This document shows positions 1-40,532 of a DNA stretch of 40,532 bases, piece by piece (the stretch's first letter is position 1; each line of letters opens with the position of its first letter). This DNA comes from an uncultured Pseudomonadota bacterium (GTDB taxonomy: Bacteria > Myxococcota_A > UBA796 > UBA9615). The translations under genes were made by a program, and so were the position numbers. The stretch lies in contig CALAGR010000370.1 of NCBI GenBank assembly GCA_937891735.1, positions 1 through 40,532 of the forward strand, read 5' to 3'. Below the pieces are notes generated by a model that was given only the letters and a program-made list of their open reading frames with translations, searched no databases and was not told the origin of the DNA.

Positions 1-1
1 T

Positions 2-316
2 CCGGGGCCCCGGGCGCTGGTGCTGCTGATGGGCTACGACGGCCGGGACGAGCTCCGCGCCGCGGCCACGGCGTTGGGCGGGGGCGGCGCGAGCGAGGCG
101 CAGTTCGAGGAGGCGCTGTGGACCGGGCACCTGCCCCCCGTGGATCTCCTGATCCGCACCGGCGGCGAGCCCCACCTGTCCGCGGCGTTCCTGCTGTGGC
201 GGCTGGCAGAGGCCCAGCTGGCGTTCCCGCCGGTGGCGTGGCCGGACTTTGGCCCGACGCAGCTGCGCGAGCAGCTCGACGCCTACGCGCGCATCGAGCG
301 GCGCTTCGGCCGATGA
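2..316 (+). CDS. Partial cis-prenyltransferase (UppS family), C-terminal part
   Basis: This is the last 104 codons of a gene that begins before the window. The sequence shows a YDGRDE segment, then DLLIRTGGE, FLLWRLAEAQ, WPDF and a terminal RIERRFGR. This is the order of conserved C-terminal motifs in undecaprenyl-diphosphate synthase and related cis-prenyltransferases, which condense isopentenyl diphosphate onto an allylic diphosphate. The usual RLSNFLLWQ.AY.E block is altered to PHLSAAFLLWRLAEAQ. That makes it a divergent paralogue rather than an obvious housekeeping UppS; chain length and substrate cannot be read from this fragment. Its TGA overlaps the ATG of the next gene (ATGA at 313-316), so the two are probably co-translated. 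The family assignment is strong; the specialised role is inference. Confidence 0.85.
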   Translation, partial: PGPRALVLLMGYDGRDELRAAATALGGGGASEAQFEEALWTGHLPPVDLLIRTGGEPHLSAAFLLWRLAEAQLAFPPVAWPDFGPTQLREQLDAYARIERRFGR

Positions 317-1299
317 CCGCCCGGGGCCCCTCCGAAGCCCTCCCCTCCCCGCGCGCGCACCTCGCCGCCACGCTGCGGCTGGTGGACACGCTGGCGACGC
401 AGGCCGGCGGCTGGTCCGCGTGGCCCGGGGGCCAGATCGTGCGGGAGGTGCTGGATCGGCCCTTGCACCTGCCCGCCTCGGTGCGGCCCGACATGAACGG
501 GCTGAAGTACGACAGCTACATCACCCAAGGCCCCTCGGGCCCCGCCTGGGGGGTGACGTTCAACGACCGCTGGCAGGGCCGGGCGATCTGGCCGGTGCTC
601 GACGCGCTCGCCCGGGACCTGCCCGGCGACTACGACGTCGATCGGGTCCAGCGGCTGCGGCGCGCGGTGCCAGGCACCTCGGTGAACGTGGCGCTGGGCT
701 TCGACACACCGGGGCGGCCTCCGCGGCTCAAGGTCTATCTGCAGGAGGCGGACTGGCGGCAGGGCGTGCTGACGGTCGGGGCGTTCGCGGGGCTGTCCCC
801 GGATCTGCGCGGCGGATGCGTGCTCCCCGGGGTCCTGGCCCCCGAACGGGCCCTGGGGGTGCTGACGGTGGTGCTCCGACCCGATGGCAGCAGCGGGCTC
901 AAGGCCTACGTGGGGGGCCAGAGCGCGCGAGCCGTCGCGGAGGTGCTGCGCGGCGGGTGCCCCGAGGTGGACGCGCTCGCCGCCGGCATGGCAGCGGCGT
1001 GTCCGTCCAGCCCGGCCTGGCACTACCTGACGATCCGGCTGGAGGAGGGACAGGAGCCCCGCTACGCGCTCAACCGGATCTGGGAGCACGTGCGGGTGGG
1101 CTTCGGCGGGCCGACCGCGCTGGAGGAGGCCTGGAGCGAGGTGGGGGCGCTGTTCGAGGTGGCAGGGCGTGGGGCGTCCTTCGACGCGCTGCGGTCCCTC
1201 CGGAGCGAGCTGGGCGCGCTGCGGCTCGTGCCGACGGCGGCGGCGTACGAGGCAGGCGGGACCTCCGCCGACGTGTACCTGGCGGCCTGGCCAGCCTGA
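313..1299 (+). CDS. Unrecognised 328-aa protein with K-x-Y motifs (possible ABBA-type prenyltransferase)
   Basis: A soluble protein with no signal peptide or membrane segment. It starts at the ATG that overlaps the UppS-family stop codon. I do not recognise it with certainty. Visible features are alternating beta-strand-like segments with repeated Lys-x-Tyr motifs: GLKYDSY near residue 60, RLKVYLQE near 140, and GLKAYVGG near 195. A later strand reads HYLTIRLEEG near 240. Aromatic prenyltransferases of the ABBA/PT-barrel fold use Lys and Tyr residues on such strands to bind the prenyl diphosphate. The upstream cis-prenyltransferase could supply that diphosphate. The link is inference from motif style and neighbourhood only; an unrelated beta-rich protein is equally possible. 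The 3' end lies tail-to-tail with the end of the Hxs operon. Confidence 0.6.
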   Translation: MTARGPSEALPSPRAHLAATLRLVDTLATQAGGWSAWPGGQIVREVLDRPLHLPASVRPDMNGLKYDSYITQGPSGPAWGVTFNDRWQGRAIWPVLDALARDLPGDYDVDRVQRLRRAVPGTSVNVALGFDTPGRPPRLKVYLQEADWRQGVLTVGAFAGLSPDLRGGCVLPGVLAPERALGVLTVVLRPDGSSGLKAYVGGQSARAVAEVLRGGCPEVDALAAGMAAACPSSPAWHYLTIRLEEGQEPRYALNRIWEHVRVGFGGPTALEEAWSEVGALFEVAGRGASFDALRSLRSELGALRLVPTAAAYEAGGTSADVYLAAWPA

Positions 1300-1909
1300 T
1301 CTCAGGCGGCGGTTCAGCTCTCAACACGGACAGGCCGTCCGCGCCGTCTGCGCCCCGGCAGCCCACGAGCCAGCGCGTCGAAGGCTCATCCGCGGGCGCG
1401 AGGGCGACCTCGCCGATCCCCTGCACGAACCACTGATCCCAGGCCACCCCCTCGGGATCCGCGAGCCGCAGGGCCAGGGCCACGCGTTCGTGGGTCGCGC
1501 CGGACAACGCGAGCCGGGCAGGCCCGACGTACCGCAGGGTCACGGTGCGTGGATCGGTGGGGTGGGGGCGATGGGGCTCGCCCAGGCGAAGCTCCGCGGG
1601 AAGGACGAGGGGCACGTCGAACGCACCCGGGCGGCGATCCGGCGAGGGCTGCTCCACGAAGCGATCCTCGTGCAGCTCGAACATCTGCCTGTCCACGACC
1701 CGCCAGCCCTCGGCGGAGCGCACGTGCCGCGCGCGAATGCGAACCCGCACCCCATCGGCGCGCACCTGGACGTGGCTGCGCACCGCGAAGGTCTGCCCTT
1801 TCCGGTCCTGCCAGATCGCCCGGTCGGGCCGCTCGCCGCCATAGACGAACGCATCCAGCCGGGCCGAGGGGCCGCTGGGCTGCAGCGGGGTGAGCAGCAG
1901 GGCGCTCAC
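1070..1909 (-). CDS. Hypothetical soluble protein, last gene of the Hxs operon; C-terminal end uncertain
   Basis: It starts at a GTG that overlaps the stop of the upstream membrane-protein gene (GTGA at 1906-1909). The first 200 or so residues look like a real beta-rich protein: FVYGGERPDRAIWQDR near residue 28, VQVRADGVRVRIRARHVR, DQWFVQGIGEVAL near 175, then a region ending near GLSVLRAE. I do not recognise the family. From about position 1305 down to the in-frame stop at 1070 the translation becomes Arg/Pro/Ala-rich. There it lies entirely antisense to the coding region of the K-x-Y protein. The other two frames stop within 1300-1330, so either the gene carries a 75-residue low-complexity tail or a one-base indel hides the true end. 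Membership in the Hxs locus rests on coupling alone. Confidence 0.6.
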   Translation of the reverse strand: MSALLLTPLQPSGPSARLDAFVYGGERPDRAIWQDRKGQTFAVRSHVQVRADGVRVRIRARHVRSAEGWRVVDRQMFELHEDRFVEQPSPDRRPGAFDVPLVLPAELRLGEPHRPHPTDPRTVTLRYVGPARLALSGATHERVALALRLADPEGVAWDQWFVQGIGEVALAPADEPSTRWLVGCRGADGADGLSVLRAEPPPEIRLARPPGTRRRRSRLPRTPPPSARAAARPARSGGTAARRRTPHALPPRTAPPPRSRPPPARSARRSPPARAPRSG

Positions 1910-2583
1910 TCCGGCTCCCGCGCGGACCACCAGGCCATTCCGACCAGGCACACCACGGCCAGCTCCGCCGACTCGTCGGCCCGCCGCTCCCCGGCGAGCG
2001 CCCAGGTCCCGAGGGTAGCCACCAGCAGCGCCGCGACCCCTGCCCACAGGCCCCCGTCCAGGCGCGGCAGGGCGAGCCGATCCGCGATGCCACGCAGCGC
2101 CCGCGGCCAATGGTCACGGAGAGCCAGGAACAGCACCGCGGCCAGGGGGATCACCCGCCACAGCACCTCGATGACCGGCAGGTTGTGGGAGTTGAAGCTC
2201 CCGCTGTGCGAGCCGACCTCGGCCAGCGCCGCGGGGCTCCCGAAGCCCAGCCACATCTGCCCGTAGTCGACCTCTTCGAGCAGGAGCAGGCCCGCCCCCA
2301 CTGCGACCCAGGGCGCGCGGCGCTGCACCCCGAGGGTCCCCAGGGCGAGCAGCGCTCCGGCCGTGAGCGCCTCGATCACGCCCTCCTTGCCCGCCAGGAG
2401 CAGCTCGACCCCCCTCGGCAGGGGCGCCAGGAGCAGGGGCAACGCCGCCACCGCACCCAGCGCGACGTAGACGCTCTGGGGCATGGACCCGGTGCGGGCG
2501 CGCAGCCAGGACGTCAGGAGCACCGCCGATGCGAGGGCGATCACGAGGTGCTCGCCCATCCCCAGAGGGCTGACGATGGCCAT
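1906..2583 (-). CDS. Polytopic membrane protein of unknown function with EExxxGQ...NSHN signature
   Basis: A 225-aa protein of six or seven hydrophobic segments (roughly residues 10-27, 38-56, 68-86, 90-104, 138-160, 178-198 and possibly 203-218). Between segments four and five is LEEVDYGQMWLGFGSPAA followed by SFNSHN. It resembles an EE..wGQ..(G)..(P)...N.HN signature that I recall from uncharacterised bacterial polytopic membrane proteins. Its acidic and His residues near the membrane could bind metal or substrate, but that is inference. The ATG at 2583 overlaps the TGA of the preceding radical SAM gene by one base (TGATG), so it is co-translated with the peptide-modification genes. A role in export or membrane anchoring of the modified peptide is possible but not shown. 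Confidence 0.8.
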   Translation of the reverse strand: MAIVSPLGMGEHLVIALASAVLLTSWLRARTGSMPQSVYVALGAVAALPLLLAPLPRGVELLLAGKEGVIEALTAGALLALGTLGVQRRAPWVAVGAGLLLLEEVDYGQMWLGFGSPAALAEVGSHSGSFNSHNLPVIEVLWRVIPLAAVLFLALRDHWPRALRGIADRLALPRLDGGLWAGVAALLVATLGTWALAGERRADESAELAVVCLVGMAWWSAREPE

Positions 2584-3587
2584 CAGATCGGCCGGAGCCG
2601 GTCGGTGGGGAACCGCTCCGCGAACTCGGCGTACACCCCCGTACAGAGCGCCGACATCTCGCAGGACCCGCAGGCCGGCACGTGCGTGCGCTTGCGGTCC
2701 GGCCGCCAGTTGTAGAAGTCGTCGAACACGACCCGCCCCGGGTGGCGGGCCCACTCCGCGGTCACCCGCGGGTCCCAGTGCAGGTCGTTGGACAGCATGC
2801 GGTGCTCGCCAAGCACGCACATCGGCACGCCGAAGAACCGGATGATGGCGCTCCCGGCGCGGCCGGGCACGGTGGGCAGGACCCGGGCCAGGTCGTCGAG
2901 GGGAACGGCGAGCTCGGCGTAGCGATCCGCAGCGGCGCCCTCGGGGGTCGTGTTCGACACGATGATGAGCCCCACCCCGAGGGACGCCGCGAGGGCGACG
3001 GTGTCCGGCAGCTGCTCGAGGTTGCGCCGGGTGACGACCGTGTTCACCGCGGCCCGAAAGCCCGGAGCGATCTGCTTCGCCAGGGTGATGGCGCGAGTGA
3101 CGGTCTCGAAGCTGCCCTCCCTGCCCGCCAGGGCGTCGTGGGCCGCCGCGTCGGGGCCGTGCAGCGAGAACAGGGCTTCGTCCAGCAGCGGCACCGCCTG
3201 CTCCGCGAACGCGGGACGGGCCAGCATCGTGCCGATCGTGCCGACGGAGGTGCGCAGGCCCAGCTGGCGACACAGGCGCAGCAGATCGATGAACCGCGGG
3301 TGGATCGTCGGCTCGCCCCCCGTGAAGTGCACCGCCTGCACGCCCCGCCCGGCGTGGGTGCGGATCACCCGGGCCAGACGCCCCCAGGTCGCAGCAAACG
3401 GGTTGAAGGCCTGCATGCGGTGGTCTTCGGAGCAGAACACGCAGCGCTCGGGGCAGTGCCAGGTGACGTGCAGCTCGAGCCGGCGCATGACCTGTCCGTC
3501 GGGCCCGATCCAGGGGGTCGCCCCGGCCTCGGCGTCGGACTGGACGGGCTGGGCGGCCAAGGCGAGGCGATGTCGGGCGCGGTTCAC
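2583..3587 (-). CDS. Radical SAM protein with C-terminal auxiliary-cluster cysteines
   Basis: A 334-aa protein starting at a GTG that overlaps the previous stop (GTGA at 3584-3587). The radical SAM cluster motif CPERCVFC lies at residues 45-52 (Cys 45, 49 and 52 for the SAM-binding 4Fe-4S cluster). It is followed by HFTGGEPTIHPRF, the GGEP motif that contacts SAM. SLHGPDAAAHDALAG is the usual mid-barrel strand/loop. Near the end, GVPMC and CGSCEMSALCTGVY supply four cysteines suitable for an auxiliary 4Fe-4S cluster of SPASM or twitch type. The substrate is unknown. Position two genes after the HxsA precursor suggests it modifies that peptide or a side product. It could stand in for HxsC, but the MCSQPP-type motif I associate with HxsC is absent. 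Confidence 0.88.
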   Translation of the reverse strand: MNRARHRLALAAQPVQSDAEAGATPWIGPDGQVMRRLELHVTWHCPERCVFCSEDHRMQAFNPFAATWGRLARVIRTHAGRGVQAVHFTGGEPTIHPRFIDLLRLCRQLGLRTSVGTIGTMLARPAFAEQAVPLLDEALFSLHGPDAAAHDALAGREGSFETVTRAITLAKQIAPGFRAAVNTVVTRRNLEQLPDTVALAASLGVGLIIVSNTTPEGAAADRYAELAVPLDDLARVLPTVPGRAGSAIIRFFGVPMCVLGEHRMLSNDLHWDPRVTAEWARHPGRVVFDDFYNWRPDRKRTHVPACGSCEMSALCTGVYAEFAERFPTDRLRPI

Positions 3588-4621
3588 GGGCGCGCCTCGG
3601 GCGCCGACGTACGTGCCCGCTTCATCGCCGCCCAGGCCGGGTAGAGCCCCCGCACGAACCGGGACAGCTCCGCGTCGGCGGCCTCGGTGGACTCGATGAT
3701 CCGGGCCGGCAGCGCGCCCCGCAGGAGCCCCCACGTCCGCTCCGCCCCGCGGTCGAGCTCGTCCAGCGACGGCGGGTCGTCGAGCGTGCCCAGGCGGGTC
3801 TGGTCGCCCAGCTCTTCGAGCTTGCCCGACAGCACCACGTTCGAGGTGTGCACGGAGCCGTCCGAGTCCACGACGAGGCCGGTGTTGAAGAACGGCGTGG
3901 GAGCCCAGGTGAACAGGTTGCGCAGGTACAGGTACCGCCCAGCGCTCCAGGTGGACCTCACGTGGGCGGCCACCGCGTCGAACCCCCGCCGCAGATCCGC
4001 CAGCTGGTCGGGCCGCCACGGCAGGAAGTAGCCGGGCAGCAGGTTGAAGCGGGTCAGGCCCAGGCCGCGCAGGTGCTCGAAGTTCTCCGCGAACCGGCTC
4101 GCTGACGCAGGGGGGATGGTCTGGGTGATGACCACACGCCGCGTGGCCCGCAGGGCTGGCAGCAGCGTCATCAGGTGCTCGTAGCAGTCGGCGACGCCGG
4201 GGAGGGCGCGGCGGTAGCGCCGGTGGTCGGCCGGCGCGCCGTCCATGGAGATGGTCAGGATCGCCTTGGGCTCCCGCCGGACCCAGTCGAGCCACTCCTG
4301 GGTCAGACCCAGCCCGTTCGTGGACACGTACACCCGGCGGATCCCGGGGATCCGGGAGGCCTGCGCCACCACGGACCGCACGAGGTCCGGTACGAGCAGC
4401 GGTTCGCCGCCGAACACCTTGACGTCGCCGCCGCCGTAGCGCCCCGCGAACAGCTCCAGGGCAGCGCTCGTCTGGCCCTCGGTGAGGTCGGGGTGGCCGT
4501 CTTTTGCGGTCGGGCAGTAGGCACAGCGCAGGTCACACCGGCGCGTGACCGTCAGGATCAGCGTGCGCGCCGCGCGCCGCCTACCACTGTCCGTGGGAAC
4601 CGTGGGAGCCGTGGGACCCAT
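3584..4621 (-). CDS. Radical SAM protein lacking SPASM cysteines, overlaps hxsA
   Basis: A 345-aa protein from the ATG at 4621. The motif CDLRCAYC is at residues 29-36 and KVFGGEPLL near 73. The strand SMDGAPADHRRYRR near 140 fits a standard radical SAM partial barrel. No C-terminal cysteine cluster is present, although VDSDGSVHTSNVV resembles the linker before a SPASM domain. It may therefore act with only the SAM cluster. The start is uncertain. The frame is open through the HxsA repeat, and an earlier ATG at 4666 would add a Gly-Pro-Thr-rich stretch that is simply the repeat DNA read in another frame. Even from 4621 it overlaps hxsA by 41 nt, so expression is probably coupled to the precursor. 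Likely substrate: HxsA (inference). Confidence 0.86.
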   Translation of the reverse strand: MGPTAPTVPTDSGRRRAARTLILTVTRRCDLRCAYCPTAKDGHPDLTEGQTSAALELFAGRYGGGDVKVFGGEPLLVPDLVRSVVAQASRIPGIRRVYVSTNGLGLTQEWLDWVRREPKAILTISMDGAPADHRRYRRALPGVADCYEHLMTLLPALRATRRVVITQTIPPASASRFAENFEHLRGLGLTRFNLLPGYFLPWRPDQLADLRRGFDAVAAHVRSTWSAGRYLYLRNLFTWAPTPFFNTGLVVDSDGSVHTSNVVLSGKLEELGDQTRLGTLDDPPSLDELDRGAERTWGLLRGALPARIIESTEAADAELSRFVRGLYPAWAAMKRARTSAPEARP

Positions 4622-4868
4622 GAGAGCCGTGAGACCCGTGAGACCCGTGGGACCCGTGGGACCCATGAGAGCCGTGAGACCCGTGGGAGCAGTGCTGCGC
4701 GAGGATCCAGCCGGAGTTGTCGGGATCGTTCAGAACGCTGGACGCGCGGTCGCGCAGATCTTCCGAAGCAGCCTCATCCACCTGCTTGCTCTCTTCGAGC
4801 TGCAAGAACTGGCTGGGCTTGCGGCCGGGCTTCGGGAGCCCGTTGCCATCTCCATTGTCGAACGCCAT
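4581..4868 (-). CDS. hxsA: His-Xaa-Ser repeat precursor peptide, HxsA-like
   Basis: A 95-aa RiPP-type precursor. Residues 1-58 form a hydrophilic leader with FLQLEESKQVDEAASEDL near 21-38 and GWILAQ just before the core. The core, residues 59-95, is HCS, then ten perfect HGS units, then HGQW. This places twelve histidines at exact three-residue spacing (59 to 92). That matches the His-Xaa-Ser repeat protein HxsA, the presumed substrate of HxsB/HxsC/HxsD. The first unit has Cys instead of Gly, giving the only cysteine in the peptide. The ATG has a clear AGGGAG ribosome-binding site and lies 8 nt after the hxsB stop. Export and final structure are unknown. Identity rests on the repeat pattern plus the adjacent hxsB. 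Confidence 0.88.
   Translation of the reverse strand: MAFDNGDGNGLPKPGRKPSQFLQLEESKQVDEAASEDLRDRASSVLNDPDNSGWILAQHCSHGSHGSHGSHGSHGSHGSHGSHGSHGSHGSHGQW
4590..4694 (-). repeat. 9-nt tandem repeat encoding the HGS core of HxsA
   Basis: About eleven and a half units of a 9-nt repeat encoding His-Gly-Ser lie in the 3' end of hxsA. A 27-nt block spanning three codon triplets occurs identically at 4611-4637 and 4656-4682, 45 nt apart. This suggests that the array grew by duplication of a multi-unit segment. Two CAT histidine codons among the CAC codons mark the duplicated blocks. Confidence 0.95.
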
Positions 4869-4876
4869 GCCGCTCC

Positions 4877-6463
4877 CTACTGCTCCACGATCGGCAACGT
4901 GCCGCGACCGGGCCTGATTGGGGCCGTGGTCTGCTCCGGAGCATCACCCACGTCCTGATTTGCGTCCAGACCTTCTTCCGGGTCTCGCGGTCGGTTGATC
5001 GTCCACCGCCGGAAGATCCGCTCCACGCTGCCGTCCACATCATCGCCCAGCCGCGACAGCAGCATGCGCGCCACGCCCATGTACTCCTTGCACTTCGGAG
5101 TGCTGGGCCGCTGTCCGAACAGGTCCCCTTGAAGCATGTAGTTGTGCAGGGGGCGCACGCCGCAGAACGGCGCGTTCCAGCAGTCGCTGCACATGGGCAG
5201 GGCGTCCAGGTAGGACGCGACCGCGATGGCCTTGACCGTGGGGTGGTTGGCGGCCTGCTCGAACGTGGTGTCGTCCACGTTGCCCAGGACGAACAGGTCG
5301 TCCCCCATGGACGCGATCATGCGCCCCTCGTCCGAGGCGTGAATGCTGCCGTCGTACATGTAGGCGAGCTGACCGGTGCCGGAGCCCACCGGCGAGCGGA
5401 TGTCCACGAAGTTGGGGTCGTCCGCGGTCAGCATCTTCATCAACAGGATGGACGCCGTGCCTTCGGCGATCTCGACGCCGCGCTGGTTGAGCTCGAGGAT
5501 GTAGTTCAAGCAGCGCTCGTAGAACTCCAGGTACTCCTCGGGCGTGTAGCCGACGCGCTTCCAGGTGCTCATGGCGAAGCCGAACGGGTTCAGCGGCCGC
5601 AGGTGGATGTTGCGGATGCCGAGCTCGACGTACAGGTCGATGACCTCCTGCCAGTGGTCCAGCGTGGCGCGCGTCGTGGTCATCAGCGCATCGACGTGCC
5701 ACAGCCGGGGGTCGCGTCCCAGCTCGATGTAGCGCCGATTGAAGTACTGGACCCACTTGAGGACGTCGACGTATGCGCCGCCGCCCTTCTTCCAGGGCCG
5801 GTTGACGTCGTGCACGACCGGCGGCCCGTCCAGGCTCGTGCAGATCATCACGTTGTTGGCCAGCAGCCACTCGGCCTTCGGCACGTCCATCGTCGTCATG
5901 TTGGTGACGAGGGAGTGCTCGAGCCGCTTCTGCTCGTAGCGGTTCTTCTCCCGGCTGTACTCGACGATGAACTTGAGGACCTCGAAGTTGATGGTCGGCT
6001 CGCCCCCCTGGAACTCGATGTTCAGATATGGCGACGGCGTCTTCATGAGGTGGTCGACGACCTTCTTGGCCGTCTCCATCGACATGTCGGTGTCCACCCG
6101 ATCCATCTCGGTCCGGGACGCGTGGCAGTAGGTGCAGTGCTGGTTGCACCGCAGGGTCGTGATGATGATCCCCAGGTGCGGCCCCTGCCCCAGGAAGCGC
6201 TTCTTGCGGCGAAGGCGGGTCGCCAGACCGTCGATGTCCAGATCCTTCTGCAGGAAGCCCTTGGCCTGGAGCACTGCGAATCGGGGGTGCTCGTCGTCGA
6301 TCCGGCCGGCCAGCAGATCCGAGAACTCCGGGTCCGACAGCAGCTCCCACTCACCGACGTCGTTGGTGATGATCGTGCGCTCGCCGATGCGCCCGAAGCG
6401 GAACCACGCCAGCGTGTCGGTGGCGACGGTGCGCCGCGGCAGGACGACGGTGTGGTGGGTCAC
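4877..6463 (-). CDS. hxsB: Radical SAM/SPASM peptide maturase HxsB
   Basis: A 528-aa protein starting at GTG, which overlaps the stop of the small HxsD-like gene (GTGA). Residues 20-50 (FRFGRIGERTIITNDVGEWE) match the N-terminal signature of HxsB-type maturases and may form a leader-binding region. The radical SAM motif CNQHCTYC is at residues 106-113 and FQGGEPTINFEV near 150. The SPASM-type C-terminal cysteines are in MCSDCWNAPFCG and further on in STPKCKEYM. These would hold the auxiliary cluster that in related enzymes binds the peptide substrate. It lies 8 nt upstream of hxsA. The family is named for His-Xaa-Ser repeat substrates; the chemistry on HGS repeats is unknown here. Confidence 0.93.
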   Translation of the reverse strand: MTHHTVVLPRRTVATDTLAWFRFGRIGERTIITNDVGEWELLSDPEFSDLLAGRIDDEHPRFAVLQAKGFLQKDLDIDGLATRLRRKKRFLGQGPHLGIIITTLRCNQHCTYCHASRTEMDRVDTDMSMETAKKVVDHLMKTPSPYLNIEFQGGEPTINFEVLKFIVEYSREKNRYEQKRLEHSLVTNMTTMDVPKAEWLLANNVMICTSLDGPPVVHDVNRPWKKGGGAYVDVLKWVQYFNRRYIELGRDPRLWHVDALMTTTRATLDHWQEVIDLYVELGIRNIHLRPLNPFGFAMSTWKRVGYTPEEYLEFYERCLNYILELNQRGVEIAEGTASILLMKMLTADDPNFVDIRSPVGSGTGQLAYMYDGSIHASDEGRMIASMGDDLFVLGNVDDTTFEQAANHPTVKAIAVASYLDALPMCSDCWNAPFCGVRPLHNYMLQGDLFGQRPSTPKCKEYMGVARMLLSRLGDDVDGSVERIFRRWTINRPRDPEEGLDANQDVGDAPEQTTAPIRPGRGTLPIVEQ

Positions 6464-6705
6464 GCCTGCGCCCCCCGGGCCAGCACGGCCGTCTGGAACA
6501 GGGCGAAGTTGGCCAGCTCGTGCTCCAGCACCTCGACGTGCGCCGGCGCGACCTCGGACACGGCCACCTCGACGACGTCGTCCTGCACCGTCAGGGTCAG
6601 GGCAGCGAAGGACGCGAACGCCGCTACGGCCTCCTCGATCGCCTCGCGGCGGTACAGGCTCAGGTCGAAGCGGATCCGCGCGTCGGGCTCAGGCACCAGG
6701 ACCAC
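6460..6705 (-). CDS. Small HxsD-like protein (short copy)
   Basis: An 81-aa protein from GTG 6705 (GTG 6696 is an alternative), overlapping the upstream gene by 17 nt and hxsB by 4 nt. The upstream part of the same open frame is antisense-like and is excluded. It contains FDLSLYRREAIEEAV near residue 13 and ends with HELANFALFQTAV. This is the same plan as the longer neighbour: a beta strand, a Tyr-containing helix, paired strands, then a helix opening with E-[LF]-A-N. This is the architecture of HxsD, the small partner of HxsB. It may be the minimal HxsD, acting as a peptide-binding or scaffold subunit. Assignment is by gene order and motif resemblance; start codon choice is moderately sure. 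Confidence 0.72.
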   Translation of the reverse strand: MVLVPEPDARIRFDLSLYRREAIEEAVAAFASFAALTLTVQDDVVEVAVSEVAPAHVEVLEHELANFALFQTAVLARGAQA

Positions 6706-7129
6706 CAGCGGTGTCCCACGGGACCTCGATCTCCAGCGGGTCGTCGTCGAGTTCCTCGGCATCGAGCTCGGCGAGCAGCGCATCGATGCTGACGCGCGCC
6801 TCCCCCCCGAAGAACGCACGCGCCAGCGTGTACTCCCGAAGCGACGCCGTCGACGCGCTGATCTGCATGCGCATGACCTGGTTGAGCAGCTCGTTGGCGA
6901 ACTCGCCCGCCAGGCCGATCAGGTCCTGGGAGCTGGCGGCCTCCCGGCTGCGCAGGCGCACCCGGATCTGGCCATCGCCGGGCCGGGTCAGGAACAGCCA
7001 CGCCCGATCCACGAACAGGTAGGCCGCGCCATACACGGCGGCCTTCGGATAGATCTCCTCGTGCAGGTCGAACGCGACGCTGCGCTCCCCCAGCTCGAAG
7101 CCCAGCTCGACCTCCTCGGCGTCGCTCAC
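6689..7129 (-). CDS. hxsD: HxsD-like protein (long copy)
   Basis: A 146-aa protein from GTG 7129, whose GTGA overlaps the stop of the Tat-protein gene; an upstream in-frame ATG at 7159 lies inside that gene. The centre reads VAFDLHEEIYPKAAVYGAAY near residue 20, FVDRAWLFL, then GEFANELLNQVMRMQIS near 80 and LREYTLARAFF. This pattern (IYP, a VDR aromatic strand, EFxNELL.Q..R) matches HxsD-type proteins that accompany HxsB. A 35-residue acidic C-terminal tail follows. It could recognise the HxsA leader or cap the radical SAM complex, but HxsD has no established biochemical role. Two HxsD-like genes in tandem are unusual and suggest duplication with specialisation. Confidence 0.75.
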   Translation of the reverse strand: MSDAEEVELGFELGERSVAFDLHEEIYPKAAVYGAAYLFVDRAWLFLTRPGDGQIRVRLRSREAASSQDLIGLAGEFANELLNQVMRMQISASTASLREYTLARAFFGGEARVSIDALLAELDAEELDDDPLEIEVPWDTAGGPGA

Positions 7130-7680
7130 TGCAGCACCCCTTGGGTCGCGCCCAGCCACTGCTCGATGCGCTCCTCGTGCGTCAACAGCCCGGCCAGGGA
7201 GACCTGCGCCTCGTTGACCCGCGCGATGTTCGCCACCCGAAGAAGCACCCGGCCGAGGACCTCGTCCGATGCGTCGTCACCGCGTCCACCGTTCATGAGC
7301 AGGAAGTCCAGCTCGTCGGTGCTCGCGATGCCCGCCGGACAGCCGCCGTTTCGACAGACATGCACCCGGGCCAGCGCCCCGTCGGTGGCGCGCTCGAGCG
7401 TCAGGAGCATCGCCCCGCGGTCGGCTGCGCGTAGATCCCGGAACGTCCAGCCCATGCCCAGCTCCGAGCCCAGGGCGTGGGGCGCGAGCAGAGCCACGGG
7501 GCCCAGGCCCGCGTCGTCGCCCAACAGCGCCGGCGGGGTGTCCTCCGGGAGGTGCTCCGCTGCCGGGGCCGCGGCCATGGGGGCCGGCCCCTCCGCACGC
7601 GCGGGGGCTGCTCCGACGAGCGGCACCGCCACTGCGGCGAGCCCGAACTGCAGCACCTTGCGTCGTTCCTGGTCGACCAT
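7126..7680 (-). CDS. Tat-exported protein of the Hxs locus, function unknown
   Basis: A 184-aa protein with a clear twin-arginine signal: QERRKVLQFG at residues 4-13, then a hydrophobic run and a likely cleavage after APARA near residue 29. The mature part is about 155 residues with no membrane segment. It contains one CRNGGCPAG cysteine pair near residue 110, which could form a disulfide or hold a metal, and a C-terminal helix with LLTHEERIEQWL. Tat export implies folding or cofactor loading in the cytoplasm before transport. The start has a good AGGAG site, 11 nt after the previous stop. I do not recognise the family. Context suggests that it carries, processes or partners the HxsA product in the periplasm (inference). 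Confidence 0.85.
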   Translation of the reverse strand: MVDQERRKVLQFGLAAVAVPLVGAAPARAEGPAPMAAAPAAEHLPEDTPPALLGDDAGLGPVALLAPHALGSELGMGWTFRDLRAADRGAMLLTLERATDGALARVHVCRNGGCPAGIASTDELDFLLMNGGRGDDASDEVLGRVLLRVANIARVNEAQVSLAGLLTHEERIEQWLGATQGVLQ

Positions 7681-7691
7681 GACGACTCCTG

Positions 7692-8852
7692 TCAGTCAGC
7701 AAAGGGATCGGGGCGCCCGATCGCGTCCACCCGGTCCTCACCGATCTGCGGCAATTCTCCGAGCGCTGGCAGCATAGCCCATGCCGGATCCTGTGCCAGG
7801 GCGCTGGAAGGCACTGCGAGAGGACGGAGGCGGGCGCGCCCTCGCTGCTCCAGGTCGGGCTGCTCGGTTCGGGAGTGGCGCCCCGCCCGGGCGCGGATGC
7901 GCTCCAACAGCGCCGGCTCCGGCTCTCGACGCAAGACCGCCCGGATCGCGGGGAGCGGATCGGCGAACACCGGCGACAGCTCCCGCTCGTCGAAGGAGCG
8001 CGCCATCGAGTACATGCCTGCGCAGATCGGGTCGAAGTCGCACGCCAGACAGGCCTGCCCCTTGCCGTGCAGGAACTCCCTTTGATGCACGAACCCCTTC
8101 TGGTCCAGGAAGCGAATGCACCGCTCCTCTTCCTTGACGATCTTGCGGGTCTCGGTGGACGCCCACGGGTATCGGGGCATGAAACAGAGCGGAACGCGCT
8201 CGGCCCGGAAGCTGCGCCCCGAGGCGTGCAGGAAGTCCATCGCCCGCTCCAGGGAGACCTGGAACTCGTAGTGACGGCCGATGCAGTCGGGGTTCTCCTC
8301 GGCGCGGTTGCCGTCGGGATCCATGTTGTTCCAGACGAAGTGCCGGATCCACGGGAAGCGGCCGCAGATCCACCGCACCGTCTCGTCGAGATGGTCGGCG
8401 TTGTACGCGCAGATCACGGTGTTGATGTCGCACGTGATCCCCATCTCGGGGACGAGCTCCAGGCACGCCACCAGGGTCTGCCACGCGTTCCGGTAGCGGG
8501 TGATGAAGTCGTGCACCTCGCGCCGACTGCTGTGCAGGCTGACGTGGATGTGTCCGAGCCCTGCATCCACGCAGCGCTGGAAGAACGCCCGGTCGGCCAG
8601 CAGCTGACCGTTGGTGATCATCCGGCTGTGCAATCCGAGCCCCGCCGCGTGCTCCAGCGCCGCAAACAGCAGCGGAGACAGGCTGGGCTCCCCCCCGGTG
8701 AGGATCACCCCGTCGAACTGCAGCTCGGCCAGACGGTCCAGCTCGCTGCGCATCTCCCGGTCCGTCAGGTCCACCCCCGTGGGCGGGTTCGAGCAGAACC
8801 GACATCCCTGGTAGCAGTCGCGGGTGAGCTGGAGGTATCCGAGGTTCGCCAT
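7692..8852 (-). CDS. Radical SAM protein with C-terminal CxxC-type cluster
   Basis: A 386-aa protein; its ATG overlaps the previous TGA (ATGA at 8849-8852). CYQGCRFC is at residues 13-20, ILTGGEPSLSPLL near 55, and the strand HVSLHSSRREVHDF near 107 is typical of the partial barrel. Near residue 300 CLACDFDPICAGMY gives a SPASM/twitch-like set of cysteines. The final 80 residues are Arg/Pro/Glu-rich without a recognisable fold. It is the third gene of the operon, upstream of the Tat gene. Reaction unknown. The short N-terminus with no leader-binding domain suggests that it may depend on a partner such as an HxsD-like protein to find its peptide. Confidence 0.88.
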   Translation of the reverse strand: MANLGYLQLTRDCYQGCRFCSNPPTGVDLTDREMRSELDRLAELQFDGVILTGGEPSLSPLLFAALEHAAGLGLHSRMITNGQLLADRAFFQRCVDAGLGHIHVSLHSSRREVHDFITRYRNAWQTLVACLELVPEMGITCDINTVICAYNADHLDETVRWICGRFPWIRHFVWNNMDPDGNRAEENPDCIGRHYEFQVSLERAMDFLHASGRSFRAERVPLCFMPRYPWASTETRKIVKEEERCIRFLDQKGFVHQREFLHGKGQACLACDFDPICAGMYSMARSFDERELSPVFADPLPAIRAVLRREPEPALLERIRARAGRHSRTEQPDLEQRGRARLRPLAVPSSALAQDPAWAMLPALGELPQIGEDRVDAIGRPDPFAD

Positions 8853-10693
8853 CAGTCCAGGACCGCCAGACGCCGCCGCTGACGCTCCTGGTCCTTCTTG
8901 CGGGCCAGCGTGGCCAGGGGGTCCTCGGGCGACTCCACCGTCGCGCCGAAGCCGGGCAGGGAGGGGGCCGGGGCCTCGGTCGGCCGACCATCCGCCATCC
9001 GCGGCCGGGGCTCGGGCCGCAGGACCCCGAGCTGGGCGGCCGCAGACTCGGCCCAGGCGCCCTGGAGCGGCTGGGCCAGCACGAACCCCCGCGCCCGCAC
9101 CATGTTGACGTGCACGCCGTCGCAGCGCGCATCGACCGCGCACCCGGCGCAGCGCGTGCTCTTGGCCCGGTAGCGCGACGTGACGTGCCATCGGGCCAGC
9201 TCGTCGATGGCGAGTCGCCCGGTGGTGCTGTCGAACACGGCGACGGGGAGCCGCAGGGGCTCCTCGACGAGCCGGGACCCCGGACAAAGACACGCCGGAA
9301 GTCCGCTGACCCGAATCGGAAGATCCAGCGCAACGAAGAACGAAGCCGGATCCTCCAGATCCGACTCCAGCGCTTCTTCCATTCGCTCCCAACTGGGCTG
9401 GCGCAGCGTGACGACATCGAGCAGCTCCCCCACCACGTCACGGTGCGCGAGCAGCCAGCCCGCGCTTTGACGTGTCAGGAGGATCTCCACCTGCCGGGTC
9501 GGTTTCTGGCCCGGGTTGCCCAGGACGATGTCCAATTCCTCGGCCCTGCTCACCTCGATCTGCACCGCGTCTGCCAGATCCGCGTCGTGCAGACCCTGCA
9601 GGTCGTCCAGGGAGATCAGCAGCGGCCCACCGACCCGCGCCGCCAGCTCCGACGCCTCCGACGCTCCCGGCAAGCGCACCGCGACGCACCCGCCCATGGC
9701 CCATCCGTCGGGGCCCGACAGACGCGGGAGCCAGTCCAGATCCCGGCCGACATCGATCACGCGGACCGCGCGCTCCCGGAGCCCCGAGATCGCGTCGTCC
9801 ATCGAGTCGCAGAACGGAGCGATGAAGCAATGCCGGCAGCGGTCTGCGTCCCGACAATCCAGCGCCGCCCCGCCGTCCAGGTAGCGACGCACCTGGTACC
9901 GGCGCCCGTTCACCTCGTCCAGCATCTTGTGGGGGTCCTGGATCAGGTCCTCCAGGCCCTCCAGCACCGGCAGCGGGAAGCGGTTCGTCCAGATCGTGAA
10001 GCCGGGGTGCCGGTTCAGCCGGAACACCTTGCGCAGCCGCTCCGCGTGCTCGACGGGGTCGTAGAAGAGCTGGTCCCGGTGCTCGAACGCGGCGGCCTGG
10101 GGGATCACCGACAGCAGATCGAACTCCTGCACCCCAAGCGAGATCGCCAGCTCGACGATCTTGTCGATGACCTCGACGTTCTGGGCGTTGATCACGACGT
10201 CCACGTTCACGATCAGCTCCCGCCGACGCACCGCCCGGACCATGCCCTTGATGAGGCGCGCGAACGAGCCTTCGTGCTGGGTCAGTCGGTCGTGCAACGC
10301 GGCGGTGTGACCGTGCAGGCTGAACGTGATCTCGCCCAGCCCCGCGGCCACCGCGGCGTCGTAGAAGCCCCGGTCCGCGAACATCCACCCGTTGGTCACC
10401 GTCTGCACCCGGCCGTAGCCCGCCGCCTTGCCGTAGGCCACCAGGTCGTGAAACCGCGGGTGCAGGGAGGCCTCGCCGCCCGAGATGATGACCTTGTCGG
10501 CCCGGAGCTCGCGACGCCCGCGGTTCAGCTCCGCGCACACGTCATCAAAGGGGAGATGCAGGTTCCGAGGCGTGTCCGAGTCCAGGCAGAACAGGCATCG
10601 GCTGTTGCAGGCCGTGACCGCGCGCACCCAGTGTTTGCGCTGGTTTGCGACCCTCTCGCGCTCCAGCATGTCCTCGATCCGGGGATGCGCCAT
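8852..10693 (-). CDS. Large radical SAM protein with two SPASM-like cysteine clusters
   Basis: A 613-aa protein with ATGA overlaps at both ends. CNSRCLFC is at residues 29-36, then IISGGEASLHPRF near 75 (GGEA instead of GGEP) and TFSLHGHTAALHDR near 127. A first cysteine cluster, CRDADRCRHCFIAPFC, lies near residue 280. The remaining 300 residues are not needed for a normal radical SAM fold. They contain strand-helix segments, CLCPGSR near 500, and a second cluster CAGCAVDARCDGVHV near 540 that resembles another SPASM end. The C-terminal half may be a degenerate second radical SAM module, as in the neighbouring gene. The last 60 residues are charged and disordered. Substrate unknown; a role in HxsA maturation is inferred from the operon. 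Confidence 0.86.
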   Translation of the reverse strand: MAHPRIEDMLERERVANQRKHWVRAVTACNSRCLFCLDSDTPRNLHLPFDDVCAELNRGRRELRADKVIISGGEASLHPRFHDLVAYGKAAGYGRVQTVTNGWMFADRGFYDAAVAAGLGEITFSLHGHTAALHDRLTQHEGSFARLIKGMVRAVRRRELIVNVDVVINAQNVEVIDKIVELAISLGVQEFDLLSVIPQAAAFEHRDQLFYDPVEHAERLRKVFRLNRHPGFTIWTNRFPLPVLEGLEDLIQDPHKMLDEVNGRRYQVRRYLDGGAALDCRDADRCRHCFIAPFCDSMDDAISGLRERAVRVIDVGRDLDWLPRLSGPDGWAMGGCVAVRLPGASEASELAARVGGPLLISLDDLQGLHDADLADAVQIEVSRAEELDIVLGNPGQKPTRQVEILLTRQSAGWLLAHRDVVGELLDVVTLRQPSWERMEEALESDLEDPASFFVALDLPIRVSGLPACLCPGSRLVEEPLRLPVAVFDSTTGRLAIDELARWHVTSRYRAKSTRCAGCAVDARCDGVHVNMVRARGFVLAQPLQGAWAESAAAQLGVLRPEPRPRMADGRPTEAPAPSLPGFGATVESPEDPLATLARKKDQERQRRRLAVLD

Positions 10694-12345
10694 CAGGCCA
10701 CCGCCTCCAGCGCGTCCACCGACCAGCCCGTGGCGATCCCCGGGCACTCCGTGGCCAGCGCGCACCGCGGCGCCTCGGGGCAGGGCTCCCAGGTCCCGAG
10801 GCGGTCGCTGCCGGACGGGGGGCTGCCCCCGAGCCCGGGTCCATCGTCGCTCCACCCGCCGGCTCCAGCCACGGACGCGTGCCGGTCCCCGCGCAGGCAC
10901 GCGGGCAGCAGGGGCTGCAAGGCGCCCCGCACGAGGCCCTCCGGAAGCCGGCCTGCGGCGTCGCAGAGCGCACGGAGCGAGCTGCCCGCCGGCGAGAGTC
11001 GGAACGCGGGGGTCCCGGGGAGCCCTGAGGGGCCCCACGCGCCGGCCCACCGCTCCAGGTCCGCCCCGTCGTGAAGGACCCCGTAGGCGTGCGCTGAGAC
11101 CCCGCGGCGCGCGAGCCGCTCCAACGCCTCCTGGGACTCCTCGAAGGCGCCCACGCGGCCCACGTGCCCGTCATGGGCGGCGGGATCCGGTCCGTAGAAG
11201 GCCCCGTGCACGGCCCCCAGCCGGCGCACCCGATGCAGGTCGTCGTCGGACCAGGCCGCCAGCGGCGACACGTCCCCGCACACCTCCACGGCGTCCACGT
11301 CCAGACGGGCGATCTCCCGGAGCAGCTCCCGGGCCGCGGGATGCCACAAGGACCCGGCGGAGGCCAGGCGGAGCACCTCGGGCCGCCGACGTGCCGCGCG
11401 CACCAGCCTCACCCGGGCGTCGCGCCGTGGTTCGGCCCGGTCGACCTGCGCGTCCGCGTCTGCGCAGGCGGCGCACGAGATCGGCGACGGCGCCTGAAGC
11501 ACGACCCGGACGACGGCAGCGGTGCGATCCGAGGCCAGCAGCTCACTCGGTCCGAACAGATCGACGTACGCCTGCGACACGCCGGAGCAGCCAGGCTCGC
11601 ACCCCGCACAGCGAACGGCGTGCTGGGGGCCCGGCGCGAGGTAGCCGAGCAGCTCGCGGGGCAGCGCGCAGGAGGGCACACCGGCGATCTCGACGGTCAG
11701 CCCCAGCCGAAGGGCGGAGCGCACGGCCTCCGTCAGCGGCCCACCGATCAGCCCCACCCGGGGCAGCAGCGCGACGCGGTCATCGGGCGGGACCTCCTCG
11801 ATACCCAGGGGCCGGAACCGCACCTCCCGCGCGCCCAGATGGGCCACCGCAGCCACGGTCTCCGCGAGCAGCGGCAGGCCCGGCCGGGTCAGCACGCAAT
11901 CGACCACCACCTGCAGGCCGACCCCGGTGCCCGCGCGAATCGCCCGCAGCGCGCGGCGGCCGTGACCCTTCGTGCCCACGACCCAGTCGTGCATCGATGA
12001 TCGCGCACCGAGGATGGGGATGCGCAGCGCGTGCAGGCCGGCCACACGCAGCGCGCGACAGGGCCCGGCGTCGCTCAGCGCGAGGCCGTCGGTCTCCAGC
12101 AAGAGGCGGGCCCCCGACGGAGTCGCGGCGGCCGCAGCCTCGACGATCTCGAGCAGATCCGGCCTCAAGGTCGGCTCTGCCCCCGCCAGGGCGACCTCCC
12201 GCAGGCCCCCGCAGGCCGCAGACGAGGCCACCAACGCCGGGATCTCGCCGACCTGGATCGGCGCGATCACGGGCGGACCCGCCAGCCGGCCGGCTCGTCG
12301 CTGGTGTCCGACCTGGAGCCGGCACACGTTCAAGATCGCGGACAT
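10693..12345 (-). CDS. Tandem degenerate radical SAM-like protein (no CxxxCxxC)
   Basis: A 550-aa protein, first gene of the operon. The N-terminus has VCRLQVGHQ where CxxxCxxC would be, so the three cluster ligands are missing. The downstream pattern is retained: ALAGAEPTLRPDLLEIVEAA near residue 55 in place of GGEP, LRIPILGARSSMHDWVVG near 110, and a SPASM-like CAGCEPGCSGVSQAY near 245. A second module follows, again with only CAAC near 300, a strand GAFYGPDPAAHDGHVG near 410 and a terminal CPEAPRCALATECPG. It appears to be two decayed radical SAM barrels in one chain, probably non-catalytic toward SAM and possibly a peptide-binding or scaffold subunit. Alternatively it could bind an unusual cluster. 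It has no ribosome-binding site; see the -10 element just upstream. Confidence 0.8.
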   Translation of the reverse strand: MSAILNVCRLQVGHQRRAGRLAGPPVIAPIQVGEIPALVASSAACGGLREVALAGAEPTLRPDLLEIVEAAAAATPSGARLLLETDGLALSDAGPCRALRVAGLHALRIPILGARSSMHDWVVGTKGHGRRALRAIRAGTGVGLQVVVDCVLTRPGLPLLAETVAAVAHLGAREVRFRPLGIEEVPPDDRVALLPRVGLIGGPLTEAVRSALRLGLTVEIAGVPSCALPRELLGYLAPGPQHAVRCAGCEPGCSGVSQAYVDLFGPSELLASDRTAAVVRVVLQAPSPISCAACADADAQVDRAEPRRDARVRLVRAARRRPEVLRLASAGSLWHPAARELLREIARLDVDAVEVCGDVSPLAAWSDDDLHRVRRLGAVHGAFYGPDPAAHDGHVGRVGAFEESQEALERLARRGVSAHAYGVLHDGADLERWAGAWGPSGLPGTPAFRLSPAGSSLRALCDAAGRLPEGLVRGALQPLLPACLRGDRHASVAGAGGWSDDGPGLGGSPPSGSDRLGTWEPCPEAPRCALATECPGIATGWSVDALEAVA

Positions 12346-12351
12346 GGCGGC

Positions 12352-12357
12352 AATATA
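12352..12357 (-). promoter_or_regulatory. -10 element (TATATT) for the Hxs operon, probably leaderless
   Basis: On the minus strand TATATT ends 6 nt before the ATG at 12345. In this very GC-rich segment it stands out. The spacing would put the transcription start at or next to the A of the ATG. No Shine-Dalgarno sequence is present (TTGCCGCC precedes the ATG), consistent with a leaderless mRNA. No good -35 hexamer is visible. Confidence 0.4.
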
Positions 12358-12372
12358 GGCGCCACCAGCGCC
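12358..12372. promoter_or_regulatory. Small inverted repeat in the divergent promoter region
   Basis: GGCGC-CACCA-GCGCC forms a 5-bp inverted repeat directly upstream of the leftward -10 element and between the two divergent genes. It could be an operator for a dimeric regulator, but the arms are short and the region is GC-rich, so chance is a real alternative. Confidence 0.2.
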
Positions 12373-12401
12373 GTCGGCGGCCCGACCGCGACCCAGGGCG
12401 G

Positions 12402-12407
12402 CATACT
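12402..12407 (+). promoter_or_regulatory. -10-like element (CATACT) for the HExxH gene, probably leaderless
   Basis: CATACT lies 5 nt before the ATG at 12413, and no Shine-Dalgarno sequence separates them. The layout mirrors that of the divergent Hxs operon. Both directions would then give leaderless or nearly leaderless transcripts from a shared 67-nt region. Confidence 0.3.
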
Positions 12408-12412
12408 GCCCC

Positions 12413-13636
12413 ATGGCTCGGGCTCCCCTCCCCAGCGGTTTCCTGGCGCTCCCCTCCCCCGAAGACCGGACTGTGTCCAAGCTGGGTCGCAAGGTGCGCC
12501 TGTTGGCCGCCCGGACGCTGCTGACGGCGCCGCTGCCCGGCCTGTCGCCCGCCATGATCCGCACGATGCGGGCCGTTCGGGGCTTCGTCACGGACGCGCT
12601 CGCCCAGTCCCCGGCCCAGACCCTGGCCGCGATCGGCAGCCCCGACGTCCTGCCGTCCCTGCTCGCTTTGGAGTCGCGGGCGCTGCCCCCCTCCACCTGC
12701 CTGCAGGCGGTCCCCCACCTGCTCGCGCGCCTGAACGATCTGGGACCGGAGGCCCCGCTGCTGTGGGAGCTCCCGGCGCGCACCCTGTCGGAGTCGGACC
12801 GAGGACCCCTGTTCGCTTTCGAGCCCCCCGCCCGGGCGCTGCTGTTCGCTCGAGGCCAGATCGAGGTCGAGCACGCCGATGGGCGCCACAGCGACCTCGC
12901 CGATCACACGGAGGCCCCGCGATCCTGGGCCCTGGGACCCGGCATCGCGCTGTGCACCGAGGACACCAACCCCCTCGCCGACCTCGAGGACCACCCGGAC
13001 AAGCAGGGCAACGCCCGCGACCTGGGGGGGCGTCCCGTCCAGGAGTGGCTCGAGGCGTTGACCGCGGCCCTGCAGATCGTCGCGCTGCTTCCCAGCTGGA
13101 CGAGGGAGCTCAGGACCGCCGGTGCGCGCCTCGTTCCGGTAGGGTTCGAGGCGGAGCGGCACCTGTCGGCGAGCTACCGGGAAGCACCCGGCCTTGTGTA
13201 TCTGACGCTGCACCCGAGCCCGCTGACCCTGGCGGAGGCCATCGTGCACGAGACCCAGCACGGCAAGCTCAATCTGCTGACCTGGCTCGACCCGGTGCTC
13301 CTCAACGGCCGCACGACGTGGACCACCTCACCGGTCCGACCCGATCTGCGTCCGCTGATGGGGGTCTTTCTTGCGGCCCACGCCTTCGTGCCTGTCGCGG
13401 CGCTGCACTGCGCCATGGAGTCCACCGGGCATCCCATCGCGGCGACGCCCGAATTCGCCCGCCGCCGCGCCGAGGTCCTCGACGGAAACACCCGCGCCCT
13501 CGCGATCCTGGAGGACCTCGCGTCCCCCACCCGGGTCGGCCGACGGGCGCTGGACGACCTGCGGTCACTGCACGCGGCGACCGGTGATCCCCACCGCGAA
13601 GGACCCTCGGATCCGGACGCGTTGCCGCCGGGTTGA
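12413..13636 (+). CDS. HExxH-type putative RiPP modification protein
   Basis: A 407-aa soluble protein, divergent from the Hxs operon. The key segment is LAEAIVHETQHGKLNLL: His279, Glu280 and His283 form the HExxH motif, followed by KLNLL and a downstream Asp (LTWLDPVL). This is the pattern of the HEXXH-motif putative peptide-modification family, which is usually found beside radical SAM peptide maturases. Fused radical SAM-HExxH proteins are reported to perform alpha-ketoglutarate-dependent beta-hydroxylation besides cyclophane formation, so hydroxylation of the HxsA core is one possibility. A metalloprotease role is less likely given the family. The first 250 residues are helical and carry a few conserved-looking Trp/Asp positions, such as ARDLGGRPVQEW. 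No signal peptide. Assignment by motif and context. Confidence 0.8.
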   Translation: MARAPLPSGFLALPSPEDRTVSKLGRKVRLLAARTLLTAPLPGLSPAMIRTMRAVRGFVTDALAQSPAQTLAAIGSPDVLPSLLALESRALPPSTCLQAVPHLLARLNDLGPEAPLLWELPARTLSESDRGPLFAFEPPARALLFARGQIEVEHADGRHSDLADHTEAPRSWALGPGIALCTEDTNPLADLEDHPDKQGNARDLGGRPVQEWLEALTAALQIVALLPSWTRELRTAGARLVPVGFEAERHLSASYREAPGLVYLTLHPSPLTLAEAIVHETQHGKLNLLTWLDPVLLNGRTTWTTSPVRPDLRPLMGVFLAAHAFVPVAALHCAMESTGHPIAATPEFARRRAEVLDGNTRALAILEDLASPTRVGRRALDDLRSLHAATGDPHREGPSDPDALPPG

Positions 13637-13658
13637 GGCCGCGTCCCAGCAGGGCGTC

Positions 13659-13688
13659 TTGACAGTGTTTCGGCCCTGTTGGTTTGAT
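13659..13688 (+). promoter_or_regulatory. Sigma-70-like promoter for the PilZ gene
   Basis: A perfect TTGACA at 13659-13664 is separated by 18 nt from TTTGAT at 13683-13688. The predicted start near 13695 leaves a short leader with GGACGGAG ahead of the ATG at 13724. It is one of the best sigma-70-type matches in the window. Confidence 0.6.
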
Positions 13689-13723
13689 GGGCCCCGCCAA
13701 CCAGGCAATGGGACGGAGCAGCC

Positions 13724-14077
13724 ATGAGCAGCGACAAGCGCGCGTCGGAACGAAAGCCACTGAGGCTCGAGCTGAACTACCGCCATGCCGAGGGGGGCAA
13801 CTTCCTCTTCGAGTACAGCTCCAACATCAGCCACGGGGGCATCTTCATCGAGACGGACCACCCGCTGCCCATCGGGGCGCTGCTGGCGATCCGGTTCTCG
13901 CCGCCCAAGGGTGGCAAGGAGCTCGAGGTGGAAGGCACCGTGACCTGGGTCAACCCGTGGCACGACAACGAGGACAACCCGAACCCCGGCATGGGGATCC
14001 GTTGGGACCTCGAAGAAGGACAGCACGACATCATCGCGTCGATCGTCAAGGCGATCGCGATCCTGCCGGACGCCTGA
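13724..14077 (+). CDS. PilZ-domain protein (myxococcal TIGR02266-type)
   Basis: A 117-aa single-domain protein. RASERKPLRLELNYRH at residues 6-21 supplies the arginine-containing N-terminal strand. SNISHGGIFIET near residue 37 is the [ND]-x-S-x-x-G core used by PilZ domains to bind cyclic di-GMP, and GMGIRWDLEEG near 92 closes the barrel. The long PilZ-like variant with GGIFI and a WV...PGMGI ending is a paralogous group abundant in myxobacteria. The first Arg pair is atypical (RKPLR instead of RxxxR in exact form), so ligand binding is not certain. It is monocistronic, with its own promoter, and converges on rimO with only 6 nt between stops. Confidence 0.88.
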   Translation: MSSDKRASERKPLRLELNYRHAEGGNFLFEYSSNISHGGIFIETDHPLPIGALLAIRFSPPKGGKELEVEGTVTWVNPWHDNEDNPNPGMGIRWDLEEGQHDIIASIVKAIAILPDA

Positions 14078-14083
14078 CCTCCC

Positions 14084-15496
14084 TCAGGGCGCCTGTGCGC
14101 CGTCGACCACGTGACCCACGAGGTCGTAGCCCGCGACGTCGGTGATCTCGACCCGCGCGATGTCCCCGAACACCGCCGACCCCGTGTCATTGATGATGAC
14201 CCGTCCGTCGATCTCCGGCGCCTGCTGCGGCGTGCGGCCGACCCACAGCAGCTCCGTCTCGGGGTGCAGCCCCTCGATCAGCACATCGACCTGACGCCCG
14301 ATCCAGTCGGTGTTCTTCTCCAGGTGGATGTCCTGCTGCAGCAGCATCAGGCGCTCGCGACGCTCCACCCGCACCTCCTCAGGCACCTGGCCCGGCAGGT
14401 CGGCGGCGGGCGTCTCGGCCTGGGGGCTGAAGGTGAAGACCCCGACGTTTTCGAACTGCTGCTCCACGACGAACTCGCTCAGCTCCTCGAACTGCTCCTC
14501 CGTCTCCCCCGGGAAGCCCACGATGAACCCGGTGCGCACCGCCAGATCCGGGATCCGGGTGCGCAGGGTGTCGAGCAGCTTGCGGGTCCGGGCGCCGCTG
14601 ACGCCACGCCGCATCGCGGTCAGGATCGGATCGGAGATGTGCTGCAGGGGCATGTCCACGTAGGGCACGACCTTGTCCAGGCGCACGAACGCGTCGATCA
14701 GCGGGTCCTTGAACTTCGCCGGATACGAGTAGAGCAGCCGGATCCACGAGATCCCGTCCACGTCGTTCAGCGCCGTCAGCAGCTCGGGCAGCCGCTCGGG
14801 CCGGCCCAGATCACGCCCCCAGGAGTTGCTGTCCTGCCCGACGAGGTTGAGCTCCTTGACCCCGGTGGCCGCGAGCGCCCGCGCCTCATCGACGATCACC
14901 TCCAAGGAGCGGCTCATCAGGTCCCCGCGCAGCCGCGGGATGATGCAGAAGGTGCAGCGCTGGGGGCAGCCTTCGAGGATCTTCAGATACGCCGACCAGG
15001 GCGTCAGGGTGTTCACGCGGGGCTCCGCGCCCTGCACGTACACCGGCAGTCCCACCACGTCGGCGGCCTGTCGGTCCTTGGCGACGACTTCCAGGATGCG
15101 GTGGTAGTCGCCCGTGCCTACGAACGCGTCCACCTCGGGGAGCTCGGCGCGCAGCGCCTCGTGGTGCCGCTGCGCCATGCACCCGCTGACGACCAGGCGC
15201 CTTGCCTTGCCGTCCCGCTTCAGCTCCGCCATCTCCAGCACCGTGTCCACCGACTCGGTCGTGGCCGCGTCGATGAAGGTGCAGCTGTTCACGATGATGA
15301 TGTCGGCGTCCCGCGCGTCGTCGGCGATCTGGTACCCCGCCTGACCCAACCGGCCGAGCATCACCTCGGAGTCGGTCCGGTTCTTGGGGCACCCCAGGCT
15401 CACGAAGTGAACGGACTGGCCGTCACCGCGCAGACCCGCGGGCAGCTCGGGCAGGGGGGCGGAGGTGGGCTGAATGATGGGGAGGCGTCCGGCCAT
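14084..15496 (-). CDS. rimO: Ribosomal protein S12 methylthiotransferase RimO
   Basis: A 470-aa enzyme of the MiaB/RimO family that adds a methylthio group to an Asp of ribosomal protein S12. The N-terminal cluster ligands are in SLGCPKNRTDSE (Cys36), VNSCTF and VSGCMAQRH. The radical SAM motif is CPQRCTFC followed by IIPRLRGDLMSR. Also seen are the VGQDSNSWGRDL strand and a C-terminal TRAM domain (IGRQVDVLIEG to the end). The N-terminus extends about 28 residues before the conserved start. The ATG at 15496 was chosen over an in-frame TTG at 15526. A weak TTGACG/CACAGT pair (15505-15533) could serve as promoter. Housekeeping function, unrelated to the Hxs radical SAM cluster. Confidence 0.96.
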   Translation of the reverse strand: MAGRLPIIQPTSAPLPELPAGLRGDGQSVHFVSLGCPKNRTDSEVMLGRLGQAGYQIADDARDADIIIVNSCTFIDAATTESVDTVLEMAELKRDGKARRLVVSGCMAQRHHEALRAELPEVDAFVGTGDYHRILEVVAKDRQAADVVGLPVYVQGAEPRVNTLTPWSAYLKILEGCPQRCTFCIIPRLRGDLMSRSLEVIVDEARALAATGVKELNLVGQDSNSWGRDLGRPERLPELLTALNDVDGISWIRLLYSYPAKFKDPLIDAFVRLDKVVPYVDMPLQHISDPILTAMRRGVSGARTRKLLDTLRTRIPDLAVRTGFIVGFPGETEEQFEELSEFVVEQQFENVGVFTFSPQAETPAADLPGQVPEEVRVERRERLMLLQQDIHLEKNTDWIGRQVDVLIEGLHPETELLWVGRTPQQAPEIDGRVIINDTGSAVFGDIARVEITDVAGYDLVGHVVDGAQAP

Positions 15497-15569
15497 AGCG
15501 CGCGACTGTGGTCGACGTCCGCACAACCGTCAAGGAAAGCCGTCGCCGCGCGGTTCCTGCGCCGAGAGG

Positions 15570-16225
15570 TCAGTCTCCGTTTATCACCCGGAAGCCATCC
15601 CTGGGGACCCAGGTGAAGTCCACATCGGGCACGTCCGCCAGCTCGGTCATCTGGGACAGGACCGTGTCCGTGCGGTCTCCGAACGGCGTGAGCATGGAGA
15701 TCCCGACCACCCGGTGCGTGGTCCGGTGCACGTAGACCCGCAGCGAGTCGATGCTGCCGTCGGACTGCAGGGGGGTGAGCTTGAGGGCCAGCGCATCCGC
15801 CACCGGGGCGGGCGTCTCGGCGACGACCTCCACCCTGAAGTCCTTGCGGATGTCGGCGGTGCCCGTCAGAAACCCGTAGAACTGCTGGAGCATGCCGTCC
15901 ACCGTGCGGAACACCGTGCAGGTGCGGTCCCCCTCGTCGACCATCCACAGCGTGACGCCGTCGCTGAGGTATTGCTGCTTGCGGGGGGTCAGAAACTCCC
16001 AGCGCATGCGCCCCGGCGACTCGAGGGTGATGGTGCCGCTCTGCTTGAGGGGCTCCATGAAGGACATGCCGGTGCTGGTCTGCTCGAAGTTCGCGCGCAG
16101 GGCCTTGAGATCCTTGTACGCAGCGTGCATGCGGTCCAGGACCGCGTCCGGGGTCGGGTCCGCATCCGCGGCGAAGCACGGAGCAGCGACCGCGCACCCA
16201 AGCGCCACAGCGACGAGGAGAGCCC

Positions 16226-16229
<4 letters not shown>
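15570..16229 (-). CDS. lolA: Outer-membrane lipoprotein carrier LolA
   Basis: A 219-aa protein with a signal peptide ending near AAPCFAAD (residue 21). It is followed by LKALRANFEQTSTGMS, the SPGRMRWEF strand and VDEGDRTCTVF, which together give the LolA pattern. It shuttles lipoproteins through the periplasm from LolCDE to the outer membrane. Length and strand order fit the family. The start is TTG at 16229, overlapping the ftsK stop as TTGA, so it is translationally coupled to ftsK; the ftsK-lolA gene order is common in proteobacteria. An in-frame ATG further down would remove the signal peptide, so TTG is preferred. Confidence 0.92.
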
Positions 16230-19294
<3,065 letters not shown>

Positions 19295-19346
19295 GAGCTG
19301 CCCGGGAAAAGGTTGCGTCGTATGCGTCGCAACTTACCATGCACCC

Positions 19347-21026
19347 TCAGCACAGCAGGCGGACAGTGCACATCGGCCGGGTGCCGGTCCGCGCACGGAC
19401 CGCGGAGCGAGCCATCAGGCGGACCTGTTCCCGGCGTGCCTCCAGATCCGGCTGTGGCCTGTGGGCCGCCGCCTCGACCGCGATGACCTCCTCCAGCTCC
19501 CGCTCGAACTCCAGTCGTCGCTCCTCGGGGACGACGCCGATCGTGATGACGGCGATGCGATCCGCCGGCTCCTGCCGCGTCCAGCGGATCAGGACGGTCA
19601 TCGCGCCGGCGGTCCCAGCGCGGCGGCGGCTGGCCAGGGCCGGGTCCGTGGGGCGGAAGCGGAGTCCGCCCTCGGCGTGCATCGTCGGTTCGGCCGTCCC
19701 CGCCGGCCCCAGCGTCCATGCAGCCTCCAGGTCCTCGCGCACGAGGCGCTGCCCGGTGCGCACCGAGAGCACCCGGTCCGCCGACAGCAGCTGCTCCAGG
19801 GCCTCGCGATGGGCCTGCAGGTGCCAGGGCTCCCCGTGGATGGGCACCACACAGCGCGGCTTGACCCAGCCGAGCCAACGGGCCACCTCCTCCTGTCTGC
19901 CGTGCCCCGAGGTGTGCAGCGGCTCCGAGGCGCCCCAGGGCGGGACCACGCGCACCCCCCGGTCCACCAGCCGATTGACCACGAGGCCCACGCCCCGCTC
20001 GTTGCCGGGAATGACCCGCGCGCTCCAGAAGACCGCGTCGCCCGGACCGAGGCTGACGCTGGACTCTTCGCCCCGCGCCATGCGCGCCAGCGGCGCCATC
20101 CATTCCCCCTGGGTGCCCGTCACGACCACGAGCACCTTGCACCGAGGCGTACTCGACAGCCGGCCCGGGGCCAGCAGCTCGCCGGCGCGCAGTGGCAGCA
20201 CGCCATGACGCTCCCCGAGCTCCACGGTCTCCACCAGGGACCGTCCAAGGACGCAGACCTGCCGACCCGTCGCCCGGGCCGCCAGCACACACGCCCACAG
20301 CCGCTCCAGGTGGGAGCTGAAGAGGGTCACGACGGCGAGGCCCTGCACGCCCCCCACCGCCACCCGCAGCCGCTCCGCGAGGACGCGCTCGGGCACGGTG
20401 CTCCCCGGGCTGCCGCCGCCTGTGGAGTCCACGAGGGCGAGGTCGACGCCCTGACGCCCTAGGGCGCGCAGGCCCTCCACGTCGGTCGGCGGGCCCAGCA
20501 GCGGTTCGTCCTGCACCCGGAAGTCGCCTGAATGCACGATGCAACCGGCATCCCCCCGCACCGCGACCGAACAGGCCTCGGGCAGGGAATGGGTCACGGC
20601 AAACCACTGCACCGTCGACGACCCGATGGAGATGGACTGGCCCGGCTCGACCCTTCGCAGGTCCGGGGAACGGGTGCGGCGGTCGTCTCGGCGTCGGAGC
20701 GCGCGCTCCACCAGGGCCAGGGCCCAGGAGGTGCCGTAGACCGGGAGGTCGGGGATCTCGGCCAGCAGGTCCGGCACTGCGCCGATGTGATCGAGGTGCC
20801 CGTGAGTGAGCACCAGCCCGCGCAGCGAACCGTCCGCCCGACGCCGCAAGGCCGGATCGAAGGAGGGCGTGATCCGATCGATCCCCGGATCTCCCGGAGA
20901 CGGCATGAGCATGCCGCAGTCGATCAGAAAGCTGTCCCGCCCCACATCCAGCACGAGATGGTGATGGCCCATCTCGCCCACTCCGCCAACGGGTCGAACC
21001 GCCAGCTGCCGCGAGCGGTCCGTCAA
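19347..21026 (-). CDS. rnj: Ribonuclease J
   Basis: A 559-aa metallo-beta-lactamase/beta-CASP nuclease for mRNA and rRNA processing. VRPVGGVGEMGHHHLV near residue 10 is the typical RNase J opening. LTHGHLDHIGAVPDLL near 74 carries the two-zinc HxHxDH site. VTHSLPEACSV and HSGDFR give further ligands, TGTQGEWMAPLARMA near 310 is the beta-CASP region, and HTSGHGRQEEV with PIHGEPWHL near 390 completes the site. The C-terminal 100 residues form the usual extra domain. The start is TTG at 21026, which overlaps the preceding stop (TTGA) and is the only position that keeps the conserved N-terminus. It lies in one line with the sugar genes upstream and ftsK downstream. Confidence 0.93.
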   Translation of the reverse strand: MTDRSRQLAVRPVGGVGEMGHHHLVLDVGRDSFLIDCGMLMPSPGDPGIDRITPSFDPALRRRADGSLRGLVLTHGHLDHIGAVPDLLAEIPDLPVYGTSWALALVERALRRRDDRRTRSPDLRRVEPGQSISIGSSTVQWFAVTHSLPEACSVAVRGDAGCIVHSGDFRVQDEPLLGPPTDVEGLRALGRQGVDLALVDSTGGGSPGSTVPERVLAERLRVAVGGVQGLAVVTLFSSHLERLWACVLAARATGRQVCVLGRSLVETVELGERHGVLPLRAGELLAPGRLSSTPRCKVLVVVTGTQGEWMAPLARMARGEESSVSLGPGDAVFWSARVIPGNERGVGLVVNRLVDRGVRVVPPWGASEPLHTSGHGRQEEVARWLGWVKPRCVVPIHGEPWHLQAHREALEQLLSADRVLSVRTGQRLVREDLEAAWTLGPAGTAEPTMHAEGGLRFRPTDPALASRRRAGTAGAMTVLIRWTRQEPADRIAVITIGVVPEERRLEFERELEEVIAVEAAAHRPQPDLEARREQVRLMARSAVRARTGTRPMCTVRLLC

Positions 21027-22051
21027 TCGCGCGGGAGCTGGATGGGAGCTCCGTCCTGGGCCATGGAGCGCTGCCCTGCCTCCAGGATCCGGACGACGTC
21101 GAGGCCCTGCTGTCCGGGGGTATCCGGGGTCTTGCCCGAGACGACACAGTCGACGAAGTGCTGGCACTCGAGCAGCAGCGGCTCAGTGCCACGGATCGCC
21201 GGGATCCAGATGTCGCCCTGCCTCAACGTGATCAGGTCGGCGTAGGAGTCGTAGTCCACGGTGCGGTCGGCGCCCTTGTCGTAGACCCGGACCTTCTCGG
21301 CCGGCAGCGTGTCGTCGAAGGTCACCATGCGGCGAGAGCCGACGAGCATCATCCGGCGGGCCTTGTGCGGGTCGAGCCACGAGGTGTGGATCTCTGCCAT
21401 GCGCCCGTCCGCAAACATGAGGTTCGCGAAGACCACGTCCTCGTTTCCGGGCCGCAGGTACGCCGCGCCCCGGGCCGAGATGTGGGTCGGCGTGTCCCCG
21501 AACAGGTACAGCACCATGGAGATGTCGTGCGGCGCCAGAGACCACCAGGCGCTCTCGTCCTTGCGCACGACGCCGAGGTTCACGCGCTGCAGGTGCAGGT
21601 AGTAGGCCTCGCCCAGCTCCCCGGCATCCAACTGGCCCTTGATCCACCGGACCGCGGGGTGGTGGATCATCAAGTGGCCGACCATCAGGACCAGCCCCCG
21701 AGCGCGAGCCACCTCCACCAGTTCCTCGGAGTGCTCGGGGTTCAGGGTCAGGGGCTTCTCGACGAAGACGTGCTTGTCCTGCGACAGCGCCGCGAGCGCC
21801 ACCTCATGATGAGAGGCGGCGTCGGTGCACACGGCCACCGCGCCGATCCGCGGATCCGTCAGCGCGTCCGCCACGTCGGTGCACATCCGGGCTCCGGGGG
21901 CGATCGACTGGGCCCGGGTCCGGTTCGCTTCAGACAGATCCGCCACCGCGAGCAGCTCGGCGCCCGTGACGCGTCCGAAGTTCCGAACGATGTTCTTGCC
22001 CCAGTAGCCCGCGCCAACGACCGCGAGTCCCAACGTGCCGGTGTCTGTCAT
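21023..22051 (-). CDS. Gfo/Idh/MocA oxidoreductase, WbpB-like
   Basis: A 342-aa NAD-dependent sugar dehydrogenase. GAGYWGKNIVRNF at residues 13-25 is the Rossmann nucleotide-binding loop, FVEKPLTLN near 98 has the catalytic EKP lysine, and WSLAPHDISMVLYL near 175 supplies the active-site histidine. Family members such as WbpB oxidise UDP-N-acetyl-glucosaminuronate at C3 on the way to 3-amino sugars of O-antigens. The neighbouring acetyltransferase of WbpD type supports this; the aminotransferase (WbpE) is not in the window. It starts 3 nt after the stop of that gene. Exact substrate is inference. Confidence 0.88.
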   Translation of the reverse strand: MTDTGTLGLAVVGAGYWGKNIVRNFGRVTGAELLAVADLSEANRTRAQSIAPGARMCTDVADALTDPRIGAVAVCTDAASHHEVALAALSQDKHVFVEKPLTLNPEHSEELVEVARARGLVLMVGHLMIHHPAVRWIKGQLDAGELGEAYYLHLQRVNLGVVRKDESAWWSLAPHDISMVLYLFGDTPTHISARGAAYLRPGNEDVVFANLMFADGRMAEIHTSWLDPHKARRMMLVGSRRMVTFDDTLPAEKVRVYDKGADRTVDYDSYADLITLRQGDIWIPAIRGTEPLLLECQHFVDCVVSGKTPDTPGQQGLDVVRILEAGQRSMAQDGAPIQLPRD

Positions 22052-22054
22052 CGC

Positions 22055-22633
22055 TCAGGTTCCCTCGACGACCAACTCCAGCTGTTCGCCGCGCAGAACG
22101 TACCGGTCCGAGCACGACCCGCACATGGGGCTCGCGGAGGTGTCCAGGCGGACCCCGCAACGGCACACCCATCCGATCTGCCGGGCCGGCACACCGACGA
22201 CGAGCGCATGGCGCGGGACATCGTGCGTCACGACCGCCCCCGCGCCGACCATGCAGTAGTCGCCCAGGCTGTTTCCGCACACGATGGTGGAGTTCGCCCC
22301 GACCGTCGCGCCGCGGCCCACAACCGTCTCCTTGAACTCCGCCTTGCGCTCGACGTGGGAGCGAGGATTGATCACGTTCGTGAACACGCAGCTCGGCCCG
22401 AGGAACGCGTCGTCCAGGACCCGCACGCCCTTGTAGACCGACACGTTGTTTTGGATCTTGACCCGGTCGCCGATGTGCACATCGCGGTCGATGTTCACGT
22501 TCTGACCGAGGATGCAGCCGGCCCCGAGTGTCGAGCCGCCCTGCACATGACAGAAGAACCAGATCTTGGTCCCCGCACCGACGACGGCACCGTCATCGAC
22601 GTACGACGACTCGTGAACGAACCAATCGCTCAT
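22055..22633 (-). CDS. Hexapeptide N-acetyltransferase, WbpD/WlbB-like
   Basis: A 192-aa left-handed beta-helix enzyme. Hexapeptide repeats run from about residue 10 to 130 (for example AVVGAGTKIW, GCILGQNVNI, VGANSTIVCG). FTNVINPRSHVERK near 82 matches the acetyl-acceptor loop of WbpD/WlbB enzymes, which N-acetylate the 3-amino group of UDP-2-acetamido-3-amino-glucuronate. The end, CRCGVRLDTSASPMCGSC, is a four-Cys zinc-ribbon-like tail that is also found in this family. A good GAGGAG site precedes the ATG. It is coupled to the WbpB-like gene and probably contributes to a lipopolysaccharide or capsule sugar. Confidence 0.9.
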   Translation of the reverse strand: MSDWFVHESSYVDDGAVVGAGTKIWFFCHVQGGSTLGAGCILGQNVNIDRDVHIGDRVKIQNNVSVYKGVRVLDDAFLGPSCVFTNVINPRSHVERKAEFKETVVGRGATVGANSTIVCGNSLGDYCMVGAGAVVTHDVPRHALVVGVPARQIGWVCRCGVRLDTSASPMCGSCSDRYVLRGEQLELVVEGT

Positions 22634-22692
22634 GGGAAGTCTCCTCAATGTGTCCAAAGGGGCGGAGGGCCGCCCGGCGCCCGCGGAACCGA

Positions 22693-24027
22693 CTACTTGA
22701 AGCCGATGGTCACGCCGAACTTCACGAGGTTGTCGATGTACTCGCCTTCGTTCGTGGAGCTCGGGTTCACGGACGAGAACCGGTAGCTCACGCCAGCGTG
22801 GAACCACTCCGCGATCAGCACTTCCAGCCCCAGGCCCGCGGTCCACTGGTGCTCCGTGCGCGTCACGTGGCCGACCAGGTTGCGCAAGGTCCACGAGAAG
22901 TCGAAGGACGCGGTCAGGCGCTGGAAGAACAGCCCCTGGTACTTGAAGTACGCCTGCGTGTCCTCGACGCGGTTGGCGTAGTACGAGAACCGGAAGTCCC
23001 GGTTGAACCCGACCGCCAGACGCTGCGTGAGCACGGGCCGGATCGCGAACTCCACCTTGCCGAGCAAGCCGGACGGGCCCGTCAGCTTCGGGGTCGTCGA
23101 ACCTTGTCCGAAGTACGCGTTTCCGTACCCGATCAGGGCCAGGAAGCTGAGCTTCCGGGTGATGTCGCCCTTCAGCCCCAGGTAGACCCGCCAGAACGTG
23201 GAGTTCTCCTGCAAATCCGAGAAGTTCGCCCCGGTGGGATTGGGATCGGCAGGGCCCCAGATGGTGCGGCCGATCTCTCCGCTGAAGAGCAGGTGACTTC
23301 GGGGGAAGAACCGCCAGTCGAGGCTCAGGCCACCGGCCAGCTCGTGCTGATTGCCCAGCACGGTCGGATTCGGACTGATGAGCACCGGCGAGAAGTACGA
23401 CCGGTTCCAGGTCCAGCGACCGTCCACCCCGATGCTGAACGCACGGGTCGGGCGGAACCGGAGCTTGAGGGGCACGCTCACGCCCATCGTCTGCTCGGTG
23501 CCGTCGCCGAACCCGCGCGGAGACGGGTTGTTGAAGAACTCCGGCGCGACGTTGAGCCCCACCTTCGACCGGCGACCGATGTCGAACACCGTGCTCAGGC
23601 CGAAGTGGGTGACCCGGCGGAACACATTGTGGTTCCGACCCGCGAGGTTGAAGTAGGTGAAGAACCGGTAGTACGCGTCGAGCGACCAACGGAAGTCGGC
23701 GCCCGGAAACACCAAGCCCAGGTACGGGGTGACCTCGAGCCCGAAGTCCGCCTCGGGCGAGACGGCGTCCCGGTAGACGTTCGAGTCGAACACGCCGTTG
23801 ATGTCGATGCCCGGCCGCACGACCAGCGGTCCCAATGGGATCCCGCCGGTATCTGCGTTCGACGGGCTTCGTGCGTACGCATGACCCGACGCCCCAGACG
23901 CGCCAAGGGCGCGGGAGGGGGCCGTCAAGGTCAGCACTCCGAGGACCAACCCCAGGGTGCATGCGTGCCGCAGCACGGGCGAAAGGTGCGTCACTGCTAC
24001 CGGACTCCGCTTCAGCCAGCTACTCAT
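22693..24027 (-). CDS. Outer-membrane beta-barrel protein
   Basis: A 444-aa protein with an N-terminal signal peptide (hydrophobic run at residues 22-38, likely cleavage near ALGAS). After about residue 70 there are alternating amphipathic strands with many aromatic girdle residues, for example RWSLDAYYRFFTYF, WRVYLGLKGDI and FRFSYYANRV. It ends with Phe-Lys after a strand (VKFGVTIGFK), close to the usual C-terminal aromatic signal for Bam-dependent insertion. Similar barrels accompany exopolysaccharide genes in myxobacteria. It lies upstream of two sugar-nucleotide genes, so a part in polysaccharide export is plausible; a porin-like role cannot be excluded. Confidence 0.85.
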   Translation of the reverse strand: MSSWLKRSPVAVTHLSPVLRHACTLGLVLGVLTLTAPSRALGASGASGHAYARSPSNADTGGIPLGPLVVRPGIDINGVFDSNVYRDAVSPEADFGLEVTPYLGLVFPGADFRWSLDAYYRFFTYFNLAGRNHNVFRRVTHFGLSTVFDIGRRSKVGLNVAPEFFNNPSPRGFGDGTEQTMGVSVPLKLRFRPTRAFSIGVDGRWTWNRSYFSPVLISPNPTVLGNQHELAGGLSLDWRFFPRSHLLFSGEIGRTIWGPADPNPTGANFSDLQENSTFWRVYLGLKGDITRKLSFLALIGYGNAYFGQGSTTPKLTGPSGLLGKVEFAIRPVLTQRLAVGFNRDFRFSYYANRVEDTQAYFKYQGLFFQRLTASFDFSWTLRNLVGHVTRTEHQWTAGLGLEVLIAEWFHAGVSYRFSSVNPSSTNEGEYIDNLVKFGVTIGFK

Positions 24028-24079
24028 CGAGACAGTTGTCGGAACGCCCCGTGGCCTTGGGGTCCCCGCCCGGGCACGG

Positions 24080-24108
24080 GTTATTCACCATTCCACCTGG
24101 AAACGCAA
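24080..24108 (-). promoter_or_regulatory. Possible promoter of the beta-barrel gene
   Basis: On the minus strand TTGCGT is separated by 17 nt from AATAAC, about 53 nt upstream of the ATG at 24027. The match to sigma-70 consensus is moderate; the spacing is ideal. No clear Shine-Dalgarno sequence precedes the ATG. Confidence 0.3.
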
Positions 24109-24121
24109 GCCCTCGGGCCAT

Positions 24122-24691
24122 TCACTGGTGGGGTGAGGCCTCTTCGGTGCGGGTCGTCCCGCTCGGGCTGGAGCCAAAGCCATCATCGCCCGACTCGCCC
24201 TCTCCATCAACGGTCACGACGACACGGGTGCCATCGACTCCACCGGAACCGGTGGAGCCTGCGCAGGCCTCCGCTTCCGCAATGATCACTTGACCCTGCT
24301 CCTGGGAGATCGCCACCTTCCGGAAGTGGTGCTCCTCGAGGTCGGCGTTCTCGCGGGCCACGGCCTCACGGAGCCCCAGCTTCGCGTCCTGGACGACCTT
24401 GAGCAATCCACGCAGCTGTCCGAGCTTCTCGTTCAGACAGTTCAGACGGAGGATGTCCTTGCTCTTCTGGGCGTCCTCGATCTGGCCCAGGATCCGTTCC
24501 ACGCCGCTCTCGAGAGTCGACTCGGTGTTGATGGCCTGATCGAGCTTCTGCTTCGAACTCAGGCCAGCACCCACGACGGCGGGGATCTCGACATCCTGCG
24601 CGAAGGCCGCAGGCGACCCGACGATCCCAACGGCAACGACCAAGATGCCAAAGGCGCGAGCAAGTCGCGTTCGGCCGATGAAGGGTCGCAT
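24122..24691 (-). CDS. Small secreted helical protein of unknown function
   Basis: A 189-aa protein from ATG 24691, chosen over an upstream in-frame GTG because GAGGAG lies 8 nt before it. The signal peptide runs to about AAFAQD (residue 32). The mature protein is mainly helical (residues 45-125: LDQAINTESTLESGVERIL, SKDILRLNCLNEKLGQLRG, AVARENADLEEHH), with two isolated cysteines (one in RLNCLNEK, one in AEACAGST). It ends in a Gly/Ser/Thr-rich tail. Not recognised; the helical pattern resembles periplasmic proteins that bind along envelope complexes. It has its own promoter and lies downstream of the Agl/Glt-like operon. Confidence 0.8.
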   Translation of the reverse strand: MRPFIGRTRLARAFGILVVAVGIVGSPAAFAQDVEIPAVVGAGLSSKQKLDQAINTESTLESGVERILGQIEDAQKSKDILRLNCLNEKLGQLRGLLKVVQDAKLGLREAVARENADLEEHHFRKVAISQEQGQVIIAEAEACAGSTGSGGVDGTRVVVTVDGEGESGDDGFGSSPSGTTRTEEASPHQ

Positions 24692-24725
24692 TTCGGGCAC
24701 TCCTCGTACGTCGGGGACAGGGGTC

Positions 24726-24755
24726 AGTATGGGTCCGCCGGCGAGACCTTGTCAA
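24726..24755 (-). promoter_or_regulatory. Sigma-70-like promoter of the small secreted protein gene
   Basis: On the minus strand TTGACA (24750-24755) and CATACT (24726-24731) are separated by 18 nt, about 35 nt upstream of the ATG at 24691. Confidence 0.5.
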
Positions 24756-24829
24756 TCCAGCCTGAGCGCCCGTCCGTCAGACGGCGCGGGGCAGGATTCT
24801 ATTCAACGTCGGGACCAGATTGTTCTTCA

Positions 24830-24864
24830 GCGCGCTGCTTCAGCGCGCAGGAGCTGCGCAGCTC
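24830..24864 (-). terminator. Two stem-loops at the end of the Agl/Glt-like operon
   Basis: A perfect 14-nt palindrome (GAGCTGCGCAGCTC, 24851-24864) overlaps the last gene's stop. It is followed by an 8-bp GC-rich stem with a 3-nt loop (24830-24848). No run of T follows, so this may be a weak or factor-assisted terminator or an mRNA-stabilising 3' structure rather than a classic intrinsic terminator. Confidence 0.4.
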
Positions 24865-26284
24865 ACTGGGACGAGAACACCCAGTTGTAGCCATCGACCT
24901 CGATGTCGTCCTCGGGCGCCGGGAAGGTGATCCGCTTGATCACCTTCACCATGCAGGCCGCGAGCGAGGCGTTGTTGGTGGAGTTCGTCGTGATCTCCAC
25001 GCTCTGCGCGGCGCCGCTGGTGTCGATCAGCCAGTAGGCGGTCACCTTGCCAGCGATGTCCGGGTTGAGCTTGAGCTCCTTCTCGTAACAGGCCCGGATC
25101 TGCGCGTTGTAGCGCTTCATGGTCGAGCGCACCGAAGAAGCATCCTCGGAGGAGCCGATGTCCACCGTGCCCGTCTCGAGCACCGCCTTGGGAGCCCGAG
25201 TCTCCTTCTTCACTTCGCCGCCCTTGCCGCCGCCGGCGCCACCGAGGTCGCCGATGCCCGCCGCGCCGTCGCCACCCGTGCCGCCACGCAGACCTGCCTG
25301 GTCCACGTCGCGCCGGCCGATCACGACACCGCTGGACTTGGCCAGTGCGTCGCCGACGTCCGCGGCGAGGCCGCTCGTGTCGGAGAGGAGGTCAGCGACT
25401 GCGCCCTCGCGGGAGGACTCACCGGCGGTGCCGATGAGGGCCAGCAGACCCTTGCTCGACGCTTCCTCTTCGAGTCGTGCCCGCTTCTCCTCGGGGCTCT
25501 CTGCAGGCTCCTCGGCCGCGGCGCCTGCCGGCTCGTCCGGTGCGGCCTCGGTCTCCGGCTTCTCGACGGGATCCGCGACCTTGTCGACGACCTGGTCCGA
25601 CTCCCCCTCAGTGGTCTGCTCGACCGGGGCCGGCTCGTTCTCCGGCGGAAGGATCATCCTGATGAAGCGATCCGGGAAGTCCTCGAGCCGCACCTTCTTG
25701 GGAGGCGGCTGGCTCTCGATCCAGATCACGACGGCCGTATGAAGCAGCGCCGAAAACAGCACGATGGCCAGGAACAGCCAGTCCACGTCCTCCCAGCGCC
25801 AGGCCCGGAAGTCCGCCGAGCGGGAACGGGCCGGCTGGGGCGGCGGGGTCACGAACTGGAAGAGGAAGGTGTATTCCCCGACGTAGATCTTGCCGCGGTT
25901 CTTGTGGCTGAGGTTCAGCTGGAAGAAGGTGCCCTTCTTCTTGGCTGTACCCTTCTGGGCCAGCGAAGCCAGCGTCACGACCTTGTCGTCAATGGCGACC
26001 TTGCCGTGCATCTCGCCGGTGAACTGCAGCACGTAGCCGGAGCCCCGCGCGGCGAACAGCTCAAACTTGCGGCTCGGGAGCTTCGCTCCCGACACGACGA
26101 CGGTCGAGCGCTGATGATCGCCAGCCGTCACCGAGGTGCCGGCAGGGATCAAACGCTCTTCGACGATCCGTCCGGAGTGGATGATCCCCAGACGAAGGAT
26201 TTTTGCTTCCGGCGCACGACTGGGCGCCGCGGCCTTACGAGGCGCGGGCTGTCGTCGCTGGTTCTCCGCTGCCTGCGCGCCCAT
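24863..26284 (-). CDS. GltG/AgmX-like protein: FHA-like N-terminus, membrane segment, AgmX/PglI C-terminal domain
   Basis: A 473-aa envelope protein. Residues 30-150 are beta-rich and FHA-like, predicted cytoplasmic (IIHSGRIVEERLI through GEYTFLFQFV). One membrane segment follows at about 168-190 (LFLAIVLFSALLHTAVVIWI). Then come a Pro/Glu-rich periplasmic spacer, a Gly-rich stretch near 340, and a TonB-like AgmX/PglI domain from about 385: MKRYNAQIRACYEKEL, a glycine-containing strand, and a second cysteine in LAACMVKVI. The paired cysteines in this domain are typical. In Myxococcus such proteins (GltG, AgmX/GltJ) transmit force from the AglRQS proton channel across the envelope. It is last in the operon, with a GAGAGGA site. 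Gliding versus another envelope role is undecided. Confidence 0.82.
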   Translation of the reverse strand: MGAQAAENQRRQPAPRKAAAPSRAPEAKILRLGIIHSGRIVEERLIPAGTSVTAGDHQRSTVVVSGAKLPSRKFELFAARGSGYVLQFTGEMHGKVAIDDKVVTLASLAQKGTAKKKGTFFQLNLSHKNRGKIYVGEYTFLFQFVTPPPQPARSRSADFRAWRWEDVDWLFLAIVLFSALLHTAVVIWIESQPPPKKVRLEDFPDRFIRMILPPENEPAPVEQTTEGESDQVVDKVADPVEKPETEAAPDEPAGAAAEEPAESPEEKRARLEEEASSKGLLALIGTAGESSREGAVADLLSDTSGLAADVGDALAKSSGVVIGRRDVDQAGLRGGTGGDGAAGIGDLGGAGGGKGGEVKKETRAPKAVLETGTVDIGSSEDASSVRSTMKRYNAQIRACYEKELKLNPDIAGKVTAYWLIDTSGAAQSVEITTNSTNNASLAACMVKVIKRITFPAPEDDIEVDGYNWVFSSQ

Positions 26285-26375
26285 TCAAGTCCTCTCGCAG
26301 CGCGTGGAGCCAGCCCTCTGGGCTTCGGCTCGACATCTGCCTGGCACGGGCTGGGTCAACGAACGGTCTCAGTCA

Positions 26376-26861
26376 CTATTCGATCTTGTAGACGACGAAC
26401 TTGAACTCAGCGAACTGAGCCTGACCCGCGGTGTACATGACCTCACGGACGAGGCTGAAGGGGGTTTCGCGGTCGCACTGGAGGAGGATCCGGCCCTTGA
26501 ACTTGTTCGCAGGGTTCCTCTCCGCCAACGCTTTTGCCTCGTCCGCCTTCTCCTTGAGTGTATCAAACAGGGGGGAGATGAGGGTGCCGCGCTTGTACTC
26601 CTCGCCGACGCCACCTTCGGTCACATCGACCACTTTCACTCCGTCGACGGTGATCTTCACCTTCGACACGACCGCGTTCACAGCGAGCTCGGGCGGCTTC
26701 TGTGAGGAGGAGGACGGCAGCTGCAGGTTCGCCGACGGGGCGATCTGGATGTCTTCGGTGGAGTAGGACTTCAGCAGGAACACCAAGATGATGGTCATGA
26801 TGTCCATCAACGAGGTGATGTTCAGCTTCGCCTGCTTGACCGGGGTTCGCTTCTTCGCCAT
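26376..26861 (-). CDS. ExbD/TolR-family proton channel subunit (Asp present)
   Basis: A 161-aa protein with one N-terminal membrane helix, LNITSLMDIMTIILVFLL (residues 13-30). Asp20 is the conserved proton-carrying residue of ExbD/TolR/AglQ-S. The periplasmic part (residues 35-161) has the usual beta-alpha fold, with KGRILLQCDRETPFSLVREV near 120. It partners the TolQ-like protein in the same operon and is 18 nt downstream of the second ExbD gene. A GAGGAG site precedes the start. Confidence 0.92.
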   Translation of the reverse strand: MAKKRTPVKQAKLNITSLMDIMTIILVFLLKSYSTEDIQIAPSANLQLPSSSSQKPPELAVNAVVSKVKITVDGVKVVDVTEGGVGEEYKRGTLISPLFDTLKEKADEAKALAERNPANKFKGRILLQCDRETPFSLVREVMYTAGQAQFAEFKFVVYKIE

Positions 26862-26879
26862 CGGATACTCCTCGCCGGG

Positions 26880-27494
26880 CTACTTGGCGCCGCCGGCGAT
26901 GACGACGTTCGGGAACAAGATCTCCCGCTCGGTTGCACCCTCGGGCTTGTGGTCCCGGGTGTGGTCCATTACCCCGACGAGCACGTGGTACTCGATGTCG
27001 GCGTTTGGCGCGATGATGACGTTCTCTTCGTCGGGGTACTCGTCCTTGACCTGAATCACCAGCTCACGGAGAGCCTTCAGATCGTGGCACGGGGTGTGAT
27101 GCGAGCACACGTCGCTCTCACCGCACTGGACCTTCCGGCAGTACGAGTCGTCAGACGTCAGACCGACGGTCGGAGAGGACTTCTCGTCCAGGGAGCCGGG
27201 ACCACCTGTCCCGCCACCCAGCACGTTGGCCGAGCCCGCCACCGTGAAGCCCTCGGCGGTGATGCCGATGGTCAGGTTCAGAGGTGGCTTGTCGTCCTCC
27301 TTCTTGTCGAGGTTCGTCTGCGGCGCGCCGATCGCGGGCAGGGAACTGTCGATCACAGCGAGAGTCACGAACTGTGCCGAGGCCAGCAGGAACGGAATCA
27401 GCAGCGTCATGAGGTTCATGAACGGCAGCAGATTCAGCTCAATGTCTTCTTGTTCGCCGCTAGAGCGTCGCCGGTCAGAAGGCTTGTACGCCAT
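26880..27494 (-). CDS. ExbD/TolR-family subunit with Asn in place of the channel Asp
   Basis: A 204-aa protein whose single helix, LNLLPFMNLMTLLIPFLLAS (residues 20-39), aligns with that of the neighbouring subunit but has Asn27 where that protein has Asp20. Because this Asp normally carries protons, the subunit is predicted not to conduct by itself. The periplasmic region has an extra loop with four cysteines (CRKVQCGESDVCSHHTPC, near residue 120), suited to two disulfides, followed by APNADIEYHVLVGVMDHTR of the ExbD fold. It may act as a structural or gating partner in a mixed TolR dimer. Similar two-copy TolR arrangements (AglQ/AglS) drive gliding motors in Myxococcus, but there both copies are reported to have the Asp. 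Confidence 0.88.
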   Translation of the reverse strand: MAYKPSDRRRSSGEQEDIELNLLPFMNLMTLLIPFLLASAQFVTLAVIDSSLPAIGAPQTNLDKKEDDKPPLNLTIGITAEGFTVAGSANVLGGGTGGPGSLDEKSSPTVGLTSDDSYCRKVQCGESDVCSHHTPCHDLKALRELVIQVKDEYPDEENVIIAPNADIEYHVLVGVMDHTRDHKPEGATEREILFPNVVIAGGAK

Positions 27495-27577
27495 CGAGTC
27501 TCCGTCAGTGAGCGGACAGGTCCATGCCGTCTAGACACAGACCTGCCCGAGAAGTTCCCAGTCAGGAGGACCTGGGC

Positions 27578-28234
27578 TCAGCCCTGGGCACCCTCCTCCT
27601 TCAGCGCACCGCGGTTGCGGGCAGCCAGGAGGTTGATGAGTTTCACGCTGTACTGATCGATCTCGTCGACCAGCTTCTTGGTGCGGTTCTCGATGATCGA
27701 GTGGCAGATCATGATCGGAATCGCGACCACGAGGCCGAAGGCAGTCGTGTACATGGCGACGGAGATACCGGCGGCAAGCATCGTCTGCTTGGTCTCGGGA
27801 GACGCAGCCGCAACCGCCTTGAACGCCTGGACGAGACCAGAGATCGTTCCGAGGAGGCCGAGGAGCGTGGCGACGTTCGCCCACATGCCCAGGTAGGGCG
27901 TGCGCTTCTGGAGCATCGGGACCACCTCGAGGGTCGCCTCTTCGACGGCCGTCTGGATGTCCTCGGTCCGGCGGTTGGCCCGGGTGAGGCCAGCCTTGAG
28001 GACCTTCGTCAGCGCTGCGTTGCTTTCGGCGTTGCAGAGCTTGATGGCGCGGTCGATGTTGTTGGCCATGATCAGCTTCTGGATCTGGGCCATGAACGCT
28101 GCGCCGTTCAGGTTGAATCGGAAGAGAATCATGTACCCACGCTCGATCACGGTCGCCATGGCGATGACCGAGACCACGAGGATGATGTACATGAACGGTC
28201 CGCCATCGCGGAAGAAGTTGAGAACGAAGCTCAT
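27578..28234 (-). CDS. MotA/TolQ/ExbB proton channel protein (AglR-like)
   Basis: A 218-aa protein with three membrane helices: residues 12-32 (MYIILVVSVIAMATVIERG), 116-140 (ANVATLLGLLGTISGLVQAF) and 150-177 (MLAAGISVAMYTTAFGLVVAI). The pattern GLLGTISGLVQAF and the following AGIS..MYTTAFGLVVAIP are the diagnostic TolQ/ExbB motifs. It forms the pentameric channel around the ExbD/TolR dimer and converts proton flow into force. A strong AGGAGG-like site precedes the ATG. It lies after the CglF-like gene and before the two ExbD genes. Confidence 0.95.
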   Translation of the reverse strand: MSFVLNFFRDGGPFMYIILVVSVIAMATVIERGYMILFRFNLNGAAFMAQIQKLIMANNIDRAIKLCNAESNAALTKVLKAGLTRANRRTEDIQTAVEEATLEVVPMLQKRTPYLGMWANVATLLGLLGTISGLVQAFKAVAAASPETKQTMLAAGISVAMYTTAFGLVVAIPIMICHSIIENRTKKLVDEIDQYSVKLINLLAARNRGALKEEGAQG

Positions 28235-28340
28235 CGTTGCAGAACCTCCTGTGGGGTGCTGACGAGGGTACGAGCCGCAGGTCGTCCGCGGGCCGCGGGT
28301 TCAAATGGCTACGTGATGGTCCAGGCGTCTGACTTTCCCT

Positions 28341-28631
28341 CTAGAAAGGCGCCTTCTCTACGGACTTCACGATCTTGGGGATGAAGTTCTCTTTCAACTG
28401 GAGCGTCTCGAGATCCTCCTGCTCCTGACGAGTGAGCAGGAAAGACACCTCCGGCTTCTGGACATAACCTTCGACGACATCCGTGTCGTCCTCGCCGAAG
28501 GTGATCTTCTTGCGACGCCCCTGCGCGTCTGCGTCCGCAGGGTACACAGGCAAGAGGAGCAAGCCAAGAAGCAGCGCGATGCTGATTCGTACCGATCTTT
28601 GAATCAGCCAACTACCCGATATCCTTGGCAT
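28341..28631 (-). CDS. CglF-like small exported protein
   Basis: A 96-aa protein from ATG 28631; starts at 28667 (ATG) or 28685 (GTG) would place extra residues ahead of the signal peptide. A signal sequence, VRISIALLLGLLLLPVYPADA, ends near residue 37. The mature part has VEGYVQKPEVSFLLTRQEQ and ends FIPKIVKSVEKAPF. This F.PKIV.SV...PF ending is what I recall from proteins annotated as adventurous gliding motility protein CglF. Position between a TPR lipoprotein and TolQ fits an Agl/Glt-type machine. Recognition is from memory of motif shape, hence moderate confidence in the name; the gene itself is likely real. Confidence 0.6.
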   Translation of the reverse strand: MPRISGSWLIQRSVRISIALLLGLLLLPVYPADADAQGRRKKITFGEDDTDVVEGYVQKPEVSFLLTRQEQEDLETLQLKENFIPKIVKSVEKAPF

Positions 28632-28649
28632 ATCCAACACCGGGCGGAG

Positions 28650-28679
28650 ATTATATGAAATCGTCATGTGAGTGCGCAA
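28650..28679 (-). promoter_or_regulatory. Possible internal promoter ahead of the CglF-like/tolQR genes
   Basis: On the minus strand a perfect TATAAT (28650-28655) stands in GC-rich DNA, 18 nt from a weak -35 (TTGCGC, 28674-28679). The start would fall about 12 nt before ATG 28631, giving a very short leader. If the real start is 28667, this site would be inside the gene. Confidence 0.35.
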
Positions 28680-28688
28680 GTCCACGGG

Positions 28689-30131
28689 TTACTGACCACC
28701 AGCGCCGTCAGAGGTTCCCGGGTTTTCCGGAGGGGCTGACGCGGGCGTCTCGGCCGCCTTCGCGGCCTTCGCCTCGTCCTTGGCCTTCTTCTTGGCGTCG
28801 CGCTCCAGCCGCTTCTGCTCCCGGCTCAGGGCGCGCTCCGCTTCCTTCACGTAGTCGTGAATGACGTGATCTTCGCCGATGACGCCACCCTGCGCCTGGT
28901 GCTCCCGGATGTACTCGGAGTAGGCGGCCAGCGCGGCGGTGTAGTTCTGGTAGTGGTCGGCGAGGAGGATGCCGAGATTGAGGAGCGCCTCGTCCTTGAA
29001 GGAGTCGTTCGTCTCGACAATGTCCTCGTACAGGCCTCGCGCCTTGTCGTGCTCCCCGGTGCCCCGGTAGCTCACTGCAAGGTCGAGCTTGATCTCGGTG
29101 GACGCGGGCAGCACCCGGTGCGCCTGCTCGAGCAGGGCGCGCGCCCCGTCGAAGTCGTAGTTCTTGAGCTTGAGGAACGCGAGGTTCACCATCGCGCCGA
29201 CATGGTCGGGGTCGAGCTGCCGGGCGCGGTTGAAGCGCTCTTCGGCGGCGAACTCCTTTTCCATCTTGAAGAACACCAGCCCCATGTTCGCCTGGATGGA
29301 CGCGCTCTCGTCCCCACCGGGCACCGACGCCTCGGCCTTCAGGAAGACGAACCGGGCCAGCTCGAGCTCGCCACGGTCGAGATAGCAGAGCCCAAGGGTG
29401 TTGTACGCGTCCAGGCTGTTCGAGTTGACCCGGAGGATCGCCCGGGCCTTCTCGATGGCGAGGTCGGTCTTGCCCTGCTTGCGCGTGATTCGCGCGACGC
29501 CATTGAGCAGATCGACGTTCTCCGCCTCGAGCTGCAGGCCCTTCTGGAACTGGAGGATGGCCGGTGAGAACTCACCGCCGCGCTCCATCGCCAGACCGAG
29601 GGCGAGGTAGCCAGAGAGGTTGCCGGTGTCGTACTGCAGGGCCTTCTTGAGGCTGGTCTTCGCCTGGTCCAGGTTGTTCATCTTCAGCTGAAGACGGCCA
29701 AGGTTGTACCAGGCCTCCGCGAAGTCCGGCACCAGCTCGACCGCGTGGCTGAGCCGCTCCAGGGCGGCAACCTCGTTCGGCGCGGCGCCGGCGATGCCCT
29801 GCTGGAGCATCAGCGCCTCCTCGAAGAGCTGCTTGGCCTGCTCGGCCGGTGGCGGCTCCCAGACCGGATTGCCGTCCGCGTCGAACATCGGGTAGCCAGC
29901 CACGTCGAGGCGCTGGATGCTGCCATCCGGCGCGATCATCCGCCCGTCCTCGGTCATCGAGTAGCCAGCCGCAGCGGCCGCTTCGGGCGTCGCGGCAGGC
30001 GTTTCGGCGGTGGAGGCTGCAGCTGGCTCGGCGGTCGCCGAACCCGAGGTCGCGGGCGTCGTCTTCTCGGGACACCCGCCCAGACCAAGGCCGGTCGCGA
30101 GGACCACGAAGAGGAGGGTCCTGCCGTTCAT
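28689..30131 (-). CDS. TPR-repeat lipoprotein (GltE/AglT-like)
   Basis: A 480-aa outer-envelope lipoprotein: lipobox LGGC with Cys20, then an Ala/Thr-rich linker. At least nine tetratricopeptide repeats run from about residue 115 to 420 (for example AEAWYNLGRLQLKMNNLDQA, NTLGLCYLDRGELELA, GAMVNLAFLKLKNYDFDGA). The C-terminus is Lys/Glu/Ala-rich and possibly coiled coil. TPR lipoproteins of this type (AglT/GltE) belong to the outer-membrane side of the Myxococcus gliding complex. The ATG overlaps the stop of the large TPR gene upstream (ATGA). Confidence 0.85.
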   Translation of the reverse strand: MNGRTLLFVVLATGLGLGGCPEKTTPATSGSATAEPAAASTAETPAATPEAAAAAGYSMTEDGRMIAPDGSIQRLDVAGYPMFDADGNPVWEPPPAEQAKQLFEEALMLQQGIAGAAPNEVAALERLSHAVELVPDFAEAWYNLGRLQLKMNNLDQAKTSLKKALQYDTGNLSGYLALGLAMERGGEFSPAILQFQKGLQLEAENVDLLNGVARITRKQGKTDLAIEKARAILRVNSNSLDAYNTLGLCYLDRGELELARFVFLKAEASVPGGDESASIQANMGLVFFKMEKEFAAEERFNRARQLDPDHVGAMVNLAFLKLKNYDFDGARALLEQAHRVLPASTEIKLDLAVSYRGTGEHDKARGLYEDIVETNDSFKDEALLNLGILLADHYQNYTAALAAYSEYIREHQAQGGVIGEDHVIHDYVKEAERALSREQKRLERDAKKKAKDEAKAAKAAETPASAPPENPGTSDGAGGQ

Positions 30132-33100
30132 CGCGCGGCCTCAAGGCTGGCGTAGCGAACACCGGAGGGGAGCCGGAGCGAGCTCTCCTGCTCGGGCTTG
30201 TCGATCCCGATGGGAGGCGGCACGTCCAACGTGTCCGACTCGATCACGGTCGCCTCCTCGGGCTTGAAGACGGGGTACGTGTTCTCGTCGATGCTGTGCA
30301 GCTCCTGGAGCGCCAGGTCCACCCAGGGGTTGTGCCGCTTCTTCGTCCTCGCGAAGTCAACGACAGCCTTGAACGAGTCGATCGCGCGCTTCTCGAGTGG
30401 TGCGGCCTGCTTCTGCAGGATCCCGACATACGTGTCGAACAGATCGGCGTCCTCCTCGACCTCCTTCGGGACCGGGGCCTGAAGCCAGGACGCAGCGTGC
30501 GCCTTGTAGGTCAGCCCCTTGTAGTACAGGGCCGCGCTCTGCCACTCGAAGTCGGGGTACTCGACCACCATGTCGTCGAACGCCTGGGCCAGCGCGACGT
30601 TCCACTCGGCCTTGCGGGTGAGGGTCTCGGCGTCCTTCTTGGCGTCGCCCACGAACAGCAGGAGCTTGTACTCCTCGTACTCGGCGAGGAGCGGAGCGAT
30701 GTGAAGCTCCGCCGCGATCCGAACGCCGACCCCCTGCAGCTGGTCCTTGAGCTCGGGGTAGCTGGCCGTGATCGCGTCGCGTCGCTTCTTGGCTTCCTTG
30801 TCGCGCCCGGCGTCTTCGGCGAACCCCGCGAGCTTGGCCTGCGTCTCCATCCACAGGTCCGCGTCCTCCTCGCCGTACAGGTCGAGCCACTCCTGGTAGA
30901 TGCGCGCCGAGGACTTGATCTCGCCGGCGGTCTCGTAGAGCTCTGCAGCGCGGAACAGGACGTCCTTCGCATCGCCCAGGTCCGAGTACTTGCCGTGGTA
31001 GCGCTCGTAGGCCTGGGCGGCGGCCAGGTACTGACCCATGCCGATCTTCAGGAAGGCCGCGTTGAAGATCGCGTTGGCGGTGTCCTTGTGGTCCGGGTGG
31101 AAGACCGCGACCTCTTCGTAGTACTTGACCGCCTTGTCGAGCTCCAGGATCCGCTCGTAGTTCGAGGCCATCTTCCAGAACGTGGACGGCGCCTGCTCGG
31201 AGTGCGGGAACTGGGCGAGGAGCTTCTCGTAGTAGTCGTTGGACCGGTCCGTGTTGCCCAGCTTGCTGTAGGCCTGGGCCACGTTGTAGAGGACCAGGTC
31301 GATGTTCTTCGGGTCGCGGTCGGAGGCTTCGGCCCCGTACGCGTCGTAGTAGGCCTCGAAGGCCTCCACCGCGCACTCGTACCGCGCCTCGTTGTAGGCG
31401 ATCTCGCCTTGCTTGAAGAGGCCCTTCTTCTCCAGCGTGCCGAAGGTCTCCAGCTGCGCGGTGGCGAGGCCCTCGTCCTGCCCGAGGTTCATCGAGATGA
31501 ACCTGGCCGCGCTCGCCCGCATGCGCGCCAGCTGACCGGTGTACAGGTACGAGTCGACGATCTGGGCGGCCGCGGAGGAGGCGAACTCGCTCGTGGGCCA
31601 CGCCGCGATGATCTCTTCGTAGACCCGGCGGGCCTCGGGAAGCTGGTTGTGGAAGTAGTACAGCTGGCCGATGTCGTACACATAGACCGGCAGCTGCTCG
31701 TGGTTCGGGTCGTCCCGCTGCAGGCGCCGGACCGCACCCAGGTAGTTGCTCGCCGTCTCGGACAGCGGCAACCGGCGGTACTCGATCTTCTCCCCCAGGG
31801 GCGGCTTGATGTTCGCCAGGGCCTCGGGGATCTGCGTCACGTCCCCGTCGCGGTCCTTCCACAGGATGTTGTAGGCGTAGGCGATGCCTTCCACTGTCTT
31901 CGACCGGAACTCGTCCTCGGGGTAGCCGAACAGGCGCTCGTACTGCTCGATGGCCTGATGGATCAGATCCTCCACCACCGGCGACTCGCCGGCGCCGAGC
32001 AGGGTCTCCGCGAGGTAGAAGTTCAGCTCGTAGGCGTTGTCCGCGAAGGGATAGCGCTCCAGGTACTCCTGGTACTTCTCGGCGGCCTTGAGGTAGTCGT
32101 TGGGGTCGCCCGTCTGGCCAGCGCGCTCGTGGTAGCTGTACGCGACCCACTGCAAGGACTGCAGGATGTACTCGGTCGCCGCGGCGATCGCGTTCTTGTT
32201 GTTCTTGTTGACGTCGTACCACTTGCCCGAGAGGCCGTAGCGGTTCGTCAGCTCCACCCGCGCTGCGGCCGCGCCGTCCAGGTCCGGCAGAGGCAGGTTC
32301 TGGTACAGGACGATGACCGTGTTCTGGAACTCCGGGCCCTCAGCGGCCAGCGGGTAGCGCTGCTGGAGCAGCTGGTACGCGTCGATGGCCTCCTCGAACC
32401 GGGCCTGCTCGAGCAGCACTCCTGCCACCTGGACCAGGACCTCAAAGGTCCAGGGCCGCTCGGGTCCCAGGCCGTCGAGCTTGTCCATCGCGAAGCGCAT
32501 GGGCGAGGGCGCGGCGGTCTGCACCCCGGGGAAGCCGATGCTCGGCTCCTCCTGGGAGAGGTCCGCCAGCGAGATCGCCAGGTAGCGTACCGACTCCGGC
32601 TTGAGGTCACCGACCTCGCCGTCACGGGCCTCCTTGCGCTCCGCCCACTCGATGAGGTCGGTGAAGTGACCGATCGCGATCTCGAGGTCGTCGAGCTTGT
32701 AGTACGCCCACGCCACCTTGTAGAGGGCGAGCTCGAAGAGCTGCCGGTCCTGGCGAGACCACTCCGACTCGGGCTCCACCTTCCGTCGTACCGTGAACTC
32801 GTCAAGGATCTGGTTGTAGTAGGACAGCGCCGTGGAGAGGCTGTTCTCCTCGAAGTGGATGTCCGCGAGGCGCACGAACGCCTGGGCCCGGTACTGGGAG
32901 TCCGGGATCTTGACGACCATCTCCTCGTAGACCTCGCGCGCCCTCTCCGGGTCCTCGCTGCGGCTCGCCTCGTCGGAGTATGCGTACCCCAACATGTAGT
33001 AGACGGCTCCGAGGTCCGCATAGTCCGGGAACTTGCGGATGATCTGCTTGTAGAGCCCGATGGACTTTCGGTAGTCCTTCTCGGGCGGCTCGGGCAGGTA

Positions 33101-33712
33101 TTCGAGCTTGCCCGCGTCGAAGAGGTCGGCGAGCCGGTTGTAGTCGTCGTTGTCGCGGAGGAACTGCTCGTCAGCGAGCTCGAAGTACAGCTCTGCCAGC
33201 CGGAACATCCGCCGAGCGGTGTAGTCGGACGTCGGGTGGTCCTTGATGAAGACCTCGTGCGCCTCGATGGCCTTCTCACGCAGCAGGCGCTCCTCGATGT
33301 CCGCCTTGCCGACGAGCCGCTCGTACCCCTCGCGGAGCTCGGCGACCTCCTCGTCGTACTGCCTCTCGATGATGCGCGAGACCTCGCCCGCGAACTCCGC
33401 GACCCGCTCCCGGAAGCGATCATGCGTGGCACGGAAGGCGTCGAGCTCGTCCTCTTCCGCGAGGCCACTTCCGTCGCCCTCGTCAAGGACGACGTCGGTC
33501 GCGTCGAGGTCATCTACGTCGGGCTCGGCCTCGGGCAGCGGCTCGGGGTCCTGATCCTCTTCGCACGCCTTGAGCTGGACCGACTGCCCAGTGTCCTCCG
33601 GCGGAGCCCCCTCGACGTCGGCGGCCGGCGCGCTGGGCTCGGCGACCTGCGCGAACGCCGGCACGGACCAGAGCAGCAACAGCATGGCGGCGAAGAGACG
33701 GACCATGCTCAT
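30128..33712 (-). CDS. Large periplasmic TPR protein (GltD/AgmU-like)
   Basis: An 1194-aa exported protein: signal peptide to about AFAQV (residue 22), a long acidic segment rich in Asp/Glu (residues 40-95), a coiled-coil-like helix near 100-150, then many TPR-type helical pairs to the end (FRLAELYFELADEQF, AVYYMLGYAYSDEA, AWAYYKLDDLEIAIGHF, VAYSYHERAGQ, FNAAFLKIGMGQYLAAAQAY). A giant TPR periplasmic protein next to TolQR is characteristic of AgmU/GltD. ATGA overlaps join it to both neighbours, with GGGGGAGG as ribosome-binding site. The antisense strand stays open almost throughout, but codon pattern and repeats mark this strand as the coding one. Confidence 0.9.
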   Translation of the reverse strand: MSMVRLFAAMLLLLWSVPAFAQVAEPSAPAADVEGAPPEDTGQSVQLKACEEDQDPEPLPEAEPDVDDLDATDVVLDEGDGSGLAEEDELDAFRATHDRFRERVAEFAGEVSRIIERQYDEEVAELREGYERLVGKADIEERLLREKAIEAHEVFIKDHPTSDYTARRMFRLAELYFELADEQFLRDNDDYNRLADLFDAGKLEYLPEPPEKDYRKSIGLYKQIIRKFPDYADLGAVYYMLGYAYSDEASRSEDPERAREVYEEMVVKIPDSQYRAQAFVRLADIHFEENSLSTALSYYNQILDEFTVRRKVEPESEWSRQDRQLFELALYKVAWAYYKLDDLEIAIGHFTDLIEWAERKEARDGEVGDLKPESVRYLAISLADLSQEEPSIGFPGVQTAAPSPMRFAMDKLDGLGPERPWTFEVLVQVAGVLLEQARFEEAIDAYQLLQQRYPLAAEGPEFQNTVIVLYQNLPLPDLDGAAAARVELTNRYGLSGKWYDVNKNNKNAIAAATEYILQSLQWVAYSYHERAGQTGDPNDYLKAAEKYQEYLERYPFADNAYELNFYLAETLLGAGESPVVEDLIHQAIEQYERLFGYPEDEFRSKTVEGIAYAYNILWKDRDGDVTQIPEALANIKPPLGEKIEYRRLPLSETASNYLGAVRRLQRDDPNHEQLPVYVYDIGQLYYFHNQLPEARRVYEEIIAAWPTSEFASSAAAQIVDSYLYTGQLARMRASAARFISMNLGQDEGLATAQLETFGTLEKKGLFKQGEIAYNEARYECAVEAFEAYYDAYGAEASDRDPKNIDLVLYNVAQAYSKLGNTDRSNDYYEKLLAQFPHSEQAPSTFWKMASNYERILELDKAVKYYEEVAVFHPDHKDTANAIFNAAFLKIGMGQYLAAAQAYERYHGKYSDLGDAKDVLFRAAELYETAGEIKSSARIYQEWLDLYGEEDADLWMETQAKLAGFAEDAGRDKEAKKRRDAITASYPELKDQLQGVGVRIAAELHIAPLLAEYEEYKLLLFVGDAKKDAETLTRKAEWNVALAQAFDDMVVEYPDFEWQSAALYYKGLTYKAHAASWLQAPVPKEVEEDADLFDTYVGILQKQAAPLEKRAIDSFKAVVDFARTKKRHNPWVDLALQELHSIDENTYPVFKPEEATVIESDTLDVPPPIGIDKPEQESSLRLPSGVRYASLEAAR

Positions 33713-36123
33713 TCGACCTCCCCCAGGACGTCGCGGAACGCATCCTGCAGCCCCCGCAGCCGCTTCGTGCGCTCCCGCGCGAGGCTGAGCTTCTCCTTGC
33801 TGAGGGTCTCCTTGCGGTACCAGTACACGTCTGCCACCCCCATGTCGGCGCGGGTGAGCATGTCCTCGTAGAAGTAGGCGACGTCCTTGAAGGCCTGCCG
33901 ACCGATGCGTCCCGAGACCCTGGTGTTGTCGCCGCTGATCGCGTCGCCCTCGACCCCCAGGTCGGTCACGACGCGGCGCTGGAACTGCACCTCGCGCTTG
34001 ATCGCCTCGATCTCGTCGGCCTCAGCGGCGTCGAGGTTCTCCCTCAATGTCGCCGACTGGCTGGCCAGGGTGACCAGGCGCCCCCGCAGGGCGTCCAGCT
34101 TCGCGGTGAACTCGGATCCGCCCGCGTTTCGCCGCAGTTCGCGCACCTGCTGCTCGGCCCGGTCCAACTGCATCAACGCCTCGGCGCGCTTGTCGCCTTG
34201 ATCGGCGTTCGCCATCGTCGCGAGGCGGCTCGTGAGGACCCGCGGAGACACCCGCTTGCGCAGCTCCCGCGTGCTGCGGTCCACGCCGGCCAGGAAGCGC
34301 CGCTCCTCGTCGATGACGGCTCGGGCCTCCTTTTCCTCTTCCCGCGAGCGCTCACCGCGGGCACGGGCGTCGACCAGGTATTCCTCGATCGCCGTCAGTC
34401 GCTCCTTGAGCTCCTGCACGACGATCTCGACGTGGTAGATGCGGCTCGTCACCGCGCGGGCCTGCAGGTCTAGAATGTCGAGCCGCTCCAGAGCCTCCTG
34501 ACGGGTCTCCGACAGGTCCTTCGCCGCGCTCCCCGCCCCGGCGATCTGGACATCCATCGCCGCGAGGCTCTCCCGGGCACCGGCGGGCAGGTTCTCGCGC
34601 AGCCACGCGACCTCGATCTCGACCAGACGGGAGCGCAGCAGCACGCCCGCGGCCTCCGTCGAGGAGACCTGCTGCCGGTGCAGCCGGTACGTCTGCAGCA
34701 GGTCCTTGGACGCGCTCTCCTCCAGGGCGCCCTCGAGCAGATCGAGCAGATCGTCCGCCTCCTCGATGTCGCCCTGCTCGCGATACAGGTCCCCGGCGAT
34801 GCGGACGGCCTCGGACACCTTCTTGTCCTGCTGCGCCTTGCGGCGGGCTGCGGCCGGCACGGTCAGGTCTGCTTCGGCGATGAACCTCTCGTCGTCCACC
34901 AGTTGGTTGAAATAGACCATCGAGTCTGCGCCGCTGTTGACGATCGCCTCGATCACGTCCTTGAGCTCGCGGAAGTGGGTCGCTGCATCGCCGTAGCGCT
35001 CGATCGCCTCCTCGAACTGCTCCTTCTTCACGCGGATGTGAGCCGACAGGAGCCGAAGCGCGGGGTCCCGTACGTCATCGGGGAACGCCAGCGTGAAGAT
35101 CTCCACTGCCCGCAGGGCCTCGTCATAGCGACGCGCGCGCTCGAACTCGACGGTCTCCTGCGCGGCCGACTCGACGTTCGCCCAGATGAGCTCGTACAGA
35201 GCGTCGGCGTAGAAGCTGGAGTCTGACTGGATCGTGCTGTAGTAGCCGATCGCCTCCGGGACCTCGCCGCGCTGGTAGTGCAGGCGCGCGATGGCCAGCC
35301 GGCACAGATCCCGCACCTCGCGATGCTGCGTCGTGGACTGCGGGAGCTGCAGGACCTCCTGGAACACCACGAGACCCTGTCGGAACTTCTGGGTGGCGAG
35401 GTCCTCGTCGCCCGCGGTCTGGGCTCGGCGCCCCTCCTCCACCAGGATGGCGCCGCTGAAGTAGCGAGCCTGGGGGGTGTAGGTGGAGCCCCGAGGGAAC
35501 GCCGCGAAGATCGCCTGCGCTTCGGGGAGCTTGTCCTGGAAGAACATGGTCTTCCCCATCTCGTAGCGGATGCGCAGCGAGGTGGGGCTGTTGTCCTGGG
35601 AGGACCGCACGAAGGTGTTGTAGTACTGGTTGAACTGGCTCACGTTGCCCGTCCGACCGTAGATCTCGATCAACTTGAGCAGCGCGTCCCCGTGGAACCG
35701 ATGGGTCGGACCCTGGTCCACGATGCGCTTGAAGTGGTTCTGCGCGGGGATCAGGTTGTCATCGAGGAAGAGGCACTCGGCGAGGTTCCACTCCGCCTCG
35801 GGCTGCCGCGCGTCCCCCTCCAGGTCGTCGTTCTCGATCAACGAGTAGAACAGCAGCGCGCAGCGCTCGTAGTCCTCGACCAGGTAGGCATACCGCGCTT
35901 CGTTGTACCGCTCCGCGATCAGCCGAGGGCTCCGCGTGAGCGAACCGCCCGAGACCTCGCCGCGCAGGGCGCCGAACCGCTTCTCCAGCCCCACGACCTC
36001 GGTCTCGACCAGCGCGAGGTCGTTCCCGAAGTTGGTGCCGCCGGCACGTCCCTGGGCAGAGACGACCGGAGCGAACAGGACGGCCGACAGCAGGACCGTG
36101 AGCCCTGTCAGTACGTAGCGCAT
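33709..36123 (-). CDS. Periplasmic TPR/coiled-coil protein
   Basis: An 804-aa exported protein from ATG 36123. The signal peptide ends near VVSAQG (residue 24). Residues 60-420 contain TPR-like helical pairs (YNEARYAYLVEDYERCALLFY, AEWNLAECLFLDDNL, YEMGKTMFFQDKLPEAQAIF). From about 480 to 760 there are long amphipathic helices likely to form coiled coil, such as VQELKERLTAIEEYL and EALMQLDRAEQQVRELRRN. Not identified beyond this. It may act as a periplasmic scaffold of the machine. The frame upstream of 36123 is open but antisense-like and overlaps the preceding gene, so it was left out. Confidence 0.86.
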   Translation of the reverse strand: MRYVLTGLTVLLSAVLFAPVVSAQGRAGGTNFGNDLALVETEVVGLEKRFGALRGEVSGGSLTRSPRLIAERYNEARYAYLVEDYERCALLFYSLIENDDLEGDARQPEAEWNLAECLFLDDNLIPAQNHFKRIVDQGPTHRFHGDALLKLIEIYGRTGNVSQFNQYYNTFVRSSQDNSPTSLRIRYEMGKTMFFQDKLPEAQAIFAAFPRGSTYTPQARYFSGAILVEEGRRAQTAGDEDLATQKFRQGLVVFQEVLQLPQSTTQHREVRDLCRLAIARLHYQRGEVPEAIGYYSTIQSDSSFYADALYELIWANVESAAQETVEFERARRYDEALRAVEIFTLAFPDDVRDPALRLLSAHIRVKKEQFEEAIERYGDAATHFRELKDVIEAIVNSGADSMVYFNQLVDDERFIAEADLTVPAAARRKAQQDKKVSEAVRIAGDLYREQGDIEEADDLLDLLEGALEESASKDLLQTYRLHRQQVSSTEAAGVLLRSRLVEIEVAWLRENLPAGARESLAAMDVQIAGAGSAAKDLSETRQEALERLDILDLQARAVTSRIYHVEIVVQELKERLTAIEEYLVDARARGERSREEEKEARAVIDEERRFLAGVDRSTRELRKRVSPRVLTSRLATMANADQGDKRAEALMQLDRAEQQVRELRRNAGGSEFTAKLDALRGRLVTLASQSATLRENLDAAEADEIEAIKREVQFQRRVVTDLGVEGDAISGDNTRVSGRIGRQAFKDVAYFYEDMLTRADMGVADVYWYRKETLSKEKLSLARERTKRLRGLQDAFRDVLGEVE

Positions 36124-36152
36124 CGAGGATGGAACCGTTCGGGTCACTGGTG

Positions 36153-36908
36153 CTACTCGCCGGCCTCGCCGGGTGCCTCGGCCTCGGCTGCGTCCTGGTC
36201 CTTGGCTCCGGCCCGGGCGCGGAACTCGACCGTCGGCCCCTCCACATAGTCGGCGAGCGCGCCGCCCTTCTTGAACAGAACGGAGTCGAGCCGCGACGTC
36301 TTCCCGTCGGCCGCGACGAACGAGTACGACGACGAGAACTGGAAGGTGTAGTCCGACAGGTAGGCGAACAGGCCAGTGCCGCGTCCGCGGATCACGCCGG
36401 TCACGGAGAGCGTGTGGTTGCCGGGCGGGATGTTCGCCTCGAAGATCTCGCTCTTCTTCTGCTTGCTCAGCGCCCCCGCCGAGCCCACGTCGGTGGCCTG
36501 GTAGATCGGGTTGCCGTCGAAGTAGTAGGTGATCGACTCGAGCGCATAGGCGGGACCGAGGTTGTTCATGTGCCGGATGACGGCCTTGGCCCCCGACACC
36601 ACACCACGGATGACCTTCTCCTCCAGGAGGAGGAGCCGCGCCTTGCTGCGGAAGACCTTCTCCTTCAGGGCGTTCACGTCCGACTCGACGGTCTTCAGCT
36701 CCCGATAGATGCTGATCTCGGCCTCGGCCTCCGTCGCGGGGGACCCCGTCGGCTCGACAACCACGTCGTCCTCGGGCTCGGCCTCGTCGGTCGCTTCGTC
36801 GTCGTCGTCGCCGCCGTCCTCCCCCTGGGCCAGGACGGCCGCCGGGAAGAGAAACAACAGCGCGCAAAGCAGCGCCAGCAGGCCGGATGTTGATTTCGAG
36901 TCAGGCAT
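36153..36908 (-). CDS. Exported coiled-coil protein, first gene of the Agl/Glt-like operon
   Basis: A 251-aa protein from ATG 36908 (GGAGAG upstream; the adjacent TTG at 36911 is rejected). The signal peptide ends near AVLAQG. An acidic Asp/Glu stretch follows (residues 28-50), then a helix with heptads (EISIYRELKTVESDVNALKEKV and onward to residue 110). The C-terminal half is beta-rich with NNLGPAYALESITYYFDG near 115 and IPPGNHTLSVTGVIRGRGTGLF near 165, like a small carbohydrate-binding or Ig-like fold. Proteins of this layout occur beside TPR/TolQR genes in myxobacteria, but I do not know a function. It is encoded 29 nt before the next gene. Confidence 0.82.
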   Translation of the reverse strand: MPDSKSTSGLLALLCALLFLFPAAVLAQGEDGGDDDDEATDEAEPEDDVVVEPTGSPATEAEAEISIYRELKTVESDVNALKEKVFRSKARLLLLEEKVIRGVVSGAKAVIRHMNNLGPAYALESITYYFDGNPIYQATDVGSAGALSKQKKSEIFEANIPPGNHTLSVTGVIRGRGTGLFAYLSDYTFQFSSSYSFVAADGKTSRLDSVLFKKGGALADYVEGPTVEFRARAGAKDQDAAEAEAPGEAGE

Positions 36909-37019
36909 CAAATCTCTCCGCGGGAGGGCGTCCGGTCAGCTCGCGCATGCGCGCGGTTGCTCTGCTCGGCGGTCCTGGACTCCGGACACACGTCTCCCAT
37001 GAGCGCTTCCGCAGCGGGG

Positions 37020-37049
37020 AAGCTACGACGTCTGCTGTCCATGCGTCAA
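37020..37049 (-). promoter_or_regulatory. Possible promoter of the Agl/Glt-like operon
   Basis: On the minus strand TTGACG (37044-37049) and TAGCTT (37020-37025) are separated by 18 nt in the 181-nt divergent region. This implies a leader of about 105 nt before the ATG at 36908. The -10 match is only partial. Confidence 0.3.
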
Positions 37050-37089
37050 TGGAGGTCATCGGTGCAGGCGGTAGGATCCGGGTCCAGCG

Positions 37090-38655
37090 ATGCGTTCGCG
37101 CAACCCACTCGTTCGACGTCTCTACGCCCGTGCCCCGGCGTTGTTTGCTGCATTGCTCTTGATTGCGGCATGCGCCGGGCGGGACGAACCGCCCGTGGAC
37201 GCGCTGGTGTTCGCGCTGGGAGCCTGGCCCACCAACCTCGATCCCCGCTACGCACCGGACGCCTATTCGGACCGCATCGCCCGCCTGATCTACGCGCCGC
37301 TGTTGAGGCGCACGCCGACCGGAGGCGTCGAGCCGCTGCTCGCGGAGTCCGTGCACCGGCCGGATCCCCTCACCGTCGTGGTGCGTGTGCGGTCCGACGC
37401 CGTCTTTCACGACGGCGCTCCGATCACCGCGAACGACGTGGTGGCGACGTTCGACTCCATCCGGGCGCCGGACTCCCAGAGCGTCAAGCGCCTGTTCCTC
37501 GACGTGATCGAGACGGTGACGGCTGAGGACGCCCGGACAGTGGTGTTCCGTCTGCGGAGTCCTCACGCGCCGTTCCTCCAGGTCCTGGCGGGGATCGGGA
37601 TCATCCCCAGGTCGGCCATCGAGACCGGGAGCGCAGACGCGCTCGGATCATGGACGGGCAGCGGACCGTATCTATTCGATGGAGCTTCGCCGGGCACCGA
37701 GATCCGTCTGCGGCGCAGCCCGCTCTGGCGGGGGCCGACCGCGGGGATCGAACGCCTCGTGTTCCGCTCCGTGCCGGACGCGACGGTGCGGGTGCTGGAG
37801 TTGATCCACGGCAGCGTGGACATGACGTGGAACGACCTTCCGCCTCATGTGGTGGCCTGGCTGGAGACCCGGGAGGGCCTGACGGTGCAGCGGCGCGAGT
37901 CGACCCTGGTCAAGTACCTGGCCTTCAACCTGGACCACGAGGCGCTGGGGGACGTGCGCGTCCGCAGGGCGCTGGCGCTCGCCATCGACGTGGAGAGCAT
38001 CGTGCGCTTCAAGCTGCGCGGTCAGGCCACGCCGGCCCGCAGCTTCATGCACCCCCAGTCCTGGGCCCACGCGAGCGATCTGCCCGCCCATCGTCACGCC
38101 CCCCAGGAGGCCCGGGCCCTGCTGGACGCGGCTGGCTACCCGGATCCCGGCGGTGGTCTCCCGCGACTGAAGCTCACCTACAAGACCTCCCAGGACGAGA
38201 CGGCGGTGGCGATCGCCTGGGTGCTCCGCCGGCAGCTGGCCGAGGTCGGCGTCGAGATGGAGGTGCAGTCCAACGAGTGGGGGGTGTTCTTCTCGGACAT
38301 CAAGCAGGGCCGCTTCGACCTGTACACGCTGACCGGGGTCGGGATCGACGATCCTGACTGGTACAGCTTCGTGCTGCACTCGAAGTCCCTGTCCCCCGAC
38401 GGCGCGAATCGGATGCGGTACGTCAGCTCCGAGATGGACGACCTGCTCGACCGCGGCCGGGCCGAGCCCGATCCCGACCAGCGCGCTGCCATCTACGCCC
38501 AGGTCCAACGACTCCGGGCTCGCGACATGCCGCTGCTGCCGCTGTGGTACCAGCACAACGTGGGGGTCTCGGGCAGCAACGTGCAGGGCTGGAGCGTGCC
38601 GGTGGACGGCGACTACTCCGGGCTGTCGCTCGCGACGAAGGCCTCCCTCCGATGA
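37090..38655 (+). CDS. Peptide ABC transporter substrate-binding lipoprotein
   Basis: A 521-aa SBP_bac_5-family protein. The lipobox IAAC places the lipidated Cys at residue 28. After it, WPTNLDPRYAPDAYSDRI, VEPLLAESV and VVVRVRSDAVFHDGAPITANDV give the conserved N-terminal lobe of OppA/DppA. VRRALALAIDVESIV near 300 and RFDLYTLTGVGIDDPDWY complete the two-lobe fold. It captures peptides (or nickel or sugars in some relatives) outside the inner membrane. Coupled to the permease genes by ATGA overlap. Substrate unknown. Confidence 0.93.
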   Translation: MRSRNPLVRRLYARAPALFAALLLIAACAGRDEPPVDALVFALGAWPTNLDPRYAPDAYSDRIARLIYAPLLRRTPTGGVEPLLAESVHRPDPLTVVVRVRSDAVFHDGAPITANDVVATFDSIRAPDSQSVKRLFLDVIETVTAEDARTVVFRLRSPHAPFLQVLAGIGIIPRSAIETGSADALGSWTGSGPYLFDGASPGTEIRLRRSPLWRGPTAGIERLVFRSVPDATVRVLELIHGSVDMTWNDLPPHVVAWLETREGLTVQRRESTLVKYLAFNLDHEALGDVRVRRALALAIDVESIVRFKLRGQATPARSFMHPQSWAHASDLPAHRHAPQEARALLDAAGYPDPGGGLPRLKLTYKTSQDETAVAIAWVLRRQLAEVGVEMEVQSNEWGVFFSDIKQGRFDLYTLTGVGIDDPDWYSFVLHSKSLSPDGANRMRYVSSEMDDLLDRGRAEPDPDQRAAIYAQVQRLRARDMPLLPLWYQHNVGVSGSNVQGWSVPVDGDYSGLSLATKASLR

Positions 38656-39569
38656 GGGCGTTCCTGGCGCGCAAGCTGCTGCTGCTCCCGGTGCTGCTGC
38701 TGGTGGTGACCGCGCTCGTGTTCGGACTCGTCGAGCTCGTGCCCGGTGACCCCGTCGACTTCATGATCGGAGAGAACGCCGCGCTGGACCGCAGGGTGGA
38801 GCTCCGGGCCGCCTACCACCTCGATGATCCCCTGGGTCAGAGGTTCGTGCGGTTCTATCGGGAGCTCCTGGGCGGGGAGTTGCGCTCGCTGCACACGCGG
38901 CGTCCGGTGATGGAGATCGTGGGCTCCCGCCTCCCCCACACCGCCTGGCTCGCGGTGGTGGCGCTGCTGTTCTCGGCCCTGCTCGCGATCCCGCTGGGCA
39001 CCCTGGCAGCGTGGAGGCCGGGGGGCTGGGTGGACGCCGGATCGAGAGTCGGCGCCCTGGTGGGGATCTCGATCCCCAACTTCTGGCTGGGTCCCCTCTT
39101 GATCATCCTGTTCTCGATCCGGCTGGGCTGGCTGCCGGTGTCCGGTGCGGACCGGGCCGCCTCCGTCATCCTGCCCGGCCTCACCCTGGGGCTGGGAATG
39201 GCATCGATCCTGACCCGGATCACCCGCGCCGCGGTGCTCGACGTGCTGCAGGCCGACTTCGTGCGCACGGCGCGGGCGAAGGGGCTGAGCGAGGCACGGG
39301 TCGTGGTGCTGCACGCCTTGCGGGCGGCCCTGGTGCCGGTGCTGACGGTCCTCGGGCTGCAATTCGGCGCGCTCCTGACCGGGGCGATCATCACCGAGGA
39401 GGTGTTCGGGTGGCCCGGGCTCGGCAGGGAGATCGTGTTGGCGATCCGCTCCCGGGATCTGCCGGTGATCCAGGGGTGCGTCCTGGTGATCGCCACGACC
39501 TGGGTCCTGGTAAACACCACGACGGACCTGCTGTACGCGCGGGCCGATCCTCGGGTGGAGCTCACGTGA
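38652..39569 (+). CDS. Peptide ABC transporter permease (DppB-like)
   Basis: A 305-aa inner-membrane permease with about six helices; the N-terminus (LLLLPVLLLVVTALVFGLVE) is the usual first helix. The EAA loop is FVRTARAKGLSEARVVVLHA near 205, which docks to an ATPase. AIITEEVFGWPGLGREIV near 260 is the DppB signature. ATGA and GTGA overlaps join it to its neighbours. Confidence 0.95.
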   Translation: MRAFLARKLLLLPVLLLVVTALVFGLVELVPGDPVDFMIGENAALDRRVELRAAYHLDDPLGQRFVRFYRELLGGELRSLHTRRPVMEIVGSRLPHTAWLAVVALLFSALLAIPLGTLAAWRPGGWVDAGSRVGALVGISIPNFWLGPLLIILFSIRLGWLPVSGADRAASVILPGLTLGLGMASILTRITRAAVLDVLQADFVRTARAKGLSEARVVVLHALRAALVPVLTVLGLQFGALLTGAIITEEVFGWPGLGREIVLAIRSRDLPVIQGCVLVIATTWVLVNTTTDLLYARADPRVELT

Positions 39570-40420
39570 ACGGCCGGGGCCTGCGCGCGATCCTCGCTGA
39601 TCGGCTCACCGCGGCCGGCCTGGTGGTCATCGCGGGCCTCGTGCTGATCGCGATCTGCGGCCCCCCATTGGCGCCCTTCGGGCCGGACCAGTGCTCGCTC
39701 GAGGCGGAGCTGCTGGGGCCGGGTCGGGTTCACTGGCTGGGGACCGATCCCGATGGGTGCGACATCTTCTCGCGGCTGCTGTTCGGCGCCCGGCTCTCGG
39801 TCCTGGTGGGCGTGTCGGTCGTCGCGACGTCGGTGTGCATCGGAACCGCGGTGGGCCTGATCGCGGGGCTGAAGGGGGGCTGGATCGACGGCGCCCTCAT
39901 GTTCGTGCTGGAGCTGTTCCAGGCGTTCCCCGGATTCCTCATCGCCCTGGCCGTGGTGGCGACCGCGGCGCGCCCCTCGGTGGGGCTCGTCATCGGGGCG
40001 CTGTGCATCTCGGGCTGGGTCGGGTATGCGCGCCTGGTGCGGGGCCAGTCGCTGGTGCTGCGCGGGGCCGAGTTCGTCACCGCGGCCCGCGCGCTGGGCT
40101 TCGGCGAGGTGCACATCGCGCTGAGACAGGTCTTGCCGAACCTGCTCGGGCCCCTGGTCGTGCAGGCGACCTTCGGCCTCGCCGGAGCGATCCTCGCCGA
40201 GGCGGGGCTTTCGTTCCTGGGTCTCGGCGTGCCGCCCGGGACGCCCTCATGGGGCGCGATGCTGCATCAGGGACGCAGCTATCTGCTGGTCGCGCCCTGG
40301 CTGGCGGTCTCTCCAGGGCTCGCGATCGCGCTGACCGTGTTCGGCTTCAACCTGGTCGGAGACGCGCTGAGTGACGGGCTGGATCCGCGGAGGCGGACGG
40401 GAAGGTCAGTTCCCCGCTGA
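39566..40420 (+). CDS. Peptide ABC transporter permease (DppC-like)
   Basis: A 284-aa permease from GTG 39566, overlapping the previous stop. LGTDPDGCDIFSRLLFGAR near residue 57 matches the LGTD..GRD.lSRl..G.R signature of DppC, with Cys in place of the usual Arg. The EAA loop is FVTAARALGFGEVHIALRQ near 173, and AGLSFLGLGVPPGTPSWG is conserved near the end. No ATPase gene follows: the next gene lies on the opposite strand and overlaps this 3' end by 15 nt. The ATPases must therefore be encoded elsewhere or be shared. Confidence 0.95.
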   Translation: MNGRGLRAILADRLTAAGLVVIAGLVLIAICGPPLAPFGPDQCSLEAELLGPGRVHWLGTDPDGCDIFSRLLFGARLSVLVGVSVVATSVCIGTAVGLIAGLKGGWIDGALMFVLELFQAFPGFLIALAVVATAARPSVGLVIGALCISGWVGYARLVRGQSLVLRGAEFVTAARALGFGEVHIALRQVLPNLLGPLVVQATFGLAGAILAEAGLSFLGLGVPPGTPSWGAMLHQGRSYLLVAPWLAVSPGLAIALTVFGFNLVGDALSDGLDPRRRTGRSVPR

Positions 40421-40532
40421 GTCGTCGTCGTCGTCATCGTCGTCATCGTCGTCGTCGTCGTCGTCGTCGCCCGCGGAGTCGTCGTCGTCACCCGCAGAGT
40501 CGTCGTCGTCACCCGCAGAGTCGTCGTCGTCA
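40406..40532 (-). CDS. Partial Asp-rich protein, C-terminal end
   Basis: The minus-strand frame reads three DDDDSAG units, sixteen consecutive Asp, then SAGN and a stop (TGA at 40406-40408). The gene enters from beyond the window. DDDDSAG-type linkers are common in predicted secreted proteins of myxobacteria. Here the tract is at the very C-terminus, so it is an acidic tail rather than a post-lipobox spacer. On the other strand the same DNA would encode only Ser or Val runs with no start, so this strand is preferred. Confidence 0.55.
   Translation of the reverse strand, partial: DDDDSAGDDDDSAGDDDDSAGDDDDDDDDDDDDDDDDSAGN
40421..40532. repeat. GAC trinucleotide tract and 21-nt tandem repeats
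   Basis: The tract has three copies of a 21-nt unit (DDDDSAG on the minus strand) and sixteen Asp codons, fourteen GAC and two GAT. It continues to the window edge, so its full length is unknown and it is prone to assembly error. Confidence 0.9.

What the first reader, a model, noticed from the sequence alone, without database searches (positions are those of the whole stretch)
2583..12345. An expanded His-Xaa-Ser peptide modification operon with five radical SAM enzymes
The sequence shows hxsB next to an HGS-repeat precursor and HxsD-like genes, which defines an Hxs system. Four further radical SAM proteins with intact CxxxCxxC motifs (from 2583, 3584, 7692 and 8852) and a pseudo-radical SAM protein sit in the same stop/start-overlapping operon. 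The described core system has two maturases (HxsB, HxsC). I see no MCSQPP-type HxsC, so the chemistry may be different and layered. It may be a new Hxs subtype.
Basis: partly seen in the sequence, partly recalled or inferred. Interest (0 to 1): 0.92.

Follow-up and report, generated by a model that had tools for sequence, protein, structure and literature searches.

The report
Multi-radical-SAM cassette for His-Gly-Ser peptide
A bacterium of the myxobacterial phylum carries a gene cassette in which five radical SAM enzymes, one radical-SAM-like protein without the catalytic cysteines and a predicted iron-dependent hydroxylase surround a small peptide made of His-Gly-Ser repeats; in related genomes two of these enzymes sit with peptides that end in Gln-Trp, and so they likely modify that end.

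Summary
HxsB (485 bits, cut-off 370), HxsD (51.4, cut-off 50), an HxsD-like protein and a His-Gly-Ser precursor of the NCBIfam family HxsA4 (90, cut-off 55) share a tightly packed operon with four more radical SAM proteins with intact CxxxCxxC, a pseudo-radical-SAM and a Tat-signal protein; an aKG-HExxH gene lies divergently. No HxsC passes its cut-off in the genome. Of 35 relatives found by rC1 with at least 4 kb upstream, 34 have hxsB and 33 the precursor there.

New here: precursors in stretches that hold rC1 end HGQW (30 of 30). In stretches without rC1, 79 end HGSW and 4 HGQW; three of those four are explained by contig ends. rC1 and rC2 co-occur in 42 genomes and are fused in the sister species. 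HGQW-type HxsB is one clade, so this is one inherited cassette, not many independent events.

Chemistry is untested. I predict layered modification, rC1/rC2 acting at the Gly-Gln-Trp tail. NCBIfam already names HxsA4 and HxsC4; the searches found no characterised Hxs pathway. New variant of a known kind.

The parts
12413..13636 (+). aKG-HExxH-type peptide beta-hydroxylase family protein (H279ETQH283), divergent from the operon
   Evidence: TIGR04267 85.4 bits, cut-off 40; HExxH in 16 of 16 aligned rows, window included
10693..12345 (-). pseudo-radical-SAM (psSAM): no CxxxCxxC, C-terminal Cys set kept
   Evidence: PF04055 41.4 bits; C226/246/249/253 in 8 of 8 rows
8852..10693 (-). radical SAM rE, CNSRCLFC, with two further Cys sets
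7692..8852 (-). radical SAM rD, CYQGCRFC; best NCBIfam model HxsC but far under its cut-off (85 of 267.9)
7126..7680 (-). Tat-signal-like protein (RR in all 20 aligned rows), no family
   Evidence: no NCBIfam or Pfam hit; alignment A3
6689..7129 (-). HxsD
   Evidence: TIGR03976 51.4 bits, cut-off 50
6460..6705 (-). HxsD-like protein (start codon uncertain)
   Evidence: NF038315 50.5 bits, cut-off 41
4877..6463 (-). HxsB radical SAM maturase
   Evidence: TIGR03978 484.7 bits, cut-off 370 (484.9)
4581..4868 (-). hxsA4 precursor; repeat tract HCS(HGS)10HGQW at 4584-4694
   Evidence: NF038313 90.3 bits, cut-off 55
3584..4621 (-). radical SAM rC1, CDLRCAYC, no auxiliary Cys set; start at 4621 or 4666, inside the repeat tract in another frame
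2583..3587 (-). radical SAM rC2, CPERCVFC, one auxiliary Cys set
   Evidence: in one frame with rC1 in L039/L097
1906..2583 (-). predicted membrane protein; among the loci held, a relative only in the sister species
1070..1909 (-). unknown protein; among the loci held, a relative only in the sister species

Best explanation
This is a peptide-modification cassette of the His-Xaa-Ser (Hxs) kind in which HxsB, four further radical SAM enzymes, a radical-SAM-like protein without the catalytic cysteines and an HExxH-family oxygenase would act in layers on one short precursor, HxsA4, made of His-Gly-Ser repeats and a Gly-Gln-Trp end. Shown by sequence: the parts, their packing, their conservation and the precursor anatomy. 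Inferred: (1) the conserved leader is bound by HxsB with HxsD and the HxsD-like protein; (2) HxsB, with rD and rE, which also occur in genomes whose precursors end HGSW, modifies the His-Gly-Ser units one after another; I favour a bond or oxidation at the Ser (or His) beta-carbon, because the window's repeat has no Cys apart from its first unit and HxsB's nearest solved relatives are 5wgg and sulfatase-maturating enzymes; (3) the HExxH enzyme hydroxylates the repeat, the His beta-carbon being the first guess; (4) rC1 and rC2 work as one unit on the C-terminal Gly-Gln-Trp, because they come and go together and with that ending; (5) psSAM serves as a non-catalytic binding or electron-transfer partner; (6) the Tat protein receives or carries the product outside the cytoplasm.
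For: Model hits for HxsB, HxsA4, HxsD, HxsD-like and HExxH. Linkage: of 47 rC1 loci, 35 have at least 4 kb upstream, with hxsB in 34, precursor 33, hxsD 34, Tat 34; of 39 with at least 1.2 kb downstream, rC2 in 36. Ending, over 121 stretches around HxsA4 hits: rC1 in the stretch goes with HGQW in 30 of 30 (all 30 also hold rC2); no rC1 gives HGSW 79, HGQW 4, cut off or other 8. In the separate rC1 scan 37 of 37 readable precursors end HGQW; the two sets share genomes. Three genomes hold both kinds: G149 (L067 HGQW with rC1, L179 HGSW without), G187 (L172, L075), G115 (L076, L165). rC1 in 44 and rC2 in 44 of 377 genomes, 42 shared. rC1-rC2 are one 678-aa frame in the sister species. rE-rD-hxsD-hxsDr-hxsB run in the same order in an HGSW-type genome (G092, L218). 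[quoted passage not shown] Tat and precursor are duplicated as a pair in L055/L110, two records of one contig.
Against: No chemistry was measured. HGQW-type HxsB is a single clade of 35 rows, support 100/100, so the ending and rC1/rC2 may be inherited together without one acting on the other. L052 (G203, 83% complete) ends HGQW although neither rC1 nor rC2 was found in that genome. L143 has an rC1 fragment with no Hxs genes in 10 kb upstream. G008 has a weak rC1 relative (165 bits) but its fetched precursor ends HGSW (L235). rC2 was not found downstream of rC1 in 3 of 39 loci (L136, L137, L139). rE, rD and HExxH are seen in 20, 16 and 15 of 47 rC1 loci by the thresholds (many contigs end early). 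rF, the HxsC4-like enzyme, is in 26 of 36 rC1 loci but not at the window. Structures gave no recognition-element fold for HxsD and no fold for the Tat protein.
Confidence: 0.6

Rival explanations
1. The terminal Gln is a passenger: the HGQW cassette descended from one ancestor, all enzymes act on the His-Gly-Ser repeats, and rC1/rC2 do not touch the Gln-Trp end.
For: HxsB of the HGQW type is one clade with a long stem; no clear case was found in which full rC1/rC2 and an HGSW precursor, or the reverse, are separated, so inheritance and function cannot be told apart here.
Against: The ending is the same in 37 of 37 precursors while the number of units runs from 4 to 49 and the leader varies; HGSW is equally fixed in the others (79); both kinds persist side by side in three genomes.
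Confidence: 0.3
2. Not all of the radical SAM genes act on HxsA4; one or more (for instance rE or psSAM) modify the Tat-signal protein or another partner, with the peptide as one of two substrates.
For: The Tat protein is as constant as hxsB (34 of 35) and is duplicated together with the precursor in L055/L110; rE carries a second Cys-rich half.
Against: The Tat protein has no repeat and, apart from a Cys in at least 90% of 20 rows and a few single residues, no conserved stretch that looks like a maturation site.
Confidence: 0.2
3. A decaying or chance assemblage: duplicated radical SAM genes next to hxsB without a shared pathway.
For: psSAM has lost CxxxCxxC; in L137 rC1 is broken over several frames.
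Against: Same order and orthologues at dozens of loci, overlapping reading frames, and CxxxCxxC intact in every aligned row with letters there for HxsB, rC1, rC2, rD, rE and rF.
Confidence: 0.03

Closest known systems
Hxs system HxsA/HxsB/HxsC/HxsD (TIGR03979, 03978, 03977, 03976)
   Same: HxsB and HxsD over their cut-offs; His-Xaa-Ser repeat precursor
   Different: No HxsC over cut-off at the locus or in the assembly; precursor passes HxsA4, not HxsA; four other radical SAM enzymes, a pseudo copy, HExxH and a Tat protein
NCBIfam HxsA4 / HxsC4 (NF038313, NF038332)
   Same: Precursor passes HxsA4; an HGSW-type locus, L062, carries an HxsC4 that passes its model (630.6 bits) next to an HxsA4 precursor
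   Different: No HxsC4 over cut-off in the window's genome (best 117.3 of 500); precursor ends HGQW, and rC1/rC2 are added
Radical SAM plus aKG-HExxH peptide systems (ChlB/ChlH and fused forms)
   Same: A radical SAM maturase with an HExxH-family protein in one peptide pathway
   Different: HxsB is no cyclophane maturase by model (TIGR04269 36.1 of 370; TIGR04261 52.7 of 310); five radical SAM enzymes in the cassette

Membership tests
Hxs system, HxsABCD as first defined | HxsB (TIGR03978) over cut-off | tested here: met
   484.7 bits, cut-off 370
Hxs system, HxsABCD as first defined | HxsC (TIGR03977) over cut-off | tested here: not met
   85 at the locus, 91.3 in the genome, cut-off 267.9
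Hxs system, HxsABCD as first defined | HxsD (TIGR03976) over cut-off | tested here: met
   51.4 bits, cut-off 50, a narrow pass
Hxs system, HxsABCD as first defined | HxsA (TIGR03979) over cut-off | tested here: not met
   20.9 bits, cut-off 121.65
HxsA4-type system (NCBIfam) | HxsA4 precursor NF038313 over cut-off | tested here: met
   90.3 bits, cut-off 55
HxsA4-type system (NCBIfam) | HxsC4 NF038332 over cut-off | tested here: not met
   88.9 at the locus, 117.3 elsewhere in the genome, cut-off 500
aKG-HExxH peptide beta-hydroxylases | TIGR04267 over cut-off and HExxH present | tested here: met
   85.4 bits, cut-off 40; HETQH
aKG-HExxH peptide beta-hydroxylases | aKG-dependent hydroxylation of the peptide | not testable with these tools
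   needs an assay
Cyclophane-forming (triceptide) maturases | FxsB or GrrM model over cut-off | tested here: not met
   HxsB 36.1 of 370 and 52.7 of 310
RiPP recognition element (PqqD-like) | PqqD-like fold of HxsD | tested here: inconclusive

The most novel reading that the evidence does not exclude
A zoned peptide: His-Gly-Ser repeats worked over by HxsB, rD, rE and an HExxH oxygenase, and a separate end cap built on Gly-Gln-Trp by a two-part enzyme, rC1 (radical SAM domain alone, no auxiliary Cys set) plus rC2 (with one), so that the last residues act as a code word (GQW or GSW) that tells which finishing enzymes are present. It would be among the most radical-SAM-rich pathways on a single ribosomal peptide.
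Probability: 0.35. Interest if true: 0.88.

Novelty: new variant of a known kind. Interest (0 to 1): 0.72.

Why it matters
In the openly licensed papers that could be searched I found no demonstrated chemistry for an Hxs system. This locus family gives a small experiment: the same repeat peptide exists in two natural forms, HGQW with rC1/rC2 and HGSW without, in three genomes side by side, so the action of one enzyme pair can be read by a single-residue swap. It also puts five radical SAM enzymes with intact cysteines and an HExxH-family oxygenase on what is probably a single substrate of 95 residues.

Tried and rejected
HxsD as a PqqD-type recognition element: the AF2 model is beta-alpha-beta-beta-alpha and its best Foldseek rows are K chains of RNA polymerases; VIA rows are generic. 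No recognition element was listed, which excludes nothing.

rF absent where psSAM is present: looked likely from L097, L105, L106 and L113, but L055/L110 hold both; dropped.

Stops inside rE homologues of HGSW genomes: in the seven such loci that were fetched (L210-L215, L219) the frame is open over the matched span, so I take this as no gene feature.

HGQW without rC1 (4 of 121): L053 (G208) has its rC2 on another contig at the very end where rC1 would follow (L220); L150 (G283) is a 5.8-kb contig and rC1 lies at the edge of another; L241 (G260) has an rC1 start cut off by the contig end (98 bits); L052 (G203) stays unexplained. rC2 without rC1: G208 and G251, both with rC2 at a contig end. 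rC1 without rC2: G002 and G008, weak matches (171 and 165 bits).

Independence of the HGQW/rC1 link: the HxsB tree shows one clade, so I give no p-value.

Rows dropped or limited: one search counts the window plus 120 fetched places from the listing, which was itself cut; G097:C155, G323:C253 and weaker places were not fetched. 8 of 121 precursors could not be scored: seven are cut by a contig end and L184 has another ending. rC1 was counted from 250 bits. In the earlier (101 stretches: 29 HGQW with rC1; 64 HGSW, 3 HGQW, 5 unscored without) rC1 in L039 was set by hand because its fused frame scores higher for rC2; one search counts it by score. L115's precursor was missed by the repeat filter. 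One row of alignment A1 was in a wrong frame; A2 without it was used.
Full report
What is there. The minus-strand operon runs from 12345 to 1070, with overlaps or tiny gaps between all neighbours (gaps -1, -1, 11, -4, -17, -4, 8, -41, -4, -1, -4). In order: psSAM, rE, rD, Tat protein, HxsD, HxsD-like, HxsB, HxsA4, rC1, rC2, a predicted membrane protein and an unknown protein. Divergent, 67 bases away, lies an aKG-HExxH gene (12413-13636). Curated models: HxsB 484.7 bits (cut-off 370), HxsD 51.4 (50), HxsD-like 50.5 (41), HxsA4 90.3 (55), HExxH 85.4 (40). All four extra radical SAM proteins and psSAM hit PF04055 over its cut-off. The names rC1, rC2, rD, rE, rF and psSAM are mine.

No HxsC. The best TIGR03977 scores are 85 at the locus and 91.3 in the genome, cut-off 267.9. 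HxsC4 (NF038332) reaches 88.9 at the locus and 117.3 on another contig (C109), cut-off 500.

Cysteines. Across the relatives of the rC1 scan plus the window: HxsB keeps CxxxCxxC and five further Cys in 36 of 36 rows; rC1 keeps CxxxCxxC (36 of 36) and no auxiliary set (one late column is Cys in 31 of 36, not in the window); rC2 keeps CxxxCxxC (39 of 39) and four more (38 of 38 with letters); rD CxxxCxxC and four more (19 of 19 with letters); rE CxxxCxxC with four more (21 of 21) and a second set of four in its C-terminal half (20 of 20 with letters). psSAM lacks CxxxCxxC in the window but keeps four C-terminal Cys (8 of 8). Two of those eight rows, L125 and L128, have an intact motif, so an active form exists.

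Precursor. The leader is conserved, then comes HCS, the HGS tract and HGQW. In the window the ten HGS units differ only at synonymous positions. In the rC1 scan 37 precursors could be read, and 37 of 37 end in HGQW. The number of units runs from 4 (L137) to 49. The first two units lack Cys in L100, L138 and L140; L111 begins inside the tract.

Linkage. HxsA4 passes its cut-off in 115 of 377 genomes of the phylum. A scan of one genome per species with the rC1 alignment gave 47 loci; by submitters' labels and NCBI lineage 24 of 47 are Myxococcota, the others mostly loosely labelled MAGs. Of 35 with at least 4 kb upstream, hxsB is there in 34, hxsD 34, Tat 34, precursor 33, HxsD-like 27; of 39 with at least 1.2 kb downstream, rC2 in 36; of 36 with at least 2.6 kb downstream, rF in 26. 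L143 is a real counter-example: an rC1 fragment with no Hxs genes in 10 kb.

The ending rule. In the window plus 120 fetched HxsA4 places, rC1 in the stretch goes with HGQW in 30 of 30. Without rC1 in the stretch: HGSW 79, HGQW 4, cut off or other 8. Three of the four HGQW cases are explained by contig ends; L052 is not. G149, G187 and G115 each hold one precursor of each kind, and only the HGQW one has rC1. rC1 (E 1e-40) is found in 44 and rC2 (E 1e-60) in 44 of 377 genomes, 42 shared; the two rC2-only genomes have rC2 at a contig end, the two rC1-only ones have weak matches, and one of these, G008, has an HGSW precursor (L235). In the sister species rC1 and rC2 are one 678-aa frame. By contrast rE, rD, hxsD, HxsD-like and hxsB occur in the same order in an HGSW genome (L218), and rE is in 80 of 377 genomes at E 1e-80. 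So the HGS repeat goes with a shared core, and the GQW end with rC1/rC2. The caution: the HxsB tree (54 rows) puts all HGQW rows plus three unreadable ones in one clade, 35 rows, 100/100. The link may be one ancient event kept ever since, and I give no p-value.

Mechanism. Shown: parts, order, conservation, the ending rule. Inferred: leader binding by HxsB/HxsD/HxsD-like; iterative modification of the repeat by HxsB with rD and rE; hydroxylation by HExxH; a Gly-Gln-Trp cap by rC1/rC2; psSAM as a non-catalytic partner; the Tat protein as an exported partner. HxsB's nearest solved relatives are 5wgg (75.7 bits) and sulfatase-maturating enzymes (51 bits); that 5wgg is a thioether-forming maturase is recalled. 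The HExxH enzyme's nearest solved chains are 22nu (27.4 bits) and ChlH 8s5f (E 0.0087). [quoted passage not shown] so a role at His and a role at the Gln end are both open. A His-to-Ser bond of the three-residue cyclophane type would fit the spacing of HxS, but that is my own analogy from memory, and HxsB does not pass the cyclophane models.

Known or new. PMC9062424 (outline with abstract, and two passages) says only that His-Xaa-Ser peptides putatively rely on HxsB and HxsC. Searches listed no characterised Hxs pathway and no paper on HxsA4 or HxsC4; the library holds only openly licensed papers, and the founding paper of Haft and Basu is recalled, not read. A 2025 survey of recognition elements (PMC12710340) does not mention Hxs in its text (term search). 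I call it a new variant of a known kind.

Noticed in passing
G000 contig C109, L095 9024-9911: An HxsC4-like radical SAM gene (117.3 bits to NF038332, CNNRCTFC) lies apart on another contig; in 26 of 36 rC1 loci such a gene (rF) sits downstream of rC2.
   Followed up: partly
L055 / L110 (one contig, two records): Two precursors and two Tat proteins, with a Tat between the precursors, as if Tat and precursor were duplicated as a pair.
   Followed up: no
L118, L124: Contigs titled Klebsiella pneumoniae MAG carry this cassette in the order seen in the myxococcal relatives; the label is probably wrong.
   Followed up: no
window 6689-7129 and alignment A4: HxsD of this type has a conserved C-terminal tail LLAELDAEEL..D.LEI.VPW.
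   Followed up: no
window 1-1299: An undecaprenyl-diphosphate-synthase-like end (PF01255, 75.9 bits) followed by an unknown protein; both are kept beside the cassette in the sister species.
   Followed up: partly
window 4581-4666: The start codon of rC1 lies inside the repeat tract in another frame, so rC1 begins with a repeat-derived stretch; similar N-termini are seen in L043, L045, L050 and L056.
   Followed up: partly
L059-L061, L065, L069, L073, L077, L078: HGSW precursors with no window-like partner gene within the fetched stretch; each of these eight genomes has an HxsB elsewhere.
   Followed up: partly
window 13724-14077: TIGR02266 family protein (70.3 bits, cut-off 68.7) downstream of the HExxH gene.
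   Followed up: no
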